Assembly: GCF_001434575.1 (NCBI RefSeq)
Contig: NZ_AZDA01000041.1
Span: forward strand, 1-50,462
Direction: 5' to 3'
Origin: Loigolactobacillus bifermentans DSM 20003
GTDB lineage: Bacteria > Bacillota > Bacilli > Lactobacillales > Lactobacillaceae
DNA length: 50,462 nt
Below the pieces are notes generated by a model, which worked only from the letters and a program-made list of their open reading frames with translations, was not told the origin of the DNA and searched no databases. Below, in pieces: positions 1-50,462 of the stretch; position 1 is the first letter of the stretch, and each line of letters starts with the position of its first letter. Position numbers and translations under genes: made by a program.

Positions 1-55
1 ATTGGTCCAAAATTGTGCGGTATGCCGATATTAAACCTCGTATGAATAATTCGGG
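1..55. repeat. 55-bp end repeat, inverted copy of the right end
   Basis: Bases 1-55 are the exact reverse complement of bases 50408-50462; the match stops at base 56. No transposase can be recognised in such a short stretch. The simplest reading is that both ends of the window lie in copies of one repeated element, probably an insertion sequence, where an assembly contig ended. The family is not identified. Confidence 0.75.
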
Positions 56-106
56 AGAGAGATTGATTTTGGGTGAATTCATGACAAAAAATATGCAATA
101 TGCATC

Positions 107-146
107 AAAAAAGGCAGAGAACTACATTTTAAGTAGTTGCTCTGCC
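107..146 (-). terminator. Rho-independent terminator of sodA
   Basis: An inverted repeat (GGCAGAGAACTAC at 113-125 with GTAGTTGCTCTGCC at 133-146, one bulged base) is followed on the minus strand by a T run (A run at 107-112 on the plus strand). It lies directly downstream of the sodA stop codon. Confidence 0.8.
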
Positions 147-170
147 CTTGATTTAGCGTTTTGTTAATGA

Positions 171-776
171 TTAGTCGTTCATTCGTCGATTGACTTCATC
201 CCAATTGACAACATGCCAGAAATTATTGATATATTCTGGCCGACGATTTTGATATTTAAGATAATAAGCATGTTCCCAAACATCTAAACCCAATAAAGGA
301 ACTTGATGATTTGTTAGCGGGGAGTCTTGATTTTTAGTGGTCACAATATTAAGCGAATTGTCTGCTTCCCGAATTAACCAAGTCCATCCTGATCCAAATA
401 CAGAAAGCGCCGCGTCAGTGAAGGCTTGTTTAAATTGATCATAAGAACCAAAGGTTTCGTCAATCGCTTCAAGTAACGCTTTTGAAGGTTGAGAATCAAC
501 GTTTGGTGTGAGCATCTTCCAGAAAATAGAATGGTTGTAATGCCCACCGCCATTATTACGAATACTGGTTTGGATATTTTCAGGCAAGGTGTTTAAGTTT
601 TGTAACAGCTGCTCGATTGACAGGTTTGCTAATTGCTCATTGTCCTTTAAAGTGGCATTCAACTTATCAACATAAGTTTGATGGTGCTTATCATGGTGTA
701 GCCTCATCGTTGCTTCATCAATGTAAGGTTCTAAAGCGTCACAAGGATAGGAAAGTTCTGGCAGTGTAAATGTCAT
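171..776 (-). CDS. sodA: Superoxide dismutase (Mn/Fe family)
   Basis: This cytoplasmic enzyme converts superoxide to hydrogen peroxide and oxygen. The 201-residue length is normal for the family. By alignment from memory with E. coli SodA, the four metal ligands are His27 (in LHHDKHH), His82 (in HYNHSIFW), Asp165 and His169 (in DVWEHAYY). The NQDSPL stretch and FGSGWTWL favour a manganese or cambialistic enzyme over a strict iron one. The start is supported by an AAAGGAG ribosome-binding site. The gene is monocistronic: a terminator follows and the neighbouring dipeptidase has its own hairpin. An own SOD is found in only part of the lactobacilli and suggests some exposure to oxygen. Confidence 0.96.
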   Translation of the reverse strand: MTFTLPELSYPCDALEPYIDEATMRLHHDKHHQTYVDKLNATLKDNEQLANLSIEQLLQNLNTLPENIQTSIRNNGGGHYNHSIFWKMLTPNVDSQPSKALLEAIDETFGSYDQFKQAFTDAALSVFGSGWTWLIREADNSLNIVTTKNQDSPLTNHQVPLLGLDVWEHAYYLKYQNRRPEYINNFWHVVNWDEVNRRMND

Positions 777-915
777 AAAAATCTCCTTTCTTTGGTACCG
801 GTTTATTTAGTGATAATATCATATATAAAAGTGATGAGATATAAAAAAGCATCAGTTCATTTAAAGTAAATGATTCATTAGCAGAGAAACGTTTTTATGC
901 ATGATCTAAAAAGCT

Positions 916-944
916 CTAAAAATCCAAATATTTCAGATTTTTAG
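916..944 (-). terminator. Hairpin terminator downstream of pepD
   Basis: A perfect 9-bp inverted repeat (CTAAAAATC at 916-924, GATTTTTAG at 936-944) lies between pepD and sodA, with A/T runs on both sides. It most likely ends the minus-strand pepD transcript, but the stem is AT-rich, so the call is moderate. Confidence 0.5.
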
Positions 945-990
945 ACCCTTTTTATGCGGTCAAGCATGACGTCGCGAAGCTATTCTAACG

Positions 991-2400
991 TCAATCATTT
1001 AAATTATATTTCAATTTCATCTGGGTCGCACTTAAAGCGACCATTTGACCTAATAGCTGGGTGGCCTGAGTGACATACAAGTTGGCCATTTGCTGATTAG
1101 CTTGTTCTAGCTGTGTCAGTGGCGTTTTAAGCGCGCTGAATTGCTGGTCGGTGGTGTGTTGGATTTGGCGGCAAGCTGCTGTGAGCTGTTGGTCAAAATC
1201 TGCAGCAAAGGCGTTTAGTCGTGGGTAATCGTGGTCTCCTAAAATGCCCATGGTGCGGCTTAACCAATAGACCTGTGTGGGGTCGTATTGCGGGGTGGTG
1301 TCGCGGTAACAGCTTGGTGTATCAGATACGTTGGCGTAAAATGGTACAAGCGCATTAAAGGTATTGGGACCATAGGCCAGCCAATGAATACCGGCGATTT
1401 CAGGCGGCACGTGAGGCCGAATTTGTAGGACATGCGTTTCTTGATTACGATTGATACCAATGGGGCGAAAAGCATGGCGTTGTTCAGGCGTCCCTGTGCC
1501 GTAAGGATCGTAAGCCGTATTTTGATAATGAGAACTAAGCAGCCATTTAATGGTTTCAAGACTGATTTTCTGCTCAGGAACCAACGCAAAAGGTAAGTCC
1601 TGATCCAGTGGTGTTTGCAGGCGACTGGGATTTAAAATGGACTGCACATACCAGGCCCGTGGATTGTTGTAATGTTGATCTTTTAAGGTGGCACTACCAA
1701 AAATATGGCGTAAATTAACCGTATCATGGTCAGGATTTAGTCGGTATTGTTCAATTAAACGGGGTAAATCAGCCGAAAATAAGGTATTTTCGGCTTCAAA
1801 ATCATAGTCCGCAATATTAAAGCGATTAGGGGCAATCACGTAAGCATCGTCTGGAATCTTAATGGCAGCCCAATGATGGCCACCAATCGTTTCAAAATAC
1901 CAGACTTCATCTTGATCAGCAAAGGCGATGCCATTGGATTCATAGGTCCCATATGTTTCAAGTAAGGCGCCTAACCGCTGCACCCCTGCTCGCGCCGAGT
2001 GGCTGTAAGGTAAGGTGATCGTGATAAAATCTTCTTCGCCAAAGCCAGTTTCAACCAGTGGATCAATGCCTAAAATGCGAGCGTTCGTGGTGCTCGTTTC
2101 AGTGGCAGTCATGGCAACGTTGGCACGATTGATACCAGCGCCGCCCCAGATGCCATATTGTGGATCTGCATCTGGGGTTGAGGTGTAGCGCAGTGGATCA
2201 GCGGGTAAGTCGATTTTGGCGCCACTTTGGACAGCTTGATAATGGGTTGGTTGGTCCTTGGTATCAATGACGACAAAACGTTGTGGATTTGCGGCGTCAC
2301 CACTGCCATCTTCATTGCGCGCAATTAAAGTGGCACCGTCTAAAGTGGCCTTTTTACCCACTAAAATTGTCGTACATGAGCCTAATTTACGTTGTTGCAT
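991..2400 (-). CDS. pepD: Dipeptidase, peptidase family C69 (PepD type)
   Basis: This intracellular cysteine dipeptidase hydrolyses a broad range of dipeptides in the last step of peptide use by lactic acid bacteria. The sequence starts MQQRKLGSCTTILVGKKAT and continues with DGATLIARNED. Cys9 is the expected N-terminal nucleophile, exposed after removal of a very short propeptide, as in C69 (Ntn-hydrolase) enzymes. The length of 469 residues is usual for PepDA proteins. The ribosome-binding site (GAGATG) is weak. The gene stands alone between convergent hairpins and the divergent dehydrogenase, with no sign of damage. Confidence 0.93.
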   Translation of the reverse strand: MQQRKLGSCTTILVGKKATLDGATLIARNEDGSGDAANPQRFVVIDTKDQPTHYQAVQSGAKIDLPADPLRYTSTPDADPQYGIWGGAGINRANVAMTATETSTTNARILGIDPLVETGFGEEDFITITLPYSHSARAGVQRLGALLETYGTYESNGIAFADQDEVWYFETIGGHHWAAIKIPDDAYVIAPNRFNIADYDFEAENTLFSADLPRLIEQYRLNPDHDTVNLRHIFGSATLKDQHYNNPRAWYVQSILNPSRLQTPLDQDLPFALVPEQKISLETIKWLLSSHYQNTAYDPYGTGTPEQRHAFRPIGINRNQETHVLQIRPHVPPEIAGIHWLAYGPNTFNALVPFYANVSDTPSCYRDTTPQYDPTQVYWLSRTMGILGDHDYPRLNAFAADFDQQLTAACRQIQHTTDQQFSALKTPLTQLEQANQQMANLYVTQATQLLGQMVALSATQMKLKYNLND

Positions 2401-2599
2401 CTGATCATCTCATTTTTCGAATTTTCTTTAAGTGTAACGGAGAAGTTGGCAAGACTGCAAGGATTCAAATCGATTACGATCAGTATGAAGGCATGTGAGG
2501 GATACAAGTTTGAAGGGTGATTTGTTGCTTTTTAGGGAAGCCGGCAGTGTTATAGCACAAGCAAAACAAGTCTAATTTGAACTTAAATTGTACTGCTAG

Positions 2600-2628
2600 T
2601 TGATTTTTCACAAGTAGTAAGTTATTGT
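2600..2628 (+). promoter_or_regulatory. Putative promoter of the 2-hydroxyacid dehydrogenase gene
   Basis: A TTGATT box at 2600-2605 and TATTGT at 2623-2628 are separated by 17 bp, giving a plausible sigma-A promoter about 75 bp upstream of the start codon. Bases 2401-2599 show no other clear gene or site. Confidence 0.5.
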
Positions 2629-2638
2629 GTGATTAGCA

Positions 2639-2655
2639 AACGGTTTCAAACCGTT
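2639..2655. promoter_or_regulatory. Palindromic operator candidate
   Basis: A perfect palindrome, AACGGTTTCAAACCGTT (8-bp arms, central C), sits about 10 bp after the predicted -10 box, where a bound repressor would block transcription. The shape suits a LacI/CcpA-like or other dimeric regulator, but it does not clearly match the cre consensus. The regulator is unknown. Confidence 0.5.
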
Positions 2656-2704
2656 ATGGGGCTTTGTAGAATGGACAGTAGCTGTTTTATAAGGAGGCAA
2701 AAGC

Positions 2705-3652
2705 ATGCAAAAAGTAGTCGTATTAAATGGTAGTGTCGTTAATTATGATCACAATATTGATTGGGCCACGTTACCAGGGGATGTGGTGACGTATGATACT
2801 ACATCAGAAGACCAAATTTTAGAACGGGTGGCTGGTGCAGCAGTGGTGATCACCAAAGAAATGCCCATGCCAGGCGCCATTATTCGACAATTTCCGGCAA
2901 GTATCAAAATGGTCTGCGAAGCAGGTACCGGCTACAATAACTATGATATTGCTGCTTTGAAAGAAAAGGGCATTGTATTAACCAATATACCCGCCTACAG
3001 TACCCAACGTGTGGCGCATACAGCGATTATGTTGATGCTGAATTTAGCAAGCACCATGCAAACGCAGATCAGCATGATTGCTGCCGGCAATCACGATAAT
3101 TTTAGCAAGCATTTAATGGTCAGTCATGAGGAATTAAATGGCAAAACGTTAGGTGTGGTTGGTTTTGGTCACATTGGCCAGGCGATTATCAAAGTGGCCC
3201 AGGCCATGGACATGAAGATCTTAGTTGCAACACGCACACCGCGAGAAGATTTTAATGGGATCCATTTCACCACGCAAGCAGAGCTATTTGCGCAAAGTGA
3301 TTTTATTTCGCTTAATTTACCGTTAAATGACACGACCCATCATCTGATCAACGCGGCTGTTTTAAAAGCGATGAAGCCGTCCGCTTACTTAATTAACACC
3401 GCCCGTGGTGGTTTGATTGATCAGGCTGCATTAATAACGGCTTTGCAACAGCATGAGATCGCTGGCGCTGGCTTGGACGTCCAAGAGGTTGAGCCGTTAC
3501 CAGATGACAGTCCATTGTTTACCCTGCCGAACGTAATCGTAACACCGCATATTGGTTGGCGAGGATTGGAGACCCGCCAACGCTTATTACAAATGATTCA
3601 CGATAACGTCGCAGCTTATTTCAATGGTCAACCGATCAATCGTGTGATTTGA
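2705..3652 (+). CDS. NAD-dependent D-2-hydroxyacid dehydrogenase
   Basis: This cytoplasmic oxidoreductase interconverts a 2-oxoacid and its 2-hydroxyacid using NAD(P)H. The 315 residues contain the family's Rossmann motif GFGHIG (153-158) and the catalytic set Arg234 (NTARGG), Glu263 (QEVEP) and His282 (PHIGW). The substrate cannot be read from sequence: glycerate/hydroxypyruvate, branched 2-oxoacids and lactate are all possible, and the divergence from classical D-lactate dehydrogenase favours the first two. AAGGAGG precedes the ATG. It is a single-gene unit, with a promoter and palindrome upstream and a strong terminator downstream. Confidence 0.9.
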   Translation: MQKVVVLNGSVVNYDHNIDWATLPGDVVTYDTTSEDQILERVAGAAVVITKEMPMPGAIIRQFPASIKMVCEAGTGYNNYDIAALKEKGIVLTNIPAYSTQRVAHTAIMLMLNLASTMQTQISMIAAGNHDNFSKHLMVSHEELNGKTLGVVGFGHIGQAIIKVAQAMDMKILVATRTPREDFNGIHFTTQAELFAQSDFISLNLPLNDTTHHLINAAVLKAMKPSAYLINTARGGLIDQAALITALQQHEIAGAGLDVQEVEPLPDDSPLFTLPNVIVTPHIGWRGLETRQRLLQMIHDNVAAYFNGQPINRVI

Positions 3653-3669
3653 GGACAAATTAGACTTAA

Positions 3670-3695
3670 AACCAACTCCGCTGAGTTGGTTTTTT
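3670..3695 (+). terminator. Rho-independent terminator
   Basis: AACCAACTC (3670-3678) pairs with GAGTTGGTT (3683-3691) around a CGCT loop, followed by a T run. It ends the dehydrogenase transcript. Confidence 0.9.
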
Positions 3696-3800
3696 GCTGT
3701 ACGAATGGGCAGTCAAGGACAAGACCAAAGTTGGATTGATTATTTTGCGCGAGATGATTACACTATTTGTAAATCAAACTCAGATTAAGAAGGTTTTTGA

Positions 3801-4565
3801 ATGATACTTGCACGAGAGAACTTACTCAATATTAAACAGATCCAGCGGGAATTAATGGCATTAGGCGATCGGCGCATGGCCAATAATGTGACCCAAATGG
3901 CAGATTATTATCAATTATGCCAGCTGGCTGTCAACGAAATTGGCACAAAACTTGATAATTTAGATGCGGATTATGCGATTCATTATGATCATAATCCCAT
4001 TCATCATATGGAAGAGCGAATGAAGGATCCTCGTTCCTTACAAGGTAAATTACGGCGCAAAGGCCTAGCGCCATCAATTACCAGTGTGTACAATCATATT
4101 TTTGATTTAGGGGGGATTCGGGTCGTCACCAACTACTTAAATGATGTTTATACGGTGGCCAATAATTTGATTGCGCAAAGTGATGTGGAATTGTTAAAAC
4201 GTAAGGATTATATTAAGCATCCCAAACCTAGTGGTTATCGTAGTCTACATTTGGTGGTGACGGTGCCGGTTTTTCAAGCTTCTGGCGTTAAAATTGCACC
4301 GGTGGAAGTTCAGATTCGGACGGTGGGTATGGATATGTGGGCCAGCTTGGAACACAAGCTGCGCTATAAAACCAGTGTTTCTACAGAACAAGTGGCGCAT
4401 TATGGCAAGCAACTTCATGACTATGCCGACGAATTAACCGATATTGAAGAAAATATGCAGGCGATCTTCTATCAACTGGACGGTAAAATGGCGTTACCGG
4501 AAACGGTGGATACCTTTGACGCTCCAGATGTTGATGAAGCTGATACAACCACTAAAGAGGCTTGA
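3801..4565 (+). CDS. Small alarmone synthetase (RelA/SpoT domain; RelP/YwaC-like)
   Basis: This protein makes (p)ppGpp from ATP and GTP/GDP without the hydrolase half of full-length Rel. The 254 residues carry the RelA_SpoT synthetase signature: HNPIHH, FDLGGIRVV, KDYIKHPKPSGYRSLHL, VEVQIRTVGMDMWASLEHKLRYK. The HNPI and PKPSGYRSLHL stretches resemble B. subtilis YwaC/RelP more than YjbM/RelQ; this subtype call rests on remembered sequences. The acidic C-terminal tail (about 230-254) is extra and looks disordered. The gene is transcribed alone, and the next terminator lies about 105 bp downstream. Confidence 0.88.
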   Translation: MILARENLLNIKQIQRELMALGDRRMANNVTQMADYYQLCQLAVNEIGTKLDNLDADYAIHYDHNPIHHMEERMKDPRSLQGKLRRKGLAPSITSVYNHIFDLGGIRVVTNYLNDVYTVANNLIAQSDVELLKRKDYIKHPKPSGYRSLHLVVTVPVFQASGVKIAPVEVQIRTVGMDMWASLEHKLRYKTSVSTEQVAHYGKQLHDYADELTDIEENMQAIFYQLDGKMALPETVDTFDAPDVDEADTTTKEA

Positions 4566-4669
4566 TTTTTCAAAGCCAGCTACGCTAAAATAGAATTAAC
4601 AATTAAATCAGCAAGATCGGAAGACTATTCAGTTAGATAAGGTACGCGTGGCGTATCGGAGGGTTATCA

Positions 4670-4710
4670 GACCAGATAAGATGTTATTTAATCTTATTTG
4701 GTCTTTTTTT
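4670..4710 (+). terminator. Rho-independent terminator
   Basis: GACCAGATAAGAT (4670-4682) pairs with ATCTTATTTGGTC (4691-4703), with one G-T wobble, followed by seven T. It sits 40 bp before the MFS gene start, between the alarmone synthetase and the MFS gene. It could also be an attenuator in the MFS leader, because a weaker hairpin (GGTACGC/GCGTATC) precedes it. Confidence 0.85.
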
Positions 4711-4749
4711 GTGCTAAAATAGCGCGCTTGCTAAAAAGGAGTTAGGCAG

Positions 4750-5889
4750 ATGAGTCAGAAACAATCCTATTGGAGTCGGAATTTTATTTTAATCTTGATC
4801 GGCAATGCATTGCTGTTTATGGTGTATAACATGCAAGTACCGGTGTTACCGTTATATGGGAAAAAGCTCGGGTTAACCCCGTCACAGATCGGTATTTTTG
4901 TAGGGGCAATCATGTTTGCGGCACTGTTAACCCGGCTGCGAATTCCTTGGTTTTCAGCACATTTTAGTAAGAAAGTCCTGTTGATCGGGGGAATCTTTTT
5001 ATATCTGATCGCAGCAATCAGTTACCCGTTATTAAGTGGTTTTGGTTTATTGGTCTTATTGCGGTTATTTAATGGCTTAGGCCATGGGTTAACTACCACT
5101 TATTTTGCCACGTCTGCGGCGGCCGAGTTGCCGCGCCATAAAATAGGCGCGGGCATGGGCTACTTTGGGATTGGCACCATGGTAACGGCCTCCTTAGCCC
5201 CGCTGTTGGCGTTGGCCCTTGTGCAGCACTATTCCTTTCAAGCATTCTTTCTGGCCTGTGTTGGGATCTTATTTGCAGCCTTGGTGATGATTTTAGGGAC
5301 CACGAAGCCACAAGTCATTCCAGCTCAGCCTAAACAAGTCCAACACGTTTTTCAAAAGCAATTTCTGCCGCAGTGTGGGTTGGTATTTATTTTAGGGGTG
5401 TTAATGAACGGTGTCATGACGTTTACACCGATTTACGTCCAACTGCATCATTTAAGTGGTATTTCGGGGTTCTTCTTTGTAGCTGCATTGGCAGGCGTGG
5501 TAATTCGGCCCATTGTTGGCCATACGTTTGATCGGCAAGGACCGCGCTTGATCTTATGGTTAAGCACTGTATTGTTGACAATTGGCATGGTGTTGCTGGC
5601 TTGGGTGGATCGTAACTGGATGCTATTACTCGCTGGGGTGTTTTATGGCGTTGCTGATGGTGCCATCTATCCCACGTTACAAGCCTGGCTCTTTAAGCGC
5701 ACGACCATGGCAGATCGGGACACCGCTACTGGGATGTTTTTAAATGCCTATGATTTAGGGATGGGCTTAGGCGCAGTTGTGTTGGGCTGGGTGGTTCAAC
5801 TTACTTCGTATCAAAGCATGTTTTTTGTGTTGACCGTGATTGCTGTGTTGTATATTGGCTTAGCGCTGGCACTAAGCAAGCGCGCTTAA
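4750..5889 (+). CDS. MFS transporter (multidrug/sugar-efflux-like)
   Basis: This is an integral membrane carrier of 379 residues with about 12 hydrophobic segments, so a complete MFS fold. The first helix is FILILIGNALLFMVYNM, and LPLYGKKLGLTPSQIG is the typical loop 1-2 region. The substrate is not evident. Proteins of this type are usually drug or metabolite exporters. A GCTAAAAT -10-like element lies about 30 bp upstream and AAAAGGAG serves as the ribosome-binding site. It is a single gene between two terminators. The downstream perfect palindrome is shared with the convergent ABC exporter operon. Confidence 0.88.
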   Translation: MSQKQSYWSRNFILILIGNALLFMVYNMQVPVLPLYGKKLGLTPSQIGIFVGAIMFAALLTRLRIPWFSAHFSKKVLLIGGIFLYLIAAISYPLLSGFGLLVLLRLFNGLGHGLTTTYFATSAAAELPRHKIGAGMGYFGIGTMVTASLAPLLALALVQHYSFQAFFLACVGILFAALVMILGTTKPQVIPAQPKQVQHVFQKQFLPQCGLVFILGVLMNGVMTFTPIYVQLHHLSGISGFFFVAALAGVVIRPIVGHTFDRQGPRLILWLSTVLLTIGMVLLAWVDRNWMLLLAGVFYGVADGAIYPTLQAWLFKRTTMADRDTATGMFLNAYDLGMGLGAVVLGWVVQLTSYQSMFFVLTVIAVLYIGLALALSKRA

Positions 5890-5898
5890 CATGGCTAC

Positions 5899-5933
5899 AA
5901 AAAAAGAGCGATTCCCGCGGGAATCGCTCTTTT
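5899..5933. terminator. Bidirectional terminator
   Basis: A perfect palindrome centred at 5917/5918 (stem GAGCGATTCCCG) is flanked by A and T runs on both sides. It serves both the MFS gene (+) and the ABC exporter genes (-), which converge here. Confidence 0.93.
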
Positions 5934-5941
5934 GACGTACT

Positions 5942-8038
5942 TTATTCAAAGACGAATTGGTTATGATACAGTTCAGCGTAGAAACCTTTGGCAGCTACTA
6001 ATTCTTGGTGAGTCCCAACTTCAATGACTTGACCGTCTTTTAAGACGACGATCTTATCAGCGTTTAAAATGGTCTTTAAGCGATGGGCAATTACGAAGGA
6101 AGTTCGACCAGCAATGGCGGCTTCCATGGCCCATTGAATTTGTTGCTCGGTAACGGTGTCCACGTTACTGGTGGCTTCGTCTAAGATCAAGATCTCAGGG
6201 TTGGTGAGAATGGTGCGTGCAATGGAGATTTGTTGTTTTTGCCCGACTGAGAACACGGAGTTATTTTCATCAACGTGAGTCTCATATTTGTCAGGTAGGC
6301 TTTCGATAAAGTCATGAATATGCGTGGTTTTGGCCACGGTGATCACGTCATCCATACTGGCATCGGGCTTCCCAAAGCGAATGTTGTCTGCAATGGTGCC
6401 AGAGAACAGAACAGATTCTTGTAAGACGATTCCAACCTTAGACCGTAAACTATCAAGGTCAAATTCACGAATATCGGTTCCGCCGTACTTAATCGCGCCG
6501 CTATCCACGTCGTAGAAGCGGTTCATTAAGTTCATCACAGTGGTTTTACCAGAACCAGTGGGGCCAACTAAGGCGACCATTTGGCCTTTTTTCACGTCGA
6601 TACTAACGTCCTTTAAAATTGGCTTGTCAGGTAAATAACCGAAGTTGACATGATCAATTTGAATCCCATCGCCCACGTGTTCAAAGGGTTTGCCGTTTTC
6701 AGGCCGAATTTCATCAGGTTCATCAAACATGACATTTAAACGTGTTGCTCCAGTGACGGCTAATTGTAATTGGCCGAAGGAACTGGAGATCTGCATGATC
6801 GGGTTATAGTATTGTTGCGCGTATTGGATAAAGGTTACCACCAGTCCTAAAGCGGCTGCGGTACTTAATGAGTGATCATTTAAGGCAATTTTGGTCCCTA
6901 AGAAAATCACCAAAGCAGTGGTTAACAATGAAAAACCATTCATCAAAGGGAAGATCATCCCTGACCAGGCTTGTGCGGCAAAGGTTGATTTTTGAACCTT
7001 CTTATTCCGAACAACGAAGCCGTCAATGGTTTCTTGTTGCTGGCCTTCAACGATGATTGCTTTTTGCCCAGAGATCTTTTCATCCATGTAGGCGTTGAGT
7101 ACACCGACTTCTGCTTGTTGGCGGTCAGTGGACTTCTTCGCTTGAATGACAATGATGATGGCACATAAAATGGCGACTGGGGTGGTTGAAACGGTGACCC
7201 AGGCCATTGAAACGTTTTGCCGGAAAATCATGATCAGGATCCCGACAAATAAAGCAAAGTTTGTGGTGACGTTAACGGCTGCTTGGTTTAACGTGTTTTG
7301 AATGTTATCCAAATCAGAAGTAAAGCGCGCTAGAATGTCACCATCTTCATGACGATCGAAGTAGGCAATCGTCATTTTTTCTAACTTGCCGAATAGTCCT
7401 TTACGCATCCGGTTCGTAGAATGGGCCACGATTCGGGTGAATAGAATCGTGTAGATCAATTGCGCCACACCCGTCATGATGTAGAAGGATAACAGTTTCC
7501 ACATGGCAGCAAAGAAAGTGGCTTTGCTGGCTGGGTTGGAAACGGCGGCCTGGTGCAAGCTGTGAATGGTTGTACCTTTTGGCAGGGATGACAAAATACT
7601 GGCAGGCACGTTAGCGTTGGTTAAATCTTTCCAGTTACTTGGCATCTGGGCCAATTGCTGCAAACTGTGAATCGTGGTGCCTTTTGGCAAGTGTGCTAAG
7701 ACTGTTTGCGGGACGTTTGCATCGGTTAAACTGGTCCACGCAATGTGGTGTCCAGAAGCTTTGCTGAGTTGCAGGGCAATATTTTGTAACGCTTCCTGTG
7801 ATTGTGCAGAGCCAGCCGCGATTTTCTTCAATGCTTTCATGGCTTCTGGGGCATGTTGATGTGTGAAGAAATGCGTCACGTAATTGGTTAAATGGGTAAT
7901 CGCATCCCCCATCACAACCGGCGCCTTGACTTGTAAGTAAGTGGCAACAATGATGAAAATTGCGATCACTAAGAACTGGAGCTTATATTTTTTAAAGTAA
8001 AGATAGAAGAATTTAAGGGCACGTGCTGTATCACTCAT
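5942..8038 (-). CDS. Heterodimeric ABC exporter subunit with extracellular domain (BmrD/LmrD-like)
   Basis: This fused membrane-plus-ATPase half transporter of 698 residues pairs with the gene 3 bp upstream. Walker A is GPTGSGKTT (492-500) and Walker B is ILILDE with Glu621 present. The signature is degenerate, FSVGQ (596-600) instead of LSGGQ. That is the pattern of the subunit whose signature faces the non-catalytic site in BmrCD, LmrCD and TM287/288. Between the first two membrane helices is an extra block of roughly 110 residues (about 55-165), matching in position the extracellular domain known for BmrD. It holds a 35-residue tandem repeat (see repeat entry). The likely role is drug or toxic-compound export. 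Confidence 0.92.
7550..7732 (-). repeat. Tandem 35-residue repeat in the exporter's extracellular domain
   Basis: Residues 103-128 and 138-163 of the 698-residue exporter align without gaps: [SD]LT[DN]ANVP, then a variable stretch, then [10 protein letters not shown][QH]Q. The period is 35 residues. The repeat falls in the loop between membrane helices 1 and 2, predicted to be outside the cell. Confidence 0.85.
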
Positions 8039-8041
8039 CGA

Positions 8042-9778
8042 CTACGCCTCCTTTGCCTTTTGTGTGTTGTAGATTTGTTGATAAACGGGTGAATTTTCAA
8101 CTAGTTCGTGATGGGTGCCTTGGGCGACTAAGCGCCCTTCATCTAACACTAAAATCGTATCAGCGTGAACCACACTGGAGATCTTTTGCGCAATAATAAT
8201 GGTGGTGGTGCCTTTCAAGTCGCGGTTAAAGGCTTCTTGAACCAATTTTTCTGAGTGCGCATCTAGTGCGGAGGTTGAATCATCCAAAATCAAGACTTTT
8301 GGTTGCTTGATCACCCCACGGGTAATGGATAACCGTTGTTTTTGTCCGCCTGAGAAGTTGTTGCCACGTTCTTCAACTGGGGCATTGTAACGTTCTGGTA
8401 AGCGGTTAATGAATTCGGCGGCTTGGGCAATACCAGCTGCGCGATCCATATCGCTGTCATTAGCTGCTGGCTTACCTTGTTTCAAGTTACCAGCAATGGT
8501 GCCAGAGAACAGGATGGCTTTTTGTAAAACGATTGAAATCGTGTTTTTCAGCGTTTTTTGCGACACATGTTTCAGGTCTTTCCCGCCAACCTTAACGGTA
8601 CCTTCAGTTGGATCAAACAAGCGCGGAATCAATTGCGCCAAAGTGGACTTACCAGAGCCTGTGGCCCCTACGATCCCGACCATTTCACCAGACGTTAATT
8701 TGAAATTAATATCTTTTAAAGTGGGTGCATCGTCATTGGGGTAAGCAAAAGAAACGTGGTCAAATTCCACCGTGCCATCTAATGTTTCATCTGGCGTATC
8801 GTCAAAGGTCATGGATGTTGGTGTGCTCAAAACTTCTTTGATCCGGCCCATGGAAACCATCCCACGTGACGCAAACATACTCATCATACCGCCCATAATA
8901 ATCGCAAACATGATTTGCATCATATATTGAATGAAGGACATAATGCCCCCTAATTGATCCTGGGCAACGGAAGGCGACTTGGTGACAAAAGTTGAAACCA
9001 ATAAGATCGCCGCAAAAATCGCCAACTGTGAAATAATGGTAAATGCCGGTACCATGGTTGAGAAGGTGTAACCAACTGCCAAATTATGGCCTAATAATTC
9101 GTCTGAAGCGGCATCAAACTTTTCAGCCTGGCTTTTTTCTTGAACGAAGGATTTCACCACGCGCGCACCGCGTAAATTATCTTTGGCGATGCCATTGATC
9201 CGGTCCATTAAAGACTGGAAGGCAGCAAAGTGGGGGCCCATCGATTTCATAGAAACGCCGGTGACCACTGCAATTAAGAGCACCATGACCACAATGATCC
9301 ACCATAACTTCGGCATGGTGATGATCGATAGCACAAAGGCACCAACAAATAATAACGGAATGCGAATCAAAACTTGGAAAACCATCATCAGTAACATCTG
9401 AATTTGGTTCACGTCATTGGTCATACGAACGACTAAATTGTCAGACTTGTATTTTTCAATATCTTCATAAGAGAAGGTCTGAATTTTACGGAAGGTTTGT
9501 TCCCGCAAATCAGCTGAAACAGCCTGCGATAATTTAGCGGCAGTCAGCGTATTGAGAATCGAACCGATCAGGCCGATTACAGCGATGACGATCAAGCCGA
9601 TGCCATAACCACTGATTTTGTCGATTTTACCGCTGGTAGACAGCGACATATTGGCCATGACACTTAAAATGTTTTTCATATAGCTGGGTTGCCACAAGGT
9701 GGCACCAACTTGTAACAGCATGGTTAGTAATGCAGCGGTTACCAGCAATTTGTATTTCCCGATTGCTTTCATCACCAT
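8042..9778 (-). CDS. Heterodimeric ABC exporter subunit (BmrC/LmrC-like)
   Basis: This half transporter (578 residues from the chosen start) has six membrane helices followed by the ATPase domain. Walker A is GATGSGKST (371-379) and the signature is a normal FSGGQ (475-479). Walker B ends in Asp-Asp (LILDDSTSALD), so the catalytic glutamate is replaced, and the switch histidine is Gln530 (IAQK). These are the known marks of the degenerate ATP site in heterodimeric exporters and fit the partner's odd signature. The ATG at 9778 is preferred because GGAGG lies 9 bp upstream. An in-frame GTG at 9844 lies inside the leader hairpin and is less likely. Confidence 0.93.
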   Translation of the reverse strand: MVMKAIGKYKLLVTAALLTMLLQVGATLWQPSYMKNILSVMANMSLSTSGKIDKISGYGIGLIVIAVIGLIGSILNTLTAAKLSQAVSADLREQTFRKIQTFSYEDIEKYKSDNLVVRMTNDVNQIQMLLMMVFQVLIRIPLLFVGAFVLSIITMPKLWWIIVVMVLLIAVVTGVSMKSMGPHFAAFQSLMDRINGIAKDNLRGARVVKSFVQEKSQAEKFDAASDELLGHNLAVGYTFSTMVPAFTIISQLAIFAAILLVSTFVTKSPSVAQDQLGGIMSFIQYMMQIMFAIIMGGMMSMFASRGMVSMGRIKEVLSTPTSMTFDDTPDETLDGTVEFDHVSFAYPNDDAPTLKDINFKLTSGEMVGIVGATGSGKSTLAQLIPRLFDPTEGTVKVGGKDLKHVSQKTLKNTISIVLQKAILFSGTIAGNLKQGKPAANDSDMDRAAGIAQAAEFINRLPERYNAPVEERGNNFSGGQKQRLSITRGVIKQPKVLILDDSTSALDAHSEKLVQEAFNRDLKGTTTIIIAQKISSVVHADTILVLDEGRLVAQGTHHELVENSPVYQQIYNTQKAKEA

Positions 9779-9823
9779 AGATATGAACCTCCAATAATTG
9801 TGAATTTTTACCAATGAATGCCG

Positions 9824-9856
9824 AAAAAAATACGAACCCCTCACAAACGAGTGGTT
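9824..9856 (-). promoter_or_regulatory. Attenuator-like hairpin in the leader of the ABC exporter operon
   Basis: On the minus strand AACCACTC and GAGGGGTT form a short hairpin (9835-9856) followed after four bases by seven T (9824-9830). It lies between the predicted promoter and the first exporter gene, so it would stop transcription before the operon unless overridden. B. subtilis bmrCD is known to be controlled by an attenuating leader; the similarity here is positional only. Confidence 0.5.
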
Positions 9857-9871
9857 ACGCAGCGACTAAGA

Positions 9872-9900
9872 ATTATACGCCTCTCGATTACTAATGTAAA
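9872..9900 (-). promoter_or_regulatory. Promoter of the ABC exporter operon
   Basis: On the minus strand, TTTACA (9895-9900) and a perfect TATAAT (9872-9877) are separated by 17 bp. The predicted transcript starts near 9865 and has a leader of about 85 bases. Confidence 0.75.
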
Positions 9901-9954
9901 TCCATATTTAATGAAAAATTTTAATAGAGATTGGCTATTTTAAGGAAAGCATAT

Positions 9955-9986
9955 AAAAACGGCTAAGCCAGTAAAGGCCTAGTCGT
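9955..9986 (-). terminator. Terminator of the Nudix gene
   Basis: ACGGCTAAGCC and GGCCTAGTCGT pair (with two G-T pairs) around the stop codon, followed on the minus strand by five T. The stem overlaps the last codons of the gene. Confidence 0.65.
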
Positions 9987-10494
9987 TGGTTGGGGCAACA
10001 AATAATGTTTTTAAAGCATTATAATGTAGAAAAATACCTTGATCAGCGTATGCTTTGATTTGGTCCGCTGTGACAATATCGAAGTGTGAGACTTCTTCAG
10101 CTTGCATGGCAATGTCTGTTTTATCAAAAGCCATGATAAATTTATAAACATCGACAAAATAGTTGTTCTGTTCAGCTGGATTGTCACGCTGATAGGTAAA
10201 GGCGTAGCCGCCTTGCGCCTGACTGACGTCTAGTGTGGTTTCTTCACGTAACTCACGGCGAACGGCCTGCTCAGACGTTTCTCCGGCGCGAACGCCGCCA
10301 CCTGTGACTTCCCACCAGCCAGCGCCCCAGTCCTTATCCATTTTGCGTTGGGTAATTAAAAAGCGGCCGTCAGGGCGTTGTAAAATACCAATCACCGTTA
10401 AATGATAGTCACCTGGTACCATGCGCCAATCATTGCGTGCCATTGTGCGCCCAGTTTTTTGTTTGTTTTTGTCATAAATATCCCATCGTTCCAT
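9979..10494 (-). CDS. Nudix hydrolase
   Basis: This hydrolase of 171 residues cleaves nucleoside-diphosphate-linked compounds. The Nudix box is complete at about 66-88: GGVRAGE, seven residues, then RELREE. The N-terminus (WDIYDKNKQKTGRTMAR) resembles the Nudix subgroup related to isopentenyl-diphosphate isomerase, seen in many Firmicutes proteins of unknown substrate. GAGGGAT upstream supports the start. It is a single gene with its own terminator, upstream of and independent from the exporter operon. Confidence 0.9.
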   Translation of the reverse strand: MERWDIYDKNKQKTGRTMARNDWRMVPGDYHLTVIGILQRPDGRFLITQRKMDKDWGAGWWEVTGGGVRAGETSEQAVRRELREETTLDVSQAQGGYAFTYQRDNPAEQNNYFVDVYKFIMAFDKTDIAMQAEEVSHFDIVTADQIKAYADQGIFLHYNALKTLFVAPTND

Positions 10495-10589
10495 CTGTGA
10501 TCCCTCGAATCTGGCAACATAATCTTAGTTTGAGTTTAGCATATTGCCTGTTAAATAGGTGTAAAATTTAAGGAAAAGAGGCGCACGTC

Positions 10590-11150
10590 ATGTTTAAAAC
10601 GATTTTGTTTGACATTGATGGCACACTGATCGATACCGAGCAAGTGATCATTCAGTCATTACAGCAAGTGTTGAAAACCCAGCTTCATTTAACGGTTTCG
10701 GCTGAAAAATTGACGTTTGTACTCGGCATCCCTGGTGCCACGGCCTTACAGCGCTTTACCGCGGATCCAGCGCAAATCCAACGTTTAGGCGCACAGTGGT
10801 CAGCGTTGGCAGCGACCATGACGCAACAGTACCGTATTTTTCCGCAGGTTCAAACAGCGCTGCAGCAACTTTATCGGCAAGTGCCATTAGGCATCATCAC
10901 GTCAAAGAATCGTGGCGAGTTCACCCGTGAGTTTACCCCGTTTGGTTTAAACGATTATTTTCAACTGGTGGTTACCGCCTCAGATACCACGCAGCATAAA
11001 CCGGATCCGGCACCGCTGCAGTATGCGGCGCAACAATTAAAGCGAACGCCAATAGAACTTTTGTATGTCGGTGATACGGTTTATGATTTGCAGTGCGCCC
11101 ATGCAGCAGGTGCTCAGTTTGCGCTGGCAACTTGGGGGGGCCCACGCTGA
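10590..11150 (+). CDS. HAD-family phosphatase (phosphoglycolate-phosphatase-like), apparently frameshifted near its C-terminus
   Basis: The DIDGTLIDTE motif (nucleophile Asp8, acid/base Asp10), SKNRGEF (motif III region) and VGDTVYD (motif IV) mark a HAD hydrolase of the beta-phosphoglucomutase/phosphoglycolate phosphatase type. The frame ends early (186 residues) just after a run of seven G at 11134-11140. Reading one base out of phase gives TWGAHADSALQQADFQLATP and then CDLCQLIEE, which is what the family C-terminus should look like. That frame runs to 11271, overlapping the next gene. Either the G run was miscounted or varies, or the gene is mildly truncated. The core active site is intact. 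Confidence 0.85.
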   Translation: MFKTILFDIDGTLIDTEQVIIQSLQQVLKTQLHLTVSAEKLTFVLGIPGATALQRFTADPAQIQRLGAQWSALAATMTQQYRIFPQVQTALQQLYRQVPLGIITSKNRGEFTREFTPFGLNDYFQLVVTASDTTQHKPDPAPLQYAAQQLKRTPIELLYVGDTVYDLQCAHAAGAQFALATWGGPR

Positions 11151-11227
11151 TTCAGCGCTCCAACAAGCAGATTTTCAGTTGGCAACGCCGTGTGACTTGT
11201 GTCAATTGATTGAAGAGAGGACTTTTA

Positions 11228-13210
11228 ATGGTAATGAAGCAAATTGTAGCAGGCATCGTCGCCCACGTTGATGCTGGTAAAACCACACTTTCAGAAGCGT
11301 TATTATATCATGCAGGCACCGTGCGGCAGTTAGGCCGCGTGGATAAAGGCGACGCTTTTTTAGATCCGGAAGCATTAGAAAAGCAGCGAGGCATCACGAT
11401 TTTCTCACATCAAGCGCGCTTAACTTATGATGATCTGGAATTAACGTTGCTGGACACACCAGGACATGTGGATTTTGCGGCGCAAGCTGAACAAGTTTTA
11501 AGTGTGTTAGATGTGGCGGTGTTGGTAGTTTCAGCATTGGAAGGGGTACAAGGACACACACGAACATTGTGGCAATTGTTACAGCGCTATCAGGTGCCAA
11601 CAGTGATTTTTGTGAATAAAATGGATACCAATGACCGGGAGGCTAGCCGAATTTTGGCACAATTGCAGCAGGCCTTAGCACCAGGTTGTTTGGCCTTTTC
11701 AACCGACTTAATGCCAGCGTTACAAGAAGAAATTGCGTTGCAAGACGAGCAAGTGTTGGATCAATTTATGGCCACTGAACAATTGTCTGACGCAACTGTT
11801 CGTCAAATGATCCAGCGCCGCCAGATTTTCCCGTGTTATTTTGGGTCAGCTTTAAAGCTGACTGGCATTACGGAATTGTTAGCTGGATTACAACAATGGA
11901 CGACTCAGCCAACGCCGCAACCTGACTTTGGTGCGCGTGTCTTTAAGATCTCGCGAGATGAAAAAGGGGAGCGCTTGACCTGGGTTCGATTAACTGGAGG
12001 GACCTTAAAAACCAAAGCAGTGGTGGTTGATGATGAAAAAATCAATCAAATTCGACGCTATAATGGCCTAAAATATACGGTGATACCAGTCGCTATTAGT
12101 GGTGATGTCTACGCACTGACTGGTTTAACGACAACTTATCCGGGTCAAGGTTTGGGACAACTCAAGGATGCGCAACGGCCAGTGCTACAGCCAGTATTAA
12201 ATGTGGCGTTGGATCCGCAGGGCAATGATATTCAAGTGTGTTTAGCAGCGCTACGCCGATTGGAAGAGGAAGACCCAGAGTTGCATGTCACGTGGTCTGA
12301 ACCGTTACAAGAGTTGCGGGTTCAAATTATGGGAACGGTCCAACTAGAGGTGCTACAACAGCTCCTACAACAGCGCTTTGATTTAGCAGTTACGTTTGGT
12401 GCTGGCAGTATTTTATATCAAGAAACCATCACCCAACCGATCGAAGGGGTCGGGCATTTTGAACCTTTGCGGCATTATTCAGAAGTTCATCTATTACTTG
12501 AACCCACAGCGCCTGGCAGTGGTGTGACCTTTGCAAGCGACTGTTCGTTAGAGGTTTTAGGGCGTAATTGGCAACATCAAGTGTTAAGTAGTTTGCAGGC
12601 TAAGACACACTTAGGCGTGCTGACAGGTGCGCCACTAACGGATGTGAAGATCAGTTTGATCGGTGGCAAGGCTAGTAACGTCCATTCAGTTGGTGGTGAC
12701 TTTCGTGAAGCGACTTGGCGGGCGGTGCGTCAAGGCTTGATGATGTTGCAGGCCCAACAAGCTTGCCAATTATTAGAGCCGTGGTATCAATTTCAACTGA
12801 CGGTCCCCACTGAACAAGTTGGGCGGGTGATGACTGATGTGCAGCGAATGAGTGGGACCTGTACGCTAGCTGAACAGGCGGCGTCAACAATGGCCACATT
12901 GGTTGGGACCGCACCAGTTTCCGAAATGCAAGGTTATGCTCAGGCAGTCCATGCGTACACGCACGGGCAAGGCCAGTTAGCGTGTCAAGTGTTGGGTTAC
13001 CAGCCTTGCCATAATGCGACTGAAGTCATTGCAGCGGCAAACTATGATCCAGTTGGCGATTTGGAGAACACGCCGGGTTCAGTTTTTTGTGCACATGGGG
13101 CAGGCTATCCGGTGCATTGGGATGATGTCCCTGCAATGGCGCATTGCCCTTATCGTGATGAGACCAAAAGTGTCCTTTCCGACAATGCTAAAAATCATTA
13201 TAATAGATAA
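11228..13210 (+). CDS. TetM/EF-G-like ribosomal translation GTPase
   Basis: This 660-residue GTPase has the architecture of ribosomal protection proteins and EF-G. P-loop AHVDAGKTT is at 12-20, DTPGHVDF at 76-83 and NKMD at 130-133, followed by EF-G domains II-V. The end (TPGSVFCAHGAGYPVHW) is typical of a chromosomal TetM-like group common in lactobacilli and clostridia, not of classical TetM. A role on the ribosome is likely; tetracycline resistance should not be assumed. The ATG at 11228 is chosen because GAGAGG lies 7 bp upstream; in-frame codons upstream lack a site. It closely follows the HAD gene. Confidence 0.85.
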   Translation: MVMKQIVAGIVAHVDAGKTTLSEALLYHAGTVRQLGRVDKGDAFLDPEALEKQRGITIFSHQARLTYDDLELTLLDTPGHVDFAAQAEQVLSVLDVAVLVVSALEGVQGHTRTLWQLLQRYQVPTVIFVNKMDTNDREASRILAQLQQALAPGCLAFSTDLMPALQEEIALQDEQVLDQFMATEQLSDATVRQMIQRRQIFPCYFGSALKLTGITELLAGLQQWTTQPTPQPDFGARVFKISRDEKGERLTWVRLTGGTLKTKAVVVDDEKINQIRRYNGLKYTVIPVAISGDVYALTGLTTTYPGQGLGQLKDAQRPVLQPVLNVALDPQGNDIQVCLAALRRLEEEDPELHVTWSEPLQELRVQIMGTVQLEVLQQLLQQRFDLAVTFGAGSILYQETITQPIEGVGHFEPLRHYSEVHLLLEPTAPGSGVTFASDCSLEVLGRNWQHQVLSSLQAKTHLGVLTGAPLTDVKISLIGGKASNVHSVGGDFREATWRAVRQGLMMLQAQQACQLLEPWYQFQLTVPTEQVGRVMTDVQRMSGTCTLAEQAASTMATLVGTAPVSEMQGYAQAVHAYTHGQGQLACQVLGYQPCHNATEVIAAANYDPVGDLENTPGSVFCAHGAGYPVHWDDVPAMAHCPYRDETKSVLSDNAKNHYNR

Positions 13211-13237
13211 GGAATGACTATTTTTTGGAGGTAACTC

Positions 13238-14662
13238 ATGACTAAAGAACCTGAACTGATGCGATTATGGCCTAACTTTCGTGATTCGCTAGAATATGCG
13301 GCGGTCAAGGACTACCCGCAAGCTTCAGTCAAAGAAGCAGTAACTTATTTTGGTGACTTAATGGCGAAAGTTTACCCTGGACGTTTGCAAAACTGGACCG
13401 CCGAGCAGGTGTGTGCTGTTTTAAGCACGATTCGCCAGCATGTGCCGGCAAGTGATGATGATCGAACGGCGCAAGCAATCAATGATCAGGTGGTTCAAGC
13501 GTTATTGCGTTATTTAGCACGAACAGATCAAATTGGCGCCGATCAAGCGGCGCTTGAAACGGCCTTGTCACAACTGGATCAGCGTAAGACGTTGGTTGCA
13601 CCGCTTTACCAGCGTCAAATCAATACAGATCCAGATTTACCAAAATGGCGTGACTATATTGCCCGTGACATTAGCATTTATACTTATGGCTGGTTAGCGG
13701 CCTATTTGCACAGTGCCGAAGCGTGGGCACAACGGCCAGCAGGGGTCACGTCAGATTTTTTGGCGACGATCGTGAACGCTTTGTCTGAATGGGCTTATGA
13801 TGAATTTCGTAAAACACCTAAAAGTTGGACTAAGAAAGTATTGCGGGCCCTGTTAACAGGACCGTTTATGGTGAATATGACCTTATCTCGTGACGATTAT
13901 CAGCGTCTGGTGCCAACTTTAAAAGCCTTTTTAGCTTATACAGGCGCCCATGGTGATTTAAATGAAAAGCGGGCCAATGATTATCAACGCTTTTTAACGG
14001 ACCTTGAACCAGAAGTATTAGCCGCTGTGCAGGCAAAATTTGCTGAAAAAGCACCGCTATCAGCAACTGAACAAATCGCTGAAACAGCACCAGATTCCCT
14101 ATTGGCTGCGGCAGCAACGTTATTAGCAGACCCTAAAAAATTGGTTGCAGCAGCAGCTGTACGCGATCCAGATCCTGAGCAAAACTATTTAGAACATCAA
14201 CATGTTGCGAAACAAAGTGCTCATAAATGGCAGCGCCAACGCGCAATTGCCATTCATACCCAAGGCGTGGAGGCCGCATTGACCTTGTGGTTGCGCCAAG
14301 CGGATCATCCGTTGCCACAAGGCTGGGATGCTCAGATGACGATTGGCAATATGAGCGGTTTTGTTGATTTGTTGTATTCTCAGTACTTAGTCGCGCCTGC
14401 TGATTGGGAAAATGCCTTTTTACGTGATTTCGGTGAATGGTCACGGCAAAAGCAGCCTGATAGTGGTGCACAGCTGCAGGCAATTACCAGTTTGATCGGT
14501 GTTTTGGCAGAAATGAAATTGCTCAACCAACGTCAGGCGTTGCAATTACCAGCAGCGCTAAAAGGTGAAACAGTGCCGAATGTGCCACAACCGACGAAGG
14601 TCAAAGGCAAAGCGATTTCGATGAAAAAAGCACGGCGTTTATTGAAACGAAAACAGCATTAA
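13238..14662 (+). CDS. Conserved hypothetical protein, 474 residues
   Basis: I do not recognise a family. The protein is soluble and largely helical, rich in Ala, Gln and Leu, with no signal peptide or membrane segment. It contains LPKWRDYIARDISIYTYGWL in the middle and a very basic C-terminal tail (SMKKARRLLKRKQH) that could bind nucleic acid or the ribosome. GGAGG precedes the ATG. It lies 27 bp after the TetM-like GTPase and is probably co-transcribed with it; a strong terminator follows. A link with translation is possible but only inferred from the neighbour and the tail. Confidence 0.8.
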   Translation: MTKEPELMRLWPNFRDSLEYAAVKDYPQASVKEAVTYFGDLMAKVYPGRLQNWTAEQVCAVLSTIRQHVPASDDDRTAQAINDQVVQALLRYLARTDQIGADQAALETALSQLDQRKTLVAPLYQRQINTDPDLPKWRDYIARDISIYTYGWLAAYLHSAEAWAQRPAGVTSDFLATIVNALSEWAYDEFRKTPKSWTKKVLRALLTGPFMVNMTLSRDDYQRLVPTLKAFLAYTGAHGDLNEKRANDYQRFLTDLEPEVLAAVQAKFAEKAPLSATEQIAETAPDSLLAAAATLLADPKKLVAAAAVRDPDPEQNYLEHQHVAKQSAHKWQRQRAIAIHTQGVEAALTLWLRQADHPLPQGWDAQMTIGNMSGFVDLLYSQYLVAPADWENAFLRDFGEWSRQKQPDSGAQLQAITSLIGVLAEMKLLNQRQALQLPAALKGETVPNVPQPTKVKGKAISMKKARRLLKRKQH

Positions 14663-14673
14663 AAATCCAAGGT

Positions 14674-14706
14674 GTCAGTCTTAAAACAAAGACTGACCCT
14701 TTTTTT
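14674..14706 (+). terminator. Rho-independent terminator
   Basis: GTCAGTCTT (14674-14682) pairs with AAGACTGAC (14689-14697), followed by CC and seven T. It separates the upstream operon from sufB. Confidence 0.92.
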
Positions 14707-14843
14707 GATCAAAATAATATAAAATTAGTATAAACCCCTATATAAATATTGTAATCAGCGTTATAATTTAATCTAATTTTAATCAAGCTATGTTTCAGCA
14801 CCGTTATTGAAATAGATGATGTTAACGAGAAAGGATGCGCACA

Positions 14844-16247
14844 ATGAATGAATTAAGTGAGATCGTTGCCGATCGGCCGTATGAATTCGGTTTTCATGAT
14901 GATGTTGAACCTGTTTTTTCAACACATCAAGGATTGACAGAGGAAGTTGTTCGTCAAATTTCTCGAGAAAAAGCTGAGCCAGCCTGGATGTTGGCCTATC
15001 GTTTAAAGGCGTTTCATATTTATGAGAAAATGCCCATGCCAAAATATGGGCCGGATCTCAGTGGGCTTGATTTTGCAAATATGAAGTATTATCAGAAAAT
15101 GACGGATCAGGCGTATAACGACTGGGAAGATGTCCCAGATGATGTTCGCGAGACGTTTGATAAGATTGGAATTCCGGAAGCTGAGCGGCAGCATTTAAGC
15201 GGTTCGGCGGTGCAATATGAATCGGAAGTGGTTTATCATCACATGCGTGAAAAATTTGCAGCAGCTGGCATTATTTTCACCGACATTGATTCGGCTTTAA
15301 AAGACTATCCGGAACTGTTTAAAAAATGGTTTGGCAAACTGGTTAAGCCATCAAATAACAAATTTGCTGCGCTAAATGCAGCCGTTTGGTCAGGTGGAAG
15401 CTTTATTTATGTGCCCAAAGGCGTCACGCTAACCACGCCGTTACAGTCCTATTACCGCATGAATACAGAGGGCTCAGGGCAGTTCGAGCGAACACTGATC
15501 ATTGTGGATGAAGGGGCCCATATTGAATATGTTGAAGGGTGCAGCGCTTCGATTTATAGTCAAGATAATTTACATGCAGCTGTGGTGGAAGTCAATGTTT
15601 TGCCCAACGCGTATTGTCGTTATACGACGATTCAAAACTGGTCCAATAATGTGTATAGTTTGGAAACCAAGCGCGCTCAAGCGCTGGAAAATGCCACAAT
15701 GGAGTGGGTGGATGGCAACTTTGGGTCAAAGGTAACCATGAAATACCCGTCCGTTTATTTAAATGGCGAAGGGGCGCATGGCACGATGTTGTCGATTGCA
15801 GTTGCCGGGCACAATATCGATTCTGATACAGGTGGCCAAATGATTCATAATGCAAAGCGGACCACGTCATCCATTGTATCAAAGTCGGTTTCAAAGGATG
15901 GCGGTGCCGTGGATTATCGCGGTAAAGTCCGTTTTGGACGTCACGCAGAGGGTTCTTTCGCCCATGTGGAATGTGATACCATCATCATGGATGAACAATC
16001 ATCAGGGGATACGGTGCCATTTAATGAAATTCTGAATGGCAATGTGTCGATGGAACATGAGGCCAAAGTGTCAAAAATTTCAGAAGAGCAGCTTTATTAT
16101 TTAATGAGTCGCGGTATTTCGGAGGCTCAGGCAACAGAGATGATCGTCATGGGGTTTGTAGAGCCGTTTACCAAAGAGTTGCCATTGGAATATGCCATCG
16201 AGTTAAATCGGATGATCGGCTATGAAATGACAGGCAGTGTGGGCTAA
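14844..16247 (+). CDS. sufB: Fe-S cluster assembly scaffold SufB, encoded alone
   Basis: SufB is a subunit of the SufBCD complex that builds Fe-S clusters in the cytoplasm. The 467 residues match the family throughout: [70 protein letters not shown], and the C-terminal [19 protein letters not shown]. The ATG at 14844 has GAAAGG 9 bp upstream; the ATG at 14835 touches that site and is unlikely. In most Firmicutes sufB closes a sufCDSUB operon. Here the terminator upstream and the terminator directly downstream isolate it, and no sufC, D, S or U is in the window. Confidence 0.95.
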
Positions 16248-16277
16248 CCGCTGGCTAAAAAGGAATCTATTGGGACT

Positions 16278-16314
16278 AAAAAATCCCCTTGCGCACTGCG
16301 CAAGGGGATTTTTT
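16278..16314. terminator. Strong bidirectional terminator after sufB
   Basis: A 17-bp stem (AAAAAATCCCCTTGCGC with its complement) closes around an ACT loop, with A and T runs at the two ends. It can end sufB on the plus strand and the candidate small RNA on the minus strand. Confidence 0.95.
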
Positions 16315-16389
16315 GGCAAAGGGGGACGACCTTCGGAACGCTTGCGCGCCGATCGTCCTTTAACAACCTTCACCGTGGGTTTGGCACCA
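16278..16389 (-). ncRNA. Candidate small RNA, about 110 nt
   Basis: A well-formed minus-strand promoter (separate entry) would start a transcript near 16389 that runs to the strong terminator at 16278-16314. Inside it, GGACGATCGG pairs with CCGA and TCGTCC, an interrupted hairpin at about 16322-16358. No convincing open frame with a ribosome-binding site is present on either strand. It does not match 6S, SRP, tmRNA or RNase P sequences that I can recall. The gene-free stretch 16248-16647 is thus explained by this RNA, the promoters and the LysM leader. Confidence 0.5.
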
Positions 16390-16395
16390 TTCAGT

Positions 16396-16424
16396 AGTAT
16401 GCCGGTTCTCACGGTAGAAGTCAA
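16396..16424 (-). promoter_or_regulatory. Promoter of the candidate small RNA
   Basis: On the minus strand, TTGACT (16419-16424) and CATACT (16396-16401) are separated by exactly 17 bp. Confidence 0.6.
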
Positions 16425-16475
16425 TCAAAAAGTCATTTAAAGTGCTTGCGCAACTGGCCAATACACAAGATGTTA

Positions 16476-16504
16476 TTGAGCTATAGCGTCAAAACAGGTA
16501 TGAT
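16476..16504 (+). promoter_or_regulatory. Promoter of the LysM operon
   Basis: TTGAGC (16476-16481), a 17-bp spacer and TATGAT (16499-16504). The transcript would start near 16511 and carry a 5' leader of about 137 bases. Confidence 0.65.
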
Positions 16505-16510
16505 AAAATT

Positions 16511-16647
16511 ATAAAAATAAAATTGGGGATTTTAGGCACTCCTTTCAGACGACTGAAATCGGATCCTTTTTTAGGAGGAGCCATGTTTCCACCGTGGCGG
16601 GTTTCGCCCGATGGAATAGACCTTAAATCACTTAGGAGGAGTTACTT
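16511..16647 (+). promoter_or_regulatory. Structured 5' leader of the LysM gene
   Basis: The leader contains a hairpin TTTCAG-ACGA-CTGAAA, an outer pairing between GGCACTCCT (about 16535) and AGGAGGAGCC (about 16574), and a third hairpin GGCGGG-TTTC-GCCC flanked by CCA/TGG. The AGGAGGAG within the outer pairing resembles a ribosome-binding site that would be sequestered, and another AGGAGGAG precedes the LysM start. It does not fit the ydaO (c-di-AMP) consensus as I remember it. A regulatory RNA is plausible; the class is unknown. Confidence 0.45.
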
Positions 16648-17904
16648 ATGAACAAAAAGCGCGTTATTGGGGCAGCACTTGCAGGCGCCTTATTATTCGT
16701 TCCGTATATCGCGGAATCATCTGCGGTTTTAGCGGACGGTTTTTATGTGAACCAAACAAATGCAGAACGGGCCGATATTACCAATTGGGTGGCTAATAGT
16801 TCTGAACAAATCAGTACCAACATTCAATCACAACATATCAACGTTAACGATTTAAACGGAAGTCGTTACGTGATTCAATGGGGCGATACGTTATCCGGTA
16901 TTTCACAAGCAACGGGGATTCCAATGCGGAAACTGGCTTATGATAACCATATTCGGAATATCGATTTGATCTATGCAGGGGACATTTTAATTTTAAATCG
17001 TAATGGCTCATACGTGCCAAGTGATTGGAACTATGAAGGTCACGGCACCCATGTGGCAAATACGAAAGTGACGATCAATAACTTTGTGGACAACAGTGAT
17101 AATTCGGTGACGATCGTTGATTCACCGATCACCGTTAATAACACAACAAATAACAACAGTACCACGAATAATAGTTCGACCAATAATGAAACGAACGAAA
17201 AGACCACAACAACAATTAATAATTCAGATTATGAATCACCCGTTGATCCAGTGGCAACCACAACTGCTGGCAGCGACAGTAGTGCTGCCAGTTCAGATAC
17301 CACAGCTGCAGCTGAAAAAGATGCAGACAGCATTAATGCAACAACTGATTCACAAACAACTACATCCGATAGTAATGCTAACAAGACTAGCGCTAGCACA
17401 ACGACTAGCAGCAAGAGCGGTTTAGAAGATAGTGATTTTGCTGATGAAGTTAGTTCAAAATTAGCGGATCAATTAGGCGTCGACGCCAGCAAAGTGAGTG
17501 TTGATTTTGGTGGTGATTCAAGCAGTGCGGCATCAGCTGATTCTGAATCAAGTGATGTAGACGCTGAAGCAACAGATACCGACTCACAAACCGTTTATGA
17601 TGATGATCAAAGTATCTCAATTGCAAGTGATAAGTTATCTGCTAAAAACGCCGCAAAAGTTGCTAAGAAGATCTATAAACAGCTCGAATCAGATGATAAA
17701 TTAAGCGATGTGACAGATGCTGACAGTATTGATGTGACTTTAAGTGCCACTGATGGGGGCTACGACTTCAATATTTCATTGTCTTCTGAATCAAGTGATG
17801 ACTCAGATAGCAACAGTTCAAGCGAATCCGATACCGCATCTGATACCAATTCCAGCAGTGTCACCACAAGTTCGGATGACACAACTGACGCTGAAGATTA
17901 CTAA
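16648..17904 (+). CDS. Secreted LysM-domain protein with Ser/Asp/Thr-rich tail
   Basis: This is a cell-wall-associated secreted protein of 418 residues. A Sec signal peptide (about 1-29, ending SSAVLA) is followed by a single LysM domain at about 73-117 (YVIQWGDTLSGISQATGIP), which binds peptidoglycan. Next is a long low-complexity Asn/Thr/Ser/Asp region, with a more ordered, hydrophobic-patterned segment at about 250-285 and 325-375. No catalytic domain or LPXTG anchor is visible. AGGAGG lies just upstream. The next gene follows after 15 bp and is probably co-transcribed. Expression may be set by the folded leader. Confidence 0.88.
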   Translation: MNKKRVIGAALAGALLFVPYIAESSAVLADGFYVNQTNAERADITNWVANSSEQISTNIQSQHINVNDLNGSRYVIQWGDTLSGISQATGIPMRKLAYDNHIRNIDLIYAGDILILNRNGSYVPSDWNYEGHGTHVANTKVTINNFVDNSDNSVTIVDSPITVNNTTNNNSTTNNSSTNNETNEKTTTTINNSDYESPVDPVATTTAGSDSSAASSDTTAAAEKDADSINATTDSQTTTSDSNANKTSASTTTSSKSGLEDSDFADEVSSKLADQLGVDASKVSVDFGGDSSSAASADSESSDVDAEATDTDSQTVYDDDQSISIASDKLSAKNAAKVAKKIYKQLESDDKLSDVTDADSIDVTLSATDGGYDFNISLSSESSDDSDSNSSSESDTASDTNSSSVTTSSDDTTDAEDY

Positions 17905-17919
17905 CCTGAGGTGTGACGC

Positions 17920-18390
17920 ATGAAAAAAAGTAAAGCACCGATTATTATTGTGATCTTAGTGGTCATTATCGCAGCGTTAGGTGGCGCCTATTGGTACATG
18001 GGGCATTCAGTTGCCAAACGGATCCCAGGCAATACTTACCGTTATCAAAGTGTTTCAAAGGATAAAACCTTGTACGTGACCTTTGCAGCAAGTGGTAATG
18101 AAGTGGTGGTTAATCCTGATAAAAATACTGCGGTGAAAGCGGCCGGCAGTCAGACTGCTTTTGACAAGGAATACAAGTCACAGTCTGAAAGCGCCACTTG
18201 GCGGTATTCGGCTCAAGGTGGCACCATGACTTTGGCGGAACAGACCAAGGATGGTAAAGTCTCACAATGGCAGTATAATAAGATCTTTGCCACAGGCAGT
18301 AAGTTCACCTCACACAGCTTTACCTACCAAATTGCCAAGGCAGGCCAAGGTCAAGTGAAGAGTAAAACCGTATTTGAAAAGGTAAACTAA
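17920..18390 (+). CDS. Membrane-anchored hypothetical protein
   Basis: The protein has 156 residues: a short cytoplasmic start (MKKSKAP), one membrane helix (about 8-28, IIIVILVVIIAALGGAYWYM), and an outside domain with alternating polar/hydrophobic strands (ending VKSKTVFEKVN). The helix lacks a lipobox cysteine, so it is a signal anchor and not a lipoprotein. The family is not recognised. It lies 15 bp after the LysM gene and shares its operon, which suggests an envelope function. A terminator follows. Confidence 0.8.
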   Translation: MKKSKAPIIIVILVVIIAALGGAYWYMGHSVAKRIPGNTYRYQSVSKDKTLYVTFAASGNEVVVNPDKNTAVKAAGSQTAFDKEYKSQSESATWRYSAQGGTMTLAEQTKDGKVSQWQYNKIFATGSKFTSHSFTYQIAKAGQGQVKSKTVFEKVN

Positions 18391-18396
18391 CCTTTT

Positions 18397-18426
18397 AGGA
18401 TCAGTCAAAGTGACTGATCCTTTTTT
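18397..18426 (+). terminator. Rho-independent terminator
   Basis: AGGATCAGTCA (18397-18407) pairs perfectly with TGACTGATCCT (18411-18421), followed by a T run; it ends the LysM operon. Confidence 0.95.
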
Positions 18427-18462
18427 GTGATACACTGACAACAAAAGAAGTGGGGTGACCGC

Positions 18463-19137
18463 ATGAAACAACCCGTAAAACGTTGGGTAATCGGGTTCAG
18501 TGCCGTGTTAGGAATTTTATTGATTGGCTTATTGTTACAGCACTATTGGCCGGCGTTACATTTATTGCGCCAGCCAACATTTAATCGCGCCACTTTTATT
18601 CATGCGTTTCGTGGCCGTGGTTGGATTGCCGCAATTCCGTTAGCAGTGTTGTTAATGGCGGTGACTATTATTCCCGGTGCACCGAATGCGATGATTGCAA
18701 TTGTGAGTGGCATCTGTTTAGGCGCGCCATTGGGGTTTGTGGTGAATGTGATTGGCCTAAGCTTAGGCAACTCGATTGGGGCATTAATGGTCGACCGTAT
18801 CGAGGATCACCATCAGGCCAAGCATCAATCGCGCATTTTAACGGACCTACTCAAAATGCGTCACCCAAGAATTGGCGTCATGTTAGGCTATTCAGTGCCA
18901 TTTGTGCCAAATACGCTGGTCCATTTGGCTGCGGCTCAATTAGCAATCAAACGGCCACAGCTTGAACAATTGATCGTGTTAGGCAGTCTACCGTCAGCAT
19001 TTTTCTATGCGTTTGGTGGGGATGCGGTGTTACATTTTGATTTAAAACGTGTGCTGATCGTGGTCGTTTTAATTGTTGCTTCTACAGGTTTGGTGACATT
19101 GATGCGACGTGATCGCAACGATATGACACAAAAGTAA
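18463..19137 (+). CDS. VTT-domain (TVP38/TMEM64/DedA-like) membrane protein
   Basis: The 224 residues hold several membrane helices and the VTT/SNARE-associated core: TIIPGAPNAMIAIVSGICLG, GLSLGNSIGAL, and the later GYSVPFVPNTLVHLAAAQL. VTT proteins are linked with lipid scrambling or flipping in membranes. The exact substrate here is unknown. The end (LMRRDRNDMTQK) is cytoplasmic and basic. It follows the LysM terminator closely and probably shares a transcript with the MazG-like gene 23 bp downstream. Confidence 0.85.
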   Translation: MKQPVKRWVIGFSAVLGILLIGLLLQHYWPALHLLRQPTFNRATFIHAFRGRGWIAAIPLAVLLMAVTIIPGAPNAMIAIVSGICLGAPLGFVVNVIGLSLGNSIGALMVDRIEDHHQAKHQSRILTDLLKMRHPRIGVMLGYSVPFVPNTLVHLAAAQLAIKRPQLEQLIVLGSLPSAFFYAFGGDAVLHFDLKRVLIVVVLIVASTGLVTLMRRDRNDMTQK

Positions 19138-19160
19138 AGACGTGAAAGGACTGAGTTTAC

Positions 19161-19481
19161 TTGGCACTAGCGGCACATCAAAACTGGCTGGTTGATTTTT
19201 ATCAGCGTCGAAATTGGTTTCAATTATCACCGTTCATTCGGGTTAATTTTTTGACAGAAGAGGTTGGTGAGCTATCGCGCGCTGTGCGTGCACTTGAAAT
19301 TGGACGGCACCACCCAGGTGAACCAGCGGTAACGCCGGCCGCTGCGCGTGCGAACCTGGTAGAAGAGTTAGGCGACTGTTTGGATCAGTTGTTAGTGATC
19401 TGTGCGAAGTTTGAGGTCACACCGGATGAAATTATTCAGGCAAGTGAACATAAAATGAAGCAGCGATTTCATGAATTGTAA
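19161..19481 (+). CDS. MazG-like nucleotide pyrophosphohydrolase
   Basis: This 106-residue all-alpha protein has the MazG metal-binding pattern: EExxE at 33-37 (LTEEVGELSRA) and ExxD at 69-72 (VEELGDCLDQLL). Such enzymes remove non-canonical or excess nucleoside triphosphates. The start is TTG, supported by AAAGGA 10 bp upstream; no nearby ATG gives the full domain. It lies directly after the VTT gene and before a terminator. Confidence 0.82.
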   Translation: MALAAHQNWLVDFYQRRNWFQLSPFIRVNFLTEEVGELSRAVRALEIGRHHPGEPAVTPAAARANLVEELGDCLDQLLVICAKFEVTPDEIIQASEHKMKQRFHEL

Positions 19482-19484
19482 GCA

Positions 19485-19512
19485 GATATTCCCAATGGGG
19501 ATGTCTTTTTTT
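19485..19512 (+). terminator. Rho-independent terminator
   Basis: GATATTCCC (19485-19493) pairs with GGGGATGTC (19497-19505) with G-T pairs, followed by seven T. Confidence 0.85.
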
Positions 19513-19583
19513 GATAAGGCGCTACTTTTGATGGGGTAATTAGCCTATAATAATGAGTAAATTATTAAAAAAGGTGTGGGCGT

Positions 19584-20048
19584 ATGTCATTAGAGCAAGT
19601 AACACAGTATTTTAAAGCGCAAGGAATTGCGAATCAGATTGTGACATTTGATGAATCGACGGCGACAGTTGAACAAGCCGCGGCTGTATTAGGCGTTGTG
19701 CCAGATCAAATTGCTAAAACCATGGCATTTCAATTAAAAGAAAAACCAATTGTCATTGTGACGGCTGGGACAGCTAAAGTCGCCAATGCCAAATTTAAAG
19801 CGGCCTTTGGTCAAAAAGCCCATATGGTTGCACGAGCAGCTTTACCAACAACGATTGGCCATCAGGCAGGTGGTATCTGTCCGTTTGCATTGGCACCAGG
19901 CGTCAGTGTTTATTTTGATACCAGTTTGCGTGGACATGATATTTTGTATCCAGCGGCAGGCGCGCCGAATGCTGTTATTCGTCTGACATTGGCCGAACTG
20001 GTGCAGTATGCAGCACCTGAAAAATGGATCGATGTGGTGAAAGCATGA
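19584..20048 (+). CDS. YbaK/EbsC family aminoacyl-tRNA deacylase
   Basis: The 154 residues form a single YbaK domain, which clears mischarged tRNA (YbaK proper acts on Cys-tRNAPro). Lys45 in QIAKTM corresponds to the conserved active-site lysine. QAGGICPFAL is the conserved GxxCPF-type loop. It overlaps the following PhzF gene by 4 bp (ATGA), so the two are translationally coupled. A second member of the same superfamily, ProX-like, is encoded at 28548. Confidence 0.88.
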   Translation: MSLEQVTQYFKAQGIANQIVTFDESTATVEQAAAVLGVVPDQIAKTMAFQLKEKPIVIVTAGTAKVANAKFKAAFGQKAHMVARAALPTTIGHQAGGICPFALAPGVSVYFDTSLRGHDILYPAAGAPNAVIRLTLAELVQYAAPEKWIDVVKA

Positions 20049-20821
20049 AATATGCAATCGTCGATGCCTTTACGGCAACCTTATTTAAAGGGAATCCAGC
20101 GGCGGTTTGTTTTGTGGACAATTGGCCAGTTGAGCAAGTGATGCAACAAATTGCCTGTGAAAATCGTCTTTCTGAGACAGCTTTTGCACGCCAATTAACG
20201 CCAACCCATTATCAATTACGCTGGTTTACCCCAGGTGGTGAAATCGATTTATGCGGGCACGCCACGTTAGCAAGTGGGTATCTGATATTTCGTTTTCGGG
20301 CACCAGGGCAGGCCCAAATTACATTTACCACCCAAAGTGGTGACTTAGTGGTTACCAAACAACAAGATTGGTATGCGATGCAGTTTCCAAGCTATGCACT
20401 GCAGCCTACGCCAGTAACACCAGCAATGACGGCTGCGCTAGGTGTCACACCACAAGCGGCTTATTTAGGCCGCGACTTACTGTGCGTGGTAGCGCGTGAG
20501 CAATTAGTTCGCAATTTAGCACCAGATCAAGCGCGCTTGAAAAGTTTGCCAGGCTTGTTACAGCACGTCACTGCAGCAGGTCAGGACTATGATTGTGTTT
20601 CTCGTTCATTTGGTCCGAAGTTGGCAATCCCTGAAGATCCAGTTTGTGGCAGCGGCCATTGCCACATTGTACCGTATTGGGCCCAACGGTTGCATCGAAA
20701 TCAAATTAGTGCTTACCAGGCGTCAGCCCGTGGTGGCGAATTGCGGTGCGCGTTACAAGGCCAGCACGTTCAATTATGTGGTCAAGCTGTTCTGTACGTA
20801 CAAGGGACACTAACCCTTTAG
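20045..20821 (+). CDS. PhzF-family isomerase
   Basis: The 258-residue protein has the two-lobed PhzF fold: GNPAAVC near the N-terminus, Glu44 in SETAF (catalytic acid in PhzF), FTPGGEIDLCGHATLA, and the second-lobe motif EDPVCGSGHCH. The physiological substrate is unknown for most PhzF homologues in lactic acid bacteria. The start overlaps the YbaK stop (ATGA), which fixes it at 20045. A good terminator is not evident downstream; a weak ACCC-TTTA-GGGT hairpin lies at the stop. Confidence 0.88.
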   Translation: MKYAIVDAFTATLFKGNPAAVCFVDNWPVEQVMQQIACENRLSETAFARQLTPTHYQLRWFTPGGEIDLCGHATLASGYLIFRFRAPGQAQITFTTQSGDLVVTKQQDWYAMQFPSYALQPTPVTPAMTAALGVTPQAAYLGRDLLCVVAREQLVRNLAPDQARLKSLPGLLQHVTAAGQDYDCVSRSFGPKLAIPEDPVCGSGHCHIVPYWAQRLHRNQISAYQASARGGELRCALQGQHVQLCGQAVLYVQGTLTL

Positions 20822-21009
20822 GGTGTTATGTCGTTAGTGGGATGACGTTTGACGAATAGCAGTTGGGCATTGAAAAAAGACCTCAAATTTTAATGATCAG
20901 CGCAAAATTAAGCGCGCTTGATGCTGTCAAACCAGGCTTGTAACAGATTTGTTGCTAGACAAATCATCGCTTACCGGAGATACTAAACGTAAAAGAAGGG
21001 GGCGGTGTC

Positions 21010-21543
21010 ATGGCAATTGGGGATTATTTACGACAGGCACGTTTAACAAAAGGAATGAGTCAAACCACGGTTGCAGCAGCATTATATGTGACGCGCCAAA
21101 CAGTTTCGCGTTGGGAACAAGATCAAACGCTACCGAATATTTACGTCTTACAGGATCTTAGCAAACTGTATGGTTGCTCATTAGAGGCATTAATTGGTAA
21201 AACACAACCGATGCAGCCTATGAAACGACATATTAACTGGTTGGCACTTTTCGGTTTGATTTGGTTTAACCTCATTGTGGTTTTAGCCGTTGCAGGAACC
21301 GCCATTGGGTTGTTGATGGGATTGTGGGTGACCGTCGTTACGTTTATCGCTTCGCCATTTTTAGCTATTGGCGCCAATGTGTTATTTGGCCAAACCAGCG
21401 CCTGGTGGCAATTATTAGCGGCACTTTTTCTTGGTGCCTTAGGCGGCAGTCTAGTCCGTCCTGCATGGCGAATCACAACCTATACCTGGCAGGCTTGGCA
21501 ACATTATGTGCGCTATAATCGACGAACAATTTATACGTATTAA
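21010..21543 (+). CDS. Membrane-anchored XRE-family transcriptional regulator
   Basis: The 177 residues begin with a helix-turn-helix of the HTH_3 type (about 4-60: IGDYLRQARLTKGMSQTTVA, YVTRQTVSRWEQDQTLPN). Two or three membrane helices follow (about 75-145). This layout is common in lactobacilli, but no ligand or target is known. An AGGGGG ribosome-binding site lies upstream. It resembles the XRE gene at 33654 in layout. A bidirectional terminator follows. Confidence 0.88.
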   Translation: MAIGDYLRQARLTKGMSQTTVAAALYVTRQTVSRWEQDQTLPNIYVLQDLSKLYGCSLEALIGKTQPMQPMKRHINWLALFGLIWFNLIVVLAVAGTAIGLLMGLWVTVVTFIASPFLAIGANVLFGQTSAWWQLLAALFLGALGGSLVRPAWRITTYTWQAWQHYVRYNRRTIYTY

Positions 21544-21560
21544 AACGCTGCAATATGCAC

Positions 21561-21593
21561 AAAAAAATCGACGCGATCCGCGTCGATTTTTTT
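21561..21593. terminator. Bidirectional terminator
   Basis: A 15-bp perfect stem (AAAAAAATCGACGCG and complement) has an ATC loop, between the convergent XRE and M20 genes. Confidence 0.95.
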
Positions 21594-22776
21594 AGTGGCA
21601 GAGATAGGCTAAAGCAGCTGTGCCAGCAGCTTTGGCGGCAATTAACAAACTGGCTTCATTCAGCATGAAGTCAGGACTGTGGTGGGGATGGTTACCGCCA
21701 TCTGGTGTTTGACAGCCAACATAAAAGAAACAGCTTGGTGTATTTTGGGCGAAATAAGCAAAATCCTCAGAAGGATCTTGAGGACCACAATCGAAGATTT
21801 GATTGATCTCCGGCAATGCTGCTGCCTTTAAACTGTCGATCATTTGAGTGGTAAATTTTGGCTCATTGACTAAAACCGGATAATTATCATCATAATCCAG
21901 TTCAGCCGTTACACCGAACATTGTTTCAATGCCGTGGCAAATTTTTTCGATGTGTTCGCGGACAACTTTACGCGTACTTTCTTTCATAATGCGCACATCG
22001 CCTTTTAAGGTCACACTCTTTTTGATGGCGTTGTAGGAACCAACGCCGTCAAATGAGCCAATTGTGACACTGGCTGTATCAAACGGGTCAATGCGCCTGG
22101 AGACAACTGTTTGTAAAGCTGTTACAAAATAGGCACCCGCCACAATGGCATCATTGGACAAATGTGGCATAGAAGCATGCCCGCCTTTACCGGTAAAGGT
22201 TAAGGTAAAGTTGCCGCGTCCTGTTTGTGTTTCATTTAAGTGGTAACCAATGCTACCAGTGGGCATTGATGTCATGACGTGCAGCCCTAAAACACGGTCA
22301 ACATCGGTTAATACACCAGCGGCAAGCATATCTTTTGCGCCGCCAGGGGAGACTTCTTCAGCGGGCTGGTGAATGATACGAATCCGCCCTTTTAGACGTG
22401 CCTTTAGGGCGATTAAGTTTTTGGCCAGCACCATTAAATAAGCAGTGTGTGCATCATGACCACAAGCATGCATCACGCCTGGATTTTGTGATTTAAACGG
22501 TAGGTCGTTGTCCTCTTGGACAGCCAGCGCATCAAAGTCAGCGCGTAGGCCTAAAGTGGGACCGGGCTGGCCACTGTCGATCTCGACAACAAAGCCGTAA
22601 CCGGTCCCGTAATCCGTGACGGTACAGTCTAAGGGTTGATAAAAGGCCTTAATGTAAGCTGCAGTTGCTTTTTCATGAAATGAAAGCTCTGGATGAGCAT
22701 GTAAGTGTCTCCGAATAGCGACCATTTCAGGTTGGTCAGCAGTTAATTTGGCCATTAAATCAGTTTGAAGTGTCAT
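21592..22776 (-). CDS. M20-family amidohydrolase (N-acyl-amino-acid amidohydrolase type)
   Basis: This 394-residue metallohydrolase belongs to the HipO/AmhX/N-acyl-L-amino-acid amidohydrolase group. Metal ligands visible are Cys105 and His107 (HACGHDAHT), Glu141 (HQPAEE) and His166 (GLHVM). The dimerisation insert contains GKGGHASMPH. Likely reaction: removal of an acyl group from an amino acid or peptide-like substrate. The ATG at 22776 is chosen because AAGGA lies 8 bp upstream. The ThrE genes lie upstream in the same direction with an 18-bp gap, so the three may form an operon. Confidence 0.9.
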   Translation of the reverse strand: MTLQTDLMAKLTADQPEMVAIRRHLHAHPELSFHEKATAAYIKAFYQPLDCTVTDYGTGYGFVVEIDSGQPGPTLGLRADFDALAVQEDNDLPFKSQNPGVMHACGHDAHTAYLMVLAKNLIALKARLKGRIRIIHQPAEEVSPGGAKDMLAAGVLTDVDRVLGLHVMTSMPTGSIGYHLNETQTGRGNFTLTFTGKGGHASMPHLSNDAIVAGAYFVTALQTVVSRRIDPFDTASVTIGSFDGVGSYNAIKKSVTLKGDVRIMKESTRKVVREHIEKICHGIETMFGVTAELDYDDNYPVLVNEPKFTTQMIDSLKAAALPEINQIFDCGPQDPSEDFAYFAQNTPSCFFYVGCQTPDGGNHPHHSPDFMLNEASLLIAAKAAGTAALAYLCH

Positions 22777-22794
22777 GAAAATCATCCTTTCGTA

Positions 22795-23244
22795 CTATTT
22801 TTGTTGGCACCAGCTCTTTAAGATGGGGCGTAAAGGTTTGAAAATGGCCTCTGCTAGCACGAATCCGACTGCTAGTGCCATGGCAATGGTGAGGGTTTTA
22901 AATAAGTTTTGTTGCGCGCTGGCATCAAAACCTAGCGTGAAATCCTTCAAACTAAGGTAGATGATGGCGCCTGGTACGAGCGAGACTAAGCAGGGGATGT
23001 ACAGGAGGTTCACTGGTGCGCGGACCAAAATTGCGGCACCATTGGCCAACAGTCCAATAGCCAGCGCCGCTAGTAAGTTTGGTAAAATTAAGTTGTGGGT
23101 CGCCTGCGCAACCACCAGATAAATAATCCAAGCAACAGCGCCTGTTAGGCCAGCTGGTAATAAGGTACGCCGTGGGACATTGGTAATGACGCCAAAGCCA
23201 ACGGTAGATAGAAAACTAAAGAGAAAGCCTGCCAACAATTTCAT
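22795..23244 (-). CDS. ThrE-type threonine/serine exporter, small subunit (DUF3815-like)
   Basis: This membrane protein of 149 residues has four hydrophobic segments (GFLFSFLSTVGFGVITNVP, then GAVAWIIYLVV, then YIPCLVSLVPGAIIYLSL, then the C-terminal helix). It corresponds to the C-terminal half of fused ThrE exporters. PRRTLLPAG is typical of the family. Its start overlaps the stop of the large subunit by 4 bp, so the two are coupled. The predicted function is export of threonine/serine or small dicarboxylates. Confidence 0.88.
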   Translation of the reverse strand: MKLLAGFLFSFLSTVGFGVITNVPRRTLLPAGLTGAVAWIIYLVVAQATHNLILPNLLAALAIGLLANGAAILVRAPVNLLYIPCLVSLVPGAIIYLSLKDFTLGFDASAQQNLFKTLTIAMALAVGFVLAEAIFKPLRPILKSWCQQK

Positions 23245-24011
23245 GACGCACCTCCCATTAAGATCTGGGCCAATACACTACCAACGATTACACCAGCACC
23301 AATCGACCCAGCAACCATAATGGCGTCAGCGGCGCGAACCAGGCCAGAAATCGTGTGCTTACCGATCAATTCACGTAATGAATTAGTTAACGCTACGCCT
23401 GGGACCAACGGCATCAGCGCGCTGATAATAATATTGTCAGCGCTAGTCGCCCAACCTGATAATTGTAATAAGGTAGCACAAAGGCTAATGATAAAACCAC
23501 CTAGCGCCACACTCACATAAGGCGTCGTGATTTTATGGGTGGCCAGTTGGGTCCCAAGATAGCCTAAAATACCGACAAATAATGCCCAAGCCAGATCAGT
23601 CCAGGTGGCCTTAAAAAGCAGCATCGGTGCAACAGAGACTAAACCAGCGCCGATAATTTTTTCCAACCAGTTAAAATCAATGACTTTGCGATCAATGGCA
23701 GCAATGCCGGTTTTAAGTTGTGCATAATCAATTTCATGGGCTGTAAATTGACGAGATAAGGTATTGATGTCATCCACTTTTTGCAAGTTGAAGTCACCTA
23801 CCCGAACTTTTACAAAATGGGTGTTAGGATTGGTTTTTGAATCCACAAAAACGGCGGTCATGGTGGCATGACAACTCACAGGAAATTGAGCAGCCTGACC
23901 AATGTATTCGACTGTATTTTCGACACGCGCTGTTTCAGCGCCATTTTCTAATAAAATCTTACCGACAAGACCGCACAAGTCGATTACGTCACGTTCTGTT
24001 ATGTTTGTCAT
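23241..24011 (-). CDS. ThrE-type threonine/serine exporter, large subunit (DUF1212-like)
   Basis: This 256-residue membrane protein has a cytoplasmic N-terminal domain (GKILLENGAETARVENTVEY, the family's signature start) and about five membrane helices (from about residue 118). LVPGVALTNSLRELI is also typical. It is the N-terminal half of ThrE, encoded separately from the C-terminal half immediately downstream. GGCGGTGTGA precedes the ATG. Export of threonine/serine is the family function; this is not proven here. Confidence 0.9.
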   Translation of the reverse strand: MTNITERDVIDLCGLVGKILLENGAETARVENTVEYIGQAAQFPVSCHATMTAVFVDSKTNPNTHFVKVRVGDFNLQKVDDINTLSRQFTAHEIDYAQLKTGIAAIDRKVIDFNWLEKIIGAGLVSVAPMLLFKATWTDLAWALFVGILGYLGTQLATHKITTPYVSVALGGFIISLCATLLQLSGWATSADNIIISALMPLVPGVALTNSLRELIGKHTISGLVRAADAIMVAGSIGAGVIVGSVLAQILMGGAS

Positions 24012-24027
24012 TCACACCGCCGATTCA

Positions 24028-24067
24028 TAAAAAAACGGCCCCCTGCTATGTATCTGCAGTGACCGTT
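24028..24067 (-). terminator. Terminator of the DUF1275 gene
   Basis: On the minus strand AACGG-CTGC and GCAG-CCGTT pair with an internal bulge, followed by seven T. It separates the DUF1275 gene from the ThrE genes. Confidence 0.65.
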
Positions 24068-24131
24068 AGTTGTTTTGATTAAGTTAACAGCCTTAAGTAT
24101 AAGGCCGTTCGTTAAAAAATAGCAACTAAAA

Positions 24132-24791
24132 TTAATCAGCGCTCGCTAATAAAAACCAGCCGACGGCTAAAGCAGTAACTGGCAACAATAAACTGAATTG
24201 ATGCAAAAATGGCGTTACGACAACGATCCCAGCCGCACCTAAAGTGAACATGAACATGATAATGGCAGTTGCTTGAAGCTTTTTAAGCGCCGCTGATTCG
24301 CGATAGAAAAAAGCATCAAAGGCAGTCTCCGCCAATGTCCGTAAATTACCCGTCATCATCAGGGGTGTAAAGGGACCACCGTTTAAGCGGCGAAATTCTT
24401 GTAATTCGGCCGCAGCTGTAATGGATAAGAGCATTGTAGTTAATAATGCCGGCAGCCATTGTGTGGTACAGGCAACCAGTAAAAGTAATGCGATTTCGTA
24501 AAGTAAGACAATTTTTTGGCGTTTGATGGGACGCTGCGAGAAAGTCGGTTGACGTTGAAGCCAGCGAATGATCAAAGTCCCAACGAAAAATGCCAGAATC
24601 GAGATTAGCGCGCGTAAACTATATTTCAGATGACCTTGAGCAAGATTAAGTCCTAGTAAAATTAAATTACCAGTTTGTAAACCGGCAAACACTTGACCGT
24701 GAAAAAGATAGGAATAGGCGTCAATGCTACCAGCGGCCATGGTCAGGACGGCGCCGAAGCGTGTGCGTTCAGCAGGGGGATAAATTGGCAT
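24132..24791 (-). CDS. DUF1275 (YoaK-like) membrane protein
   Basis: The 219-residue protein has six predicted helices. The family core is evident at the start: GSIDAYSYLFHGQVFAGLQTGN, followed by helix pairs and the conserved GPFTPLMMTGNLRTLAE. The function of YoaK/DUF1275 is not established. GGAGG is 6 bp from the ATG at 24791 and only 3 bp from the one at 24794, which decides the start. Confidence 0.87.
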   Translation of the reverse strand: MPIYPPAERTRFGAVLTMAAGSIDAYSYLFHGQVFAGLQTGNLILLGLNLAQGHLKYSLRALISILAFFVGTLIIRWLQRQPTFSQRPIKRQKIVLLYEIALLLLVACTTQWLPALLTTMLLSITAAAELQEFRRLNGGPFTPLMMTGNLRTLAETAFDAFFYRESAALKKLQATAIIMFMFTLGAAGIVVVTPFLHQFSLLLPVTALAVGWFLLASAD

Positions 24792-25491
24792 CATGCACCT
24801 CCGTTGTTGATTGTAAAATGTCAGGTTAGGGACAGTATGAAAAAGTGTTGTGCTGTGTCGATCAAAGTTATGCGGCCCCATTCATTAAGTAACCGTGATG
24901 ATGTACTCTCGGTCATGAATCGCAATCATGATGGCTGGCAACGTCGAACGCAGCGTTGGGGAAATCGCTCTACTACTATCGTAGGGTATTTTATACTGGT
25001 AATTGATTGCAGTTGAAAAGGCGCATTGACTCAGGACAAGGTGGTGCACATAAAAAGTGGTTGCGCTGAATCGACGTCATTTAAAGTCTAATTTGTCCAT
25101 TATCAACGTAAATGACTTGATAATGGTGATGCAATCAATCACGGATCCTTGGTATCAAGCCATTAATTGGACGACTTACCAGTGGCTTTGAATCAGGTTA
25201 TGGTCTAAGTAGTCCTTTAATGTGTGGCGATTAGGCCGCTTTATGTTTGATCAGAGGCGAAATACCGAACAGTTACGGTTGTAGCGGACTGTATTTGAAG
25301 CACTTTTTTGATTGAATGAAGGACAATGACAACATGTTTTCCAAAGGTAGGGTTATCATAGCACGTTCTCATTTTTTTGTGGTAATGAATGCTCGTTTAA
25401 AATAAAAATTTTAGGTGAATTTTCAAAAAGTGTTACTACTAATGCGCTGACTTACCCCGTAACTAGCACTGACAAAAAATAAGTTATTCAC
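24792..25491. other. Gene-poor intergenic region, possible gene remnant
   Basis: About 700 bases show no intact gene. On the minus strand near 25085-25130 a short frame reads HHYQVIYVDNGQIR, resembling the end of an ABC ATPase, but stops surround it and no Walker motif is nearby. A decayed gene is possible. The DUF1275 promoter should lie at the left end, but no good box was found. Confidence 0.35.
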
Positions 25492-25520
25492 TTGACAAGT
25501 TTGTATCAGAATTCCATAAT
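25492..25520 (+). promoter_or_regulatory. Promoter of the T-box/symporter unit
   Basis: A perfect TTGACA (25492-25497), a 17-bp spacer and CATAAT (25515-25520). The transcript should start near 25527. Confidence 0.85.
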
Positions 25521-25526
25521 GAGTGC

Positions 25527-25795
25527 ACTTCATAAATTGGCGTTGAAGAGAAGAGTAGCACAGATGTCCGCCTTCAGAGAAAAGTCATTTGGTGAGAGGC
25601 TTTGGCAGACGAGTGTGTGAAGATGAGCTCTGAGCCGTGTGTAAGTTCACGCTTATACACCGTGGGCAAGCGTTATTTTGCCGGGTATCCTTTTTTAGAG
25701 CGGGTACCGTTGAGGCGTCATTAATGACGCGAAAATAGGGTGGTAACACGCAAACGCGTCCCTCAGTCCAAAGTTGGGCTGAGGGACTTTTTTTG
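25527..25795 (+). promoter_or_regulatory. T-box riboswitch (probable Met specifier) ahead of the symporter
   Basis: Typical T-box order: Stem I with AAGAGTA (specifier-loop 5' side, about 25551) and GAAGATGA (3' side, 25618-25625); a GGTGAGAGG distal loop; the T-box AGGGTGGTAACACG at 25737-25750; then a terminator GTCCCTCAG/CTGAGGGAC with seven T (25758-25794). The specifier reads ATG (Met) if one extra G is allowed before it, or GAT (Asp) by strict spacing after GAA. The tRNA-end pairing box is TGGT, which needs A73 (or G73 by wobble); tRNACys with U73 would not fit. Confidence 0.9.
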
Positions 25796-25867
25796 TCTTT
25801 GAAAAAGGGGGTTTTGCCTTAAAAGTGTACTTCAATACTGTGTAACGAATAGAAAGGATATGTCGAT

Positions 25868-27265
25868 ATGACGCAAAATATAACCATTGTGATCCTGTTA
25901 GTGATTGCTGCTATTATTCTTGGCATTACAGTTTATTTACATCGTAAAGGGTTTAGCTTTACAAAATTAGTTTTTGGTTCGCTGGTCGTAGGGATTGTTT
26001 TTGGGTTAGTGATTCAGCTTTTATATGGCAATGATTCGGCCATTACCACCAAAACGATCGACTGGTTGAACATTGTGGGGTCTGGCTACGTGGCATTGCT
26101 CCAAACATTGATCACACCACTGATTGCAGTGAGTCTGATCGGCGCTTTTACGCGGTTGTCAGATGTGGCAAACTTACGTAAAATTGGGGTAACCGTATTG
26201 GCAACTTTGTTGTTGACCACTGCCGTTGCGGCTTTGTTTGGCGTATTGTCAGTCTTTGCCTTCCATTTACAAGGGGCTCATTTCGCCAGTGGGACGAGTG
26301 CTGACGCCGCCAGTTTAGCAGTGATTAAACAGCACCAAAGTGTTTTAAAAGGTGTCACGTTACCACAACAAATTATTAGCTTTTTCCCAACCAACATCTT
26401 CGCTGACTTGGCTGGCACTCGGGCGACTTCAACAATTGCCGTTGTGATTTTCTCTGTTGTTACAGGGATCGCGTATCTTGGTTTACGTAAAACCGAACCT
26501 GAAATTGCGCAACAAGTGGCCAAAGGTATCAATGTATTAGACCGTTTAGTGCACGGTATTATCAAATTAGTATTAGCCTTGACACCTTACGGGATTTTCG
26601 CTTTGATTACCAAAGCCGCTGCGACAGATTCGATTAAATCAATCGCGCAGTTAGGCATTTTCATTGTTGCGGCTTACGTTGCCTTAATTGCCGTTTTGTT
26701 AATGCACACGGTGATTTTATTAGCCAACCATGTGAACCCAGTTCGTTATTACAAGAAGGTTTGGCCTGCACTGATTTTTGCCTTTACATCACGGACAAGT
26801 GCCGGCACCTTACCGTTGAATTTGAAGATTCAAACAGAATCATTGGGAATCGATACAGCGATTGCTAACTTTGCCGGTAGTTTTGGCTTAACCATTGGTC
26901 AAAACGGCTGTGCAGGGGTTTATCCAGCGATGGTCGCAACGATCATTGCACCAACCGTTGGGATCCACGTTTTCTCTGCTAGCTTCCTTTTCAGTTTAAT
27001 TGCCATTGTCACGTTGTCATCTTTCGGCTCTGCAGGGGTCGGCGGTGGTGCCACCTTTACAACCTTGATGGTATTAGGCACGTTGAACTTACCAGTTGCC
27101 GTCATGGCAGTGGTGATTGCCATCGATCCGATTATTGATATGGCACGGACAGCGATCAACGTCAATGATTCCATTTTAGCAGGTCTCGTTGCTGCGAAAG
27201 CCACGAATACGTTAGACACAAAAGTGTTAAACGACGATTCAAATTTAGTCGCAAATACACTCTAA
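25868..27265 (+). CDS. Cation:amino-acid symporter, DAACS family (TcyP-like, L-cystine type)
   Basis: This 465-residue secondary transporter has about nine membrane helices. The C-terminal core matches the DAACS family: FAFTSRTSAGTLPLN, GQNGCAGVYPAM, SFGSAGVGGGATF and IDPIIDMARTAINV. It resembles B. subtilis TcyP (YhcL, cystine uptake) more than glutamate carriers by remembered sequence. Expression is controlled by the T-box leader upstream, whose specifier is not cysteine. If the specifier is methionine, the gene belongs to a sulfur amino acid regulon with metY at 37337. If it is aspartate, the carrier may move aspartate. Confidence 0.85.
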   Translation: MTQNITIVILLVIAAIILGITVYLHRKGFSFTKLVFGSLVVGIVFGLVIQLLYGNDSAITTKTIDWLNIVGSGYVALLQTLITPLIAVSLIGAFTRLSDVANLRKIGVTVLATLLLTTAVAALFGVLSVFAFHLQGAHFASGTSADAASLAVIKQHQSVLKGVTLPQQIISFFPTNIFADLAGTRATSTIAVVIFSVVTGIAYLGLRKTEPEIAQQVAKGINVLDRLVHGIIKLVLALTPYGIFALITKAAATDSIKSIAQLGIFIVAAYVALIAVLLMHTVILLANHVNPVRYYKKVWPALIFAFTSRTSAGTLPLNLKIQTESLGIDTAIANFAGSFGLTIGQNGCAGVYPAMVATIIAPTVGIHVFSASFLFSLIAIVTLSSFGSAGVGGGATFTTLMVLGTLNLPVAVMAVVIAIDPIIDMARTAINVNDSILAGLVAAKATNTLDTKVLNDDSNLVANTL

Positions 27266-27274
27266 AGACACGCT

Positions 27275-27318
27275 AAAAAGCCCTGTCGCACTTGAAAATA
27301 AGTGTGGCAGGGCTTTTT
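27275..27318. terminator. Bidirectional terminator
   Basis: A long stem (AAAAAGCCCTG with CAGGGCTTTTT, extended by GCACTT/AAGTGT) between the symporter (+) and the small minus-strand frame. Confidence 0.92.
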
Positions 27319-27320
27319 CG

Positions 27321-27440
27321 TTAAAAATTTTCAGCATGTGTCGTTTGAATCGCTAAAATAAAACTGATGATCAAGGCGATAATCAAGTGGCGTGTAAGTA
27401 GCATCACAACAACGGTACTGCCTAATCTATTTGGTAACAT
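27321..27440 (-). CDS. Possible 39-residue membrane peptide
   Basis: A short frame starts at ATG 27440 with AGAGGTGA 8 bp upstream and ends in TAA right at the bidirectional terminator. The peptide has a basic stretch, then a hydrophobic helix (HLIIALIISFILAI), and ends QTTHAENF. Size, single helix and isolated position fit a small membrane protein or type I toxin-like peptide, but it does not match the Fst family signature. No antisense RNA could be established. Confidence 0.4.
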   Translation of the reverse strand: MLPNRLGSTVVVMLLTRHLIIALIISFILAIQTTHAENF

Positions 27441-27516
27441 CAGCGCTCACCTCTGCCATTAGGGTAACAAAAATCATGGTGGTGGTGAGGCACTTTACAA
27501 AATCAATACAGAACAT

Positions 27517-28485
27517 TTACAGTGTCGATCCAGGCAGAACGACCACTTTGCCAAAACTGGTTTGTTGTTCAAGAAAGGCTTGCGCAGCACCAGTATGTGC
27601 CAAATCAAAAACGCGGGTTGGCGTCACATCAATTTGATGCTGAACAATGAGGTCGAGTAACGTTTGAAACTGGGCTTCGGTAATGTTATCTGAAGAAAAG
27701 CCAGTGAGGTAAGCGCCGCTAGGAATCTGTGAGATCGGGTCAAAACCGTCAGCGGTCCAAACGCCCCCTAGCTCACCTGTGACGCACATAATGCCTTGAC
27801 GTGCTAATGCTTGCAAAGAATCTTGCATGGTCAGCGGTCCAATCAGCTCTAAAATCTTAGTAAAGGTGGTTTGCTCACGTTGGAGCTGATTATTTTGATC
27901 TAAAATAACATGATCAAAGCCGGCCGCTTTTAGTTGTACCTGTTTCTCTAAGTGCCGCGTGGAGCCGATCAGCGTGATGTTAGGGTGCAGTGCTCGTGCG
28001 AGTTTAGCAGCCGCAATGCCGACGCCACTGGTTGCACCACGAATCAGTAAGGTGTCATTTTTGTTGAGTTGCAGTGTTTCAAGTGAGCCGTAAGCCGTAT
28101 AATAGGTTTCAGGTATCGCGGCAAGTTCAGGCCAAGTCAGGGTGGTTTGAACCGGATATAATTGCTGATTTGGGACTAACGTATACTCGGCGTAACCGCC
28201 GTCAAAGGCCCGGCCTAAACCGCCCATTAATGTGACCGCTGTTTGACCAATGGGCAGCCGTTTTGGATCAGTGGTGGTTGCAATAACACCAACTGCTTCG
28301 ATGCCTAAAATACGTGGCAGTTGAACACTGGGAGACCAACCATTACGGGTGAAAATTTCGGAACGATTAATGCCAAATCCCTTGACTTGTAATAACGACC
28401 AGCCAGGTTTAACGGTTGGGGTCGGGACTTCTTCGACGTTTAAGCTGGCAGCTGTGCCAGGTTGGTGTAAGACAATGGCATGCAT
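27517..28485 (-). CDS. Zinc-free medium-chain dehydrogenase/quinone oxidoreductase
   Basis: The 322 residues form an alcohol-dehydrogenase-like fold: N-terminal GroES part (VKGFGINRSEIFTRNG, LGIEAVGVI) and Rossmann part with GATSGVGIAAAKLA. The cysteine/histidine zinc ligands of classical alcohol dehydrogenases are absent, as in NADPH:quinone oxidoreductases. The predicted role is NADPH-dependent reduction of quinones or enones. AAGAAGGTCTTTTC precedes the ATG. It is divergent from the ProX gene. Confidence 0.9.
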   Translation of the reverse strand: MHAIVLHQPGTAASLNVEEVPTPTVKPGWSLLQVKGFGINRSEIFTRNGWSPSVQLPRILGIEAVGVIATTTDPKRLPIGQTAVTLMGGLGRAFDGGYAEYTLVPNQQLYPVQTTLTWPELAAIPETYYTAYGSLETLQLNKNDTLLIRGATSGVGIAAAKLARALHPNITLIGSTRHLEKQVQLKAAGFDHVILDQNNQLQREQTTFTKILELIGPLTMQDSLQALARQGIMCVTGELGGVWTADGFDPISQIPSGAYLTGFSSDNITEAQFQTLLDLIVQHQIDVTPTRVFDLAHTGAAQAFLEQQTSFGKVVVLPGSTL

Positions 28486-28547
28486 GAAAAGACCTTCTTT
28501 TTAATGATTAAGCGTGTGATCAAGCGCGCTTGAAAGGGTGACGAATT

Positions 28548-29018
28548 TTGGATTATCAACAACGTTTAATCAATTGGCAGTTGCCAGTGACAGTGATTCA
28601 TCACGCACCAGTTTGGCATCTAACAGATTTGGCCCAGCAAACAGCACTGGCAGGCCGGGCAATTCCTAAAAACCTATTATTAACGGATAAGCGGACAGGG
28701 GAATGCTGGTTGTACATTCAATTAGGACCAGCTCGACTTGATTTTAAAGCCTTGGCAACACAGCTGGGAATCAGTCGTAGTCGGCTTGCTTTTGCAACGG
28801 ATGAAGTGGTGCAGCAGGTGTTACAAACCGTACCAGGCATGGTGACGCCACTGACTTTAATGCCAAACAGTCCGGTGACGATTATTTTACAGCATGATTT
28901 ATTAAAGGCACCGGAACTAGGGTTTCATTTAGCGGATAATACACAAACGGCGTTGCTTCAGTCAACCGACTTATTGCGCTTTTTTAAGCACTTAGGCCTA
29001 ACGTATCAAATTTTTTAA
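28548..29018 (+). CDS. ProX-type prolyl-tRNA editing deacylase
   Basis: The 156-residue YbaK-superfamily protein is of the stand-alone ProXp type, which hydrolyses mischarged tRNAPro (usually Ala-tRNAPro). Family marks are AIPKNLLLTDK (with the conserved lysine), LDFKALATQLG, LAFATDEVV and TVPGMVTPLTLM. The start is TTG with AAAGGGTGA 8 bp upstream. It is encoded divergently from the oxidoreductase and converges with the DUF2316 gene, overlapping it by 4 bp. Confidence 0.85.
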   Translation: MDYQQRLINWQLPVTVIHHAPVWHLTDLAQQTALAGRAIPKNLLLTDKRTGECWLYIQLGPARLDFKALATQLGISRSRLAFATDEVVQQVLQTVPGMVTPLTLMPNSPVTIILQHDLLKAPELGFHLADNTQTALLQSTDLLRFFKHLGLTYQIF

Positions 29019-29314
29019 GCAAAATGTTGTTGTGCAATGTAATCCGCATCTAAAAACCAATATTGATGGTAGTCGCCAGTTAAGGCAGTGAACGGAACCG
29101 GTTGTTTGTGTTGCGTTACAAGTGTCTTTAGCAGGTATTGACGTAAAATCCAAGGGTCTTCGATCCGCCGCGGGTGAAGTGCCAAAATCGCGTTGATATT
29201 TTCTGGTGTTGTTTGAAGTGCCGTTGCAACTTCAGCGGTGGTGTACCCGGTTAAGGCAAGATTTTGTTGAAGCTCGGCTTTTGTTGCATGCACTTGTGCA
29301 GGGGTCAGGGACAT
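29015..29314 (-). CDS. DUF2316 family protein
   Basis: The 99-residue protein matches DUF2316: MSLTPAQVHATKAELQQNL, a helix-turn-helix-like stretch (YTTAEVATALQTTPENINAI), and the conserved DPWILRQYL and GDYHQYWFLDADYI. The function is unknown; it is a predicted DNA-binding-like small protein. The ATG at 29314 is preferred, with AAGG 7 bp upstream. The MFS gene lies 17 bp upstream in the same direction, so they are probably co-transcribed. Confidence 0.87.
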   Translation of the reverse strand: MSLTPAQVHATKAELQQNLALTGYTTAEVATALQTTPENINAILALHPRRIEDPWILRQYLLKTLVTQHKQPVPFTALTGDYHQYWFLDADYIAQQHFA

Positions 29315-29330
29315 CAAAAGACCTTCTTTC

Positions 29331-30557
29331 TTAATTTTGCCACCATTGGTGGACTAACTGGCGGTTGTGAATCAGTAGTGGGATGACGAAAAGTAGTGCA
29401 ACAAAGCCACAGGCGGGAAAGCCCCATAAGCCAGAGGCAAGGTCCATGACCCCACCGGCGTACAGGCTGCCAATTGGCGTAGTGCCTTGCGTTAATAGCA
29501 CGTAGACACTCATAATGCGCCCGCGCAGTTCGGTGGGAATATCGAATTGGAAGGCGGCGTTGGACTGATTCAAGAAAATCATGTTACAGAAGCCGATTGC
29601 CACCATCACCACCATTGCCAGGCCGAAGGTGTGGACAACGATCAAAGCGGCTTGTAAGACAGCTGTACCGACACCAACGATCAAGTAGAATCGGCGGTGA
29701 AGGCCTAATTGGGCGAGGTAACTCATGAGAAAAGCTGCTACCAATGAACCAGCACCAGTCGCGGATAATAGATTGGCATAAGTTTGGGCACCGGCATGTA
29801 AAACGGTTTTCGCAAAAATTGGAATAATCACGTTGTTATTATAATTTAACGTACAAATAATTAACATTAAAGCAGCGCTTAAACGAATGTTGGGTTGGTG
29901 CCAAATATAGGCGAGGCCAACTTTAATGTCGCTTAATAAGTGCTTTTTTGACGGGGTTGCCACAACGTTGACTTGATGGATCAAAAATAAACCAAGGAGA
30001 ACGGCTAAATAACTCAGGGTGTTGACGAAAAAACAAAAAGCAATGCTGAAATGTGCCATTAGTAGGCCGGCCAAGGCAGGACCTGCAATTTTGGCCAAGT
30101 TATAAATGGTAGAATTTAATGAAATGCCGTTGATCAGGTCTTTTTGCCCCACTAATTCAACCACAAAAGACTGGCGGGTGGGCGTATCAATACTTTGTAA
30201 CGTGCCATAGATCAAGGCAATCACTAAAATATGCCAGTATTGTACCACTTTAAAGAACACTAAAGCGGTCATTAAAGCACCTAGCAGTAAAAAGCCAGCT
30301 TGTGTGATGATCAGGATCCGTCGCTTAGGGTAACGGTCGATCAGTGAGCCGGCTACTAGGGTGAGTAATAAGATCGGCGCAAATTGACAAGCTGACAACA
30401 AACCGACTAAAAAAGCGGACTTAGTGAGTTCATAAACCAGCCATGTTTGGGCTGTTCGTTGCACCCAAGTGCCCATGGTGGAAATGCATTGTCCGAGCCA
30501 GAAATAGCGGAAATTTCTGGAACGGAGCGATGAAAAAGTTGTGGTTAAAAAGTTCAT
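29331..30557 (-). CDS. MFS transporter, DHA3 (MFS_3) type
   Basis: The 408-residue, 12-helix carrier begins SLRSRNFRYFWLGQCISTMGTWVQRTAQTWLVYELT, characteristic of the DHA3/EntS-like group (drug, siderophore or secondary-metabolite exporters). DRYPKRR is the loop 2-3 motif. PTELRGRIMSVY is also typical. AAGG lies 7 bp before the ATG. It is followed by DUF2316, possibly a co-regulated partner. The substrate is not predictable. Confidence 0.88.
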   Translation of the reverse strand: MNFLTTTFSSLRSRNFRYFWLGQCISTMGTWVQRTAQTWLVYELTKSAFLVGLLSACQFAPILLLTLVAGSLIDRYPKRRILIITQAGFLLLGALMTALVFFKVVQYWHILVIALIYGTLQSIDTPTRQSFVVELVGQKDLINGISLNSTIYNLAKIAGPALAGLLMAHFSIAFCFFVNTLSYLAVLLGLFLIHQVNVVATPSKKHLLSDIKVGLAYIWHQPNIRLSAALMLIICTLNYNNNVIIPIFAKTVLHAGAQTYANLLSATGAGSLVAAFLMSYLAQLGLHRRFYLIVGVGTAVLQAALIVVHTFGLAMVVMVAIGFCNMIFLNQSNAAFQFDIPTELRGRIMSVYVLLTQGTTPIGSLYAGGVMDLASGLWGFPACGFVALLFVIPLLIHNRQLVHQWWQN

Positions 30558-30739
30558 GGTCAGCCTTCTTCATGATAATCATTAGGTACCGTACAGTTAA
30601 TATCATTAGCATACGCCAGTTTTCTGAAAAAGCCAGTGAATTTGATAGGGAACGTCTTATTTTTTTAGCCGGCTTTCATTTTTTTTAGCCATGGTTGTGC
30701 TAAACTGAGGCCACCGATTAAGGGTAGGGGGGTTCTTAA

Positions 30740-31054
30740 ATGGGAAAAGAAAAGCACGAACAAGCGGCTCAAATCATGTTTCAACAAATCGACATTGCCT
30801 ATGCAGATGCAGCGGTGAAACAGCGGCCGGCATTACGCGAGATTTTGTTGAAGTCAGCACAGGCGCTCCAAAAAGGTGAGAACTGTCAACTAGTGGCGAC
30901 GAAACTGACCAAGGCCATCACCCTGTATTATTGGGAACATCAAAAAGACTATCCGGCGGCACTCAATACGTTGTACCATCAGATCAAAGGCCAGGCAACG
31001 AAGTATGATGCAGTGGCCACATCAGCACTAATGATGCCGATTTGGTTCCATTAA
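30740..31054 (+). CDS. Bacteriocin-immunity-like protein (enterocin A immunity family, tentative)
   Basis: The 104-residue protein is helical and cytoplasmic. ALQKGENCQLVATKLTKAI followed by a later LYHQIKGQA resembles the EntA-immunity family (PF08951) four-helix bundle, which protects cells against class IIa bacteriocins. No double-glycine bacteriocin precursor was found beside it, so it would be an orphan immunity gene, which is common in lactobacilli. The assignment is by pattern only. A GGGGG stretch precedes the ATG. Confidence 0.5.
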   Translation: MGKEKHEQAAQIMFQQIDIAYADAAVKQRPALREILLKSAQALQKGENCQLVATKLTKAITLYYWEHQKDYPAALNTLYHQIKGQATKYDAVATSALMMPIWFH

Positions 31055-31059
31055 TGACT

Positions 31060-31188
31060 TTGAAATTTGATTTAATTTATGCTAAATTGGGTTTATAAAA
31101 ATTCTGATAGCGGCGCTTAGCCGTCATGATACTAGCAGGGACTTTCCCCCTAGGCGAGAATTCGCTAAGGGGTAGTCTCTGCTTTTTT
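31060..31188 (+). promoter_or_regulatory. Promoter plus attenuator-like leader of the CynX-like MFS gene
   Basis: TTGAAA (31060-31065), 17 bp and TAAATT (31083-31088) could start an RNA near 31094. It contains a CGGC-GCTTA-GCCG hairpin and then a long interrupted terminator stem (GCAG...CCCC...GCGA with complement, 31135-31182) followed by six T. The terminator lies only 22 bp before the MFS start, the usual place for a terminator-type riboswitch or attenuator. No known class was recognised. Confidence 0.5.
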
Positions 31189-31210
31189 GATTGGAAATGG
31201 AGTTGATTTT

Positions 31211-32380
31211 TTGGAAGTCGATACAAAACGATTACGTTATTTTAGTTTGGAACTATGTTTATTAGCAGCGAATATGCGCATGGCCATTTTGATTATTGCG
31301 CCGCTGACCCAGTCATTAGGGCAAACGTTACACCTGACAACCACCCAACTGGGCTTTTTAACCACCATTCCCTTATTGTGTTTTGGGCTAGGATCTGTCT
31401 TTATGGGCCGGTTGATTCAGAAAATTGGTACAACACCAGCCTTGGTTTTAGCTTTATTGGGGCTATTGGTCGCCAGCCTAGGACGCGTTTATAGTGTCGG
31501 GCTTTTATTCGGTGGGACGATTTTAGCCGGTTTGAGTATTACACTCTTAAATGTTTTATTGCCCGCTTTGATCGTGGAACAAGCGCCGGGACATGTGGCC
31601 CAGTTAAATGGGGTGTATCCAGCGGCCAGTAATGTTTTTGCGGCAATTGCCAGCGGGGTGGCCGTACCGTTTGCACAACTTTGGGGTTGGCAACATGCGT
31701 TACAGTTAATGGCGGTGCCTACTGTACTGGCGTTGGTGGGGTGGTATCAATTTCGACAGTTGCGTTACAAAAAGGTGGTGGTATCCAAACAAACCGTGGG
31801 GGTACAGTGGTGGCGCTTGCCGCGTGTGTGGGTGCTCGCCTTATTTATGGGCAGTCAGTCATTGATTTTCTATGCATTGGCGGCCTGGTTACCACGGATG
31901 TTAACCAGTCAGCAGGTCAGTACTACTACTGCCGGGACACTAGCGGCAGTTTTTCAGATTATTGGTTTTCCAGCGGCGTACATTGTGCCGCGTTTTGCGC
32001 AACGGTCTAATCGGTTGAAACAAGTTCTGTTAGTCTTGCTAGGCGGCTATGGTTTAGGGTTTATTTTGCTGTTACAACATGCGTTTTGGTGCCTTGTTTT
32101 AGCGTCGTTACTGTTAGGACTGACTACAGCGGCCATTTTCTCATTAGCGTTAAGTCTGATCACCGTGGTGTCACCTGATCCAGCGAGTGTCAGCTTGATC
32201 AGTGGTGGCGTGCAATCAGTGGGTTATTTACTGGCAAGTAGTGGCCCAACTTTATGCGGAGCGGTTCAAGCGCAACAACATCGCTGGCAACCTGTTATTT
32301 TAGGCTTGCTTGTTTTAGCAGTGATTGCAATCTTATTAGGCTTCTTATTGCGACGCTTGATTCAATGGCAGCGCGCTTAA
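31211..32380 (+). CDS. MFS transporter, CynX/NimT family
   Basis: The 389-residue, 12-helix carrier resembles the cyanate/nitroimidazole (CynX/NimT) MFS group: ANMRMAILIIAPLTQSLGQ in helix 1, then GSVFMGRLIQKIG, and later GGVQSVGYLLASSGP. The start is TTG at 31211, 8 bp after GGAG; an upstream TTG at 31187 lies in the terminator. No cynS (cyanase) is nearby, so cyanate is not implied. The gene is preceded by an attenuator-like leader. Confidence 0.85.
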   Translation: MEVDTKRLRYFSLELCLLAANMRMAILIIAPLTQSLGQTLHLTTTQLGFLTTIPLLCFGLGSVFMGRLIQKIGTTPALVLALLGLLVASLGRVYSVGLLFGGTILAGLSITLLNVLLPALIVEQAPGHVAQLNGVYPAASNVFAAIASGVAVPFAQLWGWQHALQLMAVPTVLALVGWYQFRQLRYKKVVVSKQTVGVQWWRLPRVWVLALFMGSQSLIFYALAAWLPRMLTSQQVSTTTAGTLAAVFQIIGFPAAYIVPRFAQRSNRLKQVLLVLLGGYGLGFILLLQHAFWCLVLASLLLGLTTAAIFSLALSLITVVSPDPASVSLISGGVQSVGYLLASSGPTLCGAVQAQQHRWQPVILGLLVLAVIAILLGFLLRRLIQWQRA

Positions 32381-32442
32381 AATAGGGGGATTGTGTTTCG
32401 GTAGTCGGCTCTGCATAATAGAGCGTGCGAGGGGGAACTTTT

Positions 32443-33426
32443 ATGAAATTGAAATCAGGACTACTATTGGGGGCAACACTGTTCATGTTAGGGCCAGCGA
32501 CCGCACAACCGGCACAAGCACGGTTCCGAATGTCGACCCATGTGACCCGCACCACACCACATGTTCGTACCAGTAAACATTATCGAAAATCAACGCTAAC
32601 GAGACAAACAACAAAGCGTACAACTCGTACGAAACCGCGTGCGACGACAACGCGTACACGGACATCAGGTAGCCGCTTTTGGCAGCACTTTTTCCTGTTT
32701 AGCGCCTTTAATCATTTATTCCATCGACAAGCGCGTGCTAGTACGCCTCAGACTGTGCCAACAGAAACGTTGGCAAAAAGTGTATTGACCACAGCGGTTA
32801 AGCAACAATTAGGGACTAAAGTGACTTATAATCATGCCGGTGCGTTTGTGATTGCCAATAATCAAACCAAGCTCAATGCCAAGGTGACGGCGGCGCCATA
32901 TGTTAATAATCAAATTGACAGTCGGCAGCGACCAACTGTGGCGAATGCCTTATTAAATCAAACCACACGTCAAACCCAGGACCGCGCCAGTACAGGGAAC
33001 GGTTCAACGAATTGGAAACCAGCGGGGTTCCAGCAAGTGACCAACCTAAAAGGGACTTACACCCATGCCTATGATCGGGGGCATTTGATTGGGTACGCGC
33101 TAGCCGGTAAGTTGAAAGGTTTTGACAGTTCGGAAGCAAATCCTAAAAATATTGTGACCCAAACCGCTTGGGCTAATGAAGCGCGCTCGAAAACGTCAAC
33201 CGGACAAAACTATTATGAAACACAGGTACGTCAGGCCTTGGATCAGCATAAAACGGTTCGCTATCGTGTAACAGCCGTCTATCAAGGCAACAATCAAGTC
33301 CCAGCTGGTAATCATCTGGAAGCCAAATCAAAGGATGGCAGCTTGCAATTCAACGTATTTGTTCCGAATGTTCAGTCAGGGATTCAAATCAATTATTTAA
33401 CGGGGAAGGTGACCCAGACGAAATAA
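32443..33426 (+). CDS. Secreted DNA/RNA non-specific endonuclease (EndA/NucA-like)
   Basis: The 327-residue protein has a Sec signal peptide (about 1-26, ending AQPAQA), a very basic Arg/Thr/Lys-rich linker (about 27-76) likely to bind DNA or wall polymers, then a beta-beta-alpha-metal nuclease domain. The active-site motif is DRGH at 211-214 (catalytic His214), with metal-site Asn in TAWANEAR at about 245. Predicted role: extracellular nucleic acid degradation or DNA uptake. The start at 32443 has AGGGGGA 6 bp upstream. It is a single gene. Confidence 0.9.
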   Translation: MKLKSGLLLGATLFMLGPATAQPAQARFRMSTHVTRTTPHVRTSKHYRKSTLTRQTTKRTTRTKPRATTTRTRTSGSRFWQHFFLFSAFNHLFHRQARASTPQTVPTETLAKSVLTTAVKQQLGTKVTYNHAGAFVIANNQTKLNAKVTAAPYVNNQIDSRQRPTVANALLNQTTRQTQDRASTGNGSTNWKPAGFQQVTNLKGTYTHAYDRGHLIGYALAGKLKGFDSSEANPKNIVTQTAWANEARSKTSTGQNYYETQVRQALDQHKTVRYRVTAVYQGNNQVPAGNHLEAKSKDGSLQFNVFVPNVQSGIQINYLTGKVTQTK

Positions 33427-33500
33427 AAGGGCTGACAGTTGTTGGCCGCTGAAAAAGTCGTTGATACATGACAGGTTTAAAACCAACTCTCAAGTATTCA

Positions 33501-33560
33501 CAAAAATAACCATCAAAGTGAGCCGCGGGAACTCTGCCGACTCTTTTGATGGTTATTTTG
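33501..33560. terminator. Long inverted repeat, probable bidirectional terminator
   Basis: CAAAAATAACCATCAAAG and CTTTTGATGGTTATTTTG pair over about 17 bp around a GC-rich 24-base loop. It lies between the convergent nuclease and XRE genes. The loop is larger than usual for a terminator and contains its own GAG/CTC pairing. Apart from this repeat, bases 33427-33653 show nothing else. Confidence 0.7.
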
Positions 33561-33653
33561 GTGTTACTTCTTGAAATGCACCCTGAAAAATAATAATCAT
33601 GAGTGACTTGTTCTCGCAATGCGATTGGCAGTCATGGTAGTGATCAAGTACTG

Positions 33654-34022
33654 TTATTTAAGCATTTGAATTAACCCATAGACAAAGCCAAAAATAGGAA
33701 AGATCAACCACCAAAAACGGGCTAAAAAGTCCCAGCCATTCATCTGACCGAGTTTCCGTTTGTACAGCCCAGTCGTTGGGTCGAAAGCATATTCATTTGG
33801 GTCAATTTTGGCACTTTCAGGGTCTGTTCCTAGGACTAAGGTGTCAAGGCTAACGTCTAATAGTTCGGCTAATTTAACTAAGTTATTCAGGTCAGGCGCC
33901 CCCTCACCTTGTTCCCATTTGGAAACAGCTTGGCGGGAGACGTATAATTTTTGCGCGATGGTTTCTTGCGACAGTTCTTTGGCCTGGCGGTATTTTTTGA
34001 GATTTTCTGAGAATTTTAGCAT
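33654..34022 (-). CDS. XRE-family regulator with C-terminal membrane helix
   Basis: The 122 residues consist of a helix-turn-helix domain (about 5-60: YRQAKELSQETIAQKLYVSR, QAVSKWEQGEGAPD), a short linker and one C-terminal helix (FWWLIFPIFGFVYGLIQML). The layout matches small membrane-tethered XRE proteins that probably sense the envelope; target and signal are unknown. The start has AAGGAG upstream on the minus strand. Confidence 0.87.
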   Translation of the reverse strand: MLKFSENLKKYRQAKELSQETIAQKLYVSRQAVSKWEQGEGAPDLNNLVKLAELLDVSLDTLVLGTDPESAKIDPNEYAFDPTTGLYKRKLGQMNGWDFLARFWWLIFPIFGFVYGLIQMLK

Positions 34023-34237
34023 CAGCGTAAACTCCTTATTTATGATTTTAAATTTAGCTTATAAATAAAAGTTACGTAAAGCCAGCAAAATGTTGCGTTT
34101 TTCACGCTAAATAAACGCAGTGTTGCGCAACGCCAGGTTGCACTTTGGTACTTTTGGCTTGGTATCACAATGTTTATCAGGTTGCGGCACTGGCTATGCT
34201 AAAATAGATGGACAAGCGCACAAAGGGGGATTTGGGG

Positions 34238-34882
34238 ATGCCAAGATTCGTATTGCAAGGTGACGCTGAGCAAGCGCCAGCAATGGCGCGCTACATGAAA
34301 AATCAGTTTCAATTTTTAGGGATCAGAGCACCTGACCGGAAACAACAGGAAAAAGTGCTGTTGCAGCACCCTTTAACTAAAGCGGCTGTTCTCGCGTTAA
34401 TTGAGGCATTATATACGCGGCCTGAACGTGAGTATCAGTACGTGGCCATCGATTTAGCCATTCGGCATTTAAAAGATTGGTCACTTGCTGATTTAAAGTT
34501 TTTGAGCCAGTATGTCACACAAAAAGCGTGGTGGGACAGTGTTGATAGTTGGCGCAGTTTATTTGGTGGGTATGCGAAACAATTTCCAGAGACCAAAGGC
34601 GCTATCTTTGCGATGTTTGCCGGTCAGTCTAATATTTGGATGCGACGGGTAGCCATCACCTTACAATTACAGGATAATGCCCATTTGGACCGTACCTTAT
34701 TGACGCAAGCTATTGAGGCTGATTTAACTACGGATTCATTTTTTATTCAAAAGGCTATTGGTTGGGCGTTACGGCAAGCCAGTAAAGTTGATCCAACTTG
34801 GGTGCGCCATTTTGTTACAACACATTCATTAAGCACTTTAGCCCAGCGCGAGGCTATGAAATATTTAACGGAAAAGAGCTGA
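34238..34882 (+). CDS. DNA alkylation repair protein (AlkD-like HEAT-repeat glycosylase)
   Basis: The 214-residue all-helical protein is of the AlkD family, which excises alkylated bases using HEAT-like repeats. Recognisable parts are FQFLGIRAPDRKQQEK, YQYVAIDLAIRH, AWWDSVDSWRSLFGGY, IWMRRVAITLQL and FFIQKAIGWALRQASKVDP. The WWDSVD region contains the catalytic acid in AlkD proteins. The start at 34238 is chosen over an in-frame ATG at 34208 because AAAGGGGGA precedes it. The yaaA gene begins 6 bp after it, so they form an operon. Confidence 0.9.
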   Translation: MPRFVLQGDAEQAPAMARYMKNQFQFLGIRAPDRKQQEKVLLQHPLTKAAVLALIEALYTRPEREYQYVAIDLAIRHLKDWSLADLKFLSQYVTQKAWWDSVDSWRSLFGGYAKQFPETKGAIFAMFAGQSNIWMRRVAITLQLQDNAHLDRTLLTQAIEADLTTDSFFIQKAIGWALRQASKVDPTWVRHFVTTHSLSTLAQREAMKYLTEKS

Positions 34883-34887
34883 TTGAA

Positions 34888-35628
34888 ATGAAGATCATCA
34901 TTGCACCTGCCATGAAAATGCAGGTGGACGGCGATTCATTGCCACCACGGAGTCAACCGCAATTTTTAGCACAAGCCCAAACGCTACATAATTGGTTAAA
35001 AACGTTAAGTTTTGAACAGGCCCAGCAATTATGGCAATGTAGCACGCGCTTAGCGCGCTTGAATTATGATCAATTACAAAACACAACGTTGGCAGATGCT
35101 GTTACACCAGCGGTACTTGCGTATATCGGGTTACAGTACCAAGCATTAGCGCCAGGGGTGTTGTCGCAATCGGCTTTGGATTATTTACAGGATCATTTAC
35201 GGATCATGTCGGGGTTTTACGGTTTGTTGCGGCCTTTTGATGCCGTTATTCCCTATCGTTTAGAGATGCAATCGAAACCGGTGCTAGCTGGCCAGCAAAA
35301 CTTGTATCAAATTTGGCAGCAGCGTTTGTATCAAGCGCTACAGTTTGAACAAGGCTCTGTTTTGAATTTGGCTTCGATGGAATATGCCAAAGCAGTGCTG
35401 CCTTATTTAAAGCCAACGGATCAATTGATCACCTGTCGCTTTGGGAAATTACAAAATGGTCGCGTTAAACAGCAGGCTACAGCGGCTAAAATGGCGCGCG
35501 GCACAATGGTTCGGTATTTAGCAGAGCACCAGATTGAAACGTTGGTGGGGGTCAAGCAGTTTAACCAACTGAATTATCGGTATTTACCGGCGCTATCAAC
35601 GCCGACGACGCTAGTATTTGGTTGTTAG
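34888..35628 (+). CDS. yaaA: Peroxide stress protein YaaA (DUF328)
   Basis: YaaA family members limit intracellular iron or bind DNA during peroxide stress. The 246 residues show the family's PAMKM start, LRIMSGFYGLLRPFDAVIPYRLEM in the middle, NLASMEYAKAV, and KMARGTMVRYL near the end (a conserved Lys/Arg motif). It lies directly behind the AlkD-like gene, forming a DNA-damage/oxidative-stress pair. The ribosome-binding site is weak, consistent with coupling to the upstream gene. Confidence 0.92.
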   Translation: MKIIIAPAMKMQVDGDSLPPRSQPQFLAQAQTLHNWLKTLSFEQAQQLWQCSTRLARLNYDQLQNTTLADAVTPAVLAYIGLQYQALAPGVLSQSALDYLQDHLRIMSGFYGLLRPFDAVIPYRLEMQSKPVLAGQQNLYQIWQQRLYQALQFEQGSVLNLASMEYAKAVLPYLKPTDQLITCRFGKLQNGRVKQQATAAKMARGTMVRYLAEHQIETLVGVKQFNQLNYRYLPALSTPTTLVFGC

Positions 35629-35671
35629 AAAATAGTATAATGGGGCTAACTTAAAGGGGTAGGTGCGTGAA

Positions 35672-36550
35672 ATGATAAAGTGTCAAAAGTGTGGAACTTT
35701 AAACCAACCACAGGCGAAGTTTTGTGAAAATTGTGGGCAGCCGTTAGCTCAGGCAACCGCACAAGTACGAACGCCAACCGTACAACCAAAACAGCAGGCA
35801 AATTATTGGCCGTGGTTTATTGGTGGCGGAGTTGCGGTGATTGCCATTGTGGCGACGGTGTTCTTCCTGACGCGACCTGATAACACCCAACAGACACAAG
35901 CGACTACAACAGCAGATAGTAGTAGTGTAGTGGCCAGTTCGGATAGCGCGGCAACGACCAGTGCAGCAACAAACGCCAGTACCAGCACCAAAAAGGCGAC
36001 TAACGCAACGGTTGTCTTATCGGATCGTCAAAAGTCAAAAATTAATCAGAAAATGTTGGATTGGGCGGATAGCCGCGCGCAAACGGCGCATTTAGCCGTG
36101 AGCGATTATTATTTTAATCACGGTGCAGCCGGTCAGGGTGATTGGTATGCGGTAACGTCTGATGGGCGTGTTCAAGTCCAAAATCAGGAGAATCCAGGTC
36201 ACTCGGGCTTTAAGCTACATGCAATTGGCGGCTTGGTTTTCTACAGCTCACAAGATGGCACCACGGGCATCGATCATCACTTGATGGGCACTACCGCGGA
36301 AGGGTATACCACTAACATGAATTTCAACAAAACAGTGACGAAGTATCTGTTTTTGGATAACGGCAGTGTTTATGAATTGAAACTGGGGAATGGTGCTACG
36401 GTGGATCCGATAACGGGATTTGGTGAATTAAACAATCATGGTCAAACAGGTGGCAGTTCGGCCATCACCACTGATAAAACCTTTTTGCCGTCTGCTGATA
36501 CCAGTGCCATCAGCACCTTACAACAAATTTTGAAGCAATATCAGTCATAG
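35672..36550 (+). CDS. Zinc-ribbon membrane protein with extracellular domain
   Basis: The 292 residues have an N-terminal zinc ribbon (Cys4, Cys7, Cys18, Cys21), one membrane helix (about 45-64), a Thr/Ser/Ala-rich linker (about 70-105), and a C-terminal domain of about 180 residues expected outside the cell. The last part has beta-type patterns and no recognised family. Similar zinc-ribbon anchored proteins are common in lactobacilli with unknown roles. The following gene (15 bp away) repeats the zinc-ribbon/helix plan without the outer domain. Confidence 0.82.
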   Translation: MIKCQKCGTLNQPQAKFCENCGQPLAQATAQVRTPTVQPKQQANYWPWFIGGGVAVIAIVATVFFLTRPDNTQQTQATTTADSSSVVASSDSAATTSAATNASTSTKKATNATVVLSDRQKSKINQKMLDWADSRAQTAHLAVSDYYFNHGAAGQGDWYAVTSDGRVQVQNQENPGHSGFKLHAIGGLVFYSSQDGTTGIDHHLMGTTAEGYTTNMNFNKTVTKYLFLDNGSVYELKLGNGATVDPITGFGELNNHGQTGGSSAITTDKTFLPSADTSAISTLQQILKQYQS

Positions 36551-36565
36551 AAAGGTTGGTGCGTC

Positions 36566-36811
36566 ATGTATTGTCCAAAATGTGGTACGAAAAATGATCC
36601 GGCAGCAAAGTTTTGTAAAAATTGTGGGCAGCCTTTAGCGGCAGCAAAGCCAGTATCAGATCAACCGAAACAGTCAGGTATTCGCACACAAGCCACGGCA
36701 GGAAATGCGGCAACACGCACACAATCACAGCCGCGTAACTGGTTGTGGTTTGTCGGTGGGTTGGTATTAGCCTTGATCGTTGGTGGGATTTGGTTAACGG
36801 TGGCCCTTTAA
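36566..36811 (+). CDS. Small zinc-ribbon membrane protein
   Basis: The 81-residue protein has a zinc ribbon (Cys3, Cys6, Cys17, Cys20; KFCKNCGQPL nearly identical to KFCENCGQPL in the preceding protein), a linker and one C-terminal membrane helix (about 59-79). It could be a truncated paralogue or a partner subunit. AAAGG precedes the ATG; it is in the same operon as the gene at 35672. Confidence 0.8.
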   Translation: MYCPKCGTKNDPAAKFCKNCGQPLAAAKPVSDQPKQSGIRTQATAGNAATRTQSQPRNWLWFVGGLVLALIVGGIWLTVAL

Positions 36812-36864
36812 AATTGGCATTATATGAAACAAAACATTATTTTAAAAAAGTTTCGAAAAAAGTG

Positions 36865-36892
36865 TTGACTTTATTTAAAATGAAAATATAAT
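36865..36892 (+). promoter_or_regulatory. Promoter of the metY T-box unit
   Basis: TTGACT (36865-36870), 16 bp, and a perfect TATAAT (36887-36892); the transcript should start near 36899. Confidence 0.85.
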
Positions 36893-36898
36893 TAGAGA

Positions 36899-37188
36899 CA
36901 ACTTAAAAAAATGAAATGACAATGAAAAGAAGAGTAATGACTTGTGATTATCCCAGAGAGCTTTCAACGGTGGAAGAAAGCATAATGGCAGGTTATGAAG
37001 ATGATCTTGGAGTCAGCAATTTGGTGCTTCGGTGCTGAATCGCCGTTTTGCAGTCGATATCCTGCACTTGTATAGTCACCATGATGTACAGGCAAAGGTG
37101 TTGATTGTGAAATCAAGACAAAAATGGGTGGTACCACGGAGAATCCGTCCCAGAACGCGCGAAAGCGATGTTCTGGGGCGGATTTTTT
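36899..37188 (+). promoter_or_regulatory. T-box riboswitch (probable Met specifier) ahead of metY
   Basis: Stem I has AAGA then AGAGTA (about 36927-36936) on the 5' side and GAAGATGA then TCTT on the 3' side (36997-37008). ATGAC/GTTAT pairing frames the specifier loop. ATG, one base before the TCTT stem, is the natural specifier for a methionine gene. The T-box GGGTGGTACCACGG is at about 37126-37139, and its TGGT pairs with A73, as in tRNAMet. The terminator AATCCGTCCCAGAAC with its complement (37142-37184) is followed by six T. Confidence 0.92.
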
Positions 37189-37217
37189 GATTGTCAAACT
37201 TGAAAGGAGGCGCATAG

Positions 37218-37307
37218 ATGACTGACTTAAGCTTTATTTTAAATCGGTCTGGTATGGCGGATCAAACGGCGTTGATTCATTTGCGCCTAACAGAATTCAA
37301 ACAATAA
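37218..37307 (+). CDS. 29-residue small ORF between T-box and metY
   Basis: The frame starts at ATG 37218 with a near-perfect AAAGGAGG 7 bp upstream and ends TAA 37307, 29 bp before metY. The peptide begins MTDLSFILNRSG and ends LIHLRLTEFKQ. His21-Leu22-Arg23 falls at the same position as His21-Leu22-Lys23 in the two 38-residue micro-ORFs downstream, but the overall similarity is weak. It may be a leader peptide coupling translation to metY. Confidence 0.5.
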   Translation: MTDLSFILNRSGMADQTALIHLRLTEFKQ

Positions 37308-37336
37308 ACTGAAAACAAACATTTGGAGGAATTACC

Positions 37337-38614
37337 ATGACAGCAGAAAACTTACATTTTGAAACTTTACAAGTAACCGCAGGCCAAACCGTTGACGAAA
37401 CAGGCGCACGTGCCGTACCAATTTACCAAACCACTTCTTACGTTTTTAAAGATGCGGCACAGGCCGCTGGGCGGTTTGCCTTAACCGATGCTGGTAATAT
37501 TTACACGCGCCTGACGAACCCGACTTCAGATGTTCTTGAAAAGCGGGTTGCTGCTTTAGAGCACGGAACGGCTGGTGTGGCATTGGCAACTGGTTCAGCT
37601 GCAATCACCGCTGCAATTTTAAATATTGCGGATGCTGGGGATGAAATTGTTTCAGCCAGTACCCTTTATGGTGGGACGTATGATCTTTTCAGTGTCACAT
37701 TGAAGAAGTTAGGGATTACCACACACTTTGTTGACCCTGATCAGCCTGAAAACTTTGAAGCAGCGATCAACGAACATACCAAAGCGTTGTATATTGAAAG
37801 TATTGGGAATCCTGGCATCAACTTGATTGACTTTGAAGCGGTTGCTGCAATTGCGCATCAACATGGCTTGCTTTTAATCGTCGACAATACGTTTGGGACC
37901 CCTTATCTAACCCAACCGTTAGATCACGGTGCTGACGTTGTGGTTCATTCGGCTACGAAGTTTATTGGCGGCCACGGCACCAGCATGGGCGGCGTGATCG
38001 TTGAAAATGGCAAGTTCGATTATACAGCGACAGACCGCTACCCTGGTTTTACCACCCCAGATGATACTTATAACGGCTTGGTTTGGAAAGACGTTGCGCC
38101 AGCAGCCTTTACGACCAAAGTACGGGCACAAACCTTACGGGATCTAGGCGCCACCATCAGTCCGTTTAACTCATTCTTGTTGATCCAAGGCTTAGAAAGT
38201 TTGTCCTTGCGGGTTGAACGGCACGTTGAAAATACCCGTAAAATTGTTGAATACTTAAGCAATCATCCCAAGGTGGCTTGGGTCAACTACCCTGAATTAC
38301 CAGACAGCCCTTATAAAGCGTTAGCTGATAAGTATTTCCCGAAAGGCGCTGGCTCGATCTTCACCTTAGGCTTAACTGGCGGTGAAAAAGCAGGGAAACA
38401 ATTAATTGAAAATCTCGAATTATTCTCACTGTTAGCGAATGTGGGGGATGCGCATTCTTTGATTATTCACCCTGCATCCACCACCCATGCCCAATTAAAC
38501 GAAGCGCAATTGAAGCAAACTGGGATCACGCCAGACTTGATTCGCTTATCCATTGGGATCGAAAATGTGGACGATTTAATCGCCGACTTAGAACAAGCAT
38601 TAGGTAAACTCTAA
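37337..38614 (+). CDS. metY: O-acetylhomoserine sulfhydrylase (Cys/Met metabolism PLP enzyme)
   Basis: The 425-residue cytoplasmic PLP enzyme makes homocysteine from O-acetylhomoserine and sulfide, and can make methionine directly with methanethiol. Family marks are [35 protein letters not shown]-like [22 protein letters not shown], and the PLP lysine Lys208 in [11 protein letters not shown]. The 425-430 residue length and the insert typical of MetY separate it from shorter cystathionine enzymes. TTGGAGG precedes the ATG. It is under T-box control and lies upstream of a thiohydantoin-type degradation cluster that could supply methanethiol. Confidence 0.93.
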
Positions 38615-38655
38615 CCAAAATCACTTTAATCAATGCAGAAAGGAGCGTGTGTCAC

Positions 38656-38772
38656 ATGTATACATTAAAAATTATGTTTGCGGATCAAATGCAATTTGTT
38701 GCCATGAACCACGCTCATTTAAAGGCTAATTTTATCGCCAAATTTGGCGAAAAGGACATGCCAGTCTGTTAA
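38656..38772 (+). CDS. 38-residue micro-ORF, paralogue 1
   Basis: The ATG at 38656 has AAAGGAG upstream and TAA ends at 38772. The peptide begins MYTLKIMFADQMQFVAMN and continues HAHLKANFIAKFGE. It has the same length as, and aligns without gaps to, the micro-ORF at 38943: Met1, Leu4-Lys5-Ile6, Gln13-Phe14, His19, His21-Leu-Lys-Ala-Asn-Phe-Ile-Ala28 and Phe30-Gly-Glu32 are shared. No family is known to me. The paired conservation in protein rather than DNA argues that it is a real gene. Confidence 0.65.
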   Translation: MYTLKIMFADQMQFVAMNHAHLKANFIAKFGEKDMPVC

Positions 38773-38774
38773 TT

Positions 38775-38909
38775 GCCCCTTGTGCGCTTGTAAATTAAAC
38801 TGAACGGCTACCGTCTTGCAATTGTGAAGATGGCGGTTTCGTTTGTGACCCGCTTTTTTCTAATTAAAAAGTGAGCAGTCTGATTTATAAGCAAGTAAGG
38901 GGCTTTTTT
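38775..38909 (+). ncRNA. Three-way-junction RNA with terminator-like end (candidate cis-regulator)
   Basis: GCCCCTT (38775-38781) pairs with AAGGGGC (38897-38903). After a 4x4 loop, GCTTGTAAATTA (38786-38797) pairs with TGATTTATAAGC (38881-38892, two G-T). Inside are hairpin P2 (TGAACG/CGTTTG, 38801-38845, with inner ACCG/CGGT and TCTT/AAGA) and hairpin P3 (GAC...GTC, 38847-38880, with TTTTT/AAAAA). Six T follow P1. This is a closed three-way junction ending like an intrinsic terminator, placed between two paralogous micro-ORFs. No known riboswitch class was recognised. Confidence 0.6.
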
Positions 38910-38942
38910 GACCCAAAAATAACGTAAAAAGGGGGCCCGGCC

Positions 38943-39059
38943 ATGCGTCGATTAAAAATTTGTTTAAAAACTGGTGATCAGTTCTTACCAGTACGTCATT
39001 GTCACTTAAAAGCTAATTTTATTGCCCGCTTTGGCGAAATCGGGCGGCTCACATTTTAA
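38943..39059 (+). CDS. 38-residue micro-ORF, paralogue 2
   Basis: The ATG at 38943 follows AAGGGGG and TAA ends at 39059. The peptide begins MRRLKICLKTGDQFLPVR and continues HCHLKANFIARFGE. About 18 of 38 positions are identical to the micro-ORF at 38656, concentrated in the HxHLKANFIA[KR]FGE core. The His-x-His and nearby Cys could bind metal, but this is speculation. It lies 44 bp before the hydantoinase gene, on the downstream side of the folded RNA. Confidence 0.65.
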   Translation: MRRLKICLKTGDQFLPVRHCHLKANFIARFGEIGRLTF

Positions 39060-39103
39060 TCGGAGTTGCAACAAGCAAACATGATTAAAATGGAGGGTTT
39101 AAG

Positions 39104-40489
39104 ATGACGCAAAAAAAGATTTTATACGGGCAAGTTGTGACGCCTTTACGCGTAACAGCGGCCTATCTGACAGTTGAAAACGGCAAGATCACTGGCATTA
39201 GCACTACCAAGCCAATATTAGATGCAACAACTGAATTTTTTGATTATGGTGCGCAATACATTTTTCCAGGGTTTATTGATGGCCATGTCCATTGTTTCAG
39301 TAATCCTGACGAAGGTTTTGCGGCAACAAGCGTTGGGGCTGCGGTTGGCGGCGTCACCACATTTGTTGATATGCCATATGATCGACCAAAGCCCATTAAC
39401 ACAGCCGCGCGGTTTAATGCCAAAAAGGCCCAGATCAAAGGCCAGACCATTGTGGATATTGCCTTATGGGGCACGATTCCGAAACAGGACGGGGTTAAAG
39501 AAATACCAGGTTTGATTGCGGCAGGGGCAGCGGCCTTTAAAATGTCGACGTTTGAAACCGACCCAGAACGTTTTCCCAAAATCAGTGATGTCGATATTTA
39601 TGACGCGTTAACGAAATTACGTAAAACAGGCATTGTGCCGGCATTTCATTCTGAAAATAATGAGATGATCGTGGATCTGATTGCCCGTTATCAACAAGCA
39701 GGCGCCACTTATCCACGGGCGCATATGGAAACCCGACCGATTATTGTGGAAACCACCGCCGTCCAAGAATTGTGCGAAATTGCGAAGTGGACGGGCAGTA
39801 AGCTGCATATTGTCCATGTTAGCGCGCCAGAAACGGTGGATCTGATCGATGCTTACCGGCAACAAGGTGTGGCGGTGACTTGTGAAACGTGTTATCAATA
39901 TTTAGTGCTCGATATCCATGATTTAGAAAAAATGGGACCACGGGCTAAAATGAATCCACCATTACGGGAACCGGAGACAGTCGCCGGTTTATGGCAGCGG
40001 CTGATTGCTGGCAAAATTGATTATGTGACCTCTGACCATGTGCCTTGGGCGGCTAGTGACAAGGCAAAAGGCCAAGCCAATATTTTTGAAGCACCGTCTG
40101 GTTTACCAGGAATCGAATTGGTTGCGCCTGTTTTATACGATGCCGGTGTGGCCCAAGGGCGGTTAAGTCCCGTGCAATTTAGCCAGCTCATGGCAACTCA
40201 TGTGGCCCAGCGGTTTAACTTTTCACAAAAAGGCAGTATTGAATTAGGTAAGGATGCTGATTTTGCCATTTTAGACCCACAGGCGCAGTTTACAATTACG
40301 GACGCCGGTTTACACACAAAAACCAACGCCATTACCCCCTTAGCAGGTCGTACTTTACAAGGTAAAGTAACTGCTACTTGGGTTCGCGGCCAACGCGTTT
40401 ACGCTGATGATCAAGTCCTGGCACCTTTTACTTATGGTGACTTTGTACCCGGTCAAGGCTTGAAGGCAGGTGCCTCGAATGAAGGTTAA
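39104..40489 (+). CDS. Cyclic amidohydrolase (hydantoinase/allantoinase-like)
   Basis: The 461-residue amidohydrolase-superfamily enzyme opens cyclic amides. The two-metal site is complete: His61 and His63 (DGHVH), carboxylated lysine Lys146 (AAFKMST), His182 (AFHSEN), His238 (HIVHVS) and Asp311 (TSDHVPW). CETCYQYLVLD and KMNPPLREPE resemble allantoinase. The Arg that usually follows HxH in allantoinase and dihydroorotase (HVHFR) is replaced (HVHCF), so the substrate may differ. Neighbours suggest hydantoin-5-propionate. GGAGG lies upstream. The gene overlaps the next one by 11 bp. Confidence 0.9.
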   Translation: MTQKKILYGQVVTPLRVTAAYLTVENGKITGISTTKPILDATTEFFDYGAQYIFPGFIDGHVHCFSNPDEGFAATSVGAAVGGVTTFVDMPYDRPKPINTAARFNAKKAQIKGQTIVDIALWGTIPKQDGVKEIPGLIAAGAAAFKMSTFETDPERFPKISDVDIYDALTKLRKTGIVPAFHSENNEMIVDLIARYQQAGATYPRAHMETRPIIVETTAVQELCEIAKWTGSKLHIVHVSAPETVDLIDAYRQQGVAVTCETCYQYLVLDIHDLEKMGPRAKMNPPLREPETVAGLWQRLIAGKIDYVTSDHVPWAASDKAKGQANIFEAPSGLPGIELVAPVLYDAGVAQGRLSPVQFSQLMATHVAQRFNFSQKGSIELGKDADFAILDPQAQFTITDAGLHTKTNAITPLAGRTLQGKVTATWVRGQRVYADDQVLAPFTYGDFVPGQGLKAGASNEG

Positions 40490-41648
40490 TGCACAACGGT
40501 TTTTAGATAGTTTCAAAGCACTGCAGGCGCTTTTTCCAGAAGATGGTGGCGACGAAGGTTATAATCGCCCTGCTTTTTCGGCCAAGGAACAGCAGGCGCA
40601 TGCCTGGGTCAGCACGCAGCTGCAACAATCAGGTGTGGTGGTCACCCACGATCCGATTCGCAACACGTTTGGGCGCTACGGGCAGCACGGTGGGCCGGCC
40701 ATTGGCTTTGGGTCGCACTTGGATACCGTCAATCATGGTGGCCTCTATGACGGTGCTTACGGGACTTTAGCGGCGCTTGAAGTGATTCGTTCCGCCGCTG
40801 AACAAGCGCTACCGTTACAGCGTGATCTACTTTTTACGAATTTTGTCGGGGAAGAGGTCAATCCACTAGGTGGTACTTTTGGCAGTCGTGCGCTAACGGG
40901 ACAGGTGCCAGTTACTGATAATGATTATTTCACAGCCGCACAAATTCAAGCAGCGCAGTTAGCACCACAAACCTATCGGAATTTTTTAGAACTGCACATT
41001 GAACAATCAAGCGCGCTTGAACAGCAGCAAGTTACCATTGGGATTCCCACCGCAATTGCAGGCATTGTGCGCTACGAGTATCAATTTAGTGGCGCCGCGT
41101 TACATGCCGGCGCCACACCAATGGCCTATCGCGATGATGCCCTGGTAAAAGCCAGTCGATTCATTCAAGCCGTATCGCAGCAAGCAAGGGCCAGTTCAGA
41201 ACAATTAGTGGCAACGGTTGGGCAATTAAGTGTTCAGCCGAACCAGCCAACCGTTATTCCAGGCCAAGTCACATTGATCTTAGAAGTGAGAGCCGTTGAC
41301 ATGCAGGTGGCCTATCAATTTCAACACCAGCTGGATCAATGGCTAAAAGCAGCACAAATCGACTATCACGTTCGAAAAATCGTTGATAAAGTCAGTGCAC
41401 AGTTAGATCCGCAAGTGCAACAAGTGATTCAAGCGGCCGCTGAGCAGCGCCACGATCGTTACACCAAACTATTTTCGGGGGCCAATCATGATGTGAATGC
41501 CATGTCGAAAATCGCAGCAGCGGGTTTGATTTTTGTGCCAAGCCATTTAGGTATCAGTCACAACCCACAGGAATTCACGACGGCGGCTGATTTAGTGGCA
41601 GGCTTACAGGTTTTAGCAGACAGCGTTTATGCTTTGGCAACCGAATAA
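40479..41648 (+). CDS. M20 N-carbamoyl-amino-acid hydrolase (HyuC/AllC-like)
   Basis: The 389-residue metallo-amidase removes the carbamoyl group from N-carbamoyl amino acids. It has GSHLDTV with His80, Asp91 (GGLYDGAYG), Glu125/126, His173 (LELHIEQ) and the C-terminal SGANHDVNAM...FVPSHLGISHNPQE typical of carbamoylases and allantoate amidohydrolases. It overlaps the hydantoinase by 11 bp, the classic two-step hydantoin pathway arrangement. The ATG at 40479 is chosen with AAGGCAGG 8 bp upstream over an in-frame GTG at 40470. The likely substrate in context is N-carbamoyl-glutamate. Confidence 0.9.
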   Translation: MKVNAQRFLDSFKALQALFPEDGGDEGYNRPAFSAKEQQAHAWVSTQLQQSGVVVTHDPIRNTFGRYGQHGGPAIGFGSHLDTVNHGGLYDGAYGTLAALEVIRSAAEQALPLQRDLLFTNFVGEEVNPLGGTFGSRALTGQVPVTDNDYFTAAQIQAAQLAPQTYRNFLELHIEQSSALEQQQVTIGIPTAIAGIVRYEYQFSGAALHAGATPMAYRDDALVKASRFIQAVSQQARASSEQLVATVGQLSVQPNQPTVIPGQVTLILEVRAVDMQVAYQFQHQLDQWLKAAQIDYHVRKIVDKVSAQLDPQVQQVIQAAAEQRHDRYTKLFSGANHDVNAMSKIAAAGLIFVPSHLGISHNPQEFTTAADLVAGLQVLADSVYALATE

Positions 41649-41668
41649 AAGAAAGGAATCAATTGATA

Positions 41669-42766
41669 ATGCGAATTTTAAATCATGATGATGTTTTAGC
41701 AGCTTTAACAGGAGGTTCCATTTACGCTTGTGGTGGCGGTGGTTTTTACGAACATGGCCTGGCCATGGGACATGCCGCCATCACCATTAACAAGGTGAAA
41801 TTAGTCTCACTGGATGAATTAAACGACGATGATATTGTCATTACTGCAGCGGCAATCGGCGCACCTGGTGGCACCACTGACTGGGAAATGACCGGCCGGG
41901 ATTATATTAAAGCGGCGCAGTTGTTGATCGACCATTATGATGGCAAAATCGTTGGCTTTGTTGCTGGACAAAACGGAAAATCATCTTCTACGAATGGTTG
42001 GTTACCGGCCGCTGCGCTTGATTTAGTGGTCGTTGATGCGTTAGGTGACATTCGGGCCCATCCATCTGGCAAGTTTGGTAACTTTGGTTTAACGTCAGAT
42101 GAACATTATGAAACGATCGAAGCGGCATCTGGTGGTAAACGTGAAACCGGCAGTCACCTTGAATTAGTGATCAAAGGGAAGCCTGAAAAAACCTCAGAGG
42201 TCTTGCGAAAGGCGTCAGATTTATCGGGTGGTTTCTTTGCATCAGCCCGAAATCCGTTAAGCGTGAAGTTCCTTAAGAAAAATGCGGTTGTTGGCGGTTA
42301 TACCCTGGCAATTGAGCTAGGGGAAGCCGTTTTAAAGGCACAACCGGATGGCCCAGAAGCAGTTTTAGCGGCGATTCTCAAGCAAACTGGTGGCGAAATT
42401 GTCGGCAAAGGGAAGGTCACTGAAAATACCGTGGCTTATTCTGAAGAAGGCACTTATGATGTGGGTTATATCAACGTTGAAACCAAAAAAGGCCATGACC
42501 TAAAGGCCTATGCGGCAAATGAGTTTATGGCCTTGGAACGTGATGGCGAACGTGTGGGGAACTATCCAGATGTGATCACTATTTTTGATGCAAAGACGAT
42601 GCAGCCTTTAACCACTAGTGAGATTTCAGTTGGGCAAAAGGTGATCGTTTTCCGAATCGATCGCTCAAAATTTCCATTAAGTGCCGGGGTCTTTGAACGT
42701 GCCAATTACCCAGAAATCGAGGCAGCATTAGGCATCGATATTTACAAGTACGTATTTTCAAAATAA
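41669..42766 (+). CDS. DUF917 family protein (S-methyl-thiohydantoin desulfurase family)
   Basis: The 365-residue protein matches DUF917/COG3535: an early Gly-rich motif (SIYACGGGGFYEHG), DIVITAAAIGAPG, and AGQNGKSSSTNGWLPAAALDL. From memory, Pfam now names this family S-methyl thiohydantoin desulfurase (S-Me-THD), an enzyme that releases methanethiol from an S-methyl-thiohydantoin and yields a hydantoin. That fits a position beside a hydantoinase and carbamoylase. The ATG at 41669 (AAAGGA 11 bp upstream) is taken; an in-frame TTG at 41663 is possible. The assignment to the family is firm, the reaction here inferred. Confidence 0.85.
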   Translation: MRILNHDDVLAALTGGSIYACGGGGFYEHGLAMGHAAITINKVKLVSLDELNDDDIVITAAAIGAPGGTTDWEMTGRDYIKAAQLLIDHYDGKIVGFVAGQNGKSSSTNGWLPAAALDLVVVDALGDIRAHPSGKFGNFGLTSDEHYETIEAASGGKRETGSHLELVIKGKPEKTSEVLRKASDLSGGFFASARNPLSVKFLKKNAVVGGYTLAIELGEAVLKAQPDGPEAVLAAILKQTGGEIVGKGKVTENTVAYSEEGTYDVGYINVETKKGHDLKAYAANEFMALERDGERVGNYPDVITIFDAKTMQPLTTSEISVGQKVIVFRIDRSKFPLSAGVFERANYPEIEAALGIDIYKYVFSK

Positions 42767-42781
42767 AGGTTGGGGAACTGA

Positions 42782-43591
42782 ATGAAATTTAAAAAAGTAA
42801 TGTTCGTCGCGGCGGTTGCGCTTTTCGGTTTTAGTGCGCTGGCAACAACACAAACGCAGGCGGCCAGTAAAGATACCTCATGGACTTCAGTTAAGCAGTC
42901 CAAAACGTTGACAGTTGGGTTATCAGGGGATTATGCACCTTGGCAAACAACATCAACCAGTGGCAAGTTAGGGGGCTATGATGCGGCGGTTGCCCGGCTT
43001 GTTGCGAAAGACCTAGGCGTCAAAGTGAAGTTTGCGCCAGGTCAATTTGCGGGGTTGATCCCAGCGCTGAATAACGGTAAAACGGACATTTTGTTTGCCG
43101 CATTGCAAGCGACACCGCAACGGAAAAAGACGTTATTGTTATCCAAGCCTTATGCGGCCGATGGCACGGTGGCTGTTGTGAAAAAATCAAATCACAGTAT
43201 TAAAGCGTTTAAAGATATTAAAGGGAAAACCGTTGGTGCGGGCACAGGTTCTTCTTATTTAACGGATGCGCAAAAAATTAAAGGGACAAAAGCCATTAAA
43301 GAATATAAAGCACCAAACGATTCATTTAAGGATTTGAAATTAGGTCGGATCGATGCCGTTTCAATCGGGATCGTGGCTGCAAAGCATTATATTAAAACAG
43401 CGCCTGATGGCAAAGAGTTCAAAATCGTCGGGAAGCCTTATCACACTTATGATATTGACCTGGCCTTTAAAAAAGGTAACAAAGCCTTAGCCACAAAGGT
43501 CAATCAAGTGATTGCCAAAGAAACAAAAAATGGAACGTTGCAAAAATTACAAAAGAAATATTTAGGCGTTACGGCAGCCAGTCTGCGCTAG
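42782..43591 (+). CDS. Polar amino acid ABC transporter, substrate-binding protein
   Basis: The 269-residue extracellular binding protein is of the SBP_bac_3 family (TLTVGLSGDYAPWQTTSTSGKLGGYDAAVARLVAKDLGV, then GKTDILFAAL, then GKTVGAGTGSSYL). It captures the ligand for the permease and ATPase that follow. A Sec signal peptide ends around residue 28 (ATTQTQAA) without the lipobox cysteine normal for Gram-positive binding proteins, so attachment to the membrane is unclear. TTGGGGA lies upstream. The ligand is unknown; a histidine- or glutamate-like zwitterion is likely. Confidence 0.9.
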   Translation: MKFKKVMFVAAVALFGFSALATTQTQAASKDTSWTSVKQSKTLTVGLSGDYAPWQTTSTSGKLGGYDAAVARLVAKDLGVKVKFAPGQFAGLIPALNNGKTDILFAALQATPQRKKTLLLSKPYAADGTVAVVKKSNHSIKAFKDIKGKTVGAGTGSSYLTDAQKIKGTKAIKEYKAPNDSFKDLKLGRIDAVSIGIVAAKHYIKTAPDGKEFKIVGKPYHTYDIDLAFKKGNKALATKVNQVIAKETKNGTLQKLQKKYLGVTAASLR

Positions 43592-43609
43592 AGAAATGTG
43601 GTGGCTTTG

Positions 43610-44269
43610 ATGAATTGGCAAATTGTTGAGAAAAATTTACCCACGTTGTTAAATGGGATGGGATTGACCTTATTCATTTCGTTGTTGGCACTGGTCATTG
43701 CAACGGTATTTGGCTTTTTAATTGCGTTGATGCGAACGTCGAACCAACCGCTCCTAAGAAGAATTGCCGCAACCTATAACTGGATCGTACGTGGCTTGCC
43801 AGTGATGATCTTACTGTTTTTACTGTACTATTCAGCGCCATTTGGGCTGAAGTTATCGGCTTTTTCAGCCGGTTTGCTGGGGTTAACGATCAATGGCAGT
43901 GCCTTTATTGCTGAAATTTTCCGTTCAGGTTTTCGGGCAGTCGATCAAGGGCAAATCGAGGCAGGCAAGGCCTTAGGGTATCGTTCTGGACAAATCATGT
44001 GGTTCATCAAGCTGCCAGCGATTATCAAAATTATTTCACCGACTTATGTTTCAAATGCCATTGCATTGTTGAAAGAGTCCGCCCAAGTTTCTGTGATCAC
44101 CGTGCCGGATCTGATGTTAAAAGCATCTAACCTTTATGCAACGACTTATCGGACTTGGGAAACATTGGGCGTCGCCGCCGTTTTATATTTGATACTGTGC
44201 AGTCTCTTTATGATTGCGCAGTGGTTATTAGAAAAGAAATACAACACAATGGGAATCACAGTTGGGTGA
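43610..44269 (+). CDS. Polar amino acid ABC transporter, permease
   Basis: The 219-residue permease is of the HisMQ/GlnP type with about five helices. LLNGMGLTLFISLLAL is the usual start. The EAA loop that contacts the ATPase is EAGKALGYRSGQIMWFIKLP. A single permease is present, so it probably works as a homodimer. An in-frame GTG at 43598 is an alternative start; the ATG at 43610 has GGTGG 5 bp upstream. It is operon-linked with the binding protein and ATPase. Confidence 0.9.
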   Translation: MNWQIVEKNLPTLLNGMGLTLFISLLALVIATVFGFLIALMRTSNQPLLRRIAATYNWIVRGLPVMILLFLLYYSAPFGLKLSAFSAGLLGLTINGSAFIAEIFRSGFRAVDQGQIEAGKALGYRSGQIMWFIKLPAIIKIISPTYVSNAIALLKESAQVSVITVPDLMLKASNLYATTYRTWETLGVAAVLYLILCSLFMIAQWLLEKKYNTMGITVG

Positions 44270-44273
44270 TCGT

Positions 44274-45056
44274 ATGACAGAAAAAATATCGTTACAACAT
44301 TTATCAAAGACTTATGGCAAACGAGAAATTTTGAAAGACATTAACGTCACCGTTAACGACGGTGAGTTAGTGACCTTGATCGGGCCTTCTGGTAGTGGCA
44401 AGTCAACCTTGATTCGTTGTCTCAATTTACTAGAAGCGCCAACCGCAGGCACGCTGACGTTTAATCGTCAAAAAATTGATTACAAACTCAATCGTTTTGG
44501 CCAATTAACGCGTAAAAGTGAGGCCCAAGCCGCACAATATCGCACCAAAGTCGGCATGGTTTTTCAGCAGTTTAATTTGTTTCCTAATCGCTCGGTGTTA
44601 CAAAATTTGATCGATGGGCCACGGCGGATTTTAAAAGTTGACCGCGGTACTTTGGAACAACAAGCGGTGCATTATCTCACCTTAGTGGGGCTGCGTGATT
44701 ATCAAGCACAATACCCGGCGCAATTATCTGGTGGTCAAAAACAACGGGTGGCGATTGCCCGCGCCTTAATGATGTCGCCCGAAGTCCTGTTATTTGATGA
44801 ACCCACCTCTGCTTTAGATCCAGAAATGGTCAATGATGTTTTAAGGGTGATGCTGCGGCTTAAACAGGCAGGGATGACGATGGTTGTGGTGACCCATGAA
44901 ATGGCTTTTACAGAACAGGCCTCAGATCGCGTTTTGTTTTTGGAACAAGGGCAGATCCAGTTTGCTGGCACGCCACAAGCGTTGCAACAAGAACCAGCAA
45001 CCAGTCGGGTCAAGCAATTTGTCAGTACGTTGGACCATCATTTAGCAGTGTCTTAA
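44274..45056 (+). CDS. Polar amino acid ABC transporter, ATPase
   Basis: The 260-residue importer ATPase has Walker A GPSGSGKST (37-45), signature LSGGQKQ (151-157), Walker B VLLFDE (171-176) and H-loop VVTHE. Typical of GlnQ/HisP proteins (FQQFNLFP). It is 4 bp downstream of the permease stop with GGGTGA as ribosome-binding site; an in-frame TTG at 44262 overlaps the permease and is less likely. A weak promoter-like pair (TTTCGT-17-TACAAT, 45074-45102) lies after it, ahead of the second transporter. Confidence 0.93.
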   Translation: MTEKISLQHLSKTYGKREILKDINVTVNDGELVTLIGPSGSGKSTLIRCLNLLEAPTAGTLTFNRQKIDYKLNRFGQLTRKSEAQAAQYRTKVGMVFQQFNLFPNRSVLQNLIDGPRRILKVDRGTLEQQAVHYLTLVGLRDYQAQYPAQLSGGQKQRVAIARALMMSPEVLLFDEPTSALDPEMVNDVLRVMLRLKQAGMTMVVVTHEMAFTEQASDRVLFLEQGQIQFAGTPQALQQEPATSRVKQFVSTLDHHLAVS

Positions 45057-45151
45057 ATTAAAAAGCTAAGCAGTTTCGTTCACGTAAACAGTGCGCTACA
45101 ATGAATACCTTAGTTGTCTTTTAAAAAAGATTGAAGGAAAGGCGTTTTTGC

Positions 45152-45802
45152 ATGAAATTCTTAAAACAAGTCGGCGACTATATTCAAATGAATCGTGCTG
45201 ATTTTGATAAAAATCTGATCATTCATTTGCAATTAAGTTTGATTGCCTTAGTGATCGCCATTGTGATTGCGGTTCCGATTGGCGTTTATGCAGCAAAGCA
45301 TGCGAAAATCGGTGGGCGCTTGATCGGGCTGTTTAATGCCATTCGGGTGATCCCATCATTGGCGATTTTGGTGCTCGTGTTGCCACTCATGGGCATGGGA
45401 TTTTACCCAGCGTTACTTGCCTTAACAATTTTGGCGATTCCGCCGATTTTGATCAATACGTACTCGGGTTTACAGCAGATCAATCCAGAGACACTGGAAG
45501 CGGCAGCTGGCATGGGCATGGGCAATGCGTATCGCTTGCGTAAGATTGAGTTGCCTTTGGCGGCTTTGCCTGTGATCGCCGGCGTGCGCCTAGCCGCAAT
45601 TGAAGTCATTAGTTCCGCCACGTTAGCGGCTTTTATCGGCGGTGGCGGTTTAGGCACCTACGTGATGATGGGCATGAGTATGTATGATCCGAGCATTATG
45701 CTGGTGGGTGCATTACCCGTCACCGGTATTGCCTTGCTCTCTGAATTATTTTTCTCAGTGATTGAATTTTACTTAAAAAAGAAATATGGAATAGGGGAAT
45801 AA
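45152..45802 (+). CDS. Betaine/choline-type (OpuC family) ABC transporter, permease 1
   Basis: This 216-residue permease resembles OpuCB/OpuBB. LQLSLIALVIAIVIAVPIGVYA is the first helix pair, and ETLEAAAGMGMGNAYRLRKIELPLA is the EAA loop. GGGGLGTYVMMGM is conserved in the quaternary-amine importer family. The ATG at 45152 (GGAAAGG 9 bp upstream) is preferred over a TTG at 45131. It begins a second importer operon segment, about 95 bp after the amino acid ATPase. Confidence 0.9.
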   Translation: MKFLKQVGDYIQMNRADFDKNLIIHLQLSLIALVIAIVIAVPIGVYAAKHAKIGGRLIGLFNAIRVIPSLAILVLVLPLMGMGFYPALLALTILAIPPILINTYSGLQQINPETLEAAAGMGMGNAYRLRKIELPLAALPVIAGVRLAAIEVISSATLAAFIGGGGLGTYVMMGMSMYDPSIMLVGALPVTGIALLSELFFSVIEFYLKKKYGIGE

Positions 45803-45805
45803 TTG

Positions 45806-46711
45806 ATGAATAAAAAGTTTAAGCACTACCTTACCTCAGCCTTAGTCGCCACATTAGCGGCAGGGTCACTGTTAGCCACTGCAAGCACATCAGCTTCTGC
45901 TGCAACCGTTAAAGTTGGTTCGAAAAACTTTACAGAAAACTTGATCATTGGCAAGATCTACCAAGATATTTTAGAACAAAACGGAATTAAAACTAAAGGT
46001 AAATTGAATTTATCAGGGACTTTCGTGGCGCAAAATGCCTTGAAAAAAGGCTCGATTGATGTTTATCCAGAATATACAGGGACTGGCTATGTGGACGTGT
46101 TGAAACACGATGCCAGCCACAACGATAAAAAGGTCTACAAAACATTGAATAAAAGCTATGCGAAATGGCATTTAACCTGGCTAACCCCTTCAACAGCCAA
46201 TGATAGCCAAGCTTTGGTGATCACCAAGAAGGCTGCCGATAAATACCATATTAAAACGTTCTCTGATTTAGCGAAAAAGGCCAGCCAATTGCGGTTTGCC
46301 ACAACGGCTGAGTTCCAAGGTCGTAAAGATGGAATTCAAGGGTTGAAAAAGACGTATGGTGGTTTTAATTTTAAGGCCACATCAACGGTTGATAATGGTG
46401 TCCGTTACCAAGCTTTACTTGATAAAAAAGCGGATGTCACCGTTGGGTTTACCACGGATGGGATGTTAGCCAATAAAAAGTTAGTCTTGTTAAAGGACAA
46501 CAAGCACTTCTATCCAAACTACTACGTGGCCCCTGTGATTCGCCAAGCAACGATCAAAGCCAATCCAAAAGTGAAGACCTTATTAAATAAAGTCAGCGCT
46601 AAATTAACCACCAAAGACTTACAAAAGCTAAACGCCAAAGTGGACGTGCATCATGAAAAGTACCAAACAGTGGCGAAGGAATACGTAAAATCTGCTAAAT
46701 TAGGGGATTAA
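45806..46711 (+). CDS. Betaine/choline-type ABC transporter, substrate-binding protein
   Basis: The 301-residue OpuAC/OsmF-type binding protein starts its mature part TVKVGSKNFTENLIIGKIYQ and contains IDVYPEYTGTGYVDVL, both hallmarks of the glycine betaine/choline/ergothioneine family. The Sec signal peptide ends in STSASA at about residue 33, again without a lipobox cysteine. A quaternary ammonium ligand is expected. The ergothioneine importer EgtU belongs to this family, but its ligand residues were not checked here. It lies between two permease genes, as in opuC/opuB-type operons. Confidence 0.9.
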   Translation: MNKKFKHYLTSALVATLAAGSLLATASTSASAATVKVGSKNFTENLIIGKIYQDILEQNGIKTKGKLNLSGTFVAQNALKKGSIDVYPEYTGTGYVDVLKHDASHNDKKVYKTLNKSYAKWHLTWLTPSTANDSQALVITKKAADKYHIKTFSDLAKKASQLRFATTAEFQGRKDGIQGLKKTYGGFNFKATSTVDNGVRYQALLDKKADVTVGFTTDGMLANKKLVLLKDNKHFYPNYYVAPVIRQATIKANPKVKTLLNKVSAKLTTKDLQKLNAKVDVHHEKYQTVAKEYVKSAKLGD

Positions 46712-46745
46712 AACGTCCGTAGCGTAGAAAGGAAGCAAACTTTAG

Positions 46746-47720
46746 ATGACGAATACTCCGATGATTCAGGTCGAAAATGTCTCCAAACGTTTTCCCAAAA
46801 CCCAGGCTGATGCTGTACAACCCACTTCGTTTACGGTGGCAGCAGGGGAATTTATTACCATTTTAGGGACCTCTGGTTCAGGGAAAACCACTTTGATGAA
46901 AATGATCAATCGACTGTATGAACCAACCACTGGTACGATTTATATCAATGGGCAAGACACGCGACAAATGGATGTCAACGTTTTACGTCGGCGTATTGGT
47001 TATGTGATCCAACAACACGGTTTGTTTGAGCATTGGACAGTGGCCCAAAATATTGCCACGGTTTGCCAGATCTTAAAATGGGATAAAGCTAAAATTGCCC
47101 AGCGGGTGGATGAAACCTTACGCTTGGTCCAACTAGATCCAGACCAATATCGTAATCGGCATCCACATCAATTGTCAGGTGGGGAACAGCAGCGCGTGGG
47201 CATCGCCCGAGCGTTAGCGGCGGATCCTGATATTTTATTGATGGATGAACCGTTTGGCGCAGTGGATGCTGTCAATCGGGCCACATTACAAGATGAGATC
47301 CAACAAATTCAGCGGCAAACCCATAAAACAATCATTTTTGTGACCCATGATATTGATGAAGCATTGAAATTAGGCGATCGCACGATGCTGTTTCGGAGTG
47401 GCGTCATTCAGCAGTTTGCCACGCAAGATGAGCTGTTTTTACAGCCGGCCAATGATTTTGTAGCCGATTTTTTGAAAGTTCACGATCAAGTGACCCAGTG
47501 GCGGTACATTCACGCAGGGTCGTTGGTGCAAACTTGGCAGGCAGCAGCTCATACGCCGACCATCGATCCGGTTGCAGCGGATCAGCCGTTAGCGGTTGTG
47601 GTGGAACACTTTTTAAAGGCGCCGGCCACCTCTGTGACGGTCGTTGATGTACCGCACCAACGTTGTGGTGAGCTTACCTTGGCCGATCTGGCACGATTAG
47701 CGGAGGCACCGTCATGTTAA
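46746..47720 (+). CDS. Betaine/choline-type ABC transporter, ATPase
   Basis: The 324-residue ATPase is of the OpuCA/ProV type: Walker A GTSGSGKTT (41-49), YVIQQHGLFEHWTV, LSGGEQQRVGIARALA, LLMDEPFGAVDAVNR. A C-terminal part of about 80 residues lacks clear tandem CBS motifs, so osmotic gating as in OpuA may be absent. It overlaps the start of the second permease by 7 bp, showing translational coupling. The context argues for uptake of a betaine as nutrient rather than osmoprotectant. Confidence 0.92.
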   Translation: MTNTPMIQVENVSKRFPKTQADAVQPTSFTVAAGEFITILGTSGSGKTTLMKMINRLYEPTTGTIYINGQDTRQMDVNVLRRRIGYVIQQHGLFEHWTVAQNIATVCQILKWDKAKIAQRVDETLRLVQLDPDQYRNRHPHQLSGGEQQRVGIARALAADPDILLMDEPFGAVDAVNRATLQDEIQQIQRQTHKTIIFVTHDIDEALKLGDRTMLFRSGVIQQFATQDELFLQPANDFVADFLKVHDQVTQWRYIHAGSLVQTWQAAAHTPTIDPVAADQPLAVVVEHFLKAPATSVTVVDVPHQRCGELTLADLARLAEAPSC

Positions 47721-48346
47721 CTTATTTAAGCCATAACTGGGGCATGATTTTAAATTTAACGGGCCAACACATTCTAATTACCGGCTTGACCATCGCAATT
47801 GCAACCGTCATTGCCTGGCCACTGGGTTACTTTTTTGCCAGTCATCCGTTGCTAAATCGCTTTATCATGCCGATCCTCAGTCTAATTTATACGATTCCCA
47901 GCCTGGCCTTTTTTGTCCTACTGATTCCTTGGTTTGGTTTAGGCCTGGTCCCAGCGCTGATTGCCTTGGTGGCTTATACGCTGTTTGTACTGGTTCGGAA
48001 TACGATCGTCGGTTACCAACAAGTGGCACCAAGTATTGTTGAAACGGCACGGTCATTAGGCTATAGCCGTTGGGAAGTCTTTTTGAAATTTAAAACACTG
48101 TACGCCTTACCAACGATGTTAGCCGGGCTGCGCATTGCCACGACCTCCACGATTGGGATTGCGACGATTGCCAGCTATATCAATGCTGGTGGGTTAGGTA
48201 CCATGTTGTTTAATGGCCTTAATCAAAATAACTATACCGAAGTTGTGGTGGGGTCGCTCGTGATTTCCTTATTTGCAATTTTAGTGAACTTTGCGTTAGC
48301 AGCACTGCAAAATCGTGCTTTAGCGTATATTAACGGAGAACTTTAA
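47714..48346 (+). CDS. Betaine/choline-type ABC transporter, permease 2
   Basis: This 210-residue permease is of the OpuCD/OpuBD type (GQHILITGLTIAIATVIAWPLG, VETARSLGYSRWEVFLKFK as EAA loop, YINAGGLGTMLFNGL). It forms a heterodimer with the permease at 45152. It overlaps the ATPase gene by 7 bp. Thirty-seven bases separate it from the hydratase gene, so all are probably on one transcript. Confidence 0.9.
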   Translation: MLTYLSHNWGMILNLTGQHILITGLTIAIATVIAWPLGYFFASHPLLNRFIMPILSLIYTIPSLAFFVLLIPWFGLGLVPALIALVAYTLFVLVRNTIVGYQQVAPSIVETARSLGYSRWEVFLKFKTLYALPTMLAGLRIATTSTIGIATIASYINAGGLGTMLFNGLNQNNYTEVVVGSLVISLFAILVNFALAALQNRALAYINGEL

Positions 48347-48383
48347 CTCAAATTAGACTTAATACAAGAAAGCAGGTTTAAAA

Positions 48384-50033
48384 ATGACAATTAAAGCACA
48401 ACGTGGTCAAACCCTGCGCGCTAAAGGATGGCGCCAAGAAGCCATTTTACGTTTATTAGAAAATAATTTAGAAAATGCTGAAGATCAAGCAAATCTGGTC
48501 GTTTACGGGGCGTTAGGAAAGGCCGCCCGAGATTGGCCTGCTTATCAAGGTATCGTCCATGCACTTAAAAATTTAGAAGAAGATGAAACGCTGATCGTTC
48601 AGTCAGGCAAGCCCATTGGTGTGCTAAAAACACATCCGGATGCGCCAATCGTGCTGTTGGCCAACTCGAATCTGGTGGGCCATTGGTCCAATGCAGCTGA
48701 TTGGTACAAACTGTACGATCAAGGGTTAACGGCATGGGGTGGCTTAACAGCAGGTGATTGGCAATATATCGGGTCGCAAGGGGTGGTCCAAGGGACTTAT
48801 GAGATTTTTAAAATTATTGCGCAAAAGCATTTTCAAGGCAGCTTAGCAGGCCGCTTTATTTTAACAGCCGGATTAGGTGGGATGGGCGGTTCACAGCCGC
48901 TGGCAGGGTACATGGCCGATGCGGCGATCTTAGTGGTCGAAGTGAATGAAGCGCACGCCGATAAGCGGATTGCATCTGGTTATTTACAGTATAAGGCGCA
49001 TTCATTACCAGAAGCCTTAAAATTGATCAACGCTGCGCGAGCTAAAAAAGAGGCGATTTCCGTCGGCTTGATCGGGAATGCCGCCGAAATTTATCAGGCG
49101 TTACTTGACCAAAATATCACCCCTGATATTGTCTCTGATCAAACCGCGGCGCAGGATCTATTATACGGCTATATTCCAGAGGGGTATTCATTGGCTCAGG
49201 CAGAGGCCGAACGAACCAGTGACCCAGAGAAGTTAGCGGCGGCAGCAGGTCAATCAATTGCCCATGAAGTGCGTTCTGAATTAGAATTTCAACGGCGGGG
49301 CAGCATTGTGTTCGATAATGGGAATAATATTCGCACACAGGCGAAAGAGTTTGGCGTAACCGATGCTTTTGACATTCCAATTTTTACAGAAGCCTTTTTA
49401 CGTGATTTATTTGTGAAAGCCATTGGCCCATTTCGTTGGATCGCGTTATCCGGGGCAGAAGCCGATATTCAGTTGATCGATGATTATTTATTGACTGAGT
49501 TTGCGGACAATGAGTTGATCGTTGATTGGATCAAAAAGGCCAATCAGTATGTGCCGTTCCAAGGTTTGCCGGCTCGCATTGGTTGGTTAGGTCACGGTGA
49601 ACGCACCAAGCTCGCCTTAGCGGTGAATGATTTAGTGGCTCGCGGCAAGTTACAAGCGCCAGTTGCGTTTACCCGTGATCATCTGGATGCAGGCGCCATG
49701 GCGCATCCTAATATTATGACTGAAAACTTGAAAGACGGCAGTGACGCGATTGCGGATTGGCCGTTGATCAATGCCATGACCATGGCATCTTCTAAAGCCG
49801 ACCTGGTGGCCATTCATTCTGGTGGCGGTGGTTATGCCGGCTATATGCAAAGCGCTGGGGTAACGGTTGTCGCAGATGGCACACCGGCAGCAGCTGAACG
49901 CTTACGGCTAGCCTTTAACAACGACACGTCCTTAGGCTTGTTGCGCTATGCCGACGCTGGCTATGAGGCCTCATTGACAGAAGTGAAGGAGCGAGGTGTG
50001 CGGCGCATTGACACACAACAATTCAAGCAATGA
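48384..50033 (+). CDS. Urocanate hydratase-family protein (HutU-like, altered active site)
   Basis: The 549-residue NAD-dependent hydratase of the urocanase family aligns with HutU over its length (VVYGALGKAARDW, QSGKPIGVLKTHPDAP, TAGLGGMGGSQPLA, QGTYE, FTRDHLDAG, DGSDAIADWPLINAM). The PROSITE urocanase motif FQGLPARICW reads FQGLPARIGW: Gly400 replaces the signature cysteine (Cys410 in the Pseudomonas enzyme). The downstream HHGGG/GYSxHAG segment is also changed (HSGGGGYAGYMQSAG). A substrate other than urocanate, such as an S-methyl-thiourocanate, is therefore plausible. The lyase gene overlaps its end. Confidence 0.88.
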   Translation: MTIKAQRGQTLRAKGWRQEAILRLLENNLENAEDQANLVVYGALGKAARDWPAYQGIVHALKNLEEDETLIVQSGKPIGVLKTHPDAPIVLLANSNLVGHWSNAADWYKLYDQGLTAWGGLTAGDWQYIGSQGVVQGTYEIFKIIAQKHFQGSLAGRFILTAGLGGMGGSQPLAGYMADAAILVVEVNEAHADKRIASGYLQYKAHSLPEALKLINAARAKKEAISVGLIGNAAEIYQALLDQNITPDIVSDQTAAQDLLYGYIPEGYSLAQAEAERTSDPEKLAAAAGQSIAHEVRSELEFQRRGSIVFDNGNNIRTQAKEFGVTDAFDIPIFTEAFLRDLFVKAIGPFRWIALSGAEADIQLIDDYLLTEFADNELIVDWIKKANQYVPFQGLPARIGWLGHGERTKLALAVNDLVARGKLQAPVAFTRDHLDAGAMAHPNIMTENLKDGSDAIADWPLINAMTMASSKADLVAIHSGGGGYAGYMQSAGVTVVADGTPAAAERLRLAFNNDTSLGLLRYADAGYEASLTEVKERGVRRIDTQQFKQ

Positions 50034-50410
50034 GCTAACGGGCTTTAACCTCACGATTGCCCTGGCACAAAAAATAATTACCGATCAGCAAAAAATCAAG
50101 CTTGCGCCAGCTGCCTATCACCGATTAGTCGCTAGCCGCCAGGTGGTGTTACAAACGACGCAACCGGTTTATGGCATGAACACAGGGGTAGGCCAAAATA
50201 AAGATCTTGCGATCGCCAATCAAAGCATGGTCAAATTTAACTTAAATTTGGTGAAATCGCACCAAATCAGCATTGGTCGTGCCAGTACGTGGCGGACGAG
50301 TAAATTGGTGATGCTGATTCGAATCAGCCAGCTGTTACAAGGGCGGACAGGCCTTAATCCCGAGATCGTGCAATTACTGGTGACGTTATTTAATGCAGAT
50401 GTGATTCCCC
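49996..50410 (+). pseudogene. Histidine/aromatic ammonia-lyase family gene, 5' part only
   Basis: The frame reads NELTGFNLTIALAQKIITDQ, then QPVYGMNTGVGQ (catalytic Tyr of the family in YGxNTGxG), LVKSHQISIG (conserved Ser-His) and LFNADVIPRI. In HutH the next residues should be a short link to GSVGASGDLAPL, containing the MIO Ala-Ser-Gly. Here the frame instead enters the 55-bp end repeat (IHTRFNIGIPHNF), so the gene is apparently interrupted there. The start is GTG 49996 (AAGGAG 4 bp upstream) or TTG 50008, overlapping the hydratase. HutH, or a related trimethylamine lyase such as ergothionase, is possible. Confidence 0.75.
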
Positions 50411-50462
50411 GAATTATTCATACGAGGTTTAATATCGGCATACCGCACAATTTTGGACCAAT
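50408..50462. repeat. 55-bp end repeat, inverted copy of the left end
   Basis: The exact reverse complement of bases 1-55. It begins where homology of the lyase gene to its family stops, which supports an insertion-sequence end placed inside that gene. The element family is not identified. Confidence 0.75.

Follow-up and report, generated by a model that had tools for sequence, protein, structure and literature searches.

A gene locus of Loigolactobacillus bifermentans DSM 20003 probably imports ergothioneine or a close relative of it and removes the sulfur to make methionine; judged from sequence, the probability of this reading is about 0.7. Ergothioneine is a dietary antioxidant found in mushrooms. 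The locus lies at the end of the window (the whole analysed stretch of 50,462 nucleotides, contig NZ_AZDA01000041.1) and was compared with the loci of Paucilactobacillus suebicus (L026) and a Lactobacillus MAG (L027).

Results

Gene Content of the Locus

The gene block is real. A sequence-only reading of this DNA had listed a hydantoinase, an N-carbamoyl amino acid hydrolase, a DUF917 protein, a betaine-type importer, a urocanase-family hydratase, and a HAL-family lyase, and all of them are present in place on the forward strand according to Pfam and NCBIfam profile matches (Table 1). Two importers are encoded, a polar amino acid type ABC importer (42782–45056, +) and an OpuC-like importer (45131–48346, +). 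The substrate-binding protein of the former is seen in the L027 locus and not in the P. suebicus locus, while permease A of the latter is also kept in L026 and L027. The frame of the lyase is open from 49996 to the contig end. The micro-ORFs noticed in the same reading exist and are conserved. Their family, 38–45 residues in length, is found at these three loci alone among 397 family genomes, and is a peptide family tied to these loci.

Table 1. Features of the locus and of its upstream region, with positions in the window.
Feature	Position	Strand	Evidence
Promoter-like site (TTGACT, 16 nt, TATAAT) preceding the T-box	36865..36892	+	Consensus scan, 11/12
T-box leader, specifier context GAAG-AUG-A	36913..37155	+	Rfam RF00230 93.2 bits, gathering score 93
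metY, O-acetylhomoserine sulfhydrylase family, 425 aa	37337..38614	+	PF01053; TIGR01326 633.9 bits, cut-off 495.1
Micro-ORF 1, 38 aa, H-x-HLKAN...FG peptide	38656..38772	+	Conserved in three loci
Micro-ORF 2, 38 aa, paralogue of micro-ORF 1	38943..39059	+	Conserved
ErtD, hydantoin-5-propionate amidohydrolase (hydantoinase of the sequence-only reading), 461 aa	39104..40489	+	NF058539 682.5 bits, cut-off 650
ErtE-like N-carbamoyl amino acid hydrolase, 392 aa	40470..41648	+	NF058540 310.3 bits, below cut-off 520; TIGR01879 268.2, cut-off 204
Thiohydantoin desulfurase, DUF917 / S-Me-THD family, 367 aa	41663..42766	+	NF058529 543.5 bits, cut-off 440; S-methyl NF058532 287.3, cut-off 450
Amino acid type substrate-binding protein (SBP_bac_3)	42782..43591	+	PF00497
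Amino acid type ABC permease	43598..44269	+	PF00528
Amino acid type ABC ATPase	44262..45056	+	PF00005
OpuC-like permease A	45131..45802	+	PF00528
OpuC-like substrate-binding protein	45803..46711	+	PF04069
OpuC-like ATPase	46746..47720	+	PF00005; TIGR01186 296.1 bits, below cut-off 326.6
OpuC-like permease B	47714..48346	+	PF00528
Thiourocanate hydratase (urocanase family), 549 aa	48384..50033	+	NF058530 968.6 bits, cut-off 930; S-methyl NF058531 745.1, cut-off 880; hutU TIGR01228 694.4, cut-off 375
Ergothionase-like lyase, N-terminal piece	49996..50407	+	PF00221 positions 1-126
Multicopy repeat end interrupting the lyase	50408..50462		17 matching places in own genome

Predicted Substrate of the Pathway

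Based on model scores, the locus appears to serve the breakdown of plain ergothioneine rather than of S-methyl-ergothioneine. The desulfurase passes the cut-off of the plain model NF058529 in all three loci (553.6 bits in L026, 540.1 in L027), as does the hydratase that of NF058530 (1004.3 and 978). On the S-methyl models both proteins fail in all three, the relatives scoring 288.7 and 290.7 on NF058532 and 745.7 and 735.8 on NF058531. This combination makes sulfide the predicted sulfur product, and sulfide is the usual substrate of MetY. ErtD passes its model in the window and stays barely below it in L027 (649.2). The ErtE-like enzyme does not reach the cut-off of NF058540 in either locus (302.1 in L027), and passes the general hydantoinase/carbamoylase model TIGR01879.

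The earlier proposal of an ergothioneine-type catabolic locus tied to methionine synthesis is thus supported by sequence, together with its ergothionase-like lyase, its hydratase (of the thiourocanate type), its T-box, and its micro-ORFs. Its S-methyl substrate and its methanethiol product find no support, since the desulfurase and hydratase are under the S-methyl cut-offs and over the plain ones. An S-methyl-ergothioneine pathway, in which methanethiol would be fixed by MetY straight to methionine, is rejected on these scores as very unlikely, although the Pfam family is named S-Me-THD and the S-methyl models do match both proteins (287.3 and 745.1 bits).

Canonical histidine utilization with HutH and HutU is hardly credible. 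The hydratase does pass the older hutU model and the lyase belongs to the HAL family; however, the Ala-Ser-Gly cofactor motif is missing from the lyase in L025, L026, and L027, this strain included, the L027 lyase is below the hutH cut-off (285.2 versus 539.15), and the desulfurase and ErtD have no role in histidine use. The absence of HutI, pointed out before for the window, is borne out across the draft genome, where nine weak matches include none above the cut-off (best 28.5 bits versus 298.15). Histidine use is rejected on the lyase motif, the hutH score, and the HutI result.

Interruption of the Lyase Gene

The contig stops within the lyase, at the end of a multicopy repeat. The remaining part of the lyase lies at the start of contig C1 of the same genome, which likewise opens with a multicopy repeat end; PF00221 is covered at positions 1–126 by the window piece and 116–465 by the C1 piece. 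Eight of the 17 matches of the repeat end in this genome start at base 1 of a contig, and the repeat is probably an insertion sequence. A hint of a non-intact lyase in the sequence-only reading was thus correct for this strain. Among the three Lactobacillaceae loci, the lyase gene is intact only in L027, from a MAG. Two defects break the L026 lyase, an in-frame stop close to its N-terminus and a change of frame close to its C-terminus. Among PDB matches, the L027 lyase is closest to the ergothionase 6s7j (9.4e-71), followed by a HAL at 6e-48. GEAD is present in the C1 piece, L026, and L027.

Because its lyase gene is interrupted, this strain probably does not degrade ergothioneine itself now, unless another enzyme substitutes for the lyase. 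The interruption here and the stop and frame change in L026 would also fit a decaying locus with no present function in this strain and P. suebicus, a reading which is unlikely. Against it, the remaining ert genes have open frames wherever they occur, and non-synonymous differences are fewer than half of the synonymous ones in 25 of 25 comparisons, lyase pieces included. Synonymous sites are near saturation, so that no dN/dS ratio is given, and the lyase stretches were picked clear of the breaks; recent loss is therefore compatible with these data.

OpuC-Like Importer

In the OpuC-like binding protein, Phe43 takes the place of Gly244 and Gln136 that of EgtU Tyr341, an equivalence mapped by spacing and not by direct alignment to EgtU; both residues are invariant in the three loci. 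Gly244 and an aromatic cage that includes Tyr341 are reported as key for EgtU in the accessible part of PMC9732360. With both positions changed in every one of the loci, sequence does not allow the importer to be called an EgtU. Engineered choline-family sensors match the binding protein better (1e-57) than EgtU does.

T-Box and Gene Order

The specifier of the T-box, read from the alignment, is apparently that of Met (AUG). P. suebicus has two T-box leaders (74.3 and 69.8 bits) and L027 has one (91.4 bits, with the specifier context shifted by one base), all below the gathering score of 93. The order is T-box, metY, and ert genes in the window and L026, and T-box and then ert genes, without metY, in L027. 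From metY to the first ert gene, the scan lists no promoter- or terminator-like site on the + strand in the window and L026; the scan misses real sites, because the terminator of the window T-box itself is not listed. The promoter consensus scan gives nine sites in the region versus a mean of 4.3 in shuffles. A strong promoter-like site 3' of the L027 T-box could bypass it.

A second metY in the genome is 92% identical to the copy at 37337..38614, and is preceded by a MetA-like gene (314.8 bits, below the cut-off 460.5). MetE is also encoded (1011.5 bits, cut-off 541). In genomes G123 and G191, a T-box and a second metY are followed by other genes; a second flavoprotein-like gene 3' of metY in G123 has no NCBIfam match at 1e-40.

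Distribution

In Lactobacillaceae, the desulfurase cut-off is passed in 3 of 301 genomes and the hydratase cut-off in 3 of 397, and these are the same three genomes. Across the phylum, the desulfurase model has matches of E 1e-60 or better in 23 of 398 genomes, with L. bifermentans alone above the cut-off. Twenty of the other 22 loci (G414 and G581 were left out) were taken, up to 19.5 kb each and some ended by contig ends. At E 1e-10, relatives of the hydratase and of the lyase are absent from all 20; in one locus a MetY lies some 7 kb away from the desulfurase relative, in one there is an ErtE relative, and in one there are two ABC ATPase matches. A wider spread in the phylum is rejected, because without a hydratase or lyase nearby these 20 loci look like different DUF917 proteins. 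Among plasmids, 12.8 kb of the window has no near match, and the desulfurase relatives encoded by 43 records are all less than 60% identical. Six stretches of viral contigs matched a pattern, and none of the six encodes a hydratase relative.

Discussion

From the observed gene content, family scores, T-box, and gene order in the three loci, we infer the reactions, transport specificity, co-transcription, and regulation as follows. An ergothionase-type lyase would split ergothioneine into thiourocanate and trimethylamine, and thiourocanate hydratase would convert thiourocanate to a thiohydantoin, from which the DUF917 desulfurase would release sulfide and hydantoin-5-propionate. MetY could combine sulfide with O-acetylhomoserine into homocysteine, and MetE, encoded elsewhere in the genome, would make methionine. 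Where present, ErtD and the ErtE-like enzyme would turn the leftover hydantoin into glutamate. The T-box of apparent Met specificity, located 5' of metY or the ert genes, is predicted to activate the unit under methionine shortage.

Sulfur looks to be the selected product, since the P. suebicus locus keeps the desulfurizing core and metY without ErtD, ErtE, and the amino acid type importer, and thus without both glutamate-releasing enzymes. The goal might instead be carbon and nitrogen, as glutamate from ergothioneine, with metY as a chance neighbour in a mobile T-box/metY module. ErtD, the ErtE-like enzyme, and the second importer in two of the three loci fit this idea, as do the T-box and second metY ahead of other genes in G123 and G191 and the proteobacterial loci that carry the glutamate branch and no MetY. 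That metY was not found in the fetched L027 locus also fits, and counts against the sulfur reading. However, P. suebicus has a T-box, metY, and the sulfur core with no glutamate branch at the locus, and the L027 ert genes are also preceded by a T-box; glutamate as the goal is rather improbable. Other points against sulfur supply for methionine are the lack of MetY in the stretches read from three proteobacterial loci, the lyase broken in two loci, the sub-threshold T-boxes of L026 and L027, the promoter-like site of L027 that could bypass its T-box, the real sites missed by the promoter and terminator scan, ErtE under its cut-off, L027 ErtD barely under its own, and the two EgtU residues that the binding protein lacks.

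It is conceivable, if doubtful, that these lactobacilli are shifting from ergothioneine to its breakdown product, because two of the three lineages have a broken lyase and the importer, hydratase, desulfurase, and metY are open. Thiourocanate from neighbouring microbes would then be imported, a sulfur cross-feeding which is turned on under methionine shortage and has its own small peptide. The importer may carry thiourocanate, because its binding protein lost the cation-cage tyrosine.

If sulfur for methionine is the product, methionine-responsive desulfurization joined to homocysteine synthesis would make ergothioneine a sulfur source of lactic acid bacteria, and a locus of the P. suebicus type, lacking the glutamate branch, should release hydantoin-5-propionate. 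As far as the accessible literature on microbial ergothioneine breakdown goes, the emphasis is on trimethylamine, nitrogen, cross-feeding, and sulfide release.

Comparison with Known Systems

A five-step bacterial ergothioneine catabolism was reportedly described by the Seebeck group. Its models in NCBIfam are NF058529, NF058530, NF058538, NF058539, and NF058540. The lyase, thiourocanate hydratase, thiohydantoin desulfurase, ErtD, and ErtE-like enzyme are in common. The loci here differ in being from Lactobacillaceae, behind a T-box and (in two of three) metY, with two importers and a micro-ORF, and in the missing glutamate branch of P. suebicus. Among proteobacterial ert-type loci, that of Burkholderia arboris (L134) shares the desulfurase (46%), hydratase (63%), ErtD, and ErtE, and its lyase also carries the GSIGEAD motif; that of Paracoccus aminophilus (L098) shares the desulfurase, hydratase, ErtD, and ErtE. 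No MetY is seen in the roughly 21 kb read from these two and from Microvirga ossetica (L097); the stretches read from L098 and L097 contain no lyase relative, and that of L097 also no hydratase.

In gut ergothioneine breakdown, as far as Feng et al. 2025 is cited in PMC13405746, sulfide likewise comes from thiourocanate, whereas a different enzyme, a thiourocanate desulfhydrase, is named. Compared with EgtU, to judge from the accessible part of PMC9732360, the OpuC-like binding protein belongs to the same family (E about 1e-43) and keeps the equivalents of E375, R379, and D381, while the importer is encoded by four separate genes. The micro-ORF and the importer with two failed EgtU residue tests are new details. 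Methionine-specific T-boxes of Lactobacillales, upstream of methionine synthesis or transport genes in the accessible parts of PMC6004538 and PMC2494555, have the same AUG specifier; here, in contrast, the unit apparently continues into ergothioneine catabolism genes.

Substrate of the Predicted Pathway

From 36.9 kb, the plus strand of the window carries a T-box, metY, two micro-ORFs, ErtD (hydantoin-5-propionate amidohydrolase), an ErtE-like enzyme (N-carbamoyl amino acid hydrolase), a DUF917 desulfurase, a polar amino acid type ABC importer, a four-gene OpuC-like importer, a urocanase-family hydratase and the start of a HAL-family lyase, whose frame is open at the window end. The same-strand block of hydantoinase, carbamoylase, DUF917 protein, betaine-type importer, hydratase and HAL-family lyase in the sequence-only reading is confirmed.

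NCBIfam has separate models for the ergothioneine and S-methyl-ergothioneine pathways, each with a cut-off. The desulfurase scores 543.5 with the thiohydantoin desulfurase model (cut-off 440) and 287.3 with the S-methyl model (cut-off 450). The hydratase scores 968.6 with the thiourocanate hydratase model (cut-off 930) and 745.1 with the S-methyl model (cut-off 880); it also exceeds the older hutU cut-off (694.4 vs 375). ErtD is over its cut-off (682.5 vs 650) and the ErtE-like enzyme is under that of ErtE (310.3 vs 520). The proteins of two related loci, L026 of Paucilactobacillus suebicus DSM 5007 and L027 of a Lactobacillus sp. MAG, give the same outcomes, except for the ErtD of L027 (649.2, just under the cut-off). 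The closest PDB entry to the hydratase is 7ned (786 bits; the next has 597), deposited as urocanate hydratase and reportedly a thiourocanate hydratase. Based on the model scores and on 7ned, the substrate is most likely ergothioneine itself and the sulfur product sulfide. The S-methyl-ergothioneine substrate and methanethiol proposed from the sequence alone are not supported, since the desulfurase and hydratase of all three loci fail both S-methyl models. In the ergothioneine pathway, sulfur is released as sulfide. The five steps and the structure of ergothionase have reportedly been described.

The OpuC-like binding protein matches the ergothioneine importer EgtU with an E-value of about 1e-43, and engineered choline-family sensors better (1e-57). 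Judged by spacing, E375, R379 and D381 of EgtU have counterparts in this protein. Also by spacing, Gly244 is replaced by Phe and Tyr341 by Gln in all three loci, so that by this residue test the protein is not an EgtU.

Features with coordinates in the window and in compared loci
Sequence	Positions	Feature
Window	1-55 and 50408-50462	Same multicopy repeat end, opposite orientation; genome rich in the element
Window	25534-25766	Second T-box, 103.5 bits, ahead of the symporter gene
Window	25868-27265	Sodium:dicarboxylate symporter family gene
Window	30740-31054	Enterocin A immunity family gene (PF08951)
Window	37218-37307	29-codon ORF between T-box and metY
Window	45803-46711	OpuC-like binding protein gene; glutamine in place of the cage tyrosine of quaternary-amine binding proteins, as in L026 and L027 (3/3)
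L025 (contig C1)	1-1172	Lyase, remaining part
L026	3691-4354	Tandem T-boxes ahead of metY, both with AUG contexts
L026	12336-13832	Lyase
L027	17092-18633	Lyase
L133 (Rhizobium)	7303-9810	Annotated hutH; Ala-Ala-Asp where HAL has Ala-Ser-Gly

Interruption of the Lyase Gene

In the draft Lactobacillaceae assembly that includes the window as contig C117 (3.13 Mb, 147 contigs), the PF00221 match is split in two, with one piece at the C117 end and the other at the C1 start. With the queries counted, the C117 end has 17 copies in the genome, 8 of them starting at contig base 1, and the C1 start has 16, with 9 at base 1. As both recur across the genome, the lyase gene is interrupted by a multicopy element that is probably an insertion sequence. 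The P. suebicus lyase frame has a stop near the N-terminus and a frame change near the C-terminus, so the gene is broken in two of the three loci, in draft assemblies. Among the three loci, the lyase is intact in L027. It is nearest to ergothionase 6s7j (E = 9.4e-71), followed by a HAL (6e-48), and its hutH score of 285.2 falls short of the cut-off (539.15). GEAD replaces the HAL cofactor tripeptide Ala-Ser-Gly in the C1 piece, L026 and L027. The lyase is the most divergent gene among the loci (58–61% identity in the C part vs 82–85% for the hydratase).

Distribution and Gene Order

The desulfurase cut-off is passed in 3 of 301 family genomes (E 0.001 matches in 20) and the hydratase cut-off in 3 of 397 (E 1e-50 matches in 14). 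The same three genomes pass both: L. bifermentans, G127 and G081. A contig scan with the desulfurase yielded L026 and L027, which match G127 and G081 by position; for L026 a 170-base stretch also agrees. The order in L026 is two T-boxes, metY, one micro-ORF, desulfurase, OpuC-like importer, hydratase and lyase; the fetched stretch has no ErtD, ErtE or amino acid type importer. L027 has a T-box, a micro-ORF, ErtD, ErtE, desulfurase, amino acid type importer, OpuC-like importer, hydratase and lyase, and its fetched stretch contains no metY. In the three loci, the amino acid type importer is present or absent together with ErtD and ErtE, a pattern suggesting that the importer belongs to the hydantoin or carbamoyl-glutamate branch.

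An alignment of the micro-ORF pair of the window with the single copies of L026 and L027 has 12 columns without variation, including LKI, H-x-HLKAN and FG. The only changes in the five HLKAN codons are synonymous, an argument that the peptide is translated. In a search of 397 Lactobacillaceae genomes with a profile built from the four copies, E-values of 2e-20 or better come from the three ert genomes and no others; the origin of the profile makes the scores of the four copies themselves high by construction. Five further genomes at 7e-4 to 8e-3 are about chance expectation.

T-Boxes and metY

The T-box scores are 93.2 in the window, 74.3 and 69.8 in L026 and 91.4 in L027; at the gathering score of 93, the ert loci of L026 and L027 have no T-box, and another one is found downstream in L026. 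The specifier region is GAAG-AUG-A in the window T-box, both L026 leaders and the second window T-box, and GA-AUG-A, shifted by one base and less certain, in L027. From this context, the symporter gene may encode a methionine-related transporter. AUG T-boxes of methionine genes are reported in lactobacilli (PMC6004538, PMC2494555). One report describes a specifier change in S. aureus that left binding unaltered (PMC3771891), so the codon reading is not proof. A scan of the stretch from metY to the first ert gene found no plus-strand promoter-like or terminator-like site in the window or L026; the scan misses sites, as the terminator of the window T-box itself is unlisted. L027 has a promoter-like site (11/12) downstream of its T-box.

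L. bifermentans has a second metY, 92% identical, downstream of a MetA-like gene (314.8 bits vs a cut-off of 460.5), and a MetE (1011.5 vs 541). In a tree of 17 rows, the MetY of the window's ert locus pairs with this other copy (97/97), and with P. suebicus MetY in 0 of 200 bootstrap trees. Either the metY-ert link would have arisen twice, or gene conversion blurred a single origin. In two relatives of the genus, G123 and G191, a T-box and a second metY are followed by other genes, so the module occurs in several contexts. The next ORF there (L125, L127) is flavoprotein-like; the one tested has no NCBIfam match at 1e-40.

Proposed Mechanism and Comparison with Known Systems

The imported substrate would be processed by lyase, hydratase and desulfurase, and the released sulfide would enter methionine synthesis through MetY. 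ErtD and ErtE would form an optional tail. In the L. bifermentans strain, the lyase gene of this scheme is interrupted. Sulfur is probably the aim of the locus, mainly because P. suebicus has the sulfur core and metY without the ErtD/ErtE tail at its locus. This is weakened by the MAG locus and by three proteobacterial ert-type loci, which have no MetY in the stretches read.

Among the open-licence matches listed, no title or abstract start deals with the breakdown of ergothioneine in Lactobacillaceae or connects it to methionine synthesis, and no paper in the open-licence literature searched combines P. suebicus with ergothioneine. Novelty is provisional, as most subscription papers lie outside this search.

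The hutH-annotated Rhizobium gene in L133 adjoins a glycine betaine type binding protein gene and may not encode a histidine ammonia-lyase. The Rhizobium homologue of the binding protein also has the equivalents of E375, R379 and D381, and keeps the cage tyrosine. A Burkholderia arboris lyase encoded next to the same set of genes has GEAD and no Ala-Ser-Gly, whereas ergothionase 6s7j has GEGD where the ert-linked lyases have GEAD.
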